The position numbers were made by a program, and so were the translations under genes. This document shows positions 1 through 64,000 of a stretch of DNA of 64,000 nucleotides, one piece after another. Location of the stretch: positions 1 through 64,000 of the forward strand of contig JAIPBD010000012.1 in NCBI GenBank assembly GCA_021739765.1. The letters are read 5' to 3'. The DNA is from Melioribacteraceae bacterium. Lineage in GTDB: Bacteria > Bacteroidota > Ignavibacteria > Ignavibacteriales > Melioribacteraceae. The notes under the pieces were generated by a model. The model was not told the origin of the DNA, searched no databases, and worked only from the letters and a program-made list of their open reading frames with translations. The first letter of the stretch is position 1, and every line of letters starts with the position of its first letter.

Positions 1-828
1 GTATCCGCTGATGGGTTGACCGGTGATGAAATTACGGTTTTAAGTACAAGACCAAAGAAGGATAAATCGTTGATTACTCAAGTGAGGTTAAGTGATAAAA
101 ACAGAATTGGCGTTATTAAGGACGAAGGCTTTATTCCAAATGTAGAATATATTCGGGAAATCGAAGAAATTAGAAACAATCAAATTTTTAATGCAGATAA
201 CTCCAAGGAATACCAAAAGCAAATTTCAAAATTTATTCTTAAAAACAACAAAAGTGTTTACAAAAAATCCTTCGCATTTAAACGACTTGTAAACGAATTC
301 GGGATATACCTGGTTAAAATGAATGGCGAGCTTGTAGCGGATGATTATAATTTCATAATCAAAAAATATAATGACGCACGAACACTCGACGAGATAATCG
401 AACTAAAAAATTTCCATCCGAAGTATGAAGAATTGTTAAAGAAAAATTACGCGGAGAGATTTATCGTAAATTCCGAGATTCTTGATTTGGAAGAGGAGAA
501 GGACTTTATCAATTCTATTCCGGGTGATTCCAGACTAAACAGATTTAAGAAAATTAAAAACGGTGAAGGAAAAATAACGCGAAATAATGCCTTGCATTGG
601 TATGATGTGGAAGCAAAAAATATCGAAGAACTTATTGAGTTGAATTTCCCATCATTTAATCTATTACAAAGTAATGATAAAAATAGAGTGATTGAGTTTA
701 TTGACAGAATTAATCCGTTTGTTGAAAACGAAGATGTCGAAAGTAATTTCCCGACATATAAAATCGAAGAAGGTGAACCAATACTTATTCCAGATCCTAA
801 ATTAATTCTGGGTCAACTAAATGAGTAG
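1..828 (+). CDS. Unrecognised protein, 3' part only
   Basis: The reading frame is open from the first base of the window, so this is the C-terminal part of a longer gene; an internal TTG at 16 is only the first possible start codon inside the window and need not be the true one. The visible 275 or so residues are hydrophilic and rich in Lys, Glu, Asn and Ile, without membrane segments or a recognisable catalytic motif. Its stop overlaps the ATG of the next gene by 8 bases, so it is probably translated as part of the same operon as the DUF1961, GH105 and sulfatase genes. By context it may be a glycan-active or accessory protein, but I do not recognise the family and assign no function. Confidence 0.7.
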   Translation, partial: VSADGLTGDEITVLSTRPKKDKSLITQVRLSDKNRIGVIKDEGFIPNVEYIREIEEIRNNQIFNADNSKEYQKQISKFILKNNKSVYKKSFAFKRLVNEFGIYLVKMNGELVADDYNFIIKKYNDARTLDEIIELKNFHPKYEELLKKNYAERFIVNSEILDLEEEKDFINSIPGDSRLNRFKKIKNGEGKITRNNALHWYDVEAKNIEELIELNFPSFNLLQSNDKNRVIEFIDRINPFVENEDVESNFPTYKIEEGEPILIPDPKLILGQLNE

Positions 829-1615
829 AACTTGGGTTAGCGCGTTTTGGTTTATTCTGTTAGTTCAATTGCATTTACTTTTTACTGACAGCCACGCTCA
901 AAAAAAAGAAAAAACAAAAATTGACGTGTTGAATTCGAAATATGAAATCGGGGATCTAATATATTCGAATCCGCTAAGATCAAAAAAGGACGTCGAGAAT
1001 TTTATTTTAGAAGGAAAGGCAGAAATAACATTTGCGAATGGAAGATTAAATCTAAACAATAAGTTAGATGCTTCGCTTGGGCAAGAAGCAAATTATGTCT
1101 TTTGGTGTGACGTTAACTTTCCCGATAGTATTCTAATTTCTTTCCAATTTTATCCGATTTATGAACCTGGTTTGTGCGTCTTTTTCTTTTCCGCAAAAGG
1201 AATTAACGGTGAGGATATTTTTGATAACGAATTGAACAAAAGAGAAGGCGAATATCGTCAATATCATCATGGAGATATTAACACCCTATATTTTTCATAT
1301 TTTCGACGAAGGAAACCCGAAACCAAAGCTCTCGCAAAATGTAATTTGAGAAAGAGTTTCGGTCATCACATTGTTGCGCAAGGTGCTGATCCAATTCCAT
1401 CCGTGGAGGAATCGATTGCGCCGTATTTAATTCAAGTTGTGAAGTATGGCGAATTTGTAGAACTATTTATCGATGGATTGTTGATATTAAGCTGGGCTGA
1501 CGATGGTGAAACTTATGGAGAAATTCTAAGCTCGGGGAAAATCGGATTCCGACAAATGTCTCCGACCGAAGCCGAATACACTAACTTGAGAGTTGAAAGA
1601 ATAATTAAGAAATAA
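821..1615 (+). CDS. Secreted DUF1961 (YesU-like) protein
   Basis: The protein opens with a hydrophobic signal peptide ending near DSHAQ (residues 23-27). The mature part matches what I remember of the DUF1961 family: FWCDVNFPDS, FFFSAKGINGEDIFD, YHHGDINTLYFSYFRRR, AQGADPIPSVEES and the terminal DDGETYG and KIGFRQM blocks occur in that order. The family includes Bacillus subtilis YesU, from a rhamnogalacturonan utilisation operon, and has a concanavalin-like beta-sandwich fold. Its catalytic role, if any, is not settled, so carbohydrate binding is as likely as hydrolysis. It overlaps the preceding gene and is followed 27 bases later by a GH105 gene, which reproduces the known YesU/YesR partnership. 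The family call is firm; the function is inferred from context. Confidence 0.8.
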   Translation: MSRTWVSAFWFILLVQLHLLFTDSHAQKKEKTKIDVLNSKYEIGDLIYSNPLRSKKDVENFILEGKAEITFANGRLNLNNKLDASLGQEANYVFWCDVNFPDSILISFQFYPIYEPGLCVFFFSAKGINGEDIFDNELNKREGEYRQYHHGDINTLYFSYFRRRKPETKALAKCNLRKSFGHHIVAQGADPIPSVEESIAPYLIQVVKYGEFVELFIDGLLILSWADDGETYGEILSSGKIGFRQMSPTEAEYTNLRVERIIKK

Positions 1616-1642
1616 ATACCCACTTAGAAAAGATAGAATTAT

Positions 1643-2743
1643 ATGAGTTTCTACAAATACTTTAAAATAAAAAATACGGTTACTCTATTTCTTTTATTTT
1701 CAACAATCACGATTTCTGGTCAAACTGAACAAGAGTCGATTGAATCATTGATTTCGAGAGTTGTCGATTACCAAATTCATCAACCGATGGTTCCGAAAAG
1801 AGAAGACAGAGCTTTCCCCAACGGCTGGATTCCTTCCACATTTTACACAGCGCTTATGGATGTTTATAAAGTTACCGGAACAAAAAAATACTTTGAATTT
1901 GCACACGAATGGGCTGCATCAAACAATTACAAATTAGGACCAAGACCCTTGCACGCCGATGATCATTGTGCCGGACAAGTCTATTTAATGCTATACGATT
2001 TTACAAATGACTCGACTAATCTTAAAGATGTTTTTGATACTTTTGATAAAATGATGAATGAACGTTCTGCGGGTCGGGAAATCTGGGATTGGTGTGACGC
2101 TTTATTTATGTCCCCTCCCGTGTTTGCGGGTCTGTACAAAATCACAAACAATGCGAAATACTTAAAAGCACTCAATCGTTATTATTGGGATGCTGCGGAC
2201 TATTTGTTCGACCGCGAAGAGAATCTTTTTTACCGGGATAACAGATTCTTTTTTAAGCGCTCTGAAATTGGAAATAAAATATTCTGGAGCAGGGGAAACG
2301 GATGGGTATTTGCGGGCCTGGTAAAAATTATTGATGCGCTTCCAGATGAAAACAAACACAAAGAAGATTATATTGAATTATTCAAAACTTTAGCAAAACG
2401 TTTGGTCTCTTTGCAGCGGGAAGACGGCGTTTGGTCCCCTAATCTGTTAGAGCCCGAATTATACAATATGCCCGAAACAAGTGGAACGGGGTTTTTTAGT
2501 TATGGCTTAGCTTGGGGAATTAACAATGGCATTTTGGATAAAAGTATATACAAAGTTCACGCAGAAAAATCTTGGAATGCCTTGGTAAAATTAGTTGACG
2601 ACGATGGGAAATTGCAATATGTGCAAAGTGTCGGTCATGAACCCGAGCATGTTTCAAAAGCGAATAATTCGGCTTTTGGAGCCGCTGCTTTGTTGATGGC
2701 CGCATCTGAATTTCTAAAACTTGAAAGTACAGACGAAAAGTGA
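1643..2743 (+). CDS. GH105 unsaturated glucuronyl/galacturonyl hydrolase
   Basis: This 366-residue protein has a signal peptide (residues 1-27, ending ISGQ) and an (alpha/alpha)6-barrel pattern typical of YteR/YesR. RPLHADDHCAGQ at 101-112 and WDWCDALFMSPP at 148-159 are the family signatures; Asp152 aligns with the general acid used to hydrate the 4,5-unsaturated uronic acid. TGFFSYGLAWGINNGIL near 277-293 is also characteristic. The enzyme removes the unsaturated uronic acid left on oligosaccharides by a polysaccharide lyase, so it should act after the propeller-type lyase candidate further along. A predicted extracytoplasmic location fits periplasmic trimming of oligosaccharides. Rhamnogalacturonan and ulvan fragments are both plausible substrates; the sulfatases beside it favour a sulfated one. 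Confidence 0.88.
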   Translation: MSFYKYFKIKNTVTLFLLFSTITISGQTEQESIESLISRVVDYQIHQPMVPKREDRAFPNGWIPSTFYTALMDVYKVTGTKKYFEFAHEWAASNNYKLGPRPLHADDHCAGQVYLMLYDFTNDSTNLKDVFDTFDKMMNERSAGREIWDWCDALFMSPPVFAGLYKITNNAKYLKALNRYYWDAADYLFDREENLFYRDNRFFFKRSEIGNKIFWSRGNGWVFAGLVKIIDALPDENKHKEDYIELFKTLAKRLVSLQREDGVWSPNLLEPELYNMPETSGTGFFSYGLAWGINNGILDKSIYKVHAEKSWNALVKLVDDDGKLQYVQSVGHEPEHVSKANNSAFGAAALLMAASEFLKLESTDEK

Positions 2744-3528
2744 AAAAGTTAATTACGACTGATACAATTTCACAACAATTAACGCCGGGATTATTAACCG
2801 AAATGGGCGTTATATCATCAGACTTAAACATTCCTCCCGGCTCTGATTTTAACTCCTCGAATAAACTTAAATACAGAATATGGACAACTTACGGAAGAAG
2901 GAAAAAAGGCAATTATAATAACGGTTATTTAGGAATTGAATTACGGGAAGGGAAACTATTTGTAAATCAGTACCTTGTAAACAGCACGAAAAAAAACGAA
3001 AATCGATTCCTTGTAAATGAAATAAATGCTGAAATCGAAATCGAAAATAATTTTCTCGCATCCCCTTTGTCCTGGAATTATAAAAGCACTTTTTTTGATG
3101 AGACAAAAGAAACGAATAGTAAAATATTAAAGAAAACTATTTCGGAATCCGCTTATAAATTCGGGCGAAGACCATTTAATGAATTCAATATTAATAATTA
3201 CACATCAAATTGGTCTCTAATCTATTCGATAAAAAATTGGAAAAAGGAAAATCTCCCAAATGAGGAATTTGACATTATTGAAAACCTATCGGTTGTAAAA
3301 AAAGACAATAAGATAGTTTTTAACGAGTCGGTTGAGGAAAGATGGTCAACAAAATTAATGGTGTTCGATAAATATAAATTAGTCGGACGTGGAATAATGC
3401 CATTCACATTTTGGTTGGATGAAGCTGGCTTTCCTTTGTTAATAACAAGCGGTTATCTCGCTCTTATCTTTGATCCGACCGCTCAGAATTTTGAATACAA
3501 CCGCTTTCAAGATGACGAAGAGGATTAG
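2740..3528 (+). CDS. Unrecognised protein in glycan-degradation operon
   Basis: The GTG start overlaps the stop of the GH105 gene (GTGA), a tight translational coupling. The 262-residue product has no signal peptide and no membrane segment, and is rich in aromatic residues, Asn and Lys, with alternating beta-strand-like stretches (for example NGYLGIELREGKLFV, WSLIYSIKNW and LMVFDKYKLVGRG). It stops two bases before the first sulfatase. I do not recognise the family. The lack of a leader contrasts with its exported neighbours, so either it works in the cytoplasm on imported sugars or the true start has been missed. A role in the same glycan pathway is inferred only from operon position. Confidence 0.65.
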   Translation: MKKLITTDTISQQLTPGLLTEMGVISSDLNIPPGSDFNSSNKLKYRIWTTYGRRKKGNYNNGYLGIELREGKLFVNQYLVNSTKKNENRFLVNEINAEIEIENNFLASPLSWNYKSTFFDETKETNSKILKKTISESAYKFGRRPFNEFNINNYTSNWSLIYSIKNWKKENLPNEEFDIIENLSVVKKDNKIVFNESVEERWSTKLMVFDKYKLVGRGIMPFTFWLDEAGFPLLITSGYLALIFDPTAQNFEYNRFQDDEED

Positions 3529-3530
3529 CT

Positions 3531-4940
3531 GTGCCAAAGAATCAAATTAATAGAAGATCATTTTTAAAGTATTCGATGGTTGGTTCTGCTTTTTTAGCAA
3601 CTCCACAAGTACTAAAAGGAAAATTTCCGGCGATTGTTGAAAATAAAACACCGAATATCCTTCTTATTTTAACCGATCAGCAGCATTCAAATGCATTAAG
3701 TTTTTTTGGGAATACAAACCTGAGCACCCCGGCGATTGACTATCTTTATAAGAATGGAGTTAGTTTCAATAATAATTATTGCACCAATCCAATTTGTTCA
3801 CCGGCACGAAGTTCGCTTTTTACGGGCAGAATGCCAAGCGAGACAGGTGTTTGGAAAAATGGAAATGGGATTGACAAATCGATTCCGAATTTGGGCCAGT
3901 GGTTTAATGAACGGTCTGATTATAAAACTTACTATGCAGGGAAGTGGCATCTGCCAAATGGATTTACATTCAATATCCCCGGTTTTAATGTGCTTACTCC
4001 GGGAGTTTCATTCCAGGGAATATTGGGTGACTCGGTAACTTCTGAAGCATGCGCTAATTTTATTTCAAACTACAATGAGAAAAATCCATTTTTACTCGTA
4101 GCGTCTTTTCTGCAACCACATGATATTTGTCAATGGTTGCGATTAAATGCTTACAGAAATGAAAATGTTAATTTTAGCGAACCTCTTCCAAATCTCCCCG
4201 ATAATTTCAGAATACCCGAGATAGAACATTCTTCAATTCGGCAACTGCGAGAAAGCTACGAACCAATAATGTCAAATTGGACGGAAGATCAATGGCGTTA
4301 TTATTTGTACAATTATTACCGTCAAGTTGAGATGGTTGATGCGGAAGTGGGTAAAATAATTTCATCTCTAATTGAGAGTGAACACCATGATAACACGCTC
4401 GTTCTGTTTACGTCGGATCATGGCGAGGGTTTGGCTCATCACAAATTTGTACGCAAAAATACCCTCTACGAAGAATCGATAAAAACACCATTTAGCATTT
4501 ATTACCCGAATGAAATTCCAGGAAACAAACGGAGTGATAACCTAACAAGCGGTCTGGATATTTTTCCTACTCTCTGTGAGTTCGCAAAAATAAAATCTCC
4601 CGAAAAATTAAAAGGAGTTTCTCTTAAACCAAATATTGACGACAAAAATAATGGTCAACGTGAATTTGTTATAGGGGAACTGAGCACCGATGGCGATGGA
4701 ATAACACTTGACGGAAGAATGGTAAGAACGAATAAATATAAGTTGATAACATTTAATGACGGAAAAGATGATCAACTTTTCGACATTATAAATGATAAAT
4801 ATGAAATGAAAAACATCGCAAATGAAATTGATGCGCAAAATGAAAAGAACGAATTAAAAAGAATTTTAAAAAAATGGGAAAGTAAAATAGTTCCGTCAAA
4901 AAAAACGCCTGCACGCAAAATTTGGAATAATCGTGAGTAG
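3531..4940 (+). CDS. Tat-exported formylglycine sulfatase (1)
   Basis: The N-terminus has a twin-arginine signal (NRRSFLK at 7-13 followed by a hydrophobic stretch), so the protein is probably folded before export. The alkaline-phosphatase-like sulfatase fold follows: ILTDQQHSN at 46-54 contributes metal ligands, and CSPAR at 89-93 is the formylglycine signature, with Cys89 as the residue to be oxidised. GKWHLPNG and TSDHGEG supply further active-site and metal residues. It hydrolyses a sulfate ester from a carbohydrate. It starts with GTG and lies three bases from a second sulfatase of different subfamily, implying that the target glycan carries at least two kinds of sulfate. No sulfatase-maturing enzyme gene is in the window. 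Confidence 0.9.
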   Translation: MPKNQINRRSFLKYSMVGSAFLATPQVLKGKFPAIVENKTPNILLILTDQQHSNALSFFGNTNLSTPAIDYLYKNGVSFNNNYCTNPICSPARSSLFTGRMPSETGVWKNGNGIDKSIPNLGQWFNERSDYKTYYAGKWHLPNGFTFNIPGFNVLTPGVSFQGILGDSVTSEACANFISNYNEKNPFLLVASFLQPHDICQWLRLNAYRNENVNFSEPLPNLPDNFRIPEIEHSSIRQLRESYEPIMSNWTEDQWRYYLYNYYRQVEMVDAEVGKIISSLIESEHHDNTLVLFTSDHGEGLAHHKFVRKNTLYEESIKTPFSIYYPNEIPGNKRSDNLTSGLDIFPTLCEFAKIKSPEKLKGVSLKPNIDDKNNGQREFVIGELSTDGDGITLDGRMVRTNKYKLITFNDGKDDQLFDIINDKYEMKNIANEIDAQNEKNELKRILKKWESKIVPSKKTPARKIWNNRE

Positions 4941-4943
4941 AAT

Positions 4944-6521
4944 ATGAATGACATTACAAGGAGAGAGTTTAATAAAAAAATCGGAATCGGGTTATCGGGA
5001 ATTGCTGCACTAAACAGCGGCGTGCTAAACGCGGCAGAAAAAATATCAAAATTTGCTGAGCAGAAGACAAAACCCAACATATTGTTCATTTGTTCTGATC
5101 AACATTCATTTAATTATACCGGTTTTTCGGGACACCCAAAAATTAAGACACCCAATCTGGATCAACTCGCTAAAAATGGAACTGTTTTTTCTGATGCCTA
5201 TTCGGGTCAACCGGTTTGTGTTCCCGGTCGAGCAAGTTTAATGACGGGCATGTTTGCTTCCGATGTTGGATCCTATTGCAATACCACAGTTTGGGATGGT
5301 TCAAAACCAATATGGGGAAAATACTTTCGAGATGCGGGTTACCACACGAGAGCATCGGGAAAATTGGATCTTGACGATTCAATTGATACCGGATTTAATG
5401 AAGTTCTAACGACGCATGGCCATAAATCGAATCCGGATATAACTTCTTTATTCAGACAACCATTATGTTATCGTGTTGGCGAAAGACCACAAGTTGATGG
5501 ATCCTCAAGAGCAGGTTACCACACAGACGACTATGCAATTACGAAAAATGCCATCGGATTTATTGAAAATGAATCTAAAGATTTGAATAAACCGTGGGCG
5601 TTATACTTGGGTTATCAACAACCTCATCCGAAGTTTATCGCAAATGAAAAATATTATAATCAATACTTAAAGGATGTTGGTCTGCCCGATGTTACAAATG
5701 AAGAACTTGAAGACATGCATTTGGTTTATCAAGAATTGCGTCATTTTAAAAGAGTAGCGAATCCCATTGATATTGAAAGAATGAAAAGGGCTCGTGCCGC
5801 ATACTACGGAATGATAACTGAACTGGATGAGTTAATTGGAAAAGTTATTACAAGTCTTAAAGAATCAAACCAATTTAAAAATACAATAATCGTCTACACT
5901 TCGGATCATGGCGAATCACTCGGAGATCATGGTCTTTGGTATAAAAATAATCTTTATGATTGTTCCGTCAGAATTCCACTCATTATATCTGGACCCGGAA
6001 TACCTGAGGACAGAGTTGAAAAAATACCTGTCGCACAGGTTGATCTCGTTCCTACTTTATTGGAATTTGCAAAAATCGAAAACCCAAATTATTTGCGTGG
6101 TGAATCATTGACTCGATTTTTCAAAAAAGAAAACAATGATAAAAACGAGAATGTGGTTTATGCAGAAAGTCATTCTGAAGGAAATTGTACCGGTTCATTT
6201 ATGATAAGAAAGGGAGATTGGAAATACATTTACTTTACCAACTATGAAGACCTTTTATTCAATTTGAAGCACGATCCAAAAGAGAGAAATAATCTTGCGA
6301 ATATTGAGAAATACAAATCCAAGAAAGAAGAATTAAATAAAGAATTAATGAAAAAAGTAAATCCCGATAAGATTACATCCGACGCATTCAAAAAGCAGAA
6401 ATCGTATTTAGACAAGATGGTAGCGGAAAATGATGAAGATGGGCTGTTTGATATTTTTAAGAGCAGATTGGGCAACGGCCAGGCAAGAACTTTATCTCAA
6501 AGACTAAAAGGAAAATTTTAG
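4944..6521 (+). CDS. Tat-exported formylglycine sulfatase (2)
   Basis: This 525-residue sulfatase has a twin-arginine leader (TRREFNKK followed by GIGLSGIAAL). CSDQHSFNYTGFSG at 50-63 holds metal ligands, and CVPGR at 92-96 is the formylglycine site, with Gly where Ser or Ala is commonest, still within the CxPxR core. TSDHGESLGDHGLWYKNNLYD-type residues in the central part resemble iduronate/choline-sulfatase-like enzymes more than the preceding sulfatase does, so the two are not recent duplicates. The C-terminal ~90 residues are very rich in Lys, Asn and Glu. It follows the first sulfatase by three bases and precedes the propeller protein by nine, fitting a single transcript. The exact sulfated sugar cannot be read from sequence. 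Confidence 0.9.
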   Translation: MNDITRREFNKKIGIGLSGIAALNSGVLNAAEKISKFAEQKTKPNILFICSDQHSFNYTGFSGHPKIKTPNLDQLAKNGTVFSDAYSGQPVCVPGRASLMTGMFASDVGSYCNTTVWDGSKPIWGKYFRDAGYHTRASGKLDLDDSIDTGFNEVLTTHGHKSNPDITSLFRQPLCYRVGERPQVDGSSRAGYHTDDYAITKNAIGFIENESKDLNKPWALYLGYQQPHPKFIANEKYYNQYLKDVGLPDVTNEELEDMHLVYQELRHFKRVANPIDIERMKRARAAYYGMITELDELIGKVITSLKESNQFKNTIIVYTSDHGESLGDHGLWYKNNLYDCSVRIPLIISGPGIPEDRVEKIPVAQVDLVPTLLEFAKIENPNYLRGESLTRFFKKENNDKNENVVYAESHSEGNCTGSFMIRKGDWKYIYFTNYEDLLFNLKHDPKERNNLANIEKYKSKKEELNKELMKKVNPDKITSDAFKKQKSYLDKMVAENDEDGLFDIFKSRLGNGQARTLSQRLKGKF

Positions 6522-6530
6522 GATCATAAC

Positions 6531-7970
6531 ATGCAAAAGAAACGAATCTTATTTGTGGTAAAAACATGCTTTGTATTTTTAATTGCTGTAAAACTTGCGG
6601 GTCAAACCGCGCTTATTGATCAGCCCGGTGTTTCGTTGATTTCAAGAACAACCGGTCATGCAATTCATAGTTATTTTGATATTTGTCCGGAAAGTCCGGA
6701 TGGAACACGAGTGTTGTATTTTTCATTCGAATTAAATGCACCCGGATATGGTAAAGTAATAGTGGCGCGGAAAGATGGATCGGGAGCACGTGTTGTTGGC
6801 GAGAGGATTTATTCGAATAATCACGATTCGGTCAGGCAAATGTGGATTGATGATTCAACCGTTGCATATTCATCCGAATCCAAATTTGAAACATATGTTG
6901 TTAATTTAAATACAAAAGAAATGAGGACTCTTCCCGGAGAAATGCGAAACTACTCTCACGCTCTCAACAAAGGGTTAACTGTTAAATCGAAGAGTATAAA
7001 TTCTATTGACGTTGCAATGGTTGTTGTAATGAATTTGGAATCCGCAACTCTCGATACACTTTTTAATACTAATGACCTTGCCGCTGTGCATCCCGCCGGA
7101 GAAGAATTAATTGACAACAAATACGCGAATCTGAAACATCCTAAATGGTCGCCTGACGGCAAACATTTGATGGTAAAACTTAAAGCCAATGACAAAACGG
7201 GAAACAGATCAATTGCCAAAAGTATTATCATCGCTGATGCCGATGGAACGAACCTGTTATATATTTCAGATAAAAGCAATCATGCAATGTGGATAAGCAA
7301 TAATGAATATATCGCTTATGATGGAAATGATGATGTGGTAATTTATAATATTGAAGATCGTACGGAACGATATTTGTGGAAAAATGCGAAAGGCGTGCAC
7401 GGATCCACAAACGCGGACAACACACTTTTTATAACCGATACTTTTGATTGGCCCATAACAAAAAGGGGCAGTTTGATTCTATTCGATATAATTGAGCAGT
7501 CTTATTCGGTTATTGCCGAAATGAATATGCCCGCTCAAAGTTATGAGGATCGTGTTCATCCGCATCCGGTTTGGTCGAGAGATTTTAAACGAATTTATTT
7601 TAATTCAGAAGATGACGGAGAACGAAAGGTATACGCGTATGACATTCCCGATTCTATTTTGACATCCGTTTCTCAAACTTATAATCCCGATAAAATTAAA
7701 TTGGAAGCTTTTCCAAATCCTTTTAATGCTTCCACTAATATAATTGTGGAGCTGATGGAAAAAAGCAATGGAACGCTGCAAATATATGATACAACCGGCA
7801 GCGTTGTTGCCACGCTTTATAATGGCGAATTTGAAAAAGGAATCAATTCAATTAATTGGAGTCCCAACAAAGCTTCAAATATTCCGGTATCGAGTGGAGT
7901 GTATTTCTGCAGATACATTAGTTCAGAGAACAACTATTCAAAAAGTTTAAAAATGCTATTATTAAAGTAG
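6531..7970 (+). CDS. Secreted TolB-like beta-propeller, polysaccharide-lyase type, with T9SS tail
   Basis: A signal peptide (residues 1-25, ending KLAGQ) is followed by repeated propeller blades with SPDG, KWSPDGKHLM and VWSRDFKRIYF motifs. The His-rich segments SNHAMWISNNEY, GVHGSTNADNTLFIT and RVHPHPVWSRDF resemble oligogalacturonate lyase (PL22), where His residues bind the metal and substrate; seven-blade ulvan lyases of PL24/PL25 are a second possibility. Residues from about 402 (FPNPFNAS) to the end form a type IX secretion sorting domain, ending in a basic KSLKMLLLK, so the protein should be released or anchored at the cell surface. Its place between sulfatases and GH9, with GH105 upstream, supports a lyase that generates the unsaturated ends used by GH105. 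Lyase activity is an inference. Confidence 0.72.
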   Translation: MQKKRILFVVKTCFVFLIAVKLAGQTALIDQPGVSLISRTTGHAIHSYFDICPESPDGTRVLYFSFELNAPGYGKVIVARKDGSGARVVGERIYSNNHDSVRQMWIDDSTVAYSSESKFETYVVNLNTKEMRTLPGEMRNYSHALNKGLTVKSKSINSIDVAMVVVMNLESATLDTLFNTNDLAAVHPAGEELIDNKYANLKHPKWSPDGKHLMVKLKANDKTGNRSIAKSIIIADADGTNLLYISDKSNHAMWISNNEYIAYDGNDDVVIYNIEDRTERYLWKNAKGVHGSTNADNTLFITDTFDWPITKRGSLILFDIIEQSYSVIAEMNMPAQSYEDRVHPHPVWSRDFKRIYFNSEDDGERKVYAYDIPDSILTSVSQTYNPDKIKLEAFPNPFNASTNIIVELMEKSNGTLQIYDTTGSVVATLYNGEFEKGINSINWSPNKASNIPVSSGVYFCRYISSENNYSKSLKMLLLK

Positions 7971-8080
7971 TTGGTTGAGGAAATGCCAAATAATTTTCAT
8001 GCAGCGAATACGGCTAATAATTTCATTTAGCTTAAGCTTTCACTAAATTGATTTATAAATTAATTAAGTAATGGCTCCAA

Positions 8081-10561
8081 ATGAAATCTTTCGGGAATTA
8101 CATGCATGTTATTCTAACAGTATTTTTAAGTTTCACTTTTATCCACGCTCAGCAAAACACACTAAAAATCAACGATTCCGGTTACTACGAAATCCCGAGT
8201 CTAAATGTGATGATGTTTGATGACTTTTACCCGGAAGGTCACCAAGGCGGATTAAGCATCGTGCAATTTGGGAAACGGATTGCCGCGAATGGTGATCTTA
8301 GACTCGAACCAACACCGGGCCAATGGTCGCCGGTTCCAAAGGTTGGTGAAAGAATAATTGACCGGGAAAATGGAATGATTTCGGCTTCACTTGCCTTCCC
8401 CGATTCTACAAAAGATAAAAAGGGATTTAACCCGGTGGATTATCCTGATTTAAAATTTCGTTACACAATTAAAACAGAAGCCGTGGGAAATCAAATTAAA
8501 CTGACTGTAAATCTGGAAGATGATTTACCCGAGGAATGGATTGGGAAAGTTGGTTTTAATCTGGAAATTTTTCCGGGTCATTATTTTGGCGAGCATTATT
8601 TGATGGATGGAAAGTCCGGCAGTTTTCCTCAGCAGGCCAACGGTCCGGTATTTATAGATGATGATGGAAATTTGCAAATTGAAGAATTAGCGGTCGGTTC
8701 CGAATTAATAATTGCTCCGGGAAATATTCAAAACAGATTTGAAGTAAAAAGTTTGGGATCGCCGCTTCAGCTAATTGATGGCAGGGGATTACATAATAAC
8801 GGTTGGTTCATATTGCGATCGGTTGTCGATGTTAACTCAACGGAAAATGAAATTGAATGGTTAATTACACCTTCGTACGATTTGGCATGGCGATATAATC
8901 CTGTCGTTCAAGTTTCACAAGTCGGCTATCATCCAGCTCAGAGCAAATTCGCCGTTGTAGAATTGGATAAACTTGAAGAAAAATTCAAAAATATTTCCTT
9001 AATTAGAATCGATAAAGGTTCACAAAAAATCATTAAAAGTGAAATCGCTCCAACGCCTTGGGGCGAATTTCTACGGTACAAATATATCCGTTTTGATTTT
9101 AGCGAAATTAAAGAGGAGGGATTGTATTTTATTAAATATGGCGAAAATTATTCCAACAGATTTGAGATAAAAAAATCTGTTTTTAGCCGTCATGTTTGGC
9201 AGCCGACTCTGGAATATTTCCTTCCGGTGCAGATGTGTCACATGAAAGTTATCGAAAAATACAGAACGTGGCATGGACTGTGTCATATGGATGACGCGAG
9301 AATGGCTCCTATAAATCACAATCATTTTGACGGTTATATTCAAGGCGGTTCAACATTAACAAATTTTAATCCGGGGGAAAATGTACCCGGACTTAATTCC
9401 GGCGGATGGCACGACGCGGGGGATTATGATCTTCGCGTTGAATCGCAAGCCGGAACAATTTATAAACTTGCTTTAGCTTATTATTTTTTCGGAGATAAAA
9501 CAGACCAGACGACCATTGATAACGAAAACAATTTGGTTGAAATTCATAAACCCGATGGTAAACCGGATATTCTTCAACAAATCGAACATGGACTTTACTC
9601 GGTTATTGGCGCTTATGAATCACTCGGTCGATTATATCGGGGAATCATTTGCCCGACACTCGATCAATATGTACTTCTTGGTGATGGTTCAACAATGACG
9701 GATAATTTTCATTATCGAAATAACGAAAATGATCCCATTCTTAACAAACCTTTGCCGGAGGATGACCGGTGGGTTTTTACCGAGAATAATCCGAGAAGGG
9801 AATTAGCGGTTATTCAAAAATTGGCATTTGCCGGGAATGTATTAAAAGAGTTCAATCCACAATTGGCAGGCAAAAGTTTAAACGCGGTAGTTGACTTATT
9901 CGAAAAATTTGAAAACACAGACGCGAGATTAAAAATTAATGCCGCCGCCGAATTATTTTTAGCAACAGATGATAAAAAGTACGCAGATGTTTTGTTTGAG
10001 AATACTGAATTGATTGCTAAAAGAATTTCAGATTATGGTGCAACTATCGGACGGTTTGTTGAGAAATCCGACGATGAAAAATTTAATGAAACCATAAAAG
10101 CCGCAGTAAAAATTGAATATGCAAAAATAGTAGAACAGCAAAAATCAAATCCTTATGGAATTCCTTACGAACCACATATTTGGGGAGCGGGATGGGGCAT
10201 TCAAGAATTTGGGGTGAATTTATTGTTTTTGCATTTAGGATTTCCGGAGATTGTTTCCACCGAATACGCATTTAACGCACTAAATTTTGTTCTCGGCTGC
10301 CACCCGGGAGAGAATACAGCTTCATTTGTTTCCGGTGTCGGATCGAAGTCATTAACTGTCGCTTATGGAGTTAACCGGGCGGATTGGTCATACATTCCCG
10401 GAGGTGTTGCCAGCGGAACCGCACTGATAAGACCGGATCTACCGGAGCTAAAAGAGTGGCCCTACTTTTGGCAGCAAACCGAATATGTAATCGGAGGCGG
10501 GGGAACAAACTTTATGCTGTTGGCAATGGCGGCGGACTATTTGATGAAAACAGAGTTATAG
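8081..10561 (+). CDS. Glycoside hydrolase family 9 (endoglucanase-like)
   Basis: The 826-residue protein has a signal peptide (ending FIHAQ near 23), a ~250-residue N-terminal beta-rich region without clear family, a CelD-type immunoglobulin-like domain starting at QVSQVGYHP (277), and a GH9 (alpha/alpha)6 catalytic domain. GGWHDAGDYD at 441-450 carries the paired Asp residues, one of which activates water, and YFWQQTEYVI near 795-804 places Glu801 as the general acid. VLGCHPGENTASFVSG matches the conserved GH9 region that precedes it. GH9 enzymes cleave beta-1,4-glucans or related beta-linked backbones, so its presence beside uronan enzymes is unexpected. It is separated from the propeller gene by 110 bp and could have its own promoter. 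Confidence 0.87.
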   Translation: MKSFGNYMHVILTVFLSFTFIHAQQNTLKINDSGYYEIPSLNVMMFDDFYPEGHQGGLSIVQFGKRIAANGDLRLEPTPGQWSPVPKVGERIIDRENGMISASLAFPDSTKDKKGFNPVDYPDLKFRYTIKTEAVGNQIKLTVNLEDDLPEEWIGKVGFNLEIFPGHYFGEHYLMDGKSGSFPQQANGPVFIDDDGNLQIEELAVGSELIIAPGNIQNRFEVKSLGSPLQLIDGRGLHNNGWFILRSVVDVNSTENEIEWLITPSYDLAWRYNPVVQVSQVGYHPAQSKFAVVELDKLEEKFKNISLIRIDKGSQKIIKSEIAPTPWGEFLRYKYIRFDFSEIKEEGLYFIKYGENYSNRFEIKKSVFSRHVWQPTLEYFLPVQMCHMKVIEKYRTWHGLCHMDDARMAPINHNHFDGYIQGGSTLTNFNPGENVPGLNSGGWHDAGDYDLRVESQAGTIYKLALAYYFFGDKTDQTTIDNENNLVEIHKPDGKPDILQQIEHGLYSVIGAYESLGRLYRGIICPTLDQYVLLGDGSTMTDNFHYRNNENDPILNKPLPEDDRWVFTENNPRRELAVIQKLAFAGNVLKEFNPQLAGKSLNAVVDLFEKFENTDARLKINAAAELFLATDDKKYADVLFENTELIAKRISDYGATIGRFVEKSDDEKFNETIKAAVKIEYAKIVEQQKSNPYGIPYEPHIWGAGWGIQEFGVNLLFLHLGFPEIVSTEYAFNALNFVLGCHPGENTASFVSGVGSKSLTVAYGVNRADWSYIPGGVASGTALIRPDLPELKEWPYFWQQTEYVIGGGGTNFMLLAMAADYLMKTEL

Positions 10562-10574
10562 AGAACAAACACTT

Positions 10575-11510
10575 TTATTTTCGAAGTTTGCTTGAAATGA
10601 AAATCCTAATGTCGTAATTAAAGTTGGTAAAGAAGGGTTTGCTAAAAATATATTTAATGCCAATTTTTCGAATTAAAAACATATATGTAAAAAATATCCA
10701 ATCAAACCTATCAGAGTCCCTTGCTTGCCACCGTATGGTTTGAATCTTTTTTATAATTGCGCTCTCCAGTTCCTTTTGGGAAAAGTTCAAGTTGGAGTGT
10801 TCAATTAAACGAAGATGATTTTCAATCGCGATTATGTTATAAATCATATTATCAAAAGAATGAGTAATCGCGCTTCCTTCGTGGTGTCTTACGATTACAT
10901 CAAGATTATCGGTCGCGCCGAATTTAAATCCTTCAAAAGCGCATTTAAACCAAAAATCGCCATCCTCAATAAATTTCATATATCTGTCGAAGCCGCCAAT
11001 TTTATCAATAACAACTCTTTTAATAAGTACACAAGATGTTCTGATTGGGGGTGGTGATAAAAGTGAAAGTGCTGAACCAAAATTGAAATCGGACGAATTA
11101 TAGCTTTTTATAACCTCGTCGGTTTCAAACTGTTTAATTCTGTAAGCGGAATGAATTAAATCGACATTTTGAGTTTGAAGAGATTCGATCTGATTCGCTA
11201 AATACTTTTCACTCCAAAGGTCGTCCGAATCCAAAAAGCAAATCAAATCACCTTGAGATGATGCGAATCCAAAATTTCTTGCGGATGATTTTCCGGAATT
11301 ATTTTGATGATAATATTTTATTCGCGAATCTTCGGCTGCAAATTTATTTCCAATTTGGGATGTGTTATCACATGATCCGTCGTCTATTATCAAACATTCC
11401 CAATTCGAATAGATTTGATTAATTAAACATCGAAGCGCATCTGGAAGATACTTTCCATAATTATAAGATGGAATTATGATGGAAACAAGGCCGGATTTGG
11501 TATCAATCAT
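10575..11510 (-). CDS. Family 2 glycosyltransferase
   Basis: The first 100 residues are a standard GT-A nucleotide-sugar domain: VSIIIPSYNYGKYLPDALR, LIIDDGSCDNTS and the metal-binding LDSDDLWS. GGFDRYMKFIEDGDFWFK is the acceptor-side motif common in GT2 enzymes of surface polysaccharide clusters. No membrane helices are evident, so it is likely cytoplasmic or peripheral. It is the last gene of the minus-strand NRPS/PP-loop group, 71 bp downstream of the NRPS, and converges with the GH9 gene with only 13 bp between stops. This position suggests that the product of the NRPS group is linked to a sugar or polysaccharide, but it could also be an independent gene. Confidence 0.85.
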   Translation of the reverse strand: MIDTKSGLVSIIIPSYNYGKYLPDALRCLINQIYSNWECLIIDDGSCDNTSQIGNKFAAEDSRIKYYHQNNSGKSSARNFGFASSQGDLICFLDSDDLWSEKYLANQIESLQTQNVDLIHSAYRIKQFETDEVIKSYNSSDFNFGSALSLLSPPPIRTSCVLIKRVVIDKIGGFDRYMKFIEDGDFWFKCAFEGFKFGATDNLDVIVRHHEGSAITHSFDNMIYNIIAIENHLRLIEHSNLNFSQKELESAIIKKIQTIRWQARDSDRFDWIFFTYMFLIRKIGIKYIFSKPFFTNFNYDIRIFISSKLRK

Positions 11511-11581
11511 ATTAGAAAAGGGTCAACTCTAAATTTGTTAGCCAAATTAAAAAAAAAATGTTTTAGTTCCTTCTTTTCAAT

Positions 11582-14500
11582 TTAGAATTGACGATTCTGG
11601 ATAATTAATTTCAGTTTCTCCGCAATCAATTTTCCACCGTCATCTTTGTGTACAGTATTATGATCTCCGGGAATTTGATGAATCGTGAATTTCCCGTCAA
11701 TAAACGGATGAAACGCGAAATATTTTTCAATTGGTGAAATAAATCGATCCGTTGCCTGAAAGTATTCTATATCAACTTTAGTTTTAACCGGAACGTATTT
11801 TTCAGCCGCGGCGCGGTGAATATCTAATACAGTTACATCGGCAAAGAAATTATCAATTGCTTCAACTTGTTCGTCGTGGTTTTTCGATCCATTAAAAAGA
11901 TTACGAATTTTACCGATTAATACGGTTCGTATTCCCTCGGAATTAATCCTGAGCTTGTAATAATAAAGCCGCTTATTAATTTTTTCCCATGTATAAAAAA
12001 TGCTTTTAACCAGCGCCGATTTCCGGTTAAATTCATTGTAATTAATATCAAGACTGACAGTATCCAGAATTAATAATCGCACATCGTTAATACCTAGTTT
12101 TCGTAGCTGCTTCACCATTTCAAATACAATAATTCCGCTTACCGAATATCCCAAAAGTAAATAGGGTCCTTTGGGGCGAAGCTTGAGCAATTCTTCAATA
12201 TATTCGGACGCAATCTCTTCTATTGTTTTTTCCTTCGATGAATCCAATAATTCCATTCTGGATTCGAATCCATAAACAGGATATTCATCGCCTAAAAATT
12301 TGGAAATCACATAGAAAAAATGAACACTTTCGTGTGGAGAAATACAGATTAAAGGAATGTTTTCGCCCTTGGTTTGAATCGGAATTACTCTGGATTGTTC
12401 CTTTTCAAATTCTTTAATAAATCCATTTAGGTCCCTAATTGTCGGCGCTTGGAAAACTGCCGAAAGCGGGAGTTTCTTCTTTAATGATTTGTTGATCGAA
12501 TTCATCAGTTCAACCGCAAGAAGTGAATGTCCACCAAGATCAAAATAATTTGAATCCAATCCAATTTTATCAACTTTTAACACTTTCTGCCAGATTTCGG
12601 CAAGTTGTAATTCCTCCCGGGTTGTCGGCTCTTTATAATGAGTTTCGCTTTCCGGAGAATCAAAATCCGGATTGGGTAACGATTTAGAATCGATTTTTCC
12701 GTTTGCGGTTAGTGGAATTGATTCGATCTCAATAAATTGTGCGGGAATCATATATTCCGGCAGCTTTTTTTTGAGGAAAACTTTTAGTTCAGAATTGGAT
12801 GGATTTTCGCCGGAATAAAACACACAATAAGCGATAAGCCTTTTCGTTTTGTAAATATCATCCAACGCCAAAACTACACATTCTTTTATTTTTTCGAATG
12901 ATTGCAAAACCGATTCAATTTCCCCAAGCTCAATTCGATAACCCCTTACTTTTACCTGCCCGTCTTTTCTTCCCGAAAATATAATTTGTCCGTCCGATAA
13001 CCTTTTTCCGTAATCGCCGGATTTGTAAAGTTTACTTTCATTATTAAACGGATTATCAACAAATTTTTCTTTAGTAATTTCTGAATCATTTAAATAACCT
13101 GTCGAAATCCCGGCTCCGGAAATGTAAATTTCGCCTTCAACATTGAATGGAACCGGTTTGAGATTATTATCTAAAATATATATCTGTCTGTTTTCTACAG
13201 GCAAACCGATTGGAAGTGAAGTTTGGTAATTGAATGTGGAATCATATTTGTGAAGTAAACAACCGGCAACAGTTTCTGTCGGACCGTACGAATTAAATAC
13301 GTCAACATTTCCGTTAAATGCGGAATGTATTTTTTCGGCGAGGTCTACTTTAAATTCATCTCCACCAACTATAACTTTCCGGATTTTAGACTTCCCTAAT
13401 TTATCGATTGGAAGGAATTGAATATGAGCGGGTGTAAGTTTGATTACATCAACCAAATTATCTTCAATTATTTTTTCTGTTATGGTTCCAATATCTTCAT
13501 TGCCGTAAATAACCACAGTTCCACCCGAACATATTGGGGCAAACAATGAAGTTATCGTGATGTCAAAGGAAATAGATGAATGCAATGGGAAGTTCGCTTT
13601 ATCATCTTGAATATAAATTTTCTTTGCCCACATAATGTGGTTGTACAATCCTTGATGCGGGATTTTTACGCCTTTGGGTAAACCGGTTGATCCGGAAGTA
13701 TAAATTACATACGCGAGCGAATCACTTCCGGGGTGAACATCCGGTTGTTTATCTGACAGATCTTCATCAGAAAAATCATCGAATCCAATGATATCTATTT
13801 GCGGAAAACGTGATTTGAGATCGGCTTTATATTCGTCATCGCAGAATAATATTCTAATCTTGCTCTCTTTTAGCATAAAATCGATTCGTGAAGTCGGGTT
13901 TATGGGATCGATAGGAAGATACGCGGCACCGGATTTAAGGATTCCCATTATATTTATCATCAGCAAGTCAGATCGATTCCCGTATACGCCCGCCAACTCA
14001 CCGGATTTAATCTTTTTCTTTTCAACTAAATAGTTCGCGACTTGATTTGATTTACTCTTCAGCTCTGAATAAGACAGAATTTTGTTTCCAAATTTTACAG
14101 CCGTTGAATTAGGGTTTTTTAATACTTGCTGTTCAAACAAATCCAAAATTGTTTCGTTTTCCGGATAACGGACAATTGTATTGTTAAACTTTTCAATCTG
14201 CTCATTTATTTCAGACTCATTCAAATAGGGGATTTCGTCTATTTGGTTGTCGGGATTTTTTACGATCTCATCCAACACATTTTGAAAATGTTCAATCATT
14301 TTTTGCATTGTCGGTTCTTTAAACAACGCGATGTTGTATTCCCAAAGCAAAGTGATTCCCGAAAATTGTTTCTCCTTTGAATCTCCGGCAGATTTTTGAA
14401 ATCGTGGAACCGCAATAACATTCAGATCGAATTTGCTCGAACCGTTGCTGATTGCTTCAGTTATTTTTACTTCGAGGTCAGTGAGTTCAAGCGATTCCAT

Positions 14501-17419
14501 AGGGGAATCATGAAACGCAAATGCTGATTGGAAAATCGGATTAATACTCTGATCTCGAATTGGCTGCACAGCTGTTACAACTTTGTCGAAAGGGACATCT
14601 TGATTATCGAACGCGTCGAGAGAATGTTTTTTTAACTGAGCAAATAATTCCCGTGTTGATAAGTTTTTGCTTAAATCCAGCCGGAAAACCACATTGTTCA
14701 CAAATGTGCCGAGAATTCCTTCTGTTTCTTTCCATCTTCGGTTCGCGATTGCAGAGCCAATCGCAATATCATCTTGCCCCGAATAACGGTGCATAAGAAT
14801 ACCGTAAGCCGCAAACATTGTTAAGAATAAAGTAACACCTTCTTTTTTGCTGAAATTTTCCAATTTACCGCAAAGTTCTGCCGGGAGTTCCAACCGAATA
14901 ATTTTTCCGTTAAAAGTTTGTTGTGCCGGGCGGGCGAAATCGAGTGGAAGCCGGAGAACTGGATTTGCCCCTTTAAGTCTGGTTTTCCAATAGTTTAATT
15001 GGTTTTCGAGAACTTCTCCACTCATCCACTTTCTTTGCCAGTAAGCAAAATCTTTGAATTGAATCGGGAGTTCCGGAAGTGAAACTTCAACACCTGAATC
15101 GAAGTGTTTATAAAAATCAAACATTTCTTTCATCAGGATATTGAACGACCATCCGTCGTGCACAAAATGATGCTCAACCTGGAACAAGGTAAATTCATTT
15201 TTCTCAATCTCAATTAGTTTCCACCGGATTAAGGGCAGCTCACTCAGATTAAAAGGAATCGCGAAGAAGTCATTCATCAAATTTTCTATGTTTTCGCCTT
15301 TTTGAAGAGAAGCTTTCTCGAGAGAAAAAGGTTTATATTCATGAACAACTTGGCAAGGTTTGCCATCAATTTCCGGAAATGTTGTTCTCAAAATTTCGTG
15401 TCGTTGAACGAGAGCATTTAGACTTTTTTCTAACGCATCGAAATTCAGCGTTCCCTTAAAATCAATCTTCGCCTGCGTTTGATACGCCCTGCTTGTTGGA
15501 TTTAATTTCTCAATAAACCACATTCGTTCTTGAGTAAAGGATATCGGAATTAAAGCACCATCCGGCGCCTGTGGAATTATTACCGAACTCCGTTTTGTCG
15601 TCTGGAGGATGGAATCAATTTTAGTCGCAAGTTTATCAAGTTTTGGAACTTGGAATATATATTTCAAACTAAATTCACACCGGAAATGCTGTCGGATTCG
15701 AGAGGCTAATTGAGTTGCTTGCAGAGAATTACCACCAAGATTGAAAAAATTATCATTACGACTTATCGTAGATTTTCCGAGTACATTTTTCCATATTTCA
15801 CACAGTTGCAATTCTGTTTCTGAATTTGGCGCTTCATACTCTTCAGATATAACAGAGACTTTTTGAGAAGGGTCCGGTAAAATGTCACGGTCTAATTTCC
15901 CGTTTGGAGTCAGAGGCATTTTTTGTAAAACGGTGAAGGATTCGGGAATCATATATTCCGGTAATGATTCCGACAGGGATTTACGAAGATTTTCTTCCGA
16001 ATAAAGTTGTGTTTCATTTACAACCAAATAAGCAGCAATCGATTTTGCTCCTGAATCGTTTTCTCTTACGATAACAGCGGCTTGTTTGATGTTTTTTAGA
16101 TCGCTTAGCATCGTTTCAATTTCTTCCAACTCGATTCTAAATCCACGAATTTTAACCTGATTATCAACGCGGCCGATAAAATCAATATTTCCATCGGGAA
16201 GAAGTTTTACTCGATCACCGGTTTTATATAATCGTTCATTTTCGTTGTTAGGATTTCTTCTAAAGGAAAATTTTTGATTTGTCAATTCTGGATTGTTTCT
16301 ATAGCCAAGCGCAACACCTTTTCCGCCTATATACAATTCGCCTTCTTTTGCTTCATTTCCATTCTCATCAAGAATATATACAATCGTGTTGTTGATCGCT
16401 TTCCCGATAGGGATGGAATTCACTTCAATATTTCGGATATCCGGGATTTGGTAACAACAAGTAAAAGTTGTGTTTTCGGTCGGCCCATAACCATTAATTA
16501 ATTGCGAGTTGGTCAATAATACTTGAGCTTTTTTAATGTGTTTTACCGAAAGGGCTTCACCGCCGGTAATTATAAATCGCACGGTTTTAATAACTTCGGG
16601 ATCTTCATCAATCAATAAGTTAAACAAGCTGGAGGTTAACCAAAGACAAGTGATATTGTTCGTTTTTATTGTTGATTTTAAAACATCAAATTCGGGAACT
16701 CTCCCAGGATATAAAACACATTTCGCTCCATTTAAAAGAGCACCCCAAATTTCAAATGTCGATGCATCAAAACTTGTTGGGGCAAGCTGAAGGAAAACAT
16801 GGTTTTCGCTAAACGGGAAATAATCGGTTTCAATTACTAATCGTACAATTCCCCGATGTGGTATTTCAACTCCGTTCGGTTTTCCCGTCGTTCCGGAAGT
16901 GTACATCACATAAGCTAAGTTTTCAGAAGAAAATGAATTGTTAATATTCGCGTCACTTTCCAAATCAATTTCTTTTTTATCGGAATCGAGATAACATATC
17001 TTAACATCTATTTTGCTAAGTGATTGCCGGTGAGCAATATTAGAAATAATTAATGACGCACCGGAATTGTTAATCATATACGAAATACGATTTGGCGGAT
17101 ATCTCAGATCGAGTGGGAGATAAGCCGCTCCCGTTTTCAGAATCGCTAATATTGAGATAATCAGCTCAAATGATTTCTCAAAGTATACACCAACTATTTC
17201 ACCTTCTTTAATCCCATTTTTGATAAGGTAGCGAGCTAATCTGTTGACCTCTTTATTTAACTCGTTGTATGATAAATTCTGATCAAGAAAGCTAAGTGCA
17301 ATTTTGTCGGGAAACTTTTTTACGCAGTCTTCAAAAATTTCAGTAACGCATTTTTCTAAGGGATTTATGAAAGATACACTGTTGGTCTGCGTATCTATTT
17401 TTCTGTCGATATCATTCAA
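11582..17419 (-). CDS. Two-module NRPS, A-T-C-A-T-TE
   Basis: Domains by residue: A1 about 20-510 (YTSGTTGKPNG at 173-183, GYGPTE at 310-315, NGKLDR at 506-511), T1 with phosphopantetheine Ser565, C about 620-1060 with HHFVHDG at 750-756, A2 about 1080-1582 (YTSGSTGLPKG at 1240-1250), T2 with Ser1632, and TE from about 1690 with Ser1759. The A1 pocket residues read D-A-F-W-I-G-G-T-F-K, the classical valine code. A2 reads D-I-T-K-I-G-S-A-G-K, nearest to Asp/Asn-type codes. The predicted product is a Val-X dipeptide or its transferred form; no epimerase is present. TE has GYSVSG rather than GxSxG. The start is TTG, just after an in-frame stop, so no longer N-terminus is possible. Confidence 0.93.
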   Translation of the reverse strand: MNDIDRKIDTQTNSVSFINPLEKCVTEIFEDCVKKFPDKIALSFLDQNLSYNELNKEVNRLARYLIKNGIKEGEIVGVYFEKSFELIISILAILKTGAAYLPLDLRYPPNRISYMINNSGASLIISNIAHRQSLSKIDVKICYLDSDKKEIDLESDANINNSFSSENLAYVMYTSGTTGKPNGVEIPHRGIVRLVIETDYFPFSENHVFLQLAPTSFDASTFEIWGALLNGAKCVLYPGRVPEFDVLKSTIKTNNITCLWLTSSLFNLLIDEDPEVIKTVRFIITGGEALSVKHIKKAQVLLTNSQLINGYGPTENTTFTCCYQIPDIRNIEVNSIPIGKAINNTIVYILDENGNEAKEGELYIGGKGVALGYRNNPELTNQKFSFRRNPNNENERLYKTGDRVKLLPDGNIDFIGRVDNQVKIRGFRIELEEIETMLSDLKNIKQAAVIVRENDSGAKSIAAYLVVNETQLYSEENLRKSLSESLPEYMIPESFTVLQKMPLTPNGKLDRDILPDPSQKVSVISEEYEAPNSETELQLCEIWKNVLGKSTISRNDNFFNLGGNSLQATQLASRIRQHFRCEFSLKYIFQVPKLDKLATKIDSILQTTKRSSVIIPQAPDGALIPISFTQERMWFIEKLNPTSRAYQTQAKIDFKGTLNFDALEKSLNALVQRHEILRTTFPEIDGKPCQVVHEYKPFSLEKASLQKGENIENLMNDFFAIPFNLSELPLIRWKLIEIEKNEFTLFQVEHHFVHDGWSFNILMKEMFDFYKHFDSGVEVSLPELPIQFKDFAYWQRKWMSGEVLENQLNYWKTRLKGANPVLRLPLDFARPAQQTFNGKIIRLELPAELCGKLENFSKKEGVTLFLTMFAAYGILMHRYSGQDDIAIGSAIANRRWKETEGILGTFVNNVVFRLDLSKNLSTRELFAQLKKHSLDAFDNQDVPFDKVVTAVQPIRDQSINPIFQSAFAFHDSPMESLELTDLEVKITEAISNGSSKFDLNVIAVPRFQKSAGDSKEKQFSGITLLWEYNIALFKEPTMQKMIEHFQNVLDEIVKNPDNQIDEIPYLNESEINEQIEKFNNTIVRYPENETILDLFEQQVLKNPNSTAVKFGNKILSYSELKSKSNQVANYLVEKKKIKSGELAGVYGNRSDLLMINIMGILKSGAAYLPIDPINPTSRIDFMLKESKIRILFCDDEYKADLKSRFPQIDIIGFDDFSDEDLSDKQPDVHPGSDSLAYVIYTSGSTGLPKGVKIPHQGLYNHIMWAKKIYIQDDKANFPLHSSISFDITITSLFAPICSGGTVVIYGNEDIGTITEKIIEDNLVDVIKLTPAHIQFLPIDKLGKSKIRKVIVGGDEFKVDLAEKIHSAFNGNVDVFNSYGPTETVAGCLLHKYDSTFNYQTSLPIGLPVENRQIYILDNNLKPVPFNVEGEIYISGAGISTGYLNDSEITKEKFVDNPFNNESKLYKSGDYGKRLSDGQIIFSGRKDGQVKVRGYRIELGEIESVLQSFEKIKECVVLALDDIYKTKRLIAYCVFYSGENPSNSELKVFLKKKLPEYMIPAQFIEIESIPLTANGKIDSKSLPNPDFDSPESETHYKEPTTREELQLAEIWQKVLKVDKIGLDSNYFDLGGHSLLAVELMNSINKSLKKKLPLSAVFQAPTIRDLNGFIKEFEKEQSRVIPIQTKGENIPLICISPHESVHFFYVISKFLGDEYPVYGFESRMELLDSSKEKTIEEIASEYIEELLKLRPKGPYLLLGYSVSGIIVFEMVKQLRKLGINDVRLLILDTVSLDINYNEFNRKSALVKSIFYTWEKINKRLYYYKLRINSEGIRTVLIGKIRNLFNGSKNHDEQVEAIDNFFADVTVLDIHRAAAEKYVPVKTKVDIEYFQATDRFISPIEKYFAFHPFIDGKFTIHQIPGDHNTVHKDDGGKLIAEKLKLIIQNRQF

Positions 17420-17568
17420 GGTTGTTTAATCCATTCCGGTAAAAAAACATTTTTTAACCAATCAATTAAAAAGGAGCGAGGATTTAATTTTTTTTATACG
17501 TGAAAAAAGATCGTCAATTTACTAAAATATTTCAATGCGGAGAAATAAATAGATGCTGTTGCCTGGAA

Positions 17569-18732
17569 CTACTTTCTAAGCATATCATACACATTCGGAA
17601 ATCGGTATTTCTCCCGTTTCATATAGTTTTTTAGCAATCCAATGTTTGTTCTTACAAAATGTGGTCTGTTTAAGAGTTTGCTTATTTCGTAACATATTTT
17701 TCTGTTTTTTGATTCCTTTTCTAATTCAAATAATATGTCAGAATAACTCGCCCTTTTATAGGGATTCAGAAATATCTGTTTGATGTTTTTAACGGCGATA
17801 GGATTTTCGAATGAACCACATTTTTCGATGGACCCAACCGCTAATAAACCCAGCATTGTTCTGAGGCATTTTTCACAAACACCGCAATTTAGTACTGATT
17901 GACTATTCGCGAAACAAACTCTTAGGTTGTTAAGAGCAAATTCCGAGTTCGATACAAATCTGGTTTTTTCCAATCGACTTGCTTCGCAACCATCATGAAT
18001 TATTTCCATATTTTCCGAACTCCAAAGCGGATCTAAAACCGGATGCGAGCCGTAAGTTGTTGTTAGTTTGCCGTATGTATCATGTGAGCCAATATAAATT
18101 TTGCCAAATTCATCTGACAGCATGTGAGAAATCGAAGCAAGCACTGCACCATAATACATTTGTAAGCTTGAAAATTGTTGAAGGAATGAACGTACATTTG
18201 TTTCTACTTCAATTACCCTTTTGTTAAACTCGACTCCAATTCCACGAATTTGTTTGGAGGAGCTTCCGATTAAAAAATCATTGTTGAGGGGAATATCGAA
18301 TCCGCGAATAAAAATAATATCATCTATTTTTTTCTGGTTCTTTAAAAAAGTGTAATAAGCATCAATTCCTCCACTGAAAAATGAAGCAACTCGCGAAGAT
18401 TTCTCAATTTGATGTTTTCGAATATTAATCTTTTCAAATGAAATTTCAGCCATTTTCAGATGTGGATTCCACTGTTGATATATCGATTGTATATCACTCA
18501 AGCATGAAGAAAAGGATTGACTGATTTCACCTTCAATCTCAATGTTTGCATTTAATCTCATAGCCGGCAATAGGGCAGTTGCAATTAAAGCTTCGGTACT
18601 TTTTATAAACCGGGCATCCTTTGAGTAAAAATAAATTGGATAAATTTTTGCATCAATCTCAATGGTAAATTCTAATCGATGTCCGTCATCAAGTAAGTTA
18701 ACTGCATTAATTCTAAGTGGTTTTTTGTTCAT
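17569..18732 (-). CDS. QueC-like PP-loop paralogue 1 (function unknown)
   Basis: This is the last member of the nine-gene array and the closest to the NRPS. Residues 1-110 form a beta-rich N-terminal domain ending in IQSIYQQWNP. The HUP/PP-loop domain starts with SGGIDA at 120-125, where the usual final Ser of SGGxDS is Ala. GSHPVLDPLWSS (228-239) and DGCEASRLEK follow. Cys273, Cys283, Cys286 and Cys289 make a C-x9-C-x2-C-x2-C site like the zinc site of QueC. Related enzymes use ATP to adenylate a carboxylate or amide; the substrate here is unknown. The C-terminus is basic (REKYRFPNVYDMLRK). It has an intact frame and all motif cysteines, so it is probably functional. Confidence 0.82.
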   Translation of the reverse strand: MNKKPLRINAVNLLDDGHRLEFTIEIDAKIYPIYFYSKDARFIKSTEALIATALLPAMRLNANIEIEGEISQSFSSCLSDIQSIYQQWNPHLKMAEISFEKINIRKHQIEKSSRVASFFSGGIDAYYTFLKNQKKIDDIIFIRGFDIPLNNDFLIGSSSKQIRGIGVEFNKRVIEVETNVRSFLQQFSSLQMYYGAVLASISHMLSDEFGKIYIGSHDTYGKLTTTYGSHPVLDPLWSSENMEIIHDGCEASRLEKTRFVSNSEFALNNLRVCFANSQSVLNCGVCEKCLRTMLGLLAVGSIEKCGSFENPIAVKNIKQIFLNPYKRASYSDILFELEKESKNRKICYEISKLLNRPHFVRTNIGLLKNYMKREKYRFPNVYDMLRK

Positions 18733-18757
18733 AATAATTTGATTTTCATTCCCACAT

Positions 18758-19927
18758 TTACTTTTGAAGTATAAGATTGTATAATTTTGGAAATCGGTAC
18801 TTTTGTCTTTGAAACACGTTCTTTAGCAAGGTTTTGTTTGTTGTAATAAAATTGGGTCGATTAATAATTGTACTAAGAGCGAAACAAACATCCCGGTGTG
18901 TGCCTCTTTTCTCCAACTCATAAAGAATTTCACTATAAACGTAGCTCTTGAATGGATCCATTCTAATCGGATAAATATTTCGGACATCCAATTTTTTCTC
19001 GAACGAATTGCAAACATCCAATTTATTTAATGATAATAAACCCGTCATAGTTCGAACACATTTTTCACATTCTCCACAATTTAATGCGGATTTATTATTT
19101 GCTCCACAGACCCGTAAGTAATTTAGAATAAACTCGTCTCGGGAAATAAAGTCTAATTTCTGAAGACGACTGGCTTTGCACCCATAATAAATAACGTCAA
19201 GCGAATCTGAGCTCCAACGTGGTTCGAGGACAGCATGGGTTCCGATGTTATTTGTCAGGGAAGCATAATTTTCTGCCGATGAGATGATCACTCTACCAAT
19301 TTCGGAAGATAAAATGTGCCCGATACTACTTAACACGGCACTAAAAAAGTGAATAAGTTTTCTGTATCGCTTAAGGAACTGAACAACGTTTGTTTCGATT
19401 TCAATAACACGTTTATCATATCTTTTACCAATTTCCCTAGCTAGTTCTGATGTACGATTCAATAAATCAGAATTCTCCAGATTAATATCAAATCCGCGTA
19501 TCAAAATTAGGTCGTCAATCTCATCCTTTAATTTTAATAACGAGAAGTTAGCGTCTACACCTCCGCTGTAAAACAAGGCAGTTCTTTCTCGTTTCTTATT
19601 TAGGCTTTTTGATCTTCGTAAATTTTTCTGCACGGTTTCCGAAAGTTGTAAATGTGGATGCCATTGAGAATATATCGATTGAATTGTTGGCAGATTATCT
19701 AAAAACTTACCGTCTATTTCTTCCTCTAAATGAATGTGTTTTTTTGTTTTCATTGCCGGGTGGAGCAATAAAGAGACGAAGGCTTCCGGAGAAGGCGTTA
19801 ATTTGGCGTTATTACTTCTGAAGAATATGTGATGCTTTTCAGAATTAATTGTAATATCAAATTCTAAGAGATGGTTATCATCAGTTAGAATGATTGAATC
19901 AATTTTTATGTTTCTATTTTCTAACAA
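18758..19927 (-). CDS. QueC-like PP-loop paralogue 2 (function unknown)
   Basis: This copy is the most diverged in the otherwise conserved central block: where siblings have GSHPLLDPLWSS it reads GTHAVLEPRWSS (229-240), and the following DGCEASR becomes YGCKASR. The PP-loop is SGGVDA at 121-126, again with Ala in the last position, preceded by Tyr rather than Phe. The metal site is complete, with Cys274, Cys284, Cys287 and Cys290. These changes lie in the part expected to shape the substrate pocket, so it may have a different acceptor from its neighbours. It lies 25 bp upstream of paralogue 1. The family identity is secure by alignment with the other eight copies; no reaction can be assigned from sequence alone. 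Confidence 0.82.
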   Translation of the reverse strand: MLENRNIKIDSIILTDDNHLLEFDITINSEKHHIFFRSNNAKLTPSPEAFVSLLLHPAMKTKKHIHLEEEIDGKFLDNLPTIQSIYSQWHPHLQLSETVQKNLRRSKSLNKKRERTALFYSGGVDANFSLLKLKDEIDDLILIRGFDINLENSDLLNRTSELAREIGKRYDKRVIEIETNVVQFLKRYRKLIHFFSAVLSSIGHILSSEIGRVIISSAENYASLTNNIGTHAVLEPRWSSDSLDVIYYGCKASRLQKLDFISRDEFILNYLRVCGANNKSALNCGECEKCVRTMTGLLSLNKLDVCNSFEKKLDVRNIYPIRMDPFKSYVYSEILYELEKRGTHRDVCFALSTIINRPNFITTNKTLLKNVFQRQKYRFPKLYNLILQK

Positions 19928-19978
19928 AATTGTTCCTAATATTTTATTTTCTATTTTGCTAGAACTAAACTACATCAT

Positions 19979-21151
19979 TTATTCTCTAAATAATTTATAA
20001 ATTTTTGGAAAGCGGTATTTATATCGACGCAGGTAATTTTTGAGGCTATCTCTCAATTTTTCGGATAGGTTCCGGTTGTAGACTATTTGACTAATTTCAT
20101 AACACAGATCATAATTAGCCTCGTTTTTTTCTAACTCATATAAAATATTCGGATAAAATGAAGCAACAGATGAAGAAAGAACATTTCCGGAGTGTAAGCG
20201 ACGGATACTTTCCGTGCTCAATTTATTATTAAAAGTTTTACAATTGTCTAATTTGTCAATTGCTAAAAGACCGGCCATTGTTCTTATACATTTTTCACAT
20301 TCCCCACAGTTTAACCACAAATCACTTTTATTATTACATACTCTTAAGTTATTTAGAACGAATTCAAATTCTGAGACCATCCTTAATTTTTGTATTCTAT
20401 CAGCTTCTGAGCCGTCATTGATAACTTCTAAAAAATTTGTGCTCCATAAAGGATCTAAAAGTGGATGTGAACCCCAGGGAGTCAAGTCGTTATAAGTAGT
20501 TGAAGTAGGAATAAAAAAACTGCTAAATGTTCCCGAGAAAAGATGACCTATTGATGCCAGCATTGCGCCGTGAATAATTTTGGAGGGGAAAAATTTTGTA
20601 AGAAACGGTCTTAGGTTAGTTGAAATCTCAATAACATTCTTATCTAATTCCATGGCGGCGCTATGGATGTGATTCGTAATTTTCGTTGTTATTTTGGGGT
20701 CTTCGTTATCTTTTCCAAATCCTTTTATAAATAAAAGATCAGTAATTTGAGTTTTGTTTTTAAGAAGAGTATAAAATGAATCTAAACCACCACTGAAACA
20801 TGCTAATCCACGATCGGAAAGAGTTTTATTCTCGATCTGTTTAATATTGTTTGGAAGTGAGAATCTTCGCAATTGTTGATGGGGAAGCCAATTTATGAAG
20901 ATGGATTGGATTGTTTTGAGTGAATTATTAAAGCGGGAATCTACATCGCCTTCTGTGACAATATCTTGTCCGCTTTTCATGGCCGGTAATAATGCCATAA
21001 TAATATAAGCTTCGGTAGACGGCGTAAATGGATTGGATTTACTTCTAAAATAAAGATGATGAATCTTGGACTTTACAATTACATCAAACTCTAAATTTCG
21101 TCCTTCTTCCGTAAGTATAATATTTTTAATTTCAACTGATTTTTCAGACAC
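19979..21151 (-). CDS. QueC-like PP-loop paralogue 3 (function unknown)
   Basis: The PP-loop is the canonical SGGLDS at 120-125, followed by the strand LLFIKGFGKDNED, which departs from the GFDI seen in most siblings. WGSHPLLDPLWST at 226-238 and the cysteines at 272, 282, 285 and 288 are conserved. The tail (NYLRRYKYRFPKIYKLFRE) is nearly the same as that of paralogue 4, and both share SRFNNSL/SRFSKAL and PHQQ in the N-terminal domain, so paralogues 3 and 4 look like products of one duplication. The spacing to its neighbours is 51 and 64 bp with no obvious promoter. It is expected to be cytoplasmic because no signal or membrane segment is present. Confidence 0.82.
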   Translation of the reverse strand: MSEKSVEIKNIILTEEGRNLEFDVIVKSKIHHLYFRSKSNPFTPSTEAYIIMALLPAMKSGQDIVTEGDVDSRFNNSLKTIQSIFINWLPHQQLRRFSLPNNIKQIENKTLSDRGLACFSGGLDSFYTLLKNKTQITDLLFIKGFGKDNEDPKITTKITNHIHSAAMELDKNVIEISTNLRPFLTKFFPSKIIHGAMLASIGHLFSGTFSSFFIPTSTTYNDLTPWGSHPLLDPLWSTNFLEVINDGSEADRIQKLRMVSEFEFVLNNLRVCNNKSDLWLNCGECEKCIRTMAGLLAIDKLDNCKTFNNKLSTESIRRLHSGNVLSSSVASFYPNILYELEKNEANYDLCYEISQIVYNRNLSEKLRDSLKNYLRRYKYRFPKIYKLFRE

Positions 21152-21215
21152 CGAATTTAATCCTTGCTGATTTTAGGCCGTGCATTGTTAAAGAAGAAAT
21201 CCGACGACTAATTTT

Positions 21216-22388
21216 TTACACAGAAGTTCTTAACTTCTTATAAAGACCTGGAAATCGGTATTTATATCGACGCAAATAATTTTTTAGCACATCTTTAAAG
21301 ATTTGTGGGAAATTCGGCTTGTGGATCTTCTTACTAATTACATAACAGAATTCATAATTGGATTCGTTCTTTTCCAATTCGGGTAAAATTTCATTGTAAT
21401 ATGAAAAAATTGTTGGTTTAAACTTTGTGTTCTTAAGACCTTCCACACTCAACTTCTTGCTAAATGTTGTACACTTATCCAGTTTATTAATTCCCAAAAG
21501 TCCCGTCATTGTTCTGATACACTTCTCGCATTCACCACAGTTTAACCACGTTCCTTTATTTTGTGAGCAGACTCGCATATTGTTAAGAGCATAATCAGAT
21601 TCTGACACAAATTTAAGTTTCTGGATTCGCCCGGCGTCGGTGCCGTCATTTGCAATTTCTAAAGAATTACTGCTCCATAAAGGATCAAGAATAGGATGTG
21701 AGCCCCAAGCACCCAGGTATTGATATGTTACTGATGACGGGATTAATAATTTACTGAGACTTCCGGAAAGTAGATGTCCGACTGCAGCAAGCATTGCGCC
21801 ATGATGAATCCCGGAATAAACAAATTTGCTCAGAAATCTTCTCACATTAGATTTCATTTCTATCACATTCTTATCGAAGTTCGCGCCAATTTTATGAATT
21901 ATTTTCGATGTTTGCTCCGATACGACTTGATCATCTAAGCTTCTTTCGAATCCATTGAGGAATACTAAATCGTCAATCTCTTCCTTATTTTTAAGAAATG
22001 TGTAGAAGGAATCAACTCCGGCGCTAAAACAGGAGCCAACTCTATTCCGTTTTGTCTCGATATCCCGGCTTTCTATAATCGGGTTGGAAAGTTCGAATTT
22101 TTGAAATTGTTGGTGAGGATACCATTGCTGAAAAATTGTCTGAATTGTTGGTAATGCTTTAGAAAATCGCGAATCAATTTCTCCGTCTAACAAAATATTT
22201 GACCGTGTTGACATTGCGGGAATAATAGCAATCGCTATAAAGGCTTCGTTTGAAACTTTGAGTGGTACATTATTGCTTTGAAAATATAGAGGATGAACAG
22301 CAGAATCTATTTTTAAATCGAACTCTAACCTTAGTTTATCTTCAGTTAAGTTAATGTTTTCTATTTTAATTGAGTTCATACTTGCCAT
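21216..22388 (-). CDS. QueC-like PP-loop paralogue 4 (function unknown)
   Basis: This copy has an altered PP-loop, SAGVDS at 122-127, in which the second Gly-position residue of SGGxDS is Ala; this could weaken nucleotide binding or still be tolerated. The following block FLNGFERSLDDQ also lacks the GFDI consensus, as in paralogue 3. GSHPILDPLWSS and a complete CSQNKGTWLNCGECEKC metal site are kept. The Cys preceding the loop (GSCFSAG) is shared with paralogue 3 (LACFSGG) and no other member, supporting their sister relationship. Its start lies 5 bp from the stop of paralogue 5, the tightest junction in the array, which argues for cotranscription. Confidence 0.82.
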   Translation of the reverse strand: MASMNSIKIENINLTEDKLRLEFDLKIDSAVHPLYFQSNNVPLKVSNEAFIAIAIIPAMSTRSNILLDGEIDSRFSKALPTIQTIFQQWYPHQQFQKFELSNPIIESRDIETKRNRVGSCFSAGVDSFYTFLKNKEEIDDLVFLNGFERSLDDQVVSEQTSKIIHKIGANFDKNVIEMKSNVRRFLSKFVYSGIHHGAMLAAVGHLLSGSLSKLLIPSSVTYQYLGAWGSHPILDPLWSSNSLEIANDGTDAGRIQKLKFVSESDYALNNMRVCSQNKGTWLNCGECEKCIRTMTGLLGINKLDKCTTFSKKLSVEGLKNTKFKPTIFSYYNEILPELEKNESNYEFCYVISKKIHKPNFPQIFKDVLKNYLRRYKYRFPGLYKKLRTSV

Positions 22389-22393
22389 AATTT

Positions 22394-23581
22394 TTAATTA
22401 AGTCTTTTTGTTTTGGGGTTTCCCAAATAAAATATATCGTACAAATTCGGGAATTTATACTTCAATCGCTGAAGATATTTCTGCATGAGTTCCCGATTCG
22501 TTTTTATAAAACTTTGCTGATTGAGAATTGAGCTGACAGCATAACATAATTCGGGATATTCTCCGGTTTTTTCTAATTCATATAATATTTCAGTATAATA
22601 ATTTTTGATGTTGGGTCGCAATTTTAATTTTCGGATTCTTCCGATTTCAATAGGCTTTTTAAAAGAAGGATTGTTCGATAGTTTGTTAATGATCAGTAAT
22701 CCCAATTTTGTCCGGATGCATTTTTCACACCACTCGCAGTTTGTTAAAAAAGAGGTGTGGGCGTTAAAACATACTCTAAGATTATTGACCGCAAAGTCAG
22801 AATCCGAAATTGTTTTTAGTTTTTCCAGACGGGTTGATTCACAACCATCATGAACTATTTGCATACTCTCAGAACTAAACATTGGATCCAGCAAAGGATG
22901 AGAGCCATGAGGAAGAATCCGGGCGTATGAATCGCCTGCGGGAATAAATACTTTCCGGATTCGATTTGAAAGCAGATGGGCGATGCTTGAAAGAAAAACT
23001 CCGAAATGAATTCTCAAATTCACGTATCGGTTTAGAAACAATTTCAAATTGGTTTCGATTACAATGACGTTCTTATTGAAGTGATTCCCGATTTTTTGAA
23101 CGAGCTCCAATGAATTTTTTAACAATACTTCATTATTCAATTTTATATCGAAACCTTTAATAAAAATTATATCGGTTATTTCGGATTGATTTTTTATCAG
23201 AGAATAGTAAGAGTCAATTCCACCACTTGAAAATGTCGCGCTCTTTAGATTTTTGGGCGGATTCTCTCTTTTAAGTGGAATATTCTCAATTGGAAACTTT
23301 TTTAAGTCTTCTTCAGGAAACCATTGCCGCAGGATCGATTGAATATCTGGAAGTGAAGATATTAATTTTCCACTGACGGCTTCTTCGATTTCAATTTCGG
23401 AGCCTAATTTCATAGCGGGTAAAAGAGTCATTAACACAAATGCTTCCGCTGATGGAGTTAAAACCGCGCCTTCAACTTGAAAATAAATTCTTGTAGAAAT
23501 TGAATTGGCGATGATATCAAATTCAAGCCTGTGGCCATCCTTCAATAATTGAATAGATTCTATCTTAATCGAGTTTGACAT
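22394..23581 (-). CDS. QueC-like PP-loop paralogue 5 (function unknown)
   Basis: The PP-loop SGGIDS is at 119-124 and the adjacent strand DIIFIKGFDIKLNNE fits the family consensus. The metal site is slightly changed: the run LTNCEWCEKC has one extra residue in the first spacer and Trp in place of Gly, but keeps all four cysteines. HGSHPLLDPMFSSESMQ has Phe where most copies have Trp. DGCESTRLEKL is shared with paralogue 8. The C-terminal tail after FPNLYDIFYLG is a few residues longer than in siblings, giving 395 residues. All catalytic-looking elements are present, so this is a plausible active enzyme of unknown substrate. Confidence 0.82.
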   Translation of the reverse strand: MSNSIKIESIQLLKDGHRLEFDIIANSISTRIYFQVEGAVLTPSAEAFVLMTLLPAMKLGSEIEIEEAVSGKLISSLPDIQSILRQWFPEEDLKKFPIENIPLKRENPPKNLKSATFSSGGIDSYYSLIKNQSEITDIIFIKGFDIKLNNEVLLKNSLELVQKIGNHFNKNVIVIETNLKLFLNRYVNLRIHFGVFLSSIAHLLSNRIRKVFIPAGDSYARILPHGSHPLLDPMFSSESMQIVHDGCESTRLEKLKTISDSDFAVNNLRVCFNAHTSFLTNCEWCEKCIRTKLGLLIINKLSNNPSFKKPIEIGRIRKLKLRPNIKNYYTEILYELEKTGEYPELCYAVSSILNQQSFIKTNRELMQKYLQRLKYKFPNLYDIFYLGNPKTKRLN

Positions 23582-23610
23582 ATTTCGGGAAGGCCTTTTT
23601 ATATATTCCG

Positions 23611-24762
23611 CTAATTTTGGGTCGTGCGACTAATTTTACGATACAGATTGGGGTAGCGATATTTTTGTTTTCGTAAATAATTTTTTAATAAAATAATATT
23701 GGACTGGAGAAACATGGGTTTGTAAATAGCCGAGCTAATCGCGTAACATATTTCCGGATAAGAGCCAATTTTCTCTAATTCATATAACAATTCAGTATAC
23801 ACAAATCTATTATAGGGAGAAATGTTAAGCTTCCTTAATGCAGCAATGTTTATTTCAGAACTGTCAATTCCATTTACCGCCAGCAATCCCAATGAGGTTC
23901 GGATGCACTTTTCACACTTTCCGCAGTTTACCATCGAATCATTATCTGCAAAACAAACTCTTAATTTGCTAAGATCAACTCCAGATTTATTTAAATATTT
24001 GATCTTCTCCAATCTTGATGATTCATTTCCATGATGAACAATCTCAAAGTTTTTACTGCTCCACATCGGATCGAGCAGCGGGTGAGAACCGAATGGAAGA
24101 AGATCACCGTAGGAATAGGTGGAAGGAATATAAATTCGACCGATTTCTTTGGATAAAAGATGACCGATCGCGGATAGTAAAGCGCCGTGAAAAATTTTGA
24201 TGCCAACAAACTTATTTAGGAATAACTTTACATTTGTATCAATTTCAATTACACTTTTATTAAATCGTTTAGCACTTTCATAAATTAGCGCGGAAGATTT
24301 TTCTAACAGGAAGGTGTTACTTAATCCGATGTCGAATCCTTTGATAAACACAAAATCGGTTATGTGTTCATCTTTCTTTTTGAAAGTATAATAAGAATCA
24401 ATCCCACCGCTAAAAAAAGTTGCCGTTCTCGATCTCGTATCCACAGTTGTGCTAACGGGCGTAACATTCTCAATCTCTACTTGCTGGAAATTACGACTTG
24501 GGAACCACTGCTTATAGATCGATTGAATTAATGGGAGTTGATTATAAAATTTCTCATCAACTTCGCCTTCAATAATAATTTTACTGTTACTCAACATAGC
24601 CGGTAGTAATAGAATCCCGATAAACGCCTCTGTTGTGGGTGCAAGAGTGGCGCCCCGACATTTGAAATAAACATCAAATCTTTTTGAATTTACATTCACA
24701 ACAAACTGTAGTTTGTGCCCATCGTTACCATGTGAAATCGAATCTATCTTAATAATATTCAT
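23611..24762 (-). CDS. QueC-like PP-loop paralogue 6 (function unknown)
   Basis: At 383 residues this is the shortest intact member. It has the canonical SGGIDS at 118-123, then FVFIKGFDIGLSN. FGSHPLLDPMWSS and VHHGNESSRLEK correspond to the blocks of its neighbours, with Gly-Asn-Glu in place of Gly-Cys-Glu as in paralogue 7. The metal site CFADNDSMVNCGKCEKC is intact. Residues 76-92 (QLPLIQSIYKQWFPSRN) close the N-terminal domain. Both this gene and paralogue 5 keep the full PP-loop Ser, while flanking copies 7 and 8 have Ala, so the two variants alternate in blocks along the array rather than at random. No leader or membrane segment is seen. Confidence 0.82.
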   Translation of the reverse strand: MNIIKIDSISHGNDGHKLQFVVNVNSKRFDVYFKCRGATLAPTTEAFIGILLLPAMLSNSKIIIEGEVDEKFYNQLPLIQSIYKQWFPSRNFQQVEIENVTPVSTTVDTRSRTATFFSGGIDSYYTFKKKDEHITDFVFIKGFDIGLSNTFLLEKSSALIYESAKRFNKSVIEIDTNVKLFLNKFVGIKIFHGALLSAIGHLLSKEIGRIYIPSTYSYGDLLPFGSHPLLDPMWSSKNFEIVHHGNESSRLEKIKYLNKSGVDLSKLRVCFADNDSMVNCGKCEKCIRTSLGLLAVNGIDSSEINIAALRKLNISPYNRFVYTELLYELEKIGSYPEICYAISSAIYKPMFLQSNIILLKNYLRKQKYRYPNLYRKISRTTQN

Positions 24763-24788
24763 ATGTTTTGCTTTTGAGTAAGAGAGAA

Positions 24789-25946
24789 TTAGGATTTAAT
24801 GTGTTCTGAAAACATAGAATATAGTTTAGGTAAACGATACTTTAATTTTCTAAGATAATTTTTTATTAATATATAATTGTTTTTAATTAGATGTGGTTTA
24901 AATAATAATGAACTTATTTCATAAGAAATGTCATTGAACTGAGGGTGTTTGTCCAACTCCCACAAAAGTTCCGAATGGTATATCTTTCTCGACGGAGTAA
25001 TGTCAATCTTTCTTATCGCTTTTAAATCAATATCGTTCTGAAATGAATTTGATTTCTCCAACACACCCAATAGCTTTAATGAAATCATCGTCCTTAAACA
25101 TTTTTCACATTTGCAACAATTTAACTTTGACTCACTCTTCCCGAAACAAACTCTTAAGTTATCAAGCACAAATTGGGAAGTGGTGATTTTTTTTAACTTT
25201 TGTAATCGACTTGCCTCATTTCCATCGTGGATAAATTCGATTTTGTCTGAATTCCAAAGTGGATCCAGCAACGGATGCGTACCATCCGGAATTAAGTTTG
25301 CATAAGTCTCGGCTGAAGGAATTAAAACCGTTCCAATCTGATTTGTGAGCAGATGAGCAACGGAGGCAAGAAGCGCGCCGTGACTTTTCCCGTAAGTAAT
25401 AAACTTATCTAAAAATGGTCTTGCGTTAGTCTCAATTTCAATAACATTTTTGTTGAACTCTTTTCCGACTCTTTTTACAAGTTCCGAACCCTCGTCCAAC
25501 ATCCCTTTCTTTTCGAGTTTAACATCATAGCCGCGAATAAAAATGATATCGGTAATAATGTCCATGTTTTTTAACAACGTATAATAAGCGTCTACACCGC
25601 CGCTAAAAAAAGCACCGACCCTTTCAGATTTTTTAGTTTCATCATCCCTGCATGCCAAATGATTCACAGGGAAAGGCTTTAATTTTTGCTGAACAAACCA
25701 CTGTGTATAAATTGTCTGAACTGTTGGAAGGGAGGAAACAAATTTAGAGCTAAGTTTAGCATCAATTTCAATTTTGCTGCCTGTAACCAATGCCGGAAGT
25801 ATTGACAATATTGTCATTGATTCCGGGTTGGGAATTAGTTCAACCTCTTTAGACCTAAAAAAAATATGAAAAAGCTTAGAGGCGATTCGAATATCGTATT
25901 CGCAAGAGTGCCCATTATCTTTAACAATTATAGATTCTATTTTCAT
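24789..25946 (-). CDS. QueC-like PP-loop paralogue 7 (function unknown)
   Basis: SGGVDA at 115-120 is the Ala-type PP-loop. The helix FITYGKSHGALLASVAHLLT is shared almost word for word with paralogue 8, as is the doubled cysteine in the metal site (LNCCKCEKC here, FNCCTCEKC in paralogue 8), so these two are close sisters. DGTHPLLDPLWNSD has Thr and Asn where others have Ser. The four ligand cysteines of the C-x9-C-x2-C-x2-C pattern remain, with one additional Cys between them. It is 6 bp from paralogue 8 and 26 bp from paralogue 6. The N-terminal domain begins very close to the start, with almost no leader residues before KIESII. Confidence 0.82.
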   Translation of the reverse strand: MKIESIIVKDNGHSCEYDIRIASKLFHIFFRSKEVELIPNPESMTILSILPALVTGSKIEIDAKLSSKFVSSLPTVQTIYTQWFVQQKLKPFPVNHLACRDDETKKSERVGAFFSGGVDAYYTLLKNMDIITDIIFIRGYDVKLEKKGMLDEGSELVKRVGKEFNKNVIEIETNARPFLDKFITYGKSHGALLASVAHLLTNQIGTVLIPSAETYANLIPDGTHPLLDPLWNSDKIEFIHDGNEASRLQKLKKITTSQFVLDNLRVCFGKSESKLNCCKCEKCLRTMISLKLLGVLEKSNSFQNDIDLKAIRKIDITPSRKIYHSELLWELDKHPQFNDISYEISSLLFKPHLIKNNYILIKNYLRKLKYRLPKLYSMFSEHIKS

Positions 25947-25952
25947 GTTTTA

Positions 25953-27134
25953 TTAATCTCGGTCGATGGTTCTTTTTATCAACAATCTATAAAATTTTGG
26001 AAAACGATATTTGTATTTCTGCATACTGTTTTTTAGTAATAAAAAGTTCGATTTTAGAAAATGTGGTTTATTCATAATCTTACTTATTGCGGAACAAATT
26101 TTTTCATTCCCCGGAAATTTTTCTAATTCATAAAGCAGTGTAGAATAGCCTGCTTTTTTGTTCGGAGTAACATCAATTTTATAAATATTTTTTAAATCCA
26201 ACGGTTTCTTAAAGGACTTGCATTTTTCCAGAACACCCAGTGCATGTAATCCAATCATTGTTCGCACACATTTTTCGCAAGTACAACAATTAAATTCTTT
26301 TTGGTTTTCTTTTTTTGCAAAACAAACGCGAAGATTATTTAATGCAAATTCGTTTTTGCTGATAACTTTCAATTTCTCTAATCTTGTAGATTCACATCCA
26401 TCATGAATAATTTTTATTCGATCAGAACTCCACATCGGATCTAAAAGCGGGTGAGAGCCATAAGGAACCAACGCCCCATAAGGATCCGTCGAGGGTATAA
26501 AAAACATACCGATTTCATTTGTTAATAAATGACTGACGGATGCAAGAATTGCTCCATGACTTTTACCGTATGTGATAAATTTATCAATAAATAAGCGGGC
26601 ATTTGTATCGATTGTGATTACATTTTTATCGAATTCTCGTCCTGCCTTTGCGATTAATTCTGATGATTTTTCAAGCATATATTTATTCGATTGGTGTATA
26701 TCGAAACCTCGAATAAAAACTATATCAGTTAAGATTGAATTGTTTTTTATCAGAGTATAAAATGCGTCCACACCACCACTAAAAAATGTTGCGATTCTTT
26801 TCCCCTTTTGCTGCTCGTTCTTACGAATTGGAAGATTAGTAATAGAAAATTCTTGTAGTTGCTGGTGGATAAACCATTGACGATAAATAGACTGAATATT
26901 TTGCAAATTGGAATGAAACGATTCGCTTACGGTTTCAGTGGTTTCGATTTGTTTTTTTAGAACCATTGCCGGAAGCAATAAAAGAGATAGAATCGATTCC
27001 ATATTCGGATTTAATCGGATCGAATCGCTTTCGAAATAAATATTGTAAGAGTTTGCGTCGTAATGAATTGTGCAGTCGAGCCTTAGTCCATCTTCGGAAA
27101 GAATTGGAGATTCAACAACAATTGGAGTGTCCAT
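25953..27134 (-). CDS. QueC-like PP-loop paralogue 8 (function unknown)
   Basis: The PP-loop is SGGVDA at 119-124, with DIVFIRGFDIHQSN after it. YGSHPLLDPMWSS and HDGCESTRLEKL are conserved. The first cysteine spacer is longer than in siblings (CFAKKENQKEFNCCTCEKC), giving C-x12-C or C-x11-C depending on which Cys of the pair binds metal. Sequence sharing with paralogue 7 over residues near 190-210 and the CC pair mark a recent local duplication. Immediately upstream lies a 281-bp gap that contains the decayed tenth copy, so this gene may be transcribed from paralogue 9 through that remnant or from a promoter inside it. Confidence 0.82.
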   Translation of the reverse strand: MDTPIVVESPILSEDGLRLDCTIHYDANSYNIYFESDSIRLNPNMESILSLLLLPAMVLKKQIETTETVSESFHSNLQNIQSIYRQWFIHQQLQEFSITNLPIRKNEQQKGKRIATFFSGGVDAFYTLIKNNSILTDIVFIRGFDIHQSNKYMLEKSSELIAKAGREFDKNVITIDTNARLFIDKFITYGKSHGAILASVSHLLTNEIGMFFIPSTDPYGALVPYGSHPLLDPMWSSDRIKIIHDGCESTRLEKLKVISKNEFALNNLRVCFAKKENQKEFNCCTCEKCVRTMIGLHALGVLEKCKSFKKPLDLKNIYKIDVTPNKKAGYSTLLYELEKFPGNEKICSAISKIMNKPHFLKSNFLLLKNSMQKYKYRFPKFYRLLIKRTIDRD

Positions 27135-27151
27135 AATTTATTATTCCATAA

Positions 27152-27394
27152 AAATAAGGTCTTTCTAGAATATTGTTAATTGCAGAACACAATTCACGAT
27201 ATTTGTTTCAATTCATTTTGTCCTTTTCGATAATTCGTCTTCCGATGTACAAATTAACTCGGAAGTGAATTGGCAAAAACTTCTATTTTCCAAACGGACT
27301 TAAAATCCTTCTAAAAGTATTACGTCAGTTATATCTTAATTTTCTTCAGCTTATCAAAAAGTGAATCAATCCTATCATTTAAAAAAACACCGCT
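27152..27394 (-). pseudogene. Decayed remnant of a tenth QueC-like paralogue
   Basis: Translating the minus strand of this gap gives pieces that align with the array. At 27394-27353 one frame reads SGVFLNDRIDSLFDK, matching the PP-loop region GAFFSGGIDSFYTLL. After a one-base shift, 27332-27303 reads ITDVILLEGF, matching ITHLIFINGF of paralogue 9. In the same frame, with the GF Asp codon now TAA, TSELICTSEDELSKRTK, a stop and IETN follow at 27251-27201, spaced exactly as in paralogue 9. A change of frame then gives ELCSAINNILERPYF (to about 27152), matching the C-terminal PELCYAVSSIL region. The stretch between (residues ~180-330), the N-terminal domain and the tail are lost. It cannot encode a working protein. 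Confidence 0.85.
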
Positions 27395-27415
27395 TAACAG
27401 TTAGCTCAAGCAAAA

Positions 27416-28609
27416 TCAATTTTGAGCAAAATATTGTTTCCAAACAAGATAAAGTTTTGGGTAACGATACTTTTGCCGGCGAAAATATTTCTTCAAAATT
27501 TCTGTATTTCTTTTCAACAAATGTGGTTTGAAGAGCAGAGTGCTTATAGCATACGCAACTTCCGGATGTTTGTTTTCTTTATCAAGTGCATACAAAATCT
27601 CAGTATAGAATGGTCTTTTCGAATCTGTAAGTTCAATTTTAAGAATATCCTTTACATCGATTTTTGTATTAAAAGATTTACAATCCTCTAAGGCGTTTAT
27701 TGCCATAAGTCCGGTAATGGTTCTAACACATTTTTCACATTTACCGCAGTTCATAACTGTATCACTTTTTGCATAACAGACCCGTATATGTTCAGATGCA
27801 AATTTTGATTTCATTACTATCGGTAATTTCTCCATTCTGGAAGCTTCGCATCCATCATGAATGTATTCAACCTTATCGGAACTCCAGAGTGGATCGAGCA
27901 GAGGGTGCGAGCCAACATTTCCCATTTCTCCGTATGAATCTGCTGCCGGAAGAAAAATTTTATTAATTTCACTTGATAATAAATGACCGGTAGCGGCTAA
28001 AAAGGAACCATGATGAATGGGAAATGAAACGTAAGTCTTCATAAAATCTCTTAGGTTTGTCTCAATCTCTATCACTTTTTTCCCGAATTCTTTTCCACAT
28101 GCTCGAATCAATTCTGAAGTTTTCTCCTCGATGCTGGATTTTCCTAAAGTTACATCAAAGCCATTTATAAATATTAAGTGAGTAATCTCTTCTTGATTTT
28201 TTAAAAGTGTATAGAAAGAATCTATGCCGCCGCTGAAAAATGCACCAACTCCTTGGGCTAAATTTTCTTCATCCGCCCTGGAACCGATGTTGCTTAGATC
28301 AACATGTTTATACTGTCTATGAATATAAGATTGTGCATAAATCGATTGAACCGCCGGCATTGCTCGCATGAACTTGTTGGAGACTTCACCATCGAATTCA
28401 ATTTTGTATTTGAGTTCCATGCCTGCAAGTAAAGTGAGCGCGAGAAAAACCTCCGGATTCGGAGTTAGTTCAACGTCATTCGATTTAAAGTATAGAGGAA
28501 ATTTTCTCGAGTTTACGAATACATCAAACGTGATTTTGTGACCTGAATCAGATGACGAAATGTCTTTTACTTTGATTACATTGCCCGTGTTCATAGTATC
28601 ATTTTCCAA
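27416..28609 (-). CDS. QueC-like PP-loop paralogue 9 (function unknown)
   Basis: This is the first intact member of the array in transcription order and the longest (397 residues). It carries SGGIDS at 126-131, then LIFINGFDVTLGKS, VGSHPLLDPLWSS, HDGCEASRMEKL and a full metal site in CYAKSDTVMNCGKCEKC. ATGHLLS replaces the ASIGHLLS helix of siblings. The N-terminal domain has LAGMELKYKIEFDGEVS where others have LPAM. An internal Met at residue 6 could be the true start, since the first five residues are not conserved. It lies 48 bp downstream of the sulfotransferase-like pair. The neighbouring remnant aligns best with this copy, so it probably arose by duplication of this gene. Confidence 0.82.
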   Translation of the reverse strand: MENDTMNTGNVIKVKDISSSDSGHKITFDVFVNSRKFPLYFKSNDVELTPNPEVFLALTLLAGMELKYKIEFDGEVSNKFMRAMPAVQSIYAQSYIHRQYKHVDLSNIGSRADEENLAQGVGAFFSGGIDSFYTLLKNQEEITHLIFINGFDVTLGKSSIEEKTSELIRACGKEFGKKVIEIETNLRDFMKTYVSFPIHHGSFLAATGHLLSSEINKIFLPAADSYGEMGNVGSHPLLDPLWSSDKVEYIHDGCEASRMEKLPIVMKSKFASEHIRVCYAKSDTVMNCGKCEKCVRTITGLMAINALEDCKSFNTKIDVKDILKIELTDSKRPFYTEILYALDKENKHPEVAYAISTLLFKPHLLKRNTEILKKYFRRQKYRYPKLYLVWKQYFAQN

Positions 28610-28657
28610 TTATGTGTGTTGTTATCATATAAATTTAATTAAAGGATGCATGCATAC

Positions 28658-29401
28658 CTATTTAGCAAGCCACCTTTGCTTAACTTTTTGATTTTCTTCA
28701 TCAGTCCAAAAATGTTTAGCTAATTTTTGCGATTGAATAAATTCCAAATATTCAGAAGGAAGGTTTATTTCATTGCAGAACTGTTTGTAAAAATCTCCGT
28801 AAGTTCTGTTTTCCCCAACATTTTCAATCTTCCACTCGGTAATTTTATATCCGACGAAATCCGAGATTATTTCCAGCTGTTTTTCTTTTTCCAGATCCAA
28901 TCTATATACCAATACTCGAATGTTGCCTCTTTTATAAGTTTTCCACTTTATATCTTTTGGGAATTCTTCTGCAAAAACATCTATTCCGGTTAACGGTTTT
29001 AGATGCTTATCGAACCAATGAATGGCTTTATTGTTATCATATTTTTGAAGAAATATATTTCTCACTTCCTCAATATTCCAAGACTTTGATATAAATCTTG
29101 CTCCCGTTACCATTTCAAAATTTGTAAAAAATGCGGAGAGGTTTCTTGTAATCGGTTCTCGTATCGGAGTAATAACAATGATTGGACGTCGCAACAATTT
29201 CCTAAGCTGAATGTGTTTCCAGTCATACTTTCCAATCATGCTTGGGAAGTGAGCATGAATTACCTGGTTTGGGACGAAATGCGAAAGAGTTGCTTCAACC
29301 GATTTGGAGCCGACTTTACCCATTTGATAGATTAATATTGGTGGTCGAGCTAACAGTTTGGATATAATAAGTTTAAATTCACCGATAAATGGAATATACA
29401 A
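28658..29401 (-). CDS. P-loop sulfotransferase-like protein (copy A)
   Basis: The 247-residue product opens, after a short hydrophobic stretch, with ILIYQMGKVGSKSVEATL, which fits the 5'-phosphosulfate loop of PAPS-dependent sulfotransferases. TPIREPITRNLSAFF fits the 3'-phosphate loop, with an Arg and a downstream Ser. Proteins of this kind occur in capsule clusters and are sometimes labelled putative capsular polysaccharide synthesis proteins. The likely reaction is sulfate transfer from PAPS to a sugar or small acceptor. In this copy the loop has Lys-Ser where copy B has Thr-Ser. It is followed by paralogue 9 after 14 bp of leader sequence beyond its stop plus a short gap, and preceded by copy B. 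Confidence 0.72.
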   Translation of the reverse strand: MYIPFIGEFKLIISKLLARPPILIYQMGKVGSKSVEATLSHFVPNQVIHAHFPSMIGKYDWKHIQLRKLLRRPIIVITPIREPITRNLSAFFTNFEMVTGARFISKSWNIEEVRNIFLQKYDNNKAIHWFDKHLKPLTGIDVFAEEFPKDIKWKTYKRGNIRVLVYRLDLEKEKQLEIISDFVGYKITEWKIENVGENRTYGDFYKQFCNEINLPSEYLEFIQSQKLAKHFWTDEENQKVKQRWLAK

Positions 29402-29475
29402 TTTATGTTGGCCTGTAATAGAGTTTTAAAAAAGTACAAATATAAATGTTTTGATTCAAAAACGGGTTCGTAAAA

Positions 29476-30219
29476 TTATTTTTTTTGCCATCTCCGTTTT
29501 TCAGACTCAAGTTCTTCTTTCGTCCAAAAATGTGTGGCCAGTTTCGATGAATAGATATAATCTAAATATTCCTTTGGTAGTGACAATTGTTTGCAAAAAT
29601 TGATATAGAACTCGCCATAATCTTTTTCTTCGGCAACGTTGCTCATTTTCCACTCGGGAATATTAATTCCGAGGAATTCGGAAATCAATTCCAATTGTTT
29701 TTGTTTCTCGAGGTCCAAACGGTAAACTAAAATTCTGGTTTTCCCTTTTTTATAAACTTTCCATTTTTCTTTTTTGGGAAACTGCTCAGAGTAAACATCT
29801 ATTCCGCTAATCGGTTTTAGTTCCTTATCGAACCAACCAATCCCTTTGTGATGCCCATAACGTTTAAGATAAAGCTCGCGAACTTCTTCATAAGTCCATT
29901 CTTTACTTGAAAAATCGACACCAATAATTTTTTTGAAATTATGAAAGAACGCTGAAAGATTTCTGCTAACCGGTTCCCGAATTGGGGAGATAATATTAAT
30001 CGGCATCGAAAGAGCTTTTCGGATCGCGACATTTTTTAACTCATAATTATTAACCATAGATGGAGAATGCGCGTGTTCAATCGTATTTGGAAGGTAATGT
30101 GATAATGTCTCATACAATGAGGTTGAACCAACTTTTCCCATCTGATAAATTAGAATCGGAGGCTTGTCGAAGACCTTCGATAAAACAACTTTAAAACCTT
30201 TAATATATGGTATTGCCAA
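29476..30219 (-). CDS. P-loop sulfotransferase-like protein (copy B)
   Basis: This is the same length as copy A (247 residues) and aligns with it throughout, so the pair is a tandem duplication. QMGKVGSTS at 26-34 is the presumed 5'-phosphosulfate loop, closer to the usual consensus than in copy A, and REPVSRNLSAFF at 81-92 is the 3'-phosphate loop. HAHSPSMV at 49-56 gives a conserved His-rich segment that could include the catalytic base. The C-terminal third shares KELKPISGIDVYSEQFPK-like and LVYRLDLEK blocks with copy A. Retention of both copies beside the PP-loop array suggests two sulfation sites or two acceptors. PAPS synthesis genes are not in the window. Confidence 0.74.
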   Translation of the reverse strand: MAIPYIKGFKVVLSKVFDKPPILIYQMGKVGSTSLYETLSHYLPNTIEHAHSPSMVNNYELKNVAIRKALSMPINIISPIREPVSRNLSAFFHNFKKIIGVDFSSKEWTYEEVRELYLKRYGHHKGIGWFDKELKPISGIDVYSEQFPKKEKWKVYKKGKTRILVYRLDLEKQKQLELISEFLGINIPEWKMSNVAEEKDYGEFYINFCKQLSLPKEYLDYIYSSKLATHFWTKEELESEKRRWQKK

Positions 30220-30254
30220 ACGTGAATCCGTAATAATTTTGAATTAGATTTTGA

Positions 30255-31016
30255 TTATTCCGTGGGAATTGAGACTGAGTAAATATAGTTATTTAGGATT
30301 GACGAATGAACCAAATATAAATCTTCTTTGAATTCCATTCTGGTTTTTCCATTTATTCGAAATGTTTTTAATATAACATCCGCAAGGTCATTCGTTAAGC
30401 CGGTTTCGGCACATTTTAACACGGCTTCCTTTTGTGTAAAAAGTATTATAGGGAAATAATCCATATTCAATTGTGGATCAGACTTGTTTTGTGAAAGCGA
30501 TTCACGAAAAACTTTCAGCGCGTTATTGTCAACAATTGATTCGGCAACATCTTTATCCAAGACTTTCAATCTCTCCAAATCAATTCCGATCTGTTTTTTG
30601 GAGCAAGCTGCCGTAACTACATTTTCAGTATGGCTTAAAGAAAAATAATACTGAGGAGTGAACTCTTTGATTTTTTTGCCTGTCGTAAAAGAAATTTTGG
30701 GGGCGGTATTGTTGGAGAGAACCTCTATATTGTTAAAATTTAAATAAGAAGCATTTCGTAACTCAGGTATTTGCAACACAAGCATCTTCAAAAGAAGTTT
30801 CCCCGCCAATTTTTCATTACGTCTCGAAACATTTTTGATCCGGTCGATTTCCACAATTTCATTTGTAGTATAGATCAAATCAAAATATTTTTCACCTTCG
30901 GAAACAAGATTTGGAATCGCTCCGGATAAAATTCTGCAATCCTCGATATTAAAAAAAGGAGATTCGACGACCCAATTTTTATCAGATGATAATTTTTCTT
31001 CCAGCCTATATTTCAA
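30255..31016 (-). CDS. 4'-phosphopantetheinyl transferase (Sfp/AcpT type)
   Basis: The enzyme moves the phosphopantetheine arm of CoA onto the active Ser of carrier domains, here presumably Ser565 and Ser1632 of the two-module NRPS and Ser1095 of the A-KR-T-TE protein. YYFSLSHTENVVTAACSKK followed by IGIDLERL is the family signature, giving the metal-binding Asp and Glu, and FTQKEAVLKCAETGL supplies the (W/F)xxKEAxxK motif. The 253-residue length fits the Sfp class. Translation must start at the TTG at 31016, because no ATG or GTG lies in frame upstream before the stop at 31043. It is the first gene of the minus-strand group and divergent from the exopolysaccharide operon. Confidence 0.9.
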   Translation of the reverse strand: MKYRLEEKLSSDKNWVVESPFFNIEDCRILSGAIPNLVSEGEKYFDLIYTTNEIVEIDRIKNVSRRNEKLAGKLLLKMLVLQIPELRNASYLNFNNIEVLSNNTAPKISFTTGKKIKEFTPQYYFSLSHTENVVTAACSKKQIGIDLERLKVLDKDVAESIVDNNALKVFRESLSQNKSDPQLNMDYFPIILFTQKEAVLKCAETGLTNDLADVILKTFRINGKTRMEFKEDLYLVHSSILNNYIYSVSIPTE

Positions 31017-31255
31017 AGTATTTCTTTCCGTCTGGATTGCTCATTTTATTAATGCACAGAAAATTTGTCTAATTATATTATAATAATAATTAAACATATT
31101 AAAATAAAATCGTTATATTCTAAATAAATATCAACGGCAAATTCCCGTTTAGCACCAACGTTATAACGATATTGTATTTAATAAATACCTATTAAATACA
31201 ACAAAAACGAAGAATTTTTTACCGTATTCTAAAAAAGACGAATTATATTTTGTTT

Positions 31256-31283
31256 TTGACAGCTTGCCGAAATAGTTTATATT
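31256..31283 (+). promoter_or_regulatory. Sigma70-like promoter of the exopolysaccharide operon
   Basis: TTGACA at 31256-31261 is a perfect -35 box. A 16-base spacer leads to TATATT at 31278-31283, a five-of-six match to TATAAT. Transcription would begin near 31290, leaving about 150 bases of untranslated leader before the ATG at 31439. Members of the Bacteroidota often use a different consensus, so a perfect TTGACA favours a relative with more ordinary sigma factor preferences, or coincidence. Confidence 0.55.
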
Positions 31284-31286
31284 CGA

Positions 31287-31379
31287 GTGTGAAATTTACA
31301 CTTGTCTGGTCAATTCTTCAATGCGGGTAAATTCAGCCGATCACACTAACCATATATATCGAAATCACACTTGTAAGTG
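31287..31379 (+). repeat. Short inverted and direct repeats in the operon leader
   Basis: An imperfect palindrome GTGTGAAATTTACAC lies at 31287-31301, just after the -10 box. CACTTGTAAGTG at 31368-31379 has perfect 5-base arms around GT. The octamer ACACTTGT occurs at both 31298-31305 and 31367-31374, and TCACACT at 31341 and 31365. The arrangement looks like operator half-sites for a dimeric regulator in the early transcribed region, but the regulator is unknown and no long RNA hairpin is obvious. Confidence 0.35.
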
Positions 31380-31438
31380 AATTGCAGAGTTGTATGTGAT
31401 TAAGGGAGCGCAAGCACTATTTAATTGAGAAAGTTTTT

Positions 31439-32005
31439 ATGAAAAAGCAGATTAAAGCATTTGGTTTCTTATTTTGTACGCTTTTTTTGAGTGGTAATAT
31501 TTTTGGTCAAGCGGGATTGTTTGATCTTCAGCAAACTCAAAAATTGGGTGGATTTTATCACGATTTAAGTGATAATTACAAACAAGCAATCGAAGTTACA
31601 TTATGGGGGGCAGTTTCGTCACCCGGGATATACAAGCTCGATAAAGGAACCTCTTTGATAGAGCTTCTTTCAAATTCTGGTGGGCTTAGAGAAACATTTG
31701 ATTTGGATGAGATTAGAATAATCAGAAAAGTTCGAAGTATGACGGTTTCTGATGAATCAAATATGAGCTCAATTCCAAACAAAGAAGTTGTTACAGATAC
31801 AGTTCTTATTTTCGATTATTCTCAATTTTATGATTCCCCGGATATCATTAGCGGGAATCCAAGGGAAGATTTGCTTCAGGCGGACGATATAATTATTGTT
31901 TCTGGTTCAGAAACAGAATTTAGAGAAGAGCTTCGGTTTTATTTAAGCCTTCTCTCTACAATTCTTTCGATAACTTATCTTATTTACATAAGGTTTTATA
32001 GGTAA
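31439..32005 (+). CDS. SLBB-domain exopolysaccharide export protein (short)
   Basis: A signal peptide (residues 1-24, ending IFGQ) precedes a single SLBB domain: VTLWGAVSSPGIYKLDKGTS and LIELLSNSGGLRETFDLDEIR are its strands. SLBB domains are found in Wza-type outer-membrane export channels, but the Poly_export domain that normally comes first is missing, and the 188-residue protein instead ends in a hydrophobic helix (FYLSLLSTILSITYLIYIRF) with a basic tail. It may therefore be an inner-membrane-anchored periplasmic adaptor between the BY-kinase and an outer-membrane pore encoded elsewhere. It is the first gene after the promoter, 30 bp ahead of the Wzc-like gene. Confidence 0.75.
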   Translation: MKKQIKAFGFLFCTLFLSGNIFGQAGLFDLQQTQKLGGFYHDLSDNYKQAIEVTLWGAVSSPGIYKLDKGTSLIELLSNSGGLRETFDLDEIRIIRKVRSMTVSDESNMSSIPNKEVVTDTVLIFDYSQFYDSPDIISGNPREDLLQADDIIIVSGSETEFREELRFYLSLLSTILSITYLIYIRFYR

Positions 32006-32040
32006 CTGTTTCATTCGAATCCAGATAAATAGTAGTGAAT

Positions 32041-34272
32041 ATGAAATACGAAAATTTTGAAAACACAGCCGATGTAATACTCGAAGAGAAGACTACTAAG
32101 GAATTGGTTGCTGACTTATACGATATTTTACGCGAAAATGTCGTACCGATTATCGCAATTTTATCAGTAAGTATAATAATAACAATTTATTATTTGAATA
32201 CTGCTGAAAACATTTACCGCTCAACCACACTGTTAAAAATTGAAGAAATGGGTGGAGGCGGTCTTTTTGGTGATAAGGATTTGGGTGGATTTCAAACCCA
32301 AACATCAAAATCAATTAGTGATAGAATCTTGTTTCTCGAAAGCTTTGCGTTTCGTGATAGAGTTTCAGAAGCCCTCCATGATACCTTAACTAAATCAACA
32401 TTTTCATTTGGTTTCCCACTGCTTTCAAGAGCTGAGGAAGAAGGTGCCGAACCAAAAATTCTAAATCGGAGACAGATTCGTTCTAAACTAAGAGTTGTTA
32501 CAGTTGAGCAGCGCGACGGCTTGAGTGCGATAGAAATAAGTGTTGAAGGAAAAGAGTTTAATGAATTATCACTTATATCGAATTTATATGCGAACGAATA
32601 TATTGAATATTTGAATGAGGTCAGCAAACAAGATCTTAAAAGTTTAAAGAAATTCTTAGAGTTTGAAATAGAGAACAAAACAGCTCAACTCAAAGCAAAT
32701 GAAGCCGAAACCCAAGAATTTTTGATCGAAAACGGAATTATCGATGTCAATAGTTATTTCTCAAACCTATTCTCACAAATATATGCTTTAGAAAAAAGTC
32801 AGGTTGAGCTTAATTTTGAAATAGCTTCCACACAGAGAAACCTTGACAGTCTTGAAGTTTATATGAAGACTGTTGATAATGAAACTCTAGCTTTGGTTGA
32901 GACAGAATTGAATCGCACGTCACTGTTAGAAATTCAAAAACAGATTAATACACTTAAAATTCAAGAAGAGTTTGATCTTATTTTGGCCGAAGACGATGAA
33001 GTAAGAGAGCAGTTGAAAGAGAAATATGCTCCGCGTTTAAAGATATTAAACAGACTTAGAGATAAGCAGCTGGATGAATCTGTAAATAACTTAACCGTGA
33101 ATTCATATCTCGATAAAAAAGAATTGACGATCAGAATAATTGAATCAAAAAATCAACTTGATCAAGCGCGATTGAGAAAGGCGTTTTTTGAAGAACAATA
33201 TGAGAAATTATCGGAACAAATAAATAATTTTCAAACAGTAAATGCTCGATTAAACGAACTTCAAAGGCAGCGTGGCAGCATTGATAAATTGTACGGTTTG
33301 CTCGTAGAAAAATACCAGGAAACGGAAATTCTGGAAAGAACCAGAATTGGGAGCGGATATATCCTTGATCCGGGTTGGGAAAGAAGAGCGCCGGTTAGAC
33401 CGGATAAACTTAAAATATTTGTTTTTGGGATCTCGATTGGCTTCATACTTAGTTTTGGTTTTGCATTTATTCGAAGTTTCTTTGATAAATCGATTAAATC
33501 ACCCGAAATAATTGATAAAAAGGGGGCAAGCTTACTCGCTTGGATTCCTTCGATGGAAGTGCATACTAAAGAAGCGAAAAACCGGCTTGATAAAATTGTG
33601 TTGGAAAATCCTAAAGCGACTGCTTCAGAATCGTTTAAAGCTTTACGAACAAGAATACATTTTGCCAGACTTGATGCAGAGAATTTCCAAACAATATTAA
33701 TTACAAGTTCAATACCTTCAGAGGGTAAAACTACAGTAGCTGTTAACCTCGCTGCAAGTTTTGCGCAAACTGAAAAGAAAGTTTTGCTATTGGATTGTGA
33801 CTTACGAAAGCCGAGAATTCACAATGCGTTTGGTGTTGATAAACAACCCGGCCTAACAGATTATTTGTTCGGAAATGCGACTTTAGAAGAAATTGAACAT
33901 CCAACAACCATGAGCAATTTTAATTTTATTGCCAGCGGTACAATTCCCCCAAATCCTTCAGAAATTTTGGGTTCAAAACAAATGCAGGAAGTTTTGGAAA
34001 CATTAAAAAAACGTTATGATTTGGTGGTAATTGATTCACCGCCATTCGTTGCCGTTACAGATTCTGAAATTTTATTTAATATTACGGATGGTGCTGTTTT
34101 GGTCGCGCGTGCCAATACTACTCCGATCGACTTAATGATGAAAACATACACCCAGCTTTACAGCATAAATCACAATAAATTGTTAGGAGCGGTACTTAAC
34201 GACTTCTCCGCTAAATCCAGTTATGGATCTTATTATAGTTACTACTATTACTACGCAAAATCTGAAAAGTAA
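32041..34272 (+). CDS. Wzc-like polysaccharide co-polymerase / BY-kinase
   Basis: The N-terminus holds a Wzz domain with a first membrane helix (VVPIIAILSVSIIITIYYL, near 36-54), then a long periplasmic coiled-coil of about 350 residues, a GNVR-like segment and a second helix (IFVFGISIGFILSFGFAF). The cytoplasmic kinase has Walker A SSIPSEGKTT near 558-567, Walker A' LLLDCDLRKP near 584-593 and Walker B VVIDSPPF near 664. The C-terminal tyrosine cluster (SYYSYYYYY) is the autophosphorylation site that sets chain length. I chose the ATG at 32041 over the GTG two codons upstream. Tyr phosphatase for the cycle is not nearby. Such proteins usually accompany Wzy-type pathways, whereas an ABC exporter follows directly. 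Confidence 0.92.
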   Translation: MKYENFENTADVILEEKTTKELVADLYDILRENVVPIIAILSVSIIITIYYLNTAENIYRSTTLLKIEEMGGGGLFGDKDLGGFQTQTSKSISDRILFLESFAFRDRVSEALHDTLTKSTFSFGFPLLSRAEEEGAEPKILNRRQIRSKLRVVTVEQRDGLSAIEISVEGKEFNELSLISNLYANEYIEYLNEVSKQDLKSLKKFLEFEIENKTAQLKANEAETQEFLIENGIIDVNSYFSNLFSQIYALEKSQVELNFEIASTQRNLDSLEVYMKTVDNETLALVETELNRTSLLEIQKQINTLKIQEEFDLILAEDDEVREQLKEKYAPRLKILNRLRDKQLDESVNNLTVNSYLDKKELTIRIIESKNQLDQARLRKAFFEEQYEKLSEQINNFQTVNARLNELQRQRGSIDKLYGLLVEKYQETEILERTRIGSGYILDPGWERRAPVRPDKLKIFVFGISIGFILSFGFAFIRSFFDKSIKSPEIIDKKGASLLAWIPSMEVHTKEAKNRLDKIVLENPKATASESFKALRTRIHFARLDAENFQTILITSSIPSEGKTTVAVNLAASFAQTEKKVLLLDCDLRKPRIHNAFGVDKQPGLTDYLFGNATLEEIEHPTTMSNFNFIASGTIPPNPSEILGSKQMQEVLETLKKRYDLVVIDSPPFVAVTDSEILFNITDGAVLVARANTTPIDLMMKTYTQLYSINHNKLLGAVLNDFSAKSSYGSYYSYYYYYAKSEK

Positions 34273-34304
34273 TTTTGCGTGTTATAATTATGGAATGAAT
34301 TTTA

Positions 34305-35180
34305 ATGAACGATAAGAATGCAGTACTCGAAAAAGAACAAGATTCGAAGTGGACACTTGAGATATTACCAAAAGACAAATGGTGGGACCTAAGAATTCAT
34401 GAAATTTGGGAATATAAAGACCTTTTATTTTTATTTGTAAGAAGGGATTTTGTTTCGGTTTATAAGCAGACTTTGTTGGGGCCGATTTGGTTTTTTCTTC
34501 AACCGTTAATGACCACTTTGATCTTTACAGTTATTTTCGGAAACTTAGTTAAAGTTTCAACAGATGGCACGCCAAGAGTTCTCTTTTATCTCTTAGGAAT
34601 TACATTCTGGAGTTATTTTTCGGAATGTTTGGTAAAAACCTCTCAAACCTTTAAAAGCAACTCGCATATATTTGGTAAAGTTTATTTCCCAAGGTTAATA
34701 GTTCCGCTCTCTTTAATTCTCTCAAACTTAATCAAGTTTGGAGTACATTTTATTCTTTTCTTGGGATTCTATTTCTACTTCATATTCACAGATGCTCCGG
34801 TTCATCCCAATTTCGCAATTTTACTTTTGCCATTGTTTTTGTTAATGATGGCCGGTATTGGACTGGGATTTGGAATTATCATTACATCTCTTACAACCCG
34901 TTACCGGGATTTGCAATTTCTCGTAATGTTCGGTGTTCAGTTGCTAATGTATGCAACACCGGTGGTTTATCCTTTATCGATTGTTCCGGTTGAATCGAGA
35001 TGGATGCTGCTACTAAATCCTATGACATCAATTATTGAGACTGTGAAATACGCGTTTTTAGGGCAAGGGATAGTTGATCCGTTACATTTGGCGTACAGCT
35101 TTGTTGCCATGGTGGGATTTTTAATGCTTGGACTCCTAATTTTTCATAAGGTTGAAAAGAATTTTTACGATACAATTTAA
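34305..35180 (+). CDS. wzm: ABC-type polysaccharide export permease
   Basis: This is an ABC-2 membrane protein of 291 residues with six predicted membrane segments. The amphipathic N-terminal stretch DLLFLFVRRDFVSVYKQT and the following LLGPIWFFLQPLMTT are the usual Wzm/TagG signature. It forms the channel of an ABC exporter that moves an undecaprenyl-linked glycan across the inner membrane. The next gene, 21 bp downstream, encodes its ATPase with a glycan-binding extension, so the export substrate probably has a recognised terminal group. The 33-bp distance from the kinase gene suggests one transcript. Confidence 0.92.
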   Translation: MNDKNAVLEKEQDSKWTLEILPKDKWWDLRIHEIWEYKDLLFLFVRRDFVSVYKQTLLGPIWFFLQPLMTTLIFTVIFGNLVKVSTDGTPRVLFYLLGITFWSYFSECLVKTSQTFKSNSHIFGKVYFPRLIVPLSLILSNLIKFGVHFILFLGFYFYFIFTDAPVHPNFAILLLPLFLLMMAGIGLGFGIIITSLTTRYRDLQFLVMFGVQLLMYATPVVYPLSIVPVESRWMLLLNPMTSIIETVKYAFLGQGIVDPLHLAYSFVAMVGFLMLGLLIFHKVEKNFYDTI

Positions 35181-35201
35181 CGTCAATTTGGTTTATAGGT
35201 T

Positions 35202-36470
35202 ATGATCGCAATTAAAGTTACAGATATTTCTAAAAAATACAGGCTCGGTGTATTCAGTAGCCAAACACTCAGTCAGGATATCAGCAGATGGTTGGCAACA
35301 CTAAAGGGAAAAGAAGATCCTTTGGGGAAATTAGGCGGAAGCGAAAGTAGAAAAAAAGACAAAAACGAATATGTTTGGGCGCTAAAGGATATAAATTTTG
35401 ATGTAAATGAAGGTGAAGTTTTTGGAATTATCGGTAAAAATGGTGCCGGAAAATCAACCCTTCTTAAAATATTATCGAGAATAACAGGACCTACAACGGG
35501 TGTGATTAAAGCAAGAGGAAGAATTGCAAGTTTACTCGAGGTTGGTACCGGGTTTCATCCCGAACTGACCGGCAGGGAAAATACATTTCTCAATGGTGCA
35601 ATTCTCGGAATGAAAAAGAGTGAGATACACAGCAAATTTGAAGAGATAGTTGAATTTTCAGGTGTTGAGAAATATATAGATACACCGGTAAAAAGGTACT
35701 CATCGGGTATGTACGTTAGACTTGCGTTTGCAGTCGCGGCACATTTGGAACCGGAAATTTTAATTATTGATGAAGTTCTTGCCGTGGGCGATGCTGAATT
35801 TCAGGAAAAAGCTTTCGGTAAAATGAAGGCAGTAAGCTCGGGTGAGGGCAGAACCGTTTTATTTGTAAGTCACAATATGGGTGCGGTTGAAAAACTTTGT
35901 AACCGTGTTCTGTTTTTGGAAGATGGACGAAAAGTCAGAATTGATCAACCCGGATTGATAATTGAACAATATTTATCGAGTAAAAACACTCAAAAGGTTG
36001 ACATTTCAGATTACATTAAGGTTAAATCGGAATATGTAGATGTAAACAAGGTTGAAATAAACGGCGCTTCTAATTTGAAACTCCATTTTGAAGCTGATGA
36101 TATTAATTTGGAAATTGCATTGAGTTTCACTTTAAAAAAACAATTAAATATTACTTTCTTTATGCGAGTATTTGATCATCTGGGTGTTCTTGTCGGAAGT
36201 TTCTTTCCTGAAAGGGGTGAGAACTTAAATTACACATTCGACCTTGCCAAAGGTGAACACACAATTGTTAACAGATTGAAGTTTCCTAATCTTTCGACGG
36301 GAAAATACTTTGTGAGTTTTGGTCTTTCTCGTGGAACAATTGAAAACTACTTGTTCTTTGATAAGGCGGTGCAGCTTGATATTACCGGAAACACCACTTC
36401 ATCGGGTCGAGTATTTAATCAAACTTCAGATGGTTATTTCCTGCTGGAAGGGAAAGCTGAAAGAGTTTAG
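35202..36470 (+). CDS. wzt: ABC exporter ATPase with carbohydrate-binding C-domain
   Basis: The ATPase domain (about 1-250) has Walker A GKNGAGKST, signature YSSGMYVRLAF and Walker B ILIIDEVLAVGD. Residues from about 270 to 422 form the Wzt C-terminal beta-sandwich (LEIALSFTLKKQLNITFFMRV and KFPNLSTGKYFVSFGLSRG), which in O-antigen systems binds a modified non-reducing end of the completed chain. That extension implies that chain termination by a modifying enzyme, perhaps the methyltransferase-like or acyltransferase gene of this operon, is needed for export. The start region includes the extra loop between strands typical of Wzt. It is followed by a 150-bp gap with no visible terminator. Confidence 0.92.
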   Translation: MIAIKVTDISKKYRLGVFSSQTLSQDISRWLATLKGKEDPLGKLGGSESRKKDKNEYVWALKDINFDVNEGEVFGIIGKNGAGKSTLLKILSRITGPTTGVIKARGRIASLLEVGTGFHPELTGRENTFLNGAILGMKKSEIHSKFEEIVEFSGVEKYIDTPVKRYSSGMYVRLAFAVAAHLEPEILIIDEVLAVGDAEFQEKAFGKMKAVSSGEGRTVLFVSHNMGAVEKLCNRVLFLEDGRKVRIDQPGLIIEQYLSSKNTQKVDISDYIKVKSEYVDVNKVEINGASNLKLHFEADDINLEIALSFTLKKQLNITFFMRVFDHLGVLVGSFFPERGENLNYTFDLAKGEHTIVNRLKFPNLSTGKYFVSFGLSRGTIENYLFFDKAVQLDITGNTTSSGRVFNQTSDGYFLLEGKAERV

Positions 36471-36620
36471 AATATAGAACTTTTATTGCCCACCTCATCA
36501 CCACAGTACACATCTTAGATTGTTACAATTTGGCTTGTTGATTTTGGTTGCAACCGAAATCGTTAGAATCCAATTGTTTCAATTTTATCATTAATAAATC
36601 ACAAAGCCTTAATAATAATT

Positions 36621-37841
36621 ATGCGATATAATTCATATACATTATATTTATCGGAAATGGGATTAGAGCCCGGTGGAATCGATGAATACACTCTTGGATT
36701 TGCTAAAGCACTCGATTCAATGGGCAAACTCAATTTATTGTTCGGCGATTTGCTGGAAAGCGAAGTTTCTCTTTCTAAAAGCGAGTGGTTTAATACTTAT
36801 TATAAACGAAATTTGGGATTAAAAAGAGGCGACAAAAATTTTCTTGGGCGTAAGTTTAATTCGGCAATTTATGAAACTAAATTGTGGAGATTTTATTATC
36901 GAATGCTTAAACAAACTAAAAAATCAAATTCCTTTCTTATAATCTGCAGTATTTCTAATAACTCCACAAGAATAATTAAGTTGTGTGAGTTTCTAAAAAT
37001 CAAATATGCAATTGTATTTCATGGATTAGACCTGTTAACAAAGAATGAACTCCCCCAAAAGTCATTTGAATATTCTATAAGAAAAAGTTCACTTCTTATT
37101 TTTAATTCCCAAGCGACTCAGAAATTATTCCATTCGATTTATGATGAAGTTAGAAAACAGGAGTATATCCATTATCCCGGAATTGATCTTAAAAGTATTG
37201 ATAAAACTCTTTTTATTCCAATTGAAGAATTGGGGAAGGAATTTGATCTTGATCTCAAATCAAAAATATTAGTCGTTACAATTGCACGATTAGTCAAAAG
37301 AAAAGGCGTAGAAATAGCCATTAACGAACTCGCCCCGTTAATTAAAAAAAATCCAAATCTCATTTATCTTATTGCCGGAATTGGACCGGAACTGGAAAGT
37401 CTTAAAAGGGTTACCGGGGAATTCAAACTACAAAAGAATGTTCATTTTTTGGGACGGATTTCAGACGCGCAAAAATTTTCTTTACTAAAACACTCTCACA
37501 TTTTTGTTATGCCAAACCATTCACTCTCCGGGAAGGACTTTGAGGGATTTGGAATTAGTTTTATTGAGGCGTCATATCTAGAAAATGTTGTTGTTGGAGG
37601 AAAAAGCGGAGGAGCCGTTGAAGCCATAAAAGACGGTGTTTCCGGCATTGTGATCGATTTCGAATCTAATAGTTACCAAGATGAATTTCGAACATATTTT
37701 TCCGACCTAATTAATAACAGCTCGCAAATTGAGACAATCAGCAAAACCGGCAGAAAATATATCATCGAGAACTTTGATACAGGATCACTTGCAAAGAAAT
37801 TTAATGATTTTATGGCACATGTCGAAATTAACCAACAATGA
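36621..37841 (+). CDS. Family 4 glycosyltransferase
   Basis: The protein has two Rossmann halves of GT-B type. The C-terminal half contains KILVVTIARLVKRKGVEIAI, IAGIGPELESL, FLGRISD and the retaining-enzyme signature DFEGFGISFIEAS, whose two Glu residues bind the nucleotide-sugar. LENVVVGGKSGGAVEAI completes the donor site. The N-terminal half, which binds the acceptor, is more variable and begins YNSYTLYLSEMGLEPGGIDE. It lacks membrane helices. It is the first transferase gene after the exporter and should add one sugar of the repeat unit; neither donor nor linkage can be read from sequence. Confidence 0.88.
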   Translation: MRYNSYTLYLSEMGLEPGGIDEYTLGFAKALDSMGKLNLLFGDLLESEVSLSKSEWFNTYYKRNLGLKRGDKNFLGRKFNSAIYETKLWRFYYRMLKQTKKSNSFLIICSISNNSTRIIKLCEFLKIKYAIVFHGLDLLTKNELPQKSFEYSIRKSSLLIFNSQATQKLFHSIYDEVRKQEYIHYPGIDLKSIDKTLFIPIEELGKEFDLDLKSKILVVTIARLVKRKGVEIAINELAPLIKKNPNLIYLIAGIGPELESLKRVTGEFKLQKNVHFLGRISDAQKFSLLKHSHIFVMPNHSLSGKDFEGFGISFIEASYLENVVVGGKSGGAVEAIKDGVSGIVIDFESNSYQDEFRTYFSDLINNSSQIETISKTGRKYIIENFDTGSLAKKFNDFMAHVEINQQ

Positions 37842-37857
37842 TTTACGTTATACTTAA

Positions 37858-38925
37858 ATGAATATACTCTTCCTAGATTCCGGCAAACACACGGCACCAT
37901 CCGAATTTACAGAGTCATTTGCGATGCAAAGGGCCTTCAAAAAATTAGGTGTTGAATCTGTAATTTGGGGACCTGCGTTTGATAATTACAACGTTGATTT
38001 TAGTGAGCTGGAGAAAGAAGCTGATTATATTTTCCTGATCGAAAACTATAATTTTGACTGGCTGCCCAAGACAGAGATCAAGAATTCAAAAAAAGTAAAA
38101 ATATTTTGGTCAATTGACAGCCACTATGTACTTGAGCGACAGAAAAACATTTGTCGTGAACTTAATATTGACATCCTTCTAAATGCGACGGAAGAGTATC
38201 TCCCTTGCTTCGAAGGCATCGTTGATGAAATGTATTGGTTCCCGAACGCTTATCCAGACGATATTATTTTCCCGATGGGTGTCGAGAAAAAATTCGATAT
38301 AGGATTCTGTGGCAGTATTGCGGGTCGTGGTGATTATTTTGATAGGCTAAAGAAATATAATATACGGATTGATACAAATGTTTTTGCAGAGGAGATGGTT
38401 CGAGCGGTTAATTCATATCGAATTCATTTCAATCAAAATGTAGCAAATGATATCAATTTTAGAACTTTTGAAACTCCAGGCTGCGGAACATTTTTGCTTA
38501 CGAATCATCACCCGAATATCGGGCGACTATTTGAAGTTGGAAAAGAGCTTGTAACCTATAACTCCTTCGATGAATTGGAAAATAAGATTCGGTATTATAT
38601 TGATCACCATGATGAAAGGGAAAAGATTGCAAAGAATGGATTCGAGAGAGTAAAAAAAGATCATACTTATTTTGCCCGATGTAAAGAATTATTGAAATTA
38701 TTAAAAAACTCCGAATCTGTATTTAAGAAGTTTGATCCCAAAATGGATTTGAATCGATTTCCTATCAGTACCATTCAAAAAATATATTACTGCAGATATA
38801 TACATAGTAAGAAATATACTTTTGGATTATTAATCTCGTTTTTCAAATCCAAACCAAAACCATACAAGATATATTCAATAAAAACGATTATAGTCTTTGC
38901 GTTAAAATGTTTATTCAAATATTAA
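37858..38925 (+). CDS. CgeB-like GT-B glycosyltransferase
   Basis: The opening MNILFLDSGKHTAPSEF and the middle IFWSIDSHYVLERQ are like the DUF3880/CgeB group of GT-B transferases. The C-terminal block RTFETPGCGTFLLTNHHP, followed by YNSFDELENKIRYYIDHHDE and GFERVKKDHTYFARCKELL, is the Glyco_trans_1_2 domain. The last 70 residues are basic with a hydrophobic end and could hold the enzyme at the membrane. It starts 17 bp after the previous gene. The donor and acceptor are unknown, and annotation as a spore maturation protein, common for this family, would be misleading here. Confidence 0.8.
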   Translation: MNILFLDSGKHTAPSEFTESFAMQRAFKKLGVESVIWGPAFDNYNVDFSELEKEADYIFLIENYNFDWLPKTEIKNSKKVKIFWSIDSHYVLERQKNICRELNIDILLNATEEYLPCFEGIVDEMYWFPNAYPDDIIFPMGVEKKFDIGFCGSIAGRGDYFDRLKKYNIRIDTNVFAEEMVRAVNSYRIHFNQNVANDINFRTFETPGCGTFLLTNHHPNIGRLFEVGKELVTYNSFDELENKIRYYIDHHDEREKIAKNGFERVKKDHTYFARCKELLKLLKNSESVFKKFDPKMDLNRFPISTIQKIYYCRYIHSKKYTFGLLISFFKSKPKPYKIYSIKTIIVFALKCLFKY

Positions 38926-39047
38926 CTAAAGCAAATAAATCAATCGTATCCTAAGAAACTTAGTTCACTGTCTAAATGTTATTCTGAGGAATGAACTTTC
39001 GATTGTGAATAGTTTTTGTTTAACCGTCCCCTTTACTGATACTACAA

Positions 39048-40079
39048 ATGTCTAAAAGAGTTGATTTTATTGACGTTGCTAAAGGCATAAGTATCTTGCT
39101 TATTGTACTTTACCACAGCAGTTTGAAGCAATATTTTCCCGAATTCAGTGAAAAGATGGGGTTGTTTCGAGTTCCGTTATTCTTTTTTGTAACGGGTGTT
39201 TTCTTCAAATATAATTTGCCACCTACTAAATATTTAGTTAAAGTTTCTGATATTCTCTTAAAACCATATTTCATTACTCTTCTGATATTTATGTTTTATA
39301 CAGTAATAATGGGCGAATATCAGAGTTGGCACATTCGTGGAATTCTTTACGGAACAGGTGATTTGATTCCCAAGCCTTGGAATGCAATGTGGTATCTGAC
39401 GCATTTATGGGCGGTATATCTCTCAAGTTATACTTTGGTTAGAGTCACAAAAATTTATGGCAGACCGATTTATTTGAAGTTGCTGTTGGTCGGATTTTTA
39501 ATTCTTATCGGTTTGCTGAGTATTCAATTTTTTTGGTATTTACCAGTAACAATTTTTGGAAAAGAAATCATTTTGCATGGCCTTCCTTTTAGTCTTGATT
39601 TGATTCCACTCAGCCTGGTATTTTTTCTTTCCGGTTCTTTTGCAAAGAAGAGAATAATTGAGTTTAAGCCCGTACACTTTTGGTTTGTGATTTCAATTGT
39701 AATCTTCTATTTGATCGCGACTAATACAGGCTCTAGAATACTTTTTAACTTAAGAATTTATATTGAACCGTTCTTTGCAACTATTGCCGCTGTGGCGGGC
39801 ATATATTCCGTTCTTTCAATTTCGTACTATCTTTCATATAGTCCGAGGTTGTCGGGTATGTTAAAGTCGATAGGGGTTTCCAGTCTTTTTATATTGATAT
39901 TTCATGTTTTATTTATCGAACTTTTCGAAGCATATTTTATATCACAATTTTTCGAAGGCTATAATCCTTATTATTATGCGATCGCTTTTGTTTTGTCAGT
40001 CGCCTTCCCAATGTTGTTGAGAGTTGTTTTCGTTAAAACTAAATTATTGAAAATGTTATACTTCCCTTCATTTAGATGA
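39048..40079 (+). CDS. Membrane O-acyltransferase (acyltransferase 3 family)
   Basis: The N-terminus RVDFIDVAKGISILLIVLYH, with the catalytic His of the first helix, followed by RVPLFFFVTGVFFKYN, is characteristic of the acyltransferase 3 family. Around ten hydrophobic segments follow over 343 residues. Enzymes of this type add acetyl or other acyl groups to sugars of surface polysaccharides at the inner membrane. Its stop overlaps the ATG of the next gene by four bases. The gap before it (122 bp) holds only a weak 5-bp hairpin. With two NRPS-type enzymes in the window, an acyl donor other than acetyl-CoA is conceivable, but that is speculation. Confidence 0.87.
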   Translation: MSKRVDFIDVAKGISILLIVLYHSSLKQYFPEFSEKMGLFRVPLFFFVTGVFFKYNLPPTKYLVKVSDILLKPYFITLLIFMFYTVIMGEYQSWHIRGILYGTGDLIPKPWNAMWYLTHLWAVYLSSYTLVRVTKIYGRPIYLKLLLVGFLILIGLLSIQFFWYLPVTIFGKEIILHGLPFSLDLIPLSLVFFLSGSFAKKRIIEFKPVHFWFVISIVIFYLIATNTGSRILFNLRIYIEPFFATIAAVAGIYSVLSISYYLSYSPRLSGMLKSIGVSSLFILIFHVLFIELFEAYFISQFFEGYNPYYYAIAFVLSVAFPMLLRVVFVKTKLLKMLYFPSFR

Positions 40080-41632
40080 TGCCCAAACCAATTTATTTCT
40101 ATTACGCTATCATTCTGCTCGGAGTTGTATTTCGTGTTTGGGGAATTTCCGAAAAGAATGGTTTCACTCATGATGAGAGTATAAGTTATTTGAGCGCTGC
40201 CGGGACGCAGGGCGAATATCAAAAATTATTGGAAGGGAATGAAGAACCGCTTGAATTGTTAGTGAAATCGGAACGGTTTAATTTTCTATTTACCACGGAC
40301 ACATTTTTTAGTTTCAAAACAATCGCCTACGATTTAGCAAATTACGATATTCATCCACCACTCTATTTTTGGATGCTGCACCTTCTGGTATATATCTTTG
40401 GTGTAGGTTTCAAAATAGGATTGATTCTAAATTTATTTATAAGCCTACTGTTTCTTTTGGGCTTTTATAGACTTTCTCGGGAACTGCAATTTTCTAAAGA
40501 ACAATCTCTGCTAATTATAGGGGTCTGGTATCTTGCTCCCGCCGTTATGATTTCAACTTTTGAAGCTAGACATTATGAGTTATTTGGATTCGTCTCACTT
40601 TTGTTTTTGTTGAAAATAATCTCAGCTTCAAAGAAAGAAAAATTATCTGTTACGGATAATATTCAAACAGCGTTATTAATTGCTGCCGGATTTCTAACTC
40701 ATTACTATTTTCTAATTGTTTTGGTCGGTGGATTATTCTTTATCACGATCAAAAAATTATCAAGGAAAATATTACTTTATTATTCGGCAGCGGTTATCTT
40801 GTCGGCATTGATCTTTTTAGCGCTCTTCCCGGAATTCCTAACATTTCTAAGCGGCTACAATGGAAGATTAAATGGAGACTCTGTATCTGTTCTGATTAAA
40901 GCAAAAGTGTTTCTCTATAATTTATTCGCCTTTTTTACCACGATACATTATGGAAAATATCTAACAGGAGTAATCTTAATTCTGATAGCCATGTATTTTG
41001 TATTGAAGTATAAATTATATTCTTTTCAAAATATACTTTTACTCAGGATTTCAACCAACTTTGTTCCTTTGTTTTTTGCGGTGTGGTTTTTTTCAGCATT
41101 TCTATTCTTGTACATAATAAACATCACTCCGAATCAAGCGGTTGGTGGAGAATATTTTTCAATGTTTTGGCCATTTTTTACGATATCAATTTATGTTGCT
41201 TTGAAAAAGGTTGTGGGAGTTAGACCGGTTTTAAAATTTGCGATCCCGTTATTGATTATGATACTGGTTTATTCAAATATTGATCAAATCAAAAATGCAG
41301 ATTATATCAATGCTCAGTATTCCAAAGAGGAGCTAACAGAAATAAATAAAGCAGATCTGGTAATCATGACAGATAAAAGAAGGGGAAATCTTCCGCGAAA
41401 TTTGTATTGGACCATGTCTAATCAAATGGTATATGCGGGAAAAAAGTTTGTTGTGAGCGATCTCGATACTTTTAATAAAATAATCGTATTAGGTCAAACT
41501 AATCAGGATAGAAAAAAAGAATTCTTCGCAAATGGATTTGAGTTCATAAAATCGACTACGAATGCCGCGAATGATGTTACATTATTCGAACGTAAAATAA
41601 AACATGCATCTCAAAAAAAAGAAATACAATGA
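40076..41632 (+). CDS. GT-C membrane glycosyltransferase (ArnT/PMT-like)
   Basis: This 518-residue protein has about ten membrane helices. The first periplasmic loop has THDESISYLSA with the acidic motif of polyprenyl-phosphate-dependent GT-C enzymes, and NYDIHPPLYFWMLHLL has the conserved His-Pro-Pro-Leu of dolichyl-mannosyltransferase/ArnT-like proteins. Such enzymes transfer a sugar from a lipid-phosphate carrier on the outer face of the inner membrane. The last ~110 residues form a soluble periplasmic region. ATG overlaps the preceding stop and its own stop overlaps the next start, so translation is coupled along three genes. The role could be addition of a side-branch sugar to the exported repeat. 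Confidence 0.83.
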   Translation: MMPKPIYFYYAIILLGVVFRVWGISEKNGFTHDESISYLSAAGTQGEYQKLLEGNEEPLELLVKSERFNFLFTTDTFFSFKTIAYDLANYDIHPPLYFWMLHLLVYIFGVGFKIGLILNLFISLLFLLGFYRLSRELQFSKEQSLLIIGVWYLAPAVMISTFEARHYELFGFVSLLFLLKIISASKKEKLSVTDNIQTALLIAAGFLTHYYFLIVLVGGLFFITIKKLSRKILLYYSAAVILSALIFLALFPEFLTFLSGYNGRLNGDSVSVLIKAKVFLYNLFAFFTTIHYGKYLTGVILILIAMYFVLKYKLYSFQNILLLRISTNFVPLFFAVWFFSAFLFLYIINITPNQAVGGEYFSMFWPFFTISIYVALKKVVGVRPVLKFAIPLLIMILVYSNIDQIKNADYINAQYSKEELTEINKADLVIMTDKRRGNLPRNLYWTMSNQMVYAGKKFVVSDLDTFNKIIVLGQTNQDRKKEFFANGFEFIKSTTNAANDVTLFERKIKHASQKKEIQ

Positions 41633-42771
41633 TTTCTAGACTTTTAAAAGAATTACCGGCTCCACCGGAGGGTAAATTTGGATGGCCCTGGACCGAAGAA
41701 ACGGTTTATATAGGTGATAACTTAAATTCGAATCGTGTGAGTTTACCCATAATTAGTATTGTCACTCCATCATTTAATCAGGGTGAATTTATTGAAGAAA
41801 CCATAAGATCGATTTTGCTTCAAAATTATCCTAATCTCGAGTATATAATTGTTGATGGCGGAAGTGATGATGGTACTATCGATGTTATCAATAAATACAA
41901 AAAATGGATCGATGTTGTTATCTCCGAAAAGGATAGCGGACAAAGTGACGCTATAAACAAAGGCCTACGTTTGATAAAAGGAGACATCTTTAATTGGATA
42001 AATAGCGATGATTTTCTGGATCCGGGGGCATTGTTTAATGTTGCAGAAGCCTGCATATCTCAGCCCGATAAGAAGGTTTTCTATTTTAATCGAAATATGA
42101 TTTATGAGGATGGCAGCGAAAAGATTGAAGAAGCCGGTGATTTATTTGATGATGCAATAGTTTTTTGCAACCCTCCAATTATTCAACAGGGCATTTTTTA
42201 TACAGCTGAAGCTGTTAAGAAGATGGGGGAATTGAGTACAATCTTACATTATACTATGGATTATGATTGGTGGTTGAGATTTCTTTTTCTGTTTGGAAAG
42301 GAAAAAATATTTCATGAACCGAAGTCCATAGCAAATATGCGGATTCATGGCGATTCAAAAACGTCATTATACCCGGCACAGTTTGCCGGTAATGTTGCGA
42401 CAATCCTTTACTCAATGTGCAACCAATTAAATATAAAGCAATTTACCGAAGTATTGGAAAGCAAATTCGAACTTCAGCCGGGTTATGAATTCCCGACTAA
42501 AATTAATCCGTTGCAAAAAGAACTGGTAAATAGAATGTTATCAATATTCTTATTGAAACAATTAAATCTGGTTTTTACAAAAATAGATTATCAGAATGCG
42601 CGGATTATATCAAAAATCGATTGGAACAAAATGAACTTGAATGATTCAGAAAAAAAGTGGTTGGAAAATCTTAAATTAAACGTTGCTCCAAGCAACTGGA
42701 TCTTTTTTCGAATACGAAGAAAACTAAAATACTTAAACAAACTAATTAGTGCAGAACTTCGTGATAGATAG
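41629..42771 (+). CDS. Family 2 glycosyltransferase
   Basis: The GT-A domain begins after about 40 residues: ISIVTPSFNQGEFIEETI, YIIVDGGSDDGTIDVI and NWINSDDFLDPGALF hold the nucleotide and metal residues. ISEKDSGQSDAINKGL is the typical loop of WcaA-like enzymes. The 40-residue N-terminal extension (LPAPPEGKFGWPWTEE) is unusual for GT2 but is known to me from EPS clusters, where it may contact a membrane or partner. The C-terminal 140 residues are mostly helical. The end of the gene overlaps the probable GTG start of the next by 23 bases. The donor sugar is not predictable. Confidence 0.88.
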   Translation: MISRLLKELPAPPEGKFGWPWTEETVYIGDNLNSNRVSLPIISIVTPSFNQGEFIEETIRSILLQNYPNLEYIIVDGGSDDGTIDVINKYKKWIDVVISEKDSGQSDAINKGLRLIKGDIFNWINSDDFLDPGALFNVAEACISQPDKKVFYFNRNMIYEDGSEKIEEAGDLFDDAIVFCNPPIIQQGIFYTAEAVKKMGELSTILHYTMDYDWWLRFLFLFGKEKIFHEPKSIANMRIHGDSKTSLYPAQFAGNVATILYSMCNQLNIKQFTEVLESKFELQPGYEFPTKINPLQKELVNRMLSIFLLKQLNLVFTKIDYQNARIISKIDWNKMNLNDSEKKWLENLKLNVAPSNWIFFRIRRKLKYLNKLISAELRDR

Positions 42772-43519
42772 TATTAATGAGTATTTCGATTGCATTTATG
42801 TGCTCAATATTGAAAGAAACGTTGATCGTAGAATTAATATTCAAGAAAAATTGAATGGATTGCGGTACGTTTTTTTTGAAGGCGTTGATGGACAAAAATT
42901 AGATTTGGAAGAGCTAGAACAGCAATCAATTTATTCGAGTGAGGATACTATTAAAAACAGTTATAATCGAGAACTGATGTCTCCAAACGAGGTTGCTTGT
43001 TCTTATTCTCATATTAATATTTATAAAGATGTAGTGGAGAAGGGTTTCGAAAGAGTTTTGATTCTGGAAGATGACATTGAGATTGTCCTTGAAAGTAAGG
43101 CGGATTTTAATAATGCGATGTCGGAATTAGATCCGAACTGGGATCTTTTATATTTTTCTCACGGACCGAATAATACAAAAATGCCTTTTGCAATCTGGCT
43201 TAGGATTTACTTTATACATCCTTTTATAAATCTTTTTAAAAAACAGAAATACAGTATTGATGAACTAAAAAATTCTTTTCCAAAAAATTATAGCCAACAT
43301 TTAGAAATTGCAGGAAGGCATTGGGGGTCGATGGCTTATGCGATAAGCAGTAAAGGTGCAAAGATAATTCTGTCTGATCTTTTACCAATTAGCCGAACAG
43401 CAGATATTGCGCTTGGGAATTTATGTATGAAAAGAAAGATCAAAGCATATTCTATGAAAAAAGAATTGTTTGGGGTGAATTTAAATATACAGACATCGAT
43501 TAATATGAAAGCCATTTAA
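42749..43519 (+). CDS. Family 25 glycosyltransferase
   Basis: FDCIYVLNIERNVDRRINIQ near the start and the block MSPNEVACSYSHINIYKDVV plus RVLILEDDIEIV are diagnostic of the GT25 family, which includes LPS galactosyltransferases; EDD is the metal-binding motif. The second half has AGRHWGSMAYAISSKGAKII, also conserved. No ATG lies at the beginning of the domain, so initiation should use GTG at 42749 or the GTG at 42761; both place the gene inside the end of the preceding one. The product is a soluble 250-residue enzyme, probably adding galactose or a similar sugar. Confidence 0.85.
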   Translation: MQNFVIDSINEYFDCIYVLNIERNVDRRINIQEKLNGLRYVFFEGVDGQKLDLEELEQQSIYSSEDTIKNSYNRELMSPNEVACSYSHINIYKDVVEKGFERVLILEDDIEIVLESKADFNNAMSELDPNWDLLYFSHGPNNTKMPFAIWLRIYFIHPFINLFKKQKYSIDELKNSFPKNYSQHLEIAGRHWGSMAYAISSKGAKIILSDLLPISRTADIALGNLCMKRKIKAYSMKKELFGVNLNIQTSINMKAI

Positions 43520-43539
43520 CAAAGAGTGATCTTATTTAC

Positions 43540-44496
43540 ATGAATCAGAAAGTTTCTGTCATTATACCGACTTATAATGTGGAAAAATATATTCGAGAGT
43601 GTCTTGAGTCGGCTCTTTGTCAATCATACACTAATATTGAAATAATATGTATTGATAATAATTCAACCGACAACACAATAAATTACCTAAAGGAAAAACA
43701 AGCCCAACACCCCGATAGAATAACAGTAGGTGTTGAAGAAAAGCAAAACGCTTCAGCGGCGCGTAATAAAGGGATAAAACTTGCGGCAGGGGAATATATT
43801 CAGTTTCTGGATGCTGATGATTTGCTTGATGAACATAAAATTGAGCGTCAGATGAATATAATCCGTGAAGCGAATTATCCGGATTTTATTGCATCGGCTT
43901 TTATTCGTGTTTCATTATCCGGGGGTGAGACGGTTATTGATATCAACTCCATCGACTCTTGGTTGGGATTACTGAGAGCGCAACTTGGAATTACCAGCGC
44001 AAACTTATTTAAGAAGGATTCTATTTTGGCCATTGATGGTTGGGACGAAAGCTTATCAAGTAGCCAGGAATATGACCTTATGTTTAGACTGATGAAAAAC
44101 AATGCGACCATATCGTTTGATGAGATTCCTCTGACAAAAATTCGAGAAAGAGCTTCCGGTTCTATCTCAAAAATAAATGAAGAGAAAAATGTGGAAAGGC
44201 TAATAGAACTGATGCTCAGAATAAAATTTTATTTGGAGGAAAACAAAAGTGATTGGGTGCAAAATCATCACAAGGAAATAACTCAAATATTATTCGATAA
44301 AATTCGTGAGCTATCAAACTTTAACCATCAAAATGCTCGGGAATATTTCACAAAACATATCCAACCAAAATTTACTCCCGAGGTTAGTCCGGCGACTTCA
44401 AAACAATATGTAATGTTGTATAATTATTTGGGATTTACGGCATCAGAAAAAATTAGCATGTATCTAAAAAGATTTAAAAATATGGTTAAGAACTAA
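43540..44496 (+). CDS. Family 2 glycosyltransferase
   Basis: A compact GT-A domain starts at once: VSVIIPTYNVEKYIRECLES, IICIDNNSTDNTINYL, ASAARNKGIKLAAGEYIQF and the metal motif LDADDLLDEHK. GWDESLSSSQEYDLMFRLM corresponds to the acceptor-side ED-type motif. About 110 mostly helical residues follow. One base separates its stop from the ATG of the first AsnB gene, implying coupled translation. It is a different subtype from the other GT2 genes in this window, since the region between the first two motifs and the metal site is much shorter than in the gene at 41629. Confidence 0.88.
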   Translation: MNQKVSVIIPTYNVEKYIRECLESALCQSYTNIEIICIDNNSTDNTINYLKEKQAQHPDRITVGVEEKQNASAARNKGIKLAAGEYIQFLDADDLLDEHKIERQMNIIREANYPDFIASAFIRVSLSGGETVIDINSIDSWLGLLRAQLGITSANLFKKDSILAIDGWDESLSSSQEYDLMFRLMKNNATISFDEIPLTKIRERASGSISKINEEKNVERLIELMLRIKFYLEENKSDWVQNHHKEITQILFDKIRELSNFNHQNAREYFTKHIQPKFTPEVSPATSKQYVMLYNYLGFTASEKISMYLKRFKNMVKN

Positions 44497-44497
44497 A

Positions 44498-46459
44498 ATG
44501 TGCGGAATTGCCGGAATCATTGATCTTAATTCGAATCACAGTATAGATCCGAATAAAATAGTACGGATGTGCGATGTAATGGAACACCGCGGACCGGATG
44601 GGGAAGGATTTTTATTCAGTTCCGAAAATCAAAATTATACTAAAGAACTAAAAACTGAGCGCCCTAACGCAAAAATCGATTATCAAAATTCAAATAGAAA
44701 TGTATGTCTCGGTCATCGTCGGTTGTCCATAATTGATTTAAGCTCAGACGCCGCCCAGCCGATGTCAAATGTTTCAAATAATCTGTGGATCGTATTTAAC
44801 GGAGAAATTTATAATCATCGGGAAATTCGAAAAGAACTCGAGCAAAATGGATTTAAGTTTAAAACGGATCATTCGGATACTGAAGTAATTCTAAATGCTT
44901 ATTCGGCGTGGGGAATTGATTCGGTCAGGAGGCTTCGGGGAATGTTTTCTTTTGTGCTGTGGGATAAGAATAATGATTTCTTCTGGTTTGTGCGAGATAG
45001 GCTTGGTATAAAACCCCTTTTCTATTCGGTGCATAATGGCCTCTTGTATTTTGCGAGTGAAATAAAAGCGATTCTCGCAGTTTCTGATATTAAACGAGAA
45101 ATTAATAATGTCGCGTTATTTGATTATCTCTCCTTTACTTCGACTGCACCCCCGGACACAATGTTTTCCGGTATTAATAAAATTGCTGCCGGCCACATGT
45201 TAAAAATTGTGAAGGGGGAAGTGTCAAATCAAATAAAATATTGGGATGCGTTAAATAGCAACATATTTGTTCAAGATTCCGAAAAGCAGATAATAGAGAA
45301 TATTTATACCGGGTTAAAAGAATCGGTTAATATTAGAAGGGAAGCGGATGTAAATTATGGGGTTCTACTTTCAGGCGGAATCGATTCCAGCGCCAATACA
45401 GCTCTACTTTCTTCTATGATTAATTCGCCTGCCAAAAGTTTTACGGTCGGGTTTAAAAATAATAATGAAGGTTATACCAATGAGTTTGAGTATGCGAGAA
45501 TTATTGCCGATCAATATAAAACCGAACATCACGAAATTGAATTAGACGAAAATGATTTTTTAGATTTTTTCCCGGCAATGATTTATCACCAGGATGAGCC
45601 GATCGCCGATACCGCGAATATTCCAATTTATTATGTTTCAAAACTCGCAAAGCAGAATGATGTTACTGTTCTGATAGGCGGAGAAGGTAGCGATGAACTT
45701 TTAATCGGATACGAACTTTGGAGGTTCGCCTCTGAATTTGATGAATTCTTTAAAAAGTATGACAGCAAAATTCTAATCAATTTTGCAAAAGTTTTGCTGG
45801 GATTACCATATTTAAAAAATAAAAGAACATTCTATTCCGGCTGGTTAGAAAATTTATCAACGGGGCAGCAAATATTTCGTGGTGGAAATGAAGTACGTTC
45901 CGAATCAGATAAGAACAGCATAATTTCCAATAATTATTGCCAAAGTCTTAATGGTTATAATTCGAACAAAACGATTAACGATTATTTTGCAAGATATAAT
46001 TCATCGGGCAGAAAGGGATTGTTGGATTGGGCAAGTTATCTGGATTTGAACTATCGCCTGCCGGAACTACTTTTAGCTCGTTTGGATCGAATGACTATGG
46101 CTGCTTCTGTTGAAGGAAGGGTTCCATTCCTCGATCACAAATTTGTTGAAATGTGTATGTCGATTGACCCTAAACTGAAGCTAAAAAATAAGACGGATAA
46201 GTACTTATTAAAACAAGCGGTTAAAGATATTTTGCCGCCGGAAATCATTTATAGACGGAAAGATGGATTTACAATTCCGTTAAAACAGTTGTTTCAAAAC
46301 GATTTTGAAAATTATTCTACCGAAGTTATCCGGGAGTTTAACAAGGCGACTAACCTCTTCGACGAAAAATACATAAATACGATTTTTGCCCAAAATTTAT
46401 CATCTGACAAATGGACGATGTTAAATTTGGCTGCTTGGTGGAAAAAGTTCATTTGTTGA
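44498..46459 (+). CDS. asnB: AsnB-type glutamine-dependent amidotransferase (1)
   Basis: Cys2 of MCGIAGIIDL is the glutaminase nucleophile; RGPDGEG, LGHRRLSIIDLS and FNGEIYNHREIR complete the N-terminal domain. The synthetase domain has the PP-loop LLSGGIDSSANTALL, HQDEPIADTANIP and GGEGSDELLIGYELW. These enzymes activate a carboxylate with ATP and transfer ammonia from glutamine. At 653 residues it is longer than housekeeping AsnB, mostly from a loop of about 20 residues at 56-75. In polysaccharide clusters such proteins are thought to amidate uronic acids or peptide-like substituents; the substrate is not known. A 92-bp spacer follows. Confidence 0.9.
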   Translation: MCGIAGIIDLNSNHSIDPNKIVRMCDVMEHRGPDGEGFLFSSENQNYTKELKTERPNAKIDYQNSNRNVCLGHRRLSIIDLSSDAAQPMSNVSNNLWIVFNGEIYNHREIRKELEQNGFKFKTDHSDTEVILNAYSAWGIDSVRRLRGMFSFVLWDKNNDFFWFVRDRLGIKPLFYSVHNGLLYFASEIKAILAVSDIKREINNVALFDYLSFTSTAPPDTMFSGINKIAAGHMLKIVKGEVSNQIKYWDALNSNIFVQDSEKQIIENIYTGLKESVNIRREADVNYGVLLSGGIDSSANTALLSSMINSPAKSFTVGFKNNNEGYTNEFEYARIIADQYKTEHHEIELDENDFLDFFPAMIYHQDEPIADTANIPIYYVSKLAKQNDVTVLIGGEGSDELLIGYELWRFASEFDEFFKKYDSKILINFAKVLLGLPYLKNKRTFYSGWLENLSTGQQIFRGGNEVRSESDKNSIISNNYCQSLNGYNSNKTINDYFARYNSSGRKGLLDWASYLDLNYRLPELLLARLDRMTMAASVEGRVPFLDHKFVEMCMSIDPKLKLKNKTDKYLLKQAVKDILPPEIIYRRKDGFTIPLKQLFQNDFENYSTEVIREFNKATNLFDEKYINTIFAQNLSSDKWTMLNLAAWWKKFIC

Positions 46460-46551
46460 TCTGGTTATAAGAATTCAAAAACGTCTGGAGATTAGTATTA
46501 ACAAATCGATGATTTCCTTTATAAAATAAATAATAGAACATTTACAATTAA

Positions 46552-47688
46552 ATGAATATTGCTCTTTTAACGGATGGTATTTATCCGGTTGTGACCGGCG
46601 GAATGCAAAAGCATTCTTATTACATGGCAAAGTTTCTTGCGCGCAAAGGAGTGCATGTAGATCTCTATTTGCTGATGCCGAAAAATGAAAAAATAGATTT
46701 ACTTCATAAATATTTTTCAGATGATGAATTAAAAAATATCACCTTTCTGGAAATTAAATTCCCAAAGCTTGTTCCATTTCCCGGGCACTATCTGCTGGAA
46801 TCATACATTTATTCAAAACGAATCTTCAGCGTAATTGAAAACCGGAAGAGAGTAGATCTCATTTATGCACAAGGATTTACGGGATGGAAGCTAATTTCAG
46901 AAAAAAAGAGAGGCGCAAAACTTCCGGTAATTTGGCTCAACTTTCATGGATTGGAAATGTTTCAAAAAGCGAAGTCACTTTCGGCAAAACTGAAACAAAT
47001 GCTATTTATAAGCACCGTTCAATCCTTGATCAAAAACGCCGATTACACAATTTCACTTGGCGGTAAGATAACAGCAATCCTTGAGAAATTTATTCCACCC
47101 AAGAAGATCATTACTTTACCGATCGGGATCGATAAAAATTGGTTGGCTGATTCTACTCAAAACGGCAATAGCATTAGAACGCTCTGTTTCATTGGAAGAT
47201 TTGAAGAAAGAAAAGGGATTCGGGAATTAAATTCCGTTTTGAAAAGTCTTCTGCCCAAATATGATTTTCATTTCGAATTTGTTGGATTTGTACCGGAAGA
47301 AATTCAGATAAAAAACAATAAGATTAAATATTATGGAACTGTTCAAGACGAACAAAAAATTAAGGAAATCCTTTTAAACTCGGATGCGCTGATTTTGCCG
47401 AGTCACGCCGAAGGTATGCCTACGGTTATTCTTGAAGCAATGTCATCCGGATGCGCGATAATTGCTACTGATGTCGGAGCTGTAAATACAATGGTGAGCA
47501 ATGAAAATGGATGGCTGATAGACATCATGAACGAAGCACAATTGTCTGACGCGATTAAAGAATTGCTTACACTGAGCGAGGATGATTTACGCACTAAAAA
47601 AAATAAATCCCGTGAATTAACGAAAGAGCATTTTATATGGGATAGCGTTATCGAAAAAACAATCTTAGAAATTGAGAGAGTAATTTGA
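46552..47688 (+). CDS. Family 4 glycosyltransferase
   Basis: GT-B fold. The N-terminal half begins NIALLTDGIYPVVTGGMQKH, the Gly-rich acceptor loop of many GT4 enzymes. The C-terminal half has TLCFIGRFEERKGIRELNS, VGFVPEE, YYGTVQDE and ADLILPSHAEGMPTVILEAM-like residues (here LILPSHAEGMPTVILEAMSS) with the retaining Glu pair, then GCAIIATDVGAVNTMVS. It is soluble and likely peripheral. It starts after a 92-bp gap that has no clear promoter, and its stop codon is overlapped by the TTG start of the next transferase. Confidence 0.89.
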   Translation: MNIALLTDGIYPVVTGGMQKHSYYMAKFLARKGVHVDLYLLMPKNEKIDLLHKYFSDDELKNITFLEIKFPKLVPFPGHYLLESYIYSKRIFSVIENRKRVDLIYAQGFTGWKLISEKKRGAKLPVIWLNFHGLEMFQKAKSLSAKLKQMLFISTVQSLIKNADYTISLGGKITAILEKFIPPKKIITLPIGIDKNWLADSTQNGNSIRTLCFIGRFEERKGIRELNSVLKSLLPKYDFHFEFVGFVPEEIQIKNNKIKYYGTVQDEQKIKEILLNSDALILPSHAEGMPTVILEAMSSGCAIIATDVGAVNTMVSNENGWLIDIMNEAQLSDAIKELLTLSEDDLRTKKNKSRELTKEHFIWDSVIEKTILEIERVI

Positions 47689-48824
47689 AAAAGAGACTTG
47701 GAACAAACTATTTCTCTTATAGTCACAACCGCAACTTTGCTTCTCTTGAACACGAGAATTATATTTTTAACAAAGGCTTAGATTTTGGAAAAATATTAAA
47801 TCACATTTATTACAAAACAAAAGGTAATAACTCGATTTATCTAAACAACATACATTTTCTCGACTTTTCATTTCGGAATAAAGCAAACCATTTTTTTAAC
47901 ACTATTAGTTTTTCAAATAAACCTTGGATCACTTCGTTTGAGTTTTATCTGCCGCGGTGGGCGGTAAAATCAAGAAATGTTAGAATGGCCGAATTGGGTT
48001 TGAATCGATTATTGCATAATAGCTGCAAAAAGCTAATCGCAATGTCAAAATATGCTTATAATGCCCAAATCATTTTTACTGAAAAGAACAGATCGGAAAT
48101 CCTGGAAGAAATCAAAAATAAAATGGTACAAATTTCTCCCTCACAAAAAATGTTGATCAGTGATATAAGTGAAAAAGGTCCACTCACGGAAAAGATAAAC
48201 TTTGTTCTGGTCGGAGCGGATTTTTTCCGGAAAGGTGGGAAGGAGGTTTTGAAAGCATTCGATAATCTGCTTTCCAAGGGGGCAAATGTTAATTTAACAA
48301 TAGTGTCATCGATGCAATTTGGAGATTACGCTTCAAAATCGACAAAGGATGATTTATTCTTCGCTAAAAAAATAATTGAAAAATATCCTGATAATATTAG
48401 TTATCACGATCATCTTGCAAATGATAAAGTAATTGAAATATTAATTAACAGTGACGTTGCCCTACTTCCATCTTATGATGAAACATACGGGTATTTTGTT
48501 CTTGAAGCCCAGGCCTCCGGGTGTCCCGTAATTACAACAAATGGTGGTGCGTTCCCGGAAATTAACTCGGCAGAACATGGATGGATGATTAACTTTGAGA
48601 AGTCTGATGAATGGGGACGGATTTTTCCCAAAGAATCTAAACAGAGGGAAAAATTTTCAAGGGAGTTGAGCGATAGTTTGGAAGCTATAGTTTTATCAAT
48701 TATGGATAACCCGGAAATCATAAGACGGAAAGGTGATCTCTGCCTTAGTCGAATTTCGGAAAATCACAATATTCTAAAAACAACGAAGAAGCTAAAATCA
48801 ATATATGATTTGGCGCTCGAATAA
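47685..48824 (+). CDS. Family 4 glycosyltransferase, diverged
   Basis: The start is TTG inside the preceding stop (TTGA). The N-terminal half is unusual: it has no Gly-rich loop, beginning KKRLGTNYFSYSHNRNFASL. The C-terminal half is a clear GT4 donor domain: NFVLVGADFFRKGGKEVLKA, YHDHLANDKVIEILINSDVA, and LLPSYDETYGYFVLEAQASG with the paired Glu residues, then CPVITTNGGAFPEIN. Enzymes of this type occur in polysaccharide clusters where the donor domain is constant and the acceptor domain is replaced. No membrane helices are seen. The sugar specificity is unknown. Confidence 0.85.
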   Translation: MKKRLGTNYFSYSHNRNFASLEHENYIFNKGLDFGKILNHIYYKTKGNNSIYLNNIHFLDFSFRNKANHFFNTISFSNKPWITSFEFYLPRWAVKSRNVRMAELGLNRLLHNSCKKLIAMSKYAYNAQIIFTEKNRSEILEEIKNKMVQISPSQKMLISDISEKGPLTEKINFVLVGADFFRKGGKEVLKAFDNLLSKGANVNLTIVSSMQFGDYASKSTKDDLFFAKKIIEKYPDNISYHDHLANDKVIEILINSDVALLPSYDETYGYFVLEAQASGCPVITTNGGAFPEINSAEHGWMINFEKSDEWGRIFPKESKQREKFSRELSDSLEAIVLSIMDNPEIIRRKGDLCLSRISENHNILKTTKKLKSIYDLALE

Positions 48825-48856
48825 ATTATTTCTACAAATTCCGGTTGAAAAATTAA

Positions 48857-49483
48857 ATGGAAAATAAAATTTTTGCACAATTTGGTTGCGGCTATTCAAA
48901 TCCTACTGGATGGATAAATTACGATTCTTCGCCAACTCTTCGATTAGAAAAATTGCCATTAATCGGAATGTTTCTAACAAAAAACGAAAGCCGGTTCCCT
49001 GAAGGAATTTTATACGGTGATATCGTGAAAGGTTTACCGTTACCGGAAAATTCTTGCGATGGATTATATTCAAGTCATGTTCTCGAACATCTGGCTTACG
49101 AGGATTTAAAGACAGCCTTGAAAAATTCCTACAAAGTGTTAAAACCGAATGGGATATTCAGAATGGTTCTGCCCGATCTCGAAACACTTGCGACTGCGTA
49201 TGTCGAATCTAACGAAGAGATTGCTTCGCATAAATTTATGAGGCATACGATTTTGGGTGTCGAAAAAAGGTCGAGAGGATTGAAAAATTTAATTATTGAA
49301 TTATTTGGAAATAGCAGGCATTTGTGGATGTGGGACTATAAAGGTCTGAGTCTGGAATTAAAAAATGCCGGATTTCGGAACATTCGAAAAGCAAAGTTTA
49401 ACGACTCATCGGAAGCGATGTTTAAAAAAGTAGAAGATGTTGATAGGTTTGAAAATGCTCTGGCAATAGAGTGTATTAAGTAA
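48857..49483 (+). CDS. SAM-dependent methyltransferase-like protein
   Basis: The 208-residue protein has FAQFGCGYSNPTGWINYDSS at the site of SAM motif I, LPLPENSCDGLYSSHVLEHL, typical of Methyltransf_11-type enzymes, and LKNSYKVLKPNGIFRMVLPD for motif III-IV. The glycine loop is FGCGYSNP rather than DxGxGxG, a form found in small methyltransferases of polysaccharide clusters. Methylation of a terminal sugar could stop chain growth and provide the cap recognised by the Wzt C-terminal domain; this is inferred from other systems. It lies 32 bp after a GT4 gene and 29 bp before the polymerase/ligase-like gene. Confidence 0.82.
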   Translation: MENKIFAQFGCGYSNPTGWINYDSSPTLRLEKLPLIGMFLTKNESRFPEGILYGDIVKGLPLPENSCDGLYSSHVLEHLAYEDLKTALKNSYKVLKPNGIFRMVLPDLETLATAYVESNEEIASHKFMRHTILGVEKRSRGLKNLIIELFGNSRHLWMWDYKGLSLELKNAGFRNIRKAKFNDSSEAMFKKVEDVDRFENALAIECIK

Positions 49484-49512
49484 ATGGTCGGCTTGAGAAA
49501 AGATAGTTTTTA

Positions 49513-50892
49513 ATGAAAGTTTTAGTAAAAAGATCGCCTTCAAATTCCCGTATAACTAAACGAATTGCGACCAGTAATTTCAATTTAACACTTTATCCCG
49601 TTATTATTATTTGGGTGTTAGTCGGGATGTACCTCGGTGCAATTGTTAATGTATTCGTTCTCGGAGCATTAGCGGTTTGGGGCTATCAAAAACGCTATTC
49701 AGAAATATTGATTGCTTTTATATTTATGCTTTTGCTATCTGATAGCAGGCATATGGCGCTTGATTTTGCTAAATCCACTAAGATGTTTTATATACTTGTA
49801 ATGGCAAGCATTATGATATTTCAACTTCCGAGTTTTAGACCATTCAATAAAATATATTTTCATTTTATACCTTTTTTTATATTCGCATTTATCTCAATTA
49901 TTTATGCCGATAGCGCATTTCAAAGTATGCAAAGGACGGTTTCTTACCTTCTCTTGATTTTGATTGTTCCGAATTATGTGCAAGCAATATTAAAAACGAA
50001 AAGAGAACAATTCTTTATTGATCTGAATATTTTCTTTCTCGGATTGTTGTTCGTTGGACTGGTCTTTCGATTAATGGCACCAGGAGTTGTAATGTTCGCT
50101 GCCGGCAGATATACAGGACTGCTGGGAAATCCAAATGGGTTGGGAATCTTTCTACTGCTTAATTTTATAATTTTCACCGTCAGCAAAAGTTACTATCCAA
50201 AACTTTTTGGTACCAAGTTTACAATTTTTGCATATTCGCTAATGGGTATATCATTAATACTCTGTGGTTCGCGAACAGCGTTATTCACTGTCTTTCTTTT
50301 TATTCTATTTAAAGAAACTTTCAAGATTTCAAGATTTTTGGGTTTGCTGTTGTTCTTCATTATTTTGATTTCCGCACAGTTGTTTATCGCGAATGTTGAA
50401 GCAATAATAACAGCGTTGAATCTTCAAGATTATCTAAGAATAGAAACCTTGGCAACCGGTTCAGGGAGACTTTTTGCATTTGAAGTTGCTTGGGAATCGA
50501 TAAAGGAAAATGTTTTTATCGGAAAGGGTTTCGGCTATACCGGTGAACTCTTCGTTAAATTCAAAGATGAATTATCACTATTGAATCACCAGGGGAATGT
50601 GCATAATTCATTTTTAACACTTTGGCTGGATACAGGACTTTGGGGCCTAATCGCGTTCGTCGGCGCATGGTTCGGGTACTTAATTAAATGGTCGCAAAAG
50701 GTATTTTTAACGATTCCAATTATTTATTCAATCTTTTTTTCAAGCTTTTTTGAATCATGGCTTTCCGCGTCTCTAAATCCATTTACTATCCAATTTTTGC
50801 TTATTATTTCAATATTTTATTACTTTAATGAAAATATAATTTCGACGAAAAAGAAAAAGATAGACTATCGGAGGGTGAAATTAAGAGCATAG
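49513..50892 (+). CDS. O-antigen ligase/polymerase-like membrane protein
   Basis: About eleven membrane helices span 459 residues. The region GRYTGLLGNPNGLGIFLLLN, then LILCGSRTALFTVFLF and, after a large periplasmic loop, GKGFGYTGELF with LNHQGNVHNSFLTLWLDTGL, matches the Wzy_C/WaaL family; HNSFLTLWLDTG holds the conserved His. Members either polymerise lipid-linked repeats or ligate glycans to an acceptor. In a cluster with an ABC exporter, ligase activity would be more usual, but the Wzc-like kinase points to polymerisation, so the role is undecided. The final residues are very basic. It overlaps the probable start of the next gene. Confidence 0.83.
   Translation: MKVLVKRSPSNSRITKRIATSNFNLTLYPVIIIWVLVGMYLGAIVNVFVLGALAVWGYQKRYSEILIAFIFMLLLSDSRHMALDFAKSTKMFYILVMASIMIFQLPSFRPFNKIYFHFIPFFIFAFISIIYADSAFQSMQRTVSYLLLILIVPNYVQAILKTKREQFFIDLNIFFLGLLFVGLVFRLMAPGVVMFAAGRYTGLLGNPNGLGIFLLLNFIIFTVSKSYYPKLFGTKFTIFAYSLMGISLILCGSRTALFTVFLFILFKETFKISRFLGLLLFFIILISAQLFIANVEAIITALNLQDYLRIETLATGSGRLFAFEVAWESIKENVFIGKGFGYTGELFVKFKDELSLLNHQGNVHNSFLTLWLDTGLWGLIAFVGAWFGYLIKWSQKVFLTIPIIYSIFFSSFFESWLSASLNPFTIQFLLIISIFYYFNENIISTKKKKIDYRRVKLRA
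50870..50874 (+). promoter_or_regulatory. Shine-Dalgarno GGAGG before a likely ATT start
   Basis: GGAGG at 50870-50874 is followed by GTGAA and then ATT at 50880. The spacing of five bases is suitable for initiation. It lies inside the end of the preceding gene, so part of the match is imposed by coding sequence, but strong Shine-Dalgarno sites are rare in this window. Confidence 0.4.
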
Positions 50893-51941
50893 TTTTTCTC
50901 TATACCGAAATGTCCGAATATTTTATCGCGTGTTTAAAGGCCCTAAGTAAGAATAAAAAATACAAAGTGGTCGTAATACATTGGTCTATAAATGAAGAAG
51001 CACCTTTCAATTTTAACCTTCCGCCCGAAGTCACTTTTTACCCGAAGCCTTCGCTTAGCAAAGAAAATTTATTATCAATCGTGGCGAAATCTAATCCGGC
51101 GGTAATTATTTCCAGCGGGTGGATTGATAAGGATTATCTAGCGGTATGCAAACAGTTTCGGAAAACTGTTCCAATTATTCTCGGGATGGATAATGTTTGG
51201 AAGGGTGGGGCCAGGCAAATAATCGGTCTTATTATCGGTCGATTATTACTCAAACGATATTTCGAATATATCTGGATTCCGGGCGAACCACAGATTTCAT
51301 ACGCCCGCAAACTAGGCTTCTCCGAAGAAAAAATGCTATTGGGAAATTATTCGGCAGATTTCAATTATTTTAATTCCCTTTATAAAGATAATTATGATAA
51401 TAAAAAGCGAAAGTTTCCTCATATATTTCTGTTTGTAGGTCGTTACATCGAAGCAAAGGGGATTCGTTTTTTGGTTGACACTTTTTCAGAATTGAAACAC
51501 GAATCAAAAGATTGGGAGCTTTGGTGCGTCGGCACCGGCGAATTGAAGGATCAATTTTATGACACTGATAAGATAAAACATCTCGGTTTCATTCAACCGC
51601 AAGACTTAAATAAAGTGATAGAGAATTCAGGCGTTTTTGTTTTGCCGTCAGAATACGATCCATGGGGAGTTGTAGTCCATGAATTTGCCACAGCCGGATT
51701 TCCACTTCTGCTTAGCACAAATGTAGGAGCAGGGACTTTGTTTGTTGAAGAAGGTGAAAACGGATTTGTATTCCCGAATAAAAACAAAACGAAGTTAATC
51801 GAACTATTTCGATTGGTAATGGATAAGTCGGATGATCAGTTATTCAAAATGTCGATTCATAGCAACAATATTGCCTCAGCGATAACACCAGAAAAATGGA
51901 CTAATACTTTGTTAACGATTCTAGCCCGGAATAAAAACTAA
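50880..51941 (+). CDS. Family 4 glycosyltransferase, probable ATT start
   Basis: The first in-frame ATG (50910) would remove the first beta-strand of the GT-B fold. Reading from the ATT at 50880, the protein starts KSIVFLYTEMSEYF, the normal N-terminal strand and loop of this GT4 subgroup, and a GGAGG lies five bases upstream. I therefore extend the gene by ten codons, with moderate confidence. The donor domain has FLFVGRYIEAKGIRFLVDT, GTGELKDQF, LGFIQPQDLNKVI and FVLPSEYDPWGVVVHEFATA, in which Asp and Glu of the EYDPWGVVVHE segment replace the more common EGFG. The stop shares a base with the start of the second AsnB gene. Confidence 0.85.
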   Translation: MKSIVFLYTEMSEYFIACLKALSKNKKYKVVVIHWSINEEAPFNFNLPPEVTFYPKPSLSKENLLSIVAKSNPAVIISSGWIDKDYLAVCKQFRKTVPIILGMDNVWKGGARQIIGLIIGRLLLKRYFEYIWIPGEPQISYARKLGFSEEKMLLGNYSADFNYFNSLYKDNYDNKKRKFPHIFLFVGRYIEAKGIRFLVDTFSELKHESKDWELWCVGTGELKDQFYDTDKIKHLGFIQPQDLNKVIENSGVFVLPSEYDPWGVVVHEFATAGFPLLLSTNVGAGTLFVEEGENGFVFPNKNKTKLIELFRLVMDKSDDQLFKMSIHSNNIASAITPEKWTNTLLTILARNKN

Positions 51942-53821
51942 TGTGTGGAATTAACGGCATATTTTCGAATCATCCGGAATCTGATAAACGTGAAATATTA
52001 AAAAGAATGAATGATCGATTGGCACATCGGGGGCCGGACGACGCGGGAATATTTGTTCAAAACCAAATCGGGCTCGGGCATCGAAGGCTTTCCATTATTG
52101 ATACTTCGAAAGCGGGTCACCAACCGATGGTCTCGGAAAATGGTAGATATACGATTACTTATAATGGCGAAATCTATAATTTTAAGAATTTACGCAACGA
52201 ACTCGCGGATTACAATTTTATAACAAATTGTGATACGGAGGTAATTCTTGCCGCTTTCAAAATCTGGGGCGAAAACTGTCTTTCTCGTTTTAATGGAATG
52301 TTCGCTTTCGCAATTTGGGATAATGTTACCAATTCATTGTTTATTGCCCGGGACCGTCTGGGAATAAAACCGTTTTATTACTATTACGAAAATGGAATGT
52401 TTGTATTTTCCTCCGAAATACGAAGTCTGCTTGCAAGTGATTGTGTACCCAAAAAACTTAGCCATTCATGCTTGCCGGAATATCTTCAATATCAGACAAT
52501 ACATTCTCCAAATACCATCATTGAAAATATTAGAATGCTTGAAGCCGGCAGTTATATGACTCTCGCGAGCGGTGAATTAGAGATTCATAAATATTGGGAA
52601 CCGATAAATTATGTTGATTCATCGAAGTTTAGCGCAACTTATGATGATTGTAAACTGGAAGTGAGAAATAAACTTTATGAATCGGTAGAACGAAGAATGG
52701 TTGCTGATGTTCCTTTTGGTGCGTTCCTTTCCGGCGGTATAGATTCGAGTATTGTCGTTGCTCTAATGAGTAAGATCAGTCAAAATAAGGTTAAAACATT
52801 TTCAATAAATTTTGAGTATGAAGAATTTAGTGAAGCTCAATACTCACGGGAAATTTCAAAACTTTATGGTACGGAGCATAATGAAATTACTATCTCGGCT
52901 GATGATATAATTCAAAATATAGGCCACGCGATATCACAAATCGATCATCCTACCGGTGACGCAATAAACAATTTTATTATTTCTGAAAAGACAAAAAATG
53001 CCGGAATTACAATGGCGCTTTCCGGTTTGGGTGGCGACGAACTCTTTGCCGGATATGATTACTTTCGTCAAAATTTAATATTACACAAATATAGCGCGAT
53101 TACGAGTATTCCCACTTTTCTCAGATCAATGATGGGAAACACTCTTTGTAAAATTAAACCAAGTATTCAAACAGCAAAAATCCGGAATTTGTTAAAATTA
53201 GAAAAATGGGAATTAGAAAATACATATCCCGTTTCCCGTGAAGTCTATTTTCAAGAAGAGCTTTCGGAGTTATTTCGAGAACTTGGACCGAATCAAAATA
53301 TTGTGCATGAAATTATAAAATCAATTTCGGTTAATAAAAAATGGGATAATACAAATTTGTTGATCAGTAAAATTAGCGTAAGTGAAATTTCCACTTATTT
53401 GCAGAATATTCTATTACGTGATACCGACCAAATGAGTATGGCAAGTGCCCTCGAGGTAAGGGTTCCGTTTCTCGATCATGAACTTGTTGAATATGTGCTT
53501 TCCATTCCTGATGAATTTAAGTACCCGCACTCTCCCAAAAAACTGCTCGTTGATGCTACAGCTGATTTAATTCCTCCGGGAATTGTTAACAGACCAAAAA
53601 TGGGTTTTCTGTTCCCCTGGAGCATTTGGATGAAAAACGACTTAAAATCATTTTGCGAAAACAGTTTGAATGAATTAAAACTCTTAAATATATTTCATGA
53701 ATCGGCGCTTGATTCACTCTGGAATAGATTTCTAAATAACGATCCGATGGTGAATTGGGCAAGAATTTGGATGCTGATTGTTCTTCAAAAATGGATTCAA
53801 GAAAATGATATTGTTGTTTAA
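51941..53821 (+). CDS. asnB: AsnB-type glutamine-dependent amidotransferase (2)
   Basis: The N-terminal glutaminase is complete: Cys2 in MCGINGIFSN, HRGPDDAGI, LGHRRLSIIDTS and YNGEIYNFKNL. The PP-loop FLSGGIDSSIVVALM, HPTGDAINNFIIS and GLGGDELFAGYDYF make up the synthetase site. It has 626 residues and lacks the extra loop near residue 60 of the first AsnB, so the two were probably acquired or diverged separately. GDAINN replaces the DEP residues seen in copy 1, hinting at a different substrate pocket. It overlaps the preceding transferase (TAATG) and is followed by another GT4 after 15 bp. It is probably a glycan- or precursor-amidating enzyme rather than the housekeeping asparagine synthetase. 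Confidence 0.9.
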   Translation: MCGINGIFSNHPESDKREILKRMNDRLAHRGPDDAGIFVQNQIGLGHRRLSIIDTSKAGHQPMVSENGRYTITYNGEIYNFKNLRNELADYNFITNCDTEVILAAFKIWGENCLSRFNGMFAFAIWDNVTNSLFIARDRLGIKPFYYYYENGMFVFSSEIRSLLASDCVPKKLSHSCLPEYLQYQTIHSPNTIIENIRMLEAGSYMTLASGELEIHKYWEPINYVDSSKFSATYDDCKLEVRNKLYESVERRMVADVPFGAFLSGGIDSSIVVALMSKISQNKVKTFSINFEYEEFSEAQYSREISKLYGTEHNEITISADDIIQNIGHAISQIDHPTGDAINNFIISEKTKNAGITMALSGLGGDELFAGYDYFRQNLILHKYSAITSIPTFLRSMMGNTLCKIKPSIQTAKIRNLLKLEKWELENTYPVSREVYFQEELSELFRELGPNQNIVHEIIKSISVNKKWDNTNLLISKISVSEISTYLQNILLRDTDQMSMASALEVRVPFLDHELVEYVLSIPDEFKYPHSPKKLLVDATADLIPPGIVNRPKMGFLFPWSIWMKNDLKSFCENSLNELKLLNIFHESALDSLWNRFLNNDPMVNWARIWMLIVLQKWIQENDIVV

Positions 53822-53836
53822 TCTTAATTAATAATC

Positions 53837-55009
53837 ATGCAATCAGTTATTAATAATAGCGAATTAAAGAAAACCAAAAAACGCGTTATGGTTTTTATCG
53901 ATTGGTACTGGCCCGGTTATCGTGCGGGAGGACCAATTACATCATGCATAAATTTGGTTGAGGAATTAATCAGTGAATACGATTTTTATTTTATAACCAG
54001 AAATGTTGATTACGGAGATGATAAAGTTTATGCCAAAGTGAAAAGTGATGAATGGAATTTTATTAAGGAGGGACTGTGGATCTATTACGCCTCCAAAAAT
54101 AATCTAAGAATGAAGTCTTTCTCAAAAATAATTTCAGAGAAAGAAGTTGACTACTATTATATAAATGGGATCTACTCTTTCTATTTTTCAATCCTTCCTT
54201 TATTTCTTTTGGATAAAAAATTAAAAAAAGTAATTGTTGCTCCAAGAGGAATGTTAGCGGAGAGTGCGATTTCAATCAAAAAATCAAAAAAGAGAGTCTT
54301 TCTGTTTTTCGCCAAAAAATTCAAGATCTATCAATCGGTGATTTTTCATGCGACTAACGAAGTGGAACATGAAAATGTACACAAAAGTTTAGGTGATAAA
54401 TGTGAAATAGTTTTGGCTCCAAATATTCCCAGCAAATTAACGTCTTCCCAAAACACAATAATAAAAAGAGCGGGTGAGCTAAAGTTAGTTTACATTGCAC
54501 GGATTGCCCCCGAGAAAAACCTATTGTATGCTTTAGAATCTCTTTTGCATCTCGAAAATTCTAAAATTGAATTCCAAATTTACGGGCCGATTTACAATGA
54601 AAATTATTGGCTTCAGTGCAGAAAAATAATTGCCGACTTACCTCAAGCGATCAAAGTAATTTATAAGGGTCCCATTTCAAATGAAAAGGTTTCAGAGGTT
54701 TTGAGTGATTCCCATTTTCTCTTTTTCCCGACACTGGGGGAAAATTTTGGACATATAATTATAGAAAGCTTAACTTCAGCTGTTCCGGTAATAATTAGTG
54801 ATGAAACACCCTGGCAAGATTTAAGTGAGTTAAATGCCGGCTGGGCAATTCCACTTTCCGAAAGGAGCGAATTTGTTGATGTACTGAAAGAATGCGTAAA
54901 GATGGATGAGGTTGAATACTCCAATATGAGAAAAAGCGCTGAGGTTTACAGCACGATTTACTTGAAAAGAAACGATTACAAAAAATATTATCAAAAACTA
55001 TTTCCTTGA
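53837..55009 (+). CDS. Family 4 glycosyltransferase
   Basis: RVMVFIDWYWPGYRAGGPIT at 16-35 is a distinctive N-terminal loop of a GT4 subgroup common in colanic-acid-like clusters. The donor half has LKLVYIARIAPEKNLLYALE, IYGPIYNENYW, YKGPISNEKVSEVL and FFPTLGENFGHIIIESLTS with the Glu pair, then VPVIISDETPWQDL. ENFGHIIIE corresponds to the EGFGxxxxE motif. It is soluble, 390 residues. Its stop overlaps the first possible start of the acetyltransferase gene, so the two are probably translated together and act on the same intermediate. Confidence 0.89.
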   Translation: MQSVINNSELKKTKKRVMVFIDWYWPGYRAGGPITSCINLVEELISEYDFYFITRNVDYGDDKVYAKVKSDEWNFIKEGLWIYYASKNNLRMKSFSKIISEKEVDYYYINGIYSFYFSILPLFLLDKKLKKVIVAPRGMLAESAISIKKSKKRVFLFFAKKFKIYQSVIFHATNEVEHENVHKSLGDKCEIVLAPNIPSKLTSSQNTIIKRAGELKLVYIARIAPEKNLLYALESLLHLENSKIEFQIYGPIYNENYWLQCRKIIADLPQAIKVIYKGPISNEKVSEVLSDSHFLFFPTLGENFGHIIIESLTSAVPVIISDETPWQDLSELNAGWAIPLSERSEFVDVLKECVKMDEVEYSNMRKSAEVYSTIYLKRNDYKKYYQKLFP

Positions 55010-55011
55010 AA

Positions 55012-55563
55012 ATGAAAAAAGTCGACTTAGCAAAATTTGATAATTCTGATTTCTATCCGGGTGCTTCGGTAATCAAAAGACTCGTTTGGTATTTTATTAA
55101 TATTTTATTTTTTATCAATCCATTAAATCCTTCGAGCAAATTGAAGATTGTGCTGCTAAAAAGTTTCGGGGCAATAGTAGCCGGAGGAGTAGTAATTAAA
55201 CCGAATGTAAATATTAAATACCCTTGGTTTTTGGAAATTGGAGAAAATTCTTGGATCGGCGAAAAAGTTTGGATTGATAATTTGTGTGATGTAAGATTAG
55301 GTGCGAATGTATGTATTTCGCAAGGGGCATTATTATTAACGGGAAATCATAATTACAAAAAAGAAAGCTTCGATTTAATCACCGGAAAAATTGAGATTGA
55401 AGACGGCGTTTGGGTCGGTGCAAAATCAGTTATAACCGGAGGAGTCAAACTAAAATCACACTCGATAATAACTGCCGCAAGCGTTGTAAGTTATGATACA
55501 GAACCTTATTTTATTTACAAAGGGAATCCCGCTGAGAAGATCCGAAAAAGAGAAATCGATTAA
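55012..55563 (+). CDS. WcaF-like hexapeptide-repeat acetyltransferase
   Basis: A left-handed beta-helix acetyltransferase: isoleucine-patch hexapeptide repeats run from IGENSWIGEKVWIDNL through LLLTGNHNYKKESFDL, where the His of NHNY is the likely catalytic base, to VWVGAKSVITGGVKLKS. The N-terminal hydrophobic stretch (LVWYFINILFFINPLNPSS) may touch the membrane. The family transfers acetyl from acetyl-CoA to a sugar. I take the ATG at 55012; a TTG two codons upstream is possible. It gives a second acylation activity in the operon besides the acyltransferase 3 protein. Confidence 0.87.
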   Translation: MKKVDLAKFDNSDFYPGASVIKRLVWYFINILFFINPLNPSSKLKIVLLKSFGAIVAGGVVIKPNVNIKYPWFLEIGENSWIGEKVWIDNLCDVRLGANVCISQGALLLTGNHNYKKESFDLITGKIEIEDGVWVGAKSVITGGVKLKSHSIITAASVVSYDTEPYFIYKGNPAEKIRKREID

Positions 55564-55606
55564 TTTCTACCCTAATTACTGCTCTTCTTGGTACAAGTTA
55601 GACTAA

Positions 55607-56356
55607 ATGAAAATTTCAGTTATCACCGCTACATACAACAGTGGTCAGTTTCTAGAGTCCGCAATCGAATCAGTTGCTGAACAAAGCTATAACGATATTG
55701 AATATATTATTGTTGATGGCGGCTCAACCGATAATACGCTACAAATCATCAAGGATCATAAATCAGTTATTTATAAATATATCTCAGAGAAAGATGAAGG
55801 GATTTATTTTGCTTTAAATAAAGGAATAAAACACGCGACCGGTGAAATTATTTGTTTCTTGCATTCTGATGATAAATTTGCGTCGCCGGATGTTTTGCAA
55901 ACTGTCGCGGATTGTTTTTTGCGAACAGATGCAGATGTAGTTTATGGTGATTTAATTTACAATTCCAGGGAAAGGGAAAATAAATTAATTCGTTATTGGA
56001 AAGCCGGGGAATTTAAGAAACATTCAATGTTTTTCGGTTGGATGCCTCCTCATACTGCAACCTTCATAAAAAGTAAAATTTATTCACAAATTGGTTTATT
56101 TAATACTGATTTGAAGATATCGGCTGATTATGAGCTAATACTTCGTATATTCTCAATAATTGATTTAAAAGTCGACTATATACCACAACTTATGATTAAG
56201 ATGCGTGTTGGCGGAATAAGTAATGGCAGTATTTCGGATATAATTCAAAAAAGTAGAGAAGATTACCTCGGATTAAAATTGAACAAAAAACCATTCCCGG
56301 CAATTTCATTAGTTTTTAAAAATATTCGAAAAATAACTCAACTAATTAATTTTTAA
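55607..56356 (+). CDS. Family 2 glycosyltransferase (WcaE-like)
   Basis: The GT-A domain fills most of the 249 residues: KISVITATYNSGQFLESAIE, YIIVDGGSTDNTLQIIKDH, ISEKDEGIYFALNKGIKHAT and CFLHSDDKFASPDVL contain the donor and metal residues. GWMPPHTATFIKSKIYSQIG and KISADYELILRIF are typical of the colanic-acid WcaE type. It is followed after three bases by the WecA-like gene, with which it is presumably cotranslated. As a small GT2 next to the initiating transferase it may add the second sugar of the repeat unit, an inference from position only. Confidence 0.87.
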   Translation: MKISVITATYNSGQFLESAIESVAEQSYNDIEYIIVDGGSTDNTLQIIKDHKSVIYKYISEKDEGIYFALNKGIKHATGEIICFLHSDDKFASPDVLQTVADCFLRTDADVVYGDLIYNSRERENKLIRYWKAGEFKKHSMFFGWMPPHTATFIKSKIYSQIGLFNTDLKISADYELILRIFSIIDLKVDYIPQLMIKMRVGGISNGSISDIIQKSREDYLGLKLNKKPFPAISLVFKNIRKITQLINF

Positions 56357-56359
56357 TAA

Positions 56360-58018
56360 ATGAATATCATATATCTATTTTTTATTTCCATTGTTTTTAA
56401 TATTACGCTAACTCCGTACCTCTTAAAAAGAATCAAAGAAAAACGAATATCAACCTATTCTCGCAGTCGAGATGCAGAAAGCGAAGATATTCCCCGAATA
56501 GGCGGGTTTTTATTAATATTTTCTCTCGCAGCGGCATTGGTCAGTTATAGCTTTTATGATTTTTCACTTCACATAATTTTAGCATTCATATTAATTGCAA
56601 TCTGTGGTATTGTTGACGATATAGTCAGTCTGCCATGGGAGATCAAAATAGTTCTCCAATTGCTTGCATCAATTTTAGTTGTTACTTATTTACTGGAATC
56701 GGCGACCGGAATAATAATTTTCGGATTTTTGGTACAAGGTATCCCCGCATTTATACTGCTCTCTATCTTTATTGTCGGGGTCATGAATTCAATTAATTTA
56801 CTTGATGGACTCGACGGATTGTTAGGCGGATTCACATTAATTATCAGTGGAATATTGATTCCCTTCGCGTTCATCCAAGAGAATTTGTTGGTGATGTTTT
56901 TAGTTTCCGTTACCGCCGGTGGATTAATCGCCTTTCTAAGATATAACGCGTATCCGGCCAGAATTCATCTCGGCGATTCCGGATCTTTAATAATTGGATT
57001 TGTACTCGTACTGGCATCGCTTTTGGTCTCTAATAATCCAACCACCCAATCCATTGATTTAACATTTATCTTAATTTTATTAAGTGTTCCTATTATCGAC
57101 ATGGTTAGAGTTTTTACAGTGCGGCTTTGGAATAAAAGCAATCCTTTTATGGCAGATTTAAGTCATCTGCATCATAAATTCTTGGATTTGGAAATATCGG
57201 TAGCAAACACCAGTCTCGCTGTTTTGCTTGTAAGTGTGCTCAATTCAATTTTTGCAGCTTTATATCTTACGGGAGGATCATATCTGTATTTGGTTGCGTC
57301 GGTTATAAATACATTGTTTATAATTTTGGAGGGGCATTACAAATTTTTTGCCATTCCTGTATCCAGAAAAATTGCCACGGCGATTTTAAATTTTAAATTA
57401 CTGGGGCAATACAAAAGGCAAAGAAGGATAATAATAGGAATTTTTTCCAGTATAATGGTCTTATTCATAATTGGGATTAATATTCCCAAATCTTCTTTTA
57501 TTATTACAAATGACCTTATACTTCTGCTAATCGCCGGCGTTGTTCTTTTGATTGCGGCTCTTTATCTTCTTTTAACTTTAAGAGTATTTTATCACTTGTT
57601 CGTTTTTTTGAATATGCTCTTATATTTCATTTTGTCGCAGAGCAATATTTTTATATCAAATAAAAAATTAAGCAGTCAAGCGGAAGTGGGCTCGTGGTTA
57701 TTTAGTGAGTTTTCTCTTTACGTAGTTTTGTTTTTGGCAATGGTAATATTTTTGAAAAGGATATTATCTGAAACGAAGACGGGCTATTTAAGAATCGTGG
57801 ATGTGAACATTCTTTATGTGGTTATATTGTCGTTTGTACTGGAAAAATTCTCCATTTTTGATTTCCTTTCGGTTCTAAATCCGCTGATAATTATCTCATT
57901 TTTAATTTATTTGTGGTACCGTTCGGTTAGCGATTTTTTACCCAGGACAACTACTTTTTTATATGTTGCTTCATTCCTTCTTCCGATTATTTCACTTCTT
58001 AAACTTCTGATATTATGA
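56360..58018 (+). CDS. WecA/MraY-family initiating phosphotransferase with membrane extension
   Basis: Residues 1 to about 320 are a polyprenyl-phosphate sugar-1-phosphate transferase: PRIGGFLLIFS, the DD motif in CGIVDDIVSLPWEIK, NSINLLDGLDGLLGGF, RIHLGDSGSLIIGF and the basic loop DLSHLHHKFLDL. It should load the first sugar phosphate on undecaprenyl phosphate. The family is usually 330-370 residues; here about 200 further residues with about six membrane segments follow. Their function is unknown to me. The ATG lies three bases after the preceding stop and the end overlaps the Wzi-like gene by four bases. Confidence 0.88.
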   Translation: MNIIYLFFISIVFNITLTPYLLKRIKEKRISTYSRSRDAESEDIPRIGGFLLIFSLAAALVSYSFYDFSLHIILAFILIAICGIVDDIVSLPWEIKIVLQLLASILVVTYLLESATGIIIFGFLVQGIPAFILLSIFIVGVMNSINLLDGLDGLLGGFTLIISGILIPFAFIQENLLVMFLVSVTAGGLIAFLRYNAYPARIHLGDSGSLIIGFVLVLASLLVSNNPTTQSIDLTFILILLSVPIIDMVRVFTVRLWNKSNPFMADLSHLHHKFLDLEISVANTSLAVLLVSVLNSIFAALYLTGGSYLYLVASVINTLFIILEGHYKFFAIPVSRKIATAILNFKLLGQYKRQRRIIIGIFSSIMVLFIIGINIPKSSFIITNDLILLLIAGVVLLIAALYLLLTLRVFYHLFVFLNMLLYFILSQSNIFISNKKLSSQAEVGSWLFSEFSLYVVLFLAMVIFLKRILSETKTGYLRIVDVNILYVVILSFVLEKFSIFDFLSVLNPLIIISFLIYLWYRSVSDFLPRTTTFLYVASFLLPIISLLKLLIL

Positions 58019-59637
58019 TTCGGACTCTCTTCTTTTGTTTTCTTGCGGGCGTTACGTTTGCGCAAGTGGTTCATTTATCAAGCGATAATGGGGTGCAACC
58101 GTTTCTTAAAAATCTTGGTGTTAAGGGGGTTTTGGAATTTTCGGATAATATAAAACCGTTCTCAAGAATTGAAATAGCTGAATACTTACTTCTGGCAGAG
58201 AAAAACAAAAACAGATTTACCGATTTGGAGAAAGAAGAACTGCTCTATTGGAAAGATGAATTCTACGAAGAATTAAGTTTTCTAAATGATGATTCAATTC
58301 AGACTTCTTATTCTTTTCTTGGAAGACGAGATAGCAGCAGGCTCAATCTTTTTCATTACAGCGATCAACTATTTAGTCTAACGGTAAACCCAATTTTAGG
58401 ATTTCGCTTCGGAATGGAAGACAAAAATTCATTCTCTCATCTTTGGAATGGCGGGTCTGTATATGGATACATAGGTGAAAATATTGGGTTTAGTCTAAAT
58501 TTTCGGGATAATTTTGAAAAGGGACAATTCCGTGATAGAGACAAGATCTTCTCGAGGGAAACCGGTATAAATCCGCCGGATATTTTACTTGCTGACGATC
58601 AATTGGATTACAGCGAAGTTAGAGCAGAATTAAATTATAGCTGGGATTGGGGATATATTTCCCTTGGTAAAAATTTTTCGGAATGGGGAAGTGGAAATGA
58701 CGGTAAAATTATTTTGTCTAAAAAAGCACCTTCGTTTGCCTCAATAAAATTAGTAATCCAACCGGTCGATTGGCTTTATTTTCAATACATGCATGGATGG
58801 CTTCACTCGGCAATTGTTGATTCCGGTTCAATACGAACAACCTCCGTTGAAAATAGATTGTCGTATTCACAAATCGAAAAATATATTGCGGCACATATTT
58901 TCCGAATTCGACCTATTTCAAATCTAAATGTATCAATTGGGGAATCTGTTATTTACAGCGGGACACCGGAATTCATTTATATGATCCCCGTTATGTTTTT
59001 TAGATTAGCGGATCATTATTTACAAGATCGCAATTCCAATAGTGGTGATAATGCTCAATTATTTGCCGACATCAATTATAAGTTTGTCGATTATAATTTT
59101 GAATTGTACGGTTCTGTTTTTATTGATGAACTATCATTGAGAGGAGCAAATCCATTTACATCCGGTCAGTCTGCGGTTGCCTTTACCTTTGGCACTTTTA
59201 TAGTTGATCCATATTTCAAAAATACTTCAATAACTCTTGAATATAGCAGGTTAAATCCGTTTGTATATATGAACTCCGACGACGCTCAAGTTTTCACAAG
59301 TCACAATTACCAATTGGGTCATTGGATTGGTAACAATGCCGATGAGTTGTACTTTTCTATCAAGACGAGAATAACGCGTGAAATAAAAATCAATCTTTGG
59401 GGTGATTATATTCGAAAAGGTTCGGGAATTTTACCTCAACAGCAATATGAATTACCTTATCCTGACTTCCTTTATGGAGATGTTAAAGATCAATTTGATG
59501 TCGGATTTAATGCAAATTATGAATTCTACCATGATTTTATATTCGGATTCGATTTTAAGTATTCGAAAGGGAGTCTGATTGCAACAGAGAATAATAACTC
59601 ACTACGTATGTCAACATTTATTACTTTTGGATTTTAA
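58015..59637 (+). CDS. Wzi-like capsule assembly outer-membrane barrel
   Basis: A signal peptide (MIRTLFFCFLAGVTFAQ) is followed by a helical segment (KPFSRIEIAEYLLLAEKNK) and a long series of amphipathic beta-strands ending in a terminal Phe (STFITFGF), as expected for an outer-membrane beta-barrel. WDWGYISLGKNFSEWGSGND and MIPVMFFRLADHYLQD match the Wzi capsule-assembly family. Wzi helps attach or organise capsule on the cell surface. It closes the operon; 80 bp further the NRPS-like gene ends on the other strand. No intrinsic terminator with a T-run was found between the converging genes. Confidence 0.82.
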   Translation: MIRTLFFCFLAGVTFAQVVHLSSDNGVQPFLKNLGVKGVLEFSDNIKPFSRIEIAEYLLLAEKNKNRFTDLEKEELLYWKDEFYEELSFLNDDSIQTSYSFLGRRDSSRLNLFHYSDQLFSLTVNPILGFRFGMEDKNSFSHLWNGGSVYGYIGENIGFSLNFRDNFEKGQFRDRDKIFSRETGINPPDILLADDQLDYSEVRAELNYSWDWGYISLGKNFSEWGSGNDGKIILSKKAPSFASIKLVIQPVDWLYFQYMHGWLHSAIVDSGSIRTTSVENRLSYSQIEKYIAAHIFRIRPISNLNVSIGESVIYSGTPEFIYMIPVMFFRLADHYLQDRNSNSGDNAQLFADINYKFVDYNFELYGSVFIDELSLRGANPFTSGQSAVAFTFGTFIVDPYFKNTSITLEYSRLNPFVYMNSDDAQVFTSHNYQLGHWIGNNADELYFSIKTRITREIKINLWGDYIRKGSGILPQQQYELPYPDFLYGDVKDQFDVGFNANYEFYHDFIFGFDFKYSKGSLIATENNNSLRMSTFITFGF

Positions 59638-59717
59638 GATTTAATCACTTCTAAAAACTTCTACACCTCCCCAAATTTCTTGCCGAAAAACTTTCCCATG
59701 CACTGATATCAAATGAT

Positions 59718-62700
59718 TTAGTTTCTAATTCCTTGCGCGTTTAGATGTTGCTGAAGTCGTTTTGCAGTTTCTTCCGCATGTGGACTGACAAACATTTTGT
59801 CGTGAACGCAATTAATCAATTCAACCGATATTTTACCTTCCGCAATGTGTTTCCAACCATCCGCTTCTTTCTCAAAAGCAAAGGGTAAGCCGAGCGCTTC
59901 AAATTTTTCACCATATGCCTTGAAGTAAATAATATCGCCTTTATACCTTTGTATTTTATATTGCTTTTTAGCATGTTGAAGCGGTGATGAATTATGCTCC
60001 TTAATCAATTCATTCTTCTCCGAAATAACTTTGGTTGTATTCAGAAGCAGTTTGGGATTAAAGAGGTACTTTCTAATCAAGTATAAAATTCTTGCGGCTT
60101 TGTATTTCAGTTTGTGAGCGGACCCAAGTAAATCAAAATAGCCTCCGATTTTTTCAGCGATGTAATCGAACAACACCAAAGTTTTTACAACATCACCATT
60201 TTCATTTAACATATTTGCTGCCTGAAAAGCAGTTAATGCACCGCTGCAATACCCGCCAATATAATAAGGTCCTTTTGGCTGAATCGATTTTATATGCTCA
60301 ATGTTTGTTTTAGCTTTCTCCTCAACGGAAGTCATTGAATGGTGCTGAAATCGTTTTGGCTCGATAATTATTATTGGTTGATCTTTATCCATCGCCCTGG
60401 AAAATTCATGAAAACCCAACGTACCCGGATTGGGAGCGAACAGAAAAAATGGTGTGTTTGGAGCCTCTGCTTTCCATTTGATGACCGGATTACCCTCCGA
60501 ATTTAAAAAACTATTTTGGAAAACATTTGCCAGTTTTTCAATTGTGTTTTGCTCAATTAGGATAGACGGCGGAATAGATTTACCAAATGTGTTTTTGATT
60601 TTCGCCATCATATTTACTGCCATCAAGGAATTACCACCTAATTCAAAAAAGTTTGAATCGACTGAAATTGAAGTTTCCGGGAAAACATTTTCCCAAACTT
60701 TTAGCATTTCAGATTCAACCTTGTTTCTAGGTAAAACAATTACGGTGCTTGAATTCCCGAACTCTACATTATCATCTTCTTTTATCATTTCAATTGAAGC
60801 TAAAATTCTCTCTTTCAAATCCCCGGTTGAAACAATAACTTGAGTTGAATTAAGCGAGAGGGTTTTTTCCAACACTTCAAATCCCTCGTTAAAAGTGAAA
60901 CTTAATTCATCAGAGCTATCCAAAGCCTCAGAAAATTTCATAAATTCTGTTTCAGTTTCGGTTAAGATTCTTCCTTCCCATGTATCCCAATCAATAACAA
61001 TATGCGGTTGATTTTCTGAATTATTAAACCTTGCAAAATAATTTTGAAACTCATTCGCGGCCACATAATCCAACTTGCCAGATCTTCCTATAATTGACGA
61101 AATTGAAGAGAAATAAAGAACAAAATCCAGATCACGATTTTTTAAAACTTCACTTAAAACTATTGAGCCGGTCACTTTAGGATAAAAAGTCTTCAACACT
61201 AATTCCTTTGACATCGAAGCGGAATAATTAAACTCATCAAGAATTCCTGCCGCGTGAAAAACGCCATCAAGATTGCCAAAATTTTCAGCGCAATAATCAA
61301 CAACACTTTTCATGTTTTCATAATTTCCGATATCGGCACTTTTTAAAGTTAAGGATGATGATAGTTCTTCTATTCGTTGAAGTGTTTCAATTTTATTCAA
61401 ATCATGCAAAACAGAATCGCCTTTGGCTAAAATATTCTTCCATTCGGAATTATCGGGATAAACCGAACGGGAAGTTAAGATCAGATTCGCATGATATTTT
61501 TTGGCAAGATACTCAGCTAGTTTTAAACCGATAACACCCAAACCGCCGGTGATTAAATAGACACCATTCTGCTTTAGAGAAATTCCTCCCACAGTTTTGT
61601 CTGACGGATTCTGAAGATAATTCAACAAATATTTTTCAAAATGTCTGTAAGCTGTATAAATGCTATTTGACGAACTCGAAATTTCAGATTGGATAATTTC
61701 ACAAGTTTTCCCGGGGTCTTTTTGATAAGCCCCGGAATCAAAATCTATTGTGATGCCCCTTATCCTTTTATATTCGATAAAAAGATTTTGAACGATAGAA
61801 CGCACAAAAGATTTACCCGGATTGACTCGATCCGATTCTAAAATTTGTTCTGAATCGGTTGTAACAAAAACCATATTCGCTCGAAGACTGACTGAAACGG
61901 ACGCCAATGCTTGAACAATATAGAGCGGAATCAAGAAATAATTTTCACTAAAAATCTCAGCCGAAGCTGTTGTCGATTTGAAATCTCCATCAATATTCCA
62001 TAAATAAATGATAAGAGTATTCCCTTCTGGTTTTATATCAACATTACTCATTACTGAGAAAATGTTTTCTTTATCCGACGGATCAAGTTTTATTGATCCT
62101 TCTGCGAATGTTGTCTCATTGCTTTTATAAATTACAGATGTAGAAACGCCCTGCTTCTTTACACTCTCCGCCAACCGGTTTGAAACGTCCGATCGGTCGG
62201 AGAAAATGAGACACTTGGAATACTTTTTGAACTCCGCTTCTTCAAGCAAAACCGAATCCGTTTTTTGCCATTCGCGTTTATATAACCAATCGTTTAAATT
62301 AATGCGTTTTTTTATGGGATTGTTAATAGTTCGTGAAGAACTTTTACTACTTAGACTTTCAATTAACGCTTTTCTATCAATCTTTCCGGATGGTGTTTGC
62401 GGAAGTTTGCTCTTTGTAATAAACTTTGAAGGAATCATAATAGCGGGAAGTTTATTCTTTAATAACTCTCTATAATTGTCATTTTGTTGTAGTTTCTCAT
62501 CAGAAAGAACGAGAAACGCCACAAGAGTTTTTGTGCTTTTTTGCTGATTCTCAACAGGCACAACAACACTCGTACGAATATTTTGCAAATTGTTGATCGC
62601 AGTTTCAATTTCTGAAGGATCAATTCTTACGCCGTTAATTTTTATTTGTGAATCGACTCTTCCTAAAATTTCAATATTGCCATCCGGCAAATATTTGCCA

Positions 62701-63911
62701 AGATCGCCGGTTCTGTAAAGGGTTGAATTTTTGTTGTTTGGATTTGAAACAAATTTTTGTCTTGTTAATTCAACATTGTTTAAATAACCTTTCCCCACTG
62801 AATTGCTTTCAATAAAAATTTCTCCGATTTCATTCTCCGAAAGTGAGCATCTATTTGAATCCAAAATGTGAATTTGGATTCCCGCCAAAGGTTTGCCAAT
62901 CGGAATATTCGTGTGAGTTTCAAGAATGTCTTCCTCGATTTGGAAAGCGCTTACAATTCCTGTTGTTTCTGATTGGCCGTAAATATTGAAGAACTTAATT
63001 GGTCTGTCGTTTAGATTAAACCATCTATTTACCACTTCTTTTGAAAGCACTTCCCCAATTGAAATTATTCTCGCGAGATTATTATCTAAGACTGAATTTC
63101 GTTCATTGACATTCAAATCTTCCAATAATTCACAAGCTGAACGAAGAAAGGAAGGTACAAAATCGACGGTTGTAATTTTTTTGGTTTTGATTAAACGGAA
63201 TAATTCTAATGGGTTTTCGATCTGTTCTTTTTCCGCAATTACTAAAGTGTTACTAATCAAGAGTGGAGTAAAAATTTGTCTTACAGAAAGAGCAAACGAA
63301 AAAGAAGCTGATTGCAAAAAAATCTCATTTTTCTCATAGCTAAAACGGTTGTTTACCAATTCAGTAAAACTTGTCAAGTTTCCATGAGAAATTTTAACTC
63401 CTTTGGGGTTCCCAGTAGATCCGGAAGTATAAATAACATAGGCTAAATCGTCGGAAGTAGATTCCGGTCGGGTCTCGGTTACACTTTCATTCGAATCAAA
63501 ACCATTCAGTATTCTGTAATCCAAATAACTGATATTATCGACCTTCTCCGAGCGAGCGATCCCGATATTATGAACAATAGTTTTAATGCCGGCATCTTCT
63601 ACAATATAATTTATTCTTTCCTTCGGGTAGTTTGGATCAAGTGGAACGTATGCGCAACCTGCTTTCATTATTCCAAGCATCGTCGCAATTGCTTCCGGAA
63701 CTCTTGAAAAGAATAATCCGATTAGTTCGCCTGGGGCAATATTTTTTTGCTTTATTCCAAAAGCAATATTGTCGGAGAGAATTCGAAGCTCCTTAAAGGT
63801 CATTTGTCTGTTGCCGCAGATCAATGCAGTTTTGTTCGGGTTTAATTCAGACGCTATGTCGAATTTATCGGTATAGTACATGTTTTTTCGTGTTAATGTT
63901 GTTCGGTTCAT
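59718..63911 (-). CDS. NRPS-like enzyme A-KR-T-TE
   Basis: Domains by residue: A about 15-515 (YTSGSTGNPKG at 161-171, GKIDRK at 509-514); PKS-type KR with its structural half 540-740 and catalytic half 780-1000 (GGLGVIG 789-795, Lys912, Ser936, Tyr949, Asn953); T with Ser1095; TE from 1150 with GYCSG, Cys1222 as nucleophile, and a His in CVHDKM near the end. The A-domain residue equal to Asp235 is Ala207 (FSFALSVRQ), so an amino group is probably not bound. As in cereulide- and valinomycin-type A-KR-T modules, an alpha-keto acid could be activated, reduced to an alpha-hydroxy acid and released or transferred by TE. The pocket reads A-L-R-D-I-I-I-G-I. The substrate is not certain. Confidence 0.92.
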   Translation of the reverse strand: MNRTTLTRKNMYYTDKFDIASELNPNKTALICGNRQMTFKELRILSDNIAFGIKQKNIAPGELIGLFFSRVPEAIATMLGIMKAGCAYVPLDPNYPKERINYIVEDAGIKTIVHNIGIARSEKVDNISYLDYRILNGFDSNESVTETRPESTSDDLAYVIYTSGSTGNPKGVKISHGNLTSFTELVNNRFSYEKNEIFLQSASFSFALSVRQIFTPLLISNTLVIAEKEQIENPLELFRLIKTKKITTVDFVPSFLRSACELLEDLNVNERNSVLDNNLARIISIGEVLSKEVVNRWFNLNDRPIKFFNIYGQSETTGIVSAFQIEEDILETHTNIPIGKPLAGIQIHILDSNRCSLSENEIGEIFIESNSVGKGYLNNVELTRQKFVSNPNNKNSTLYRTGDLGKYLPDGNIEILGRVDSQIKINGVRIDPSEIETAINNLQNIRTSVVVPVENQQKSTKTLVAFLVLSDEKLQQNDNYRELLKNKLPAIMIPSKFITKSKLPQTPSGKIDRKALIESLSSKSSSRTINNPIKKRINLNDWLYKREWQKTDSVLLEEAEFKKYSKCLIFSDRSDVSNRLAESVKKQGVSTSVIYKSNETTFAEGSIKLDPSDKENIFSVMSNVDIKPEGNTLIIYLWNIDGDFKSTTASAEIFSENYFLIPLYIVQALASVSVSLRANMVFVTTDSEQILESDRVNPGKSFVRSIVQNLFIEYKRIRGITIDFDSGAYQKDPGKTCEIIQSEISSSSNSIYTAYRHFEKYLLNYLQNPSDKTVGGISLKQNGVYLITGGLGVIGLKLAEYLAKKYHANLILTSRSVYPDNSEWKNILAKGDSVLHDLNKIETLQRIEELSSSLTLKSADIGNYENMKSVVDYCAENFGNLDGVFHAAGILDEFNYSASMSKELVLKTFYPKVTGSIVLSEVLKNRDLDFVLYFSSISSIIGRSGKLDYVAANEFQNYFARFNNSENQPHIVIDWDTWEGRILTETETEFMKFSEALDSSDELSFTFNEGFEVLEKTLSLNSTQVIVSTGDLKERILASIEMIKEDDNVEFGNSSTVIVLPRNKVESEMLKVWENVFPETSISVDSNFFELGGNSLMAVNMMAKIKNTFGKSIPPSILIEQNTIEKLANVFQNSFLNSEGNPVIKWKAEAPNTPFFLFAPNPGTLGFHEFSRAMDKDQPIIIIEPKRFQHHSMTSVEEKAKTNIEHIKSIQPKGPYYIGGYCSGALTAFQAANMLNENGDVVKTLVLFDYIAEKIGGYFDLLGSAHKLKYKAARILYLIRKYLFNPKLLLNTTKVISEKNELIKEHNSSPLQHAKKQYKIQRYKGDIIYFKAYGEKFEALGLPFAFEKEADGWKHIAEGKISVELINCVHDKMFVSPHAEETAKRLQQHLNAQGIRN

Positions 63912-64000
63912 ATAGAATTCAGAATAAGGAGGAACTGAAATATGGGAATAAATTAATTAATCTGTTCGACAAATAAATGTCCATAGTGAGCAAATCGGTG

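Follow-up and report, generated by a model that had tools for sequence, protein, structure and literature searches.

Nine tandem QatC-like PP-loop proteins adjoin a capsule cluster and may tailor a surface glycan

Here, we describe a tandem array of nine genes encoding PP-loop proteins with a QueC-type fold, found in a window of 64,000 nucleotides (contig JAIPBD010000012.1 of a Melioribacteraceae bacterium, analysed at its full length). The array adjoins surface-polymer genes and many of its relatives accompany sugar-modifying enzymes; the nine proteins therefore probably each change the adjoining surface sugar polymer chemically. What is new here is the genomic context of the family, that is, its association with polysaccharide pyruvyl transferases (PF04230) and with an asparagine-synthetase-like protein (AsnL).

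The open reading frames of the window bear out nine intact genes of 383-397 codons lying head to tail on the minus strand between positions 17569 and 28609, as an earlier note on this DNA had claimed. The features below were taken from the ORF list and motif inspection, together with pairwise identities (Q4, Q7), a structure model (Q9), and an HMM match and alignment (relic).

17569..18732, minus strand: Q1, QueC/QatC-fold PP-loop protein, 387 aa, SGGIDA
18758..19927, minus strand: Q2, 389 aa, the most altered motifs (SGGVDA, THA, LEPRWSS, YYGCKASR)
19979..21151, minus strand: Q3, 390 aa
21216..22388, minus strand: Q4, 390 aa, SAGVDS, nearest copy Q3 (51% identity)
22394..23581, minus strand: Q5, 395 aa
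23611..24762, minus strand: Q6, 383 aa
24789..25946, minus strand: Q7, 385 aa, SGGVDA, nearest copy Q8 (51% identity)
25953..27134, minus strand: Q8, 393 aa, SGGVDA
27189..27356, minus strand: decayed tenth copy (relic), interrupted by stops and spread over at least two frames
27416..28609, minus strand: Q9, 397 aa, AlphaFold2 model with pLDDT 93.6, TTG start uncertain

Pairwise, the nine copies share 39-51% identity (38.7-51.5) over nearly their full length, a likeness that chance cannot explain. Intergenic gaps measure 5-64 bp, with the exception of the 281 bp between Q8 and Q9, which hold a decayed tenth copy that had been missed before (HMM match at 27189-27356, E 8.2e-6, five stops). One frame of this relic aligns to Q2 residues 119-182 and another, more weakly, to about residues 314-360 of several copies. 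Beyond the array, a profile search of the 4.54-Mb genome detected no further copy.

The array lies among genes for polymer and peptide assembly, assigned by domain matches.

10575..11510, minus strand: GT2 glycosyltransferase (PF00535), at the downstream end of the minus-strand run
11582..17419, minus strand: NRPS with two AMP-binding, one Condensation, two carrier and one thioesterase domains (read as A-T-C-A-T-TE)
28658..29401, minus strand: NKWYS-family protein (PF10364, putative capsular polysaccharide synthesis protein)
29476..30219, minus strand: second NKWYS-family protein (PF10364)
30255..31016, minus strand: 4'-phosphopantetheinyl transferase (PF01648)
31439..59637, plus strand: capsule/exopolysaccharide cluster
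59718..63911, minus strand: A-KR-T-TE single-module NRPS/PKS-like protein

The capsule cluster encodes an SLBB protein, a Wzc-like protein, an ABC-2 and Wzt-type exporter, Wzy_C and Wzi, as well as ten glycosyltransferases, two Cys2-bearing asparagine synthetases and a Glycos_transf_4 protein. The NKWYS proteins may be sulfotransferase-like, as in the earlier note and as a PAPS-loop motif suggests; the idea of an APS/PAPS supply for them was set aside. Presumably, the adenylation domains of the NRPS select approximately Val and then Asp/Asn, as judged by eye against specificity codes, and this was not used as evidence. Neither PF04230 nor AsnL genes were found in the 64-kb window, and the only above-cut-off PF04230 match of the genome lies on another contig.

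The predicted structure of Q9 shows a PP-loop/HUP fold and, as in QueC, a four-Cys site, which presumably binds zinc, in agreement with the earlier reading of a QueC-like PP-loop protein. The N-terminal domain, previously called beta-rich, does contain strands but also helices and is thus alpha/beta (three strands, a helix, two short strands and a helix). Among solved relatives, QatC (9y01_B) rather than QueC comes closest when the whole protein is compared, with 295 residues aligned versus 179. In this alignment, which spans model residues 5-362, the parts outside 116-330 being barely probed by the comparison list, N- and C-terminal extensions flank the QueC core, as in QatC. Sequence profiles pointed the same way: by pairwise hhalign, 233 columns aligned with QatC (probability 72.8, a pairwise value), whereas the best alignment with QueC covered the zinc site only. 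In a search with the N-terminal domain alone, QatC was not among the matches listed.

When each copy was searched against Pfam and NCBIfam, none of the nine reached a cut-off. PF06508 (QueC) scored 14.2, 16.5 and 18.1 bits in three copies, below its 22-bit cut-off, and did not match the other six at E up to 1; NF041925 (QatC) scored 12.1 bits in one copy, against a cut-off of 280 bits, with no match in the remaining eight at E up to 1. PF00733 (asparagine synthetase) matched no copy, Q9 gave one weak NCBIfam asn_synth match (E 0.09), and the NCBIfam profile for WbpG-type N-acetyl sugar amidotransferases had no match in the nine at E up to 1. According to PMC13329287, the WbpG type consists of PP-loop enzymes of surface-polysaccharide biosynthesis with the Cys motif CxxC(x)6CxC; the array copies resemble them in combining a PP-loop with a Cys motif, but the motif spacing differs.

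We then compared the motifs of the nine copies. The PP-loop S-G/A-G-x-D is present in all of them, Q4 having the SAG variant, while the last Ser of the SGGxDS loop proposed earlier is kept in five and replaced by Ala in Q1, Q2, Q7 and Q8. Of the (G)SHPLLDPLWSS block, H-P is present in eight copies (HA in Q2), and of IQSIYxQW, the Trp in eight (Ser in Q9). All nine retain R258 and K261 (Q9 numbering) and four Cys in QueC-like spacing, C-x9-11-C-x2-C-x2-C rather than the x9-12 first given. Trp196, found in 77 of 95 alignment rows, is absent from every copy. Judging from these residues, namely the Ala in four copies, the H-P loss in Q2 and the missing Trp196, some of the nine may be altered or inactive. 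Since random nine-sequence sets reach up to 19 broken columns, the excess of such columns in the array is modest.

The array belongs to an unnamed family with members in many phyla, and all 19 of 19 plasmid records label theirs "hypothetical protein", in line with the wide occurrence as hypothetical proteins given in the earlier note. Relatives were collected as the best 79 of 555 from a scan of genome contigs, and copy number was surveyed at 50 of these 79 loci in 49 genomes. Two sampled genome surveys, scoring at most four and six candidates per genome, gave copy numbers that are lower bounds: the array's own genome showed four of its nine copies in the four-candidate survey, other genomes had at least one match in the first sample and at most three scored in the second, apart from G448 with seven. 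Within these samples and lower-bound counts, nine copies were found in no other genome searched.

PF04230 was the commonest family next to these relatives (31 of 122 operon-type neighbours), followed by AsnL as a second partner and GT2 proteins, and is fused to the family domain in two of them; it is a partner, not a homologue, of the array copies. On Azospirillum plasmid p4, for example, a relative and its PF04230 gene make up a two-gene unit. It is the most informative partner of the family, and it escaped the earlier note because the window has none. By locus, PF04230-type genes occurred at 31 of 102, counted without L005 and L010, which nearly duplicate L004 and L009. None of six markers was detected within six genes at 42 of the 102, with low-sensitivity detectors (single-sequence or home-made profiles) that missed genes, for example at L001 and L096; the latter, scored as marker-free, has annotated glycosyltransferases and a pyruvyl transferase. 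Some members adjoin succinate-dehydrogenase-like, complex-I-like or tRNA-synthetase genes.

The reading that we favour, held at rather less than even confidence, is that the nine proteins are a locally amplified, ATP-dependent and AMP-forming QatC-like set that tailors the acid groups of a surface glycan or glycopeptide, its members having diversified by position. The target would be the product of the neighbouring capsule, NRPS and NKWYS genes. An acid group of the glycan would first be activated as an acyl-adenylate, which a nitrogen nucleophile would then attack to form an amide. This group could be a uronic acid; in relatives, it could be the carboxylate that a PF04230 pyruvyl transferase leaves behind. 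The nine copies would have diverged, each serving a different position or sugar. Adenylation, the carboxylate substrate, the amide product and the assignment of one enzyme per position are what we infer. Counting against glycan tailoring are the four copies lacking the last PP-loop Ser, the marker-free loci and the lack of PF04230 and AsnL genes in the window. The earlier interpretation, acyl or amide transfer to carrier-bound or sugar carboxylates, is partly upheld, in the fold, the family, the array and the glycan setting of many relatives. A more far-reaching version is doubtful: that a further QueC-fold branch, next to those for nucleobase synthesis and protein deazaguanylation, has carbohydrate acids as its substrates and, together with PF04230 and asparagine-synthetase-like proteins, turns pyruvate-ketal or uronic carboxylates of surface glycans into amides, amino-acid conjugates or nitriles, and that the nine diversified copies mark a single large glycopeptide, possibly a sulfated one, in a pattern specific to position.

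The array could instead tailor the NRPS product: a peptide acid, either still on its carrier or already released, would be converted to an amide or nitrile, in the way that ToyM/QueC, ArtA and PesC treat other substrates. This is unlikely: a dipeptide synthetase has no obvious need for nine tailoring enzymes, and a Condensation domain was detected at 3 of the 102 relatives' loci, versus 31 with PF04230-type genes. Still less probable is protein modification, known for Cap9 and proposed for QatC, in which each copy would add a small group to the N-terminal end of its partner protein. The structural and profile matches to QatC speak for it, as does the QatC-QatB complex, which requires the glycine motif at the N-terminus of QatB; the QatC reaction itself is not settled so far (both from PMC13279940). 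However, given the short gaps and the relic, no gene for a partner lies within the array, and the commonest neighbours of the relatives are PF04230, asparagine-synthetase-like and GT2 proteins. QatC belongs to the qatABCD anti-phage system (PDB 9y01), whereas the array has no qatA- or qatD-type neighbour and many of its relatives adjoin glycan enzymes. The 46 window ORFs with 150 aa or more gave no QatA- or TatD-like Pfam match, and a qat-like defence system was set aside for this reason; for qatB, no Pfam model exists according to PMC13329287. Cap9 of type IV CBASS (PDB 9nto) is shorter than the array copies, with a median of about 185 residues, and keeps the base-reading motif (same paper).

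Redundancy among the copies, left by a duplication that is neutral or in decay, would fit the decayed tenth copy, the motif losses of Q2 and the Ala substitutions. This reading appears very unlikely, since nine full-length ORFs persist at their present divergence with the four Cys, Lys261 and the PP-loop Asp in all nine, which suggests, as far as sequences can tell, long purifying selection on the nine copies. Making or use of 7-deazaguanine, suggested by the fold and Cys4 site shared with QueC (7-cyano-7-deazaguanine synthase, PF06508, PDB 3bl5), is extremely improbable and was set aside, because all nine copies, with their extra N- and C-terminal parts, score below the PF06508 cut-off, the genome has its own QueC (C4:191410-192033), and the Tyr/Asp base-reading pair of QueC (YPDC) appears, through QatC and in two moderate alignments, to be replaced by Pro/Gly.

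In the titles and abstracts that our searches of openly licensed papers listed, we found no description of the family, of its PF04230 link or of a ninefold array. QueC-fold enzymes are known for their action on nucleobases and, lately, for protein modification; a widespread QatC-like relative tied by gene order and fusion to PF04230 offers a concrete candidate substrate class, and the ninefold array a ready-made series of variants from which substrate specificity could be read. Because all nine copies stay below every Pfam and NCBIfam cut-off, annotation may overlook a class of glycan-tailoring steps.

The nine-gene array described in the earlier note proved real and more than chance: coordinates and minus strand were borne out for Q1-Q9 (17569-28609), each an open reading frame of 383-397 codons, with pairwise identities of 39-51% across nearly full length. 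Intergenic gaps are 5-64 bp, with one exception of 281 bp preceding Q9, the first-transcribed copy. This gap contains what is left of a tenth copy, detected by HMM at E 8.2e-6; one of its reading frames aligns to residues 119-182 of the intact copies and another, weakly, to about 314-360. A search of the 4.54-Mb genome found no further family copies elsewhere; a separate QueC is encoded there. The earlier note named the proteins QueC-like; their nearest relative is better given as QatC/QueC than as QueC alone.

Invariant in all nine copies are the PP-loop Gly128 and Asp130, Arg258, Lys261, Asn287, Lys293 and four cysteines (Q9 numbering). Ala replaces the final Ser of SGGxDS in four copies (Q1, Q2, Q7 and Q8), and Q2 is the most divergent copy in its motifs. 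Q1-Q9 break 17 of 59 family-conserved columns, among them Trp196, missing in 9/9; random nine-sequence sets (200 draws) broke 8.5 on average and at most 19, and a set of nine out of 13 actinobacterial rows broke 11. The excess over the random average is modest and would fit a changed specificity.

Because Q1-Q9 form a single clade (100/100 support, maximum-likelihood tree of 95 sequences; a quick tree was also made), the array is taken to have arisen by local duplication; the copies then diverged over a long time, and at least one was lost. Of 58 relatives in the same taxonomic family or order, none carries this protein family, and of 394 other genomes drawn from the phylum, with up to four candidates scored in each, only 2 do; the locus was probably acquired, or rarely kept. 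Among the matches listed, 49 genomes picked for having the family hold 1 to 7 matches each, fragments counted. In the class of the Okeania genome G448, 15/291 genomes carry the family, G557 and G546 as tandem triplets; G448 itself has four matches, one broken, inside ~6 kb. Nine copies at one place were seen in no other genome of these four sets.

On the minus strand the order is PPTase, two NKWYS (PF10364) proteins, Q9, relic, Q8 to Q1, NRPS and GT2. The surroundings are:

821-10561, polysaccharide-degradation genes adjoining the array: DUF1961, GH88, two sulfatases, GH9
within 821-10561, oligogalacturonate-lyase-like protein with a Por_Secre_tail domain
31439-59637, plus strand, capsule or exopolysaccharide cluster: ten further glycosyltransferases, two asparagine synthetases keeping Cys2
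59718-63911, far edge of that cluster, single-module A-KR-T-TE protein, of a type that might load a keto acid and reduce it

Across the 46 window ORFs of 150 aa or more, no match to PF04230 (polysaccharide pyruvyl transferase) was found; the genome's sole match above cut-off sits on contig C36.

Gene order around relatives was worked out for 102 loci: 77 came from the genome scan (among the matches listed), 5 were plasmid regions and 20 were genome-search regions. PF04230-type genes made up 19/201 genes at distance one from the family gene, 12/344 at two or three and 0/701 beyond. Since this detector was built from the neighbours themselves, Pfam-type matches of same-strand neighbours within 200 bp (n=122, 85 loci; E up to 0.001) served as an independent check: 31 matched PF04230, 10 Asn_synthase and 10 GT2. 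A PF04230 domain is fused to the relative, above cut-off, in L019 and L067, and on plasmid p4 of Azospirillum brasilense a PF04230 gene and a family gene make up a two-gene unit. Directly upstream of the family gene in L001 lies a GT2-PF04230 fusion (7862-9934).

AsnL, a protein of 600 residues that contains an asparagine-synthetase domain, directly adjoins the family gene in all 12 loci where it was detected; in 8 loci PF04230, AsnL and family gene lie within three genes. The AsnL sequences that were read lack the N-terminal Cys2 of glutamine-dependent enzymes, as do enzymes, such as beta-lactam synthetases, that join other nucleophiles. Examples, often also with PF04230, are:

L016, 3151-4941, asparagine-synthetase-like protein without Cys2, with family gene
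L133, 10079-11881, the same
L135, 6681-8486, the same

Three loci have an NRPS Condensation domain no more than three genes from the family gene: L068, L071 and L092, a Gloeothece plasmid that also carries two annotated sulfotransferases. In the Tomitella locus L071 (3-13959), perhaps a lipopeptide or glycolipid cluster, an NRPS and a wax ester synthase/DGAT-type acyltransferase accompany four family genes.

Against the glycan linkage, in 42/102 loci none of six markers occurred within six genes, an overcount (L096, for one, has annotated glycosyltransferases), and some members adjoin respiratory or tRNA-synthetase genes, so the family as a whole need not share one function. L127 (7458-11521) and L128 (7870-11634) have tandem triplets of distant members next to a gene for glycyl-tRNA synthetase alpha, and in L127 a class I lysyl-tRNA synthetase gene is nearby too. 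In one Sulfuricurvum genome, L004 and L005, on two contigs with identical match scores and gene order, adjoin succinate-dehydrogenase-like genes.

On the side of mechanism, the array, the clade, the fold, the conserved catalytic-type residues and many relatives' linkage to glycan acid-forming genes are established. PP-loop enzymes split ATP into AMP and PPi via an adenylated intermediate, and the Q enzymes would do likewise. The activated group may be a glycan carboxylate, attacked by a nitrogen, with the nine copies perhaps serving different positions. Since PF04230 enzymes leave a pyruvate ketal bearing a free carboxylate, an amide- or conjugate-forming partner for them is plausible; in the window, where no PF04230 match was found, the acid in place of the ketal would have to be a uronic acid or the NRPS product. 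The ATP-dependent acyl or amide transfer proposed earlier is a plausible hypothesis. The linkage to PF04230 and AsnL is the main new clue on the family, and it renders the substrate question testable.
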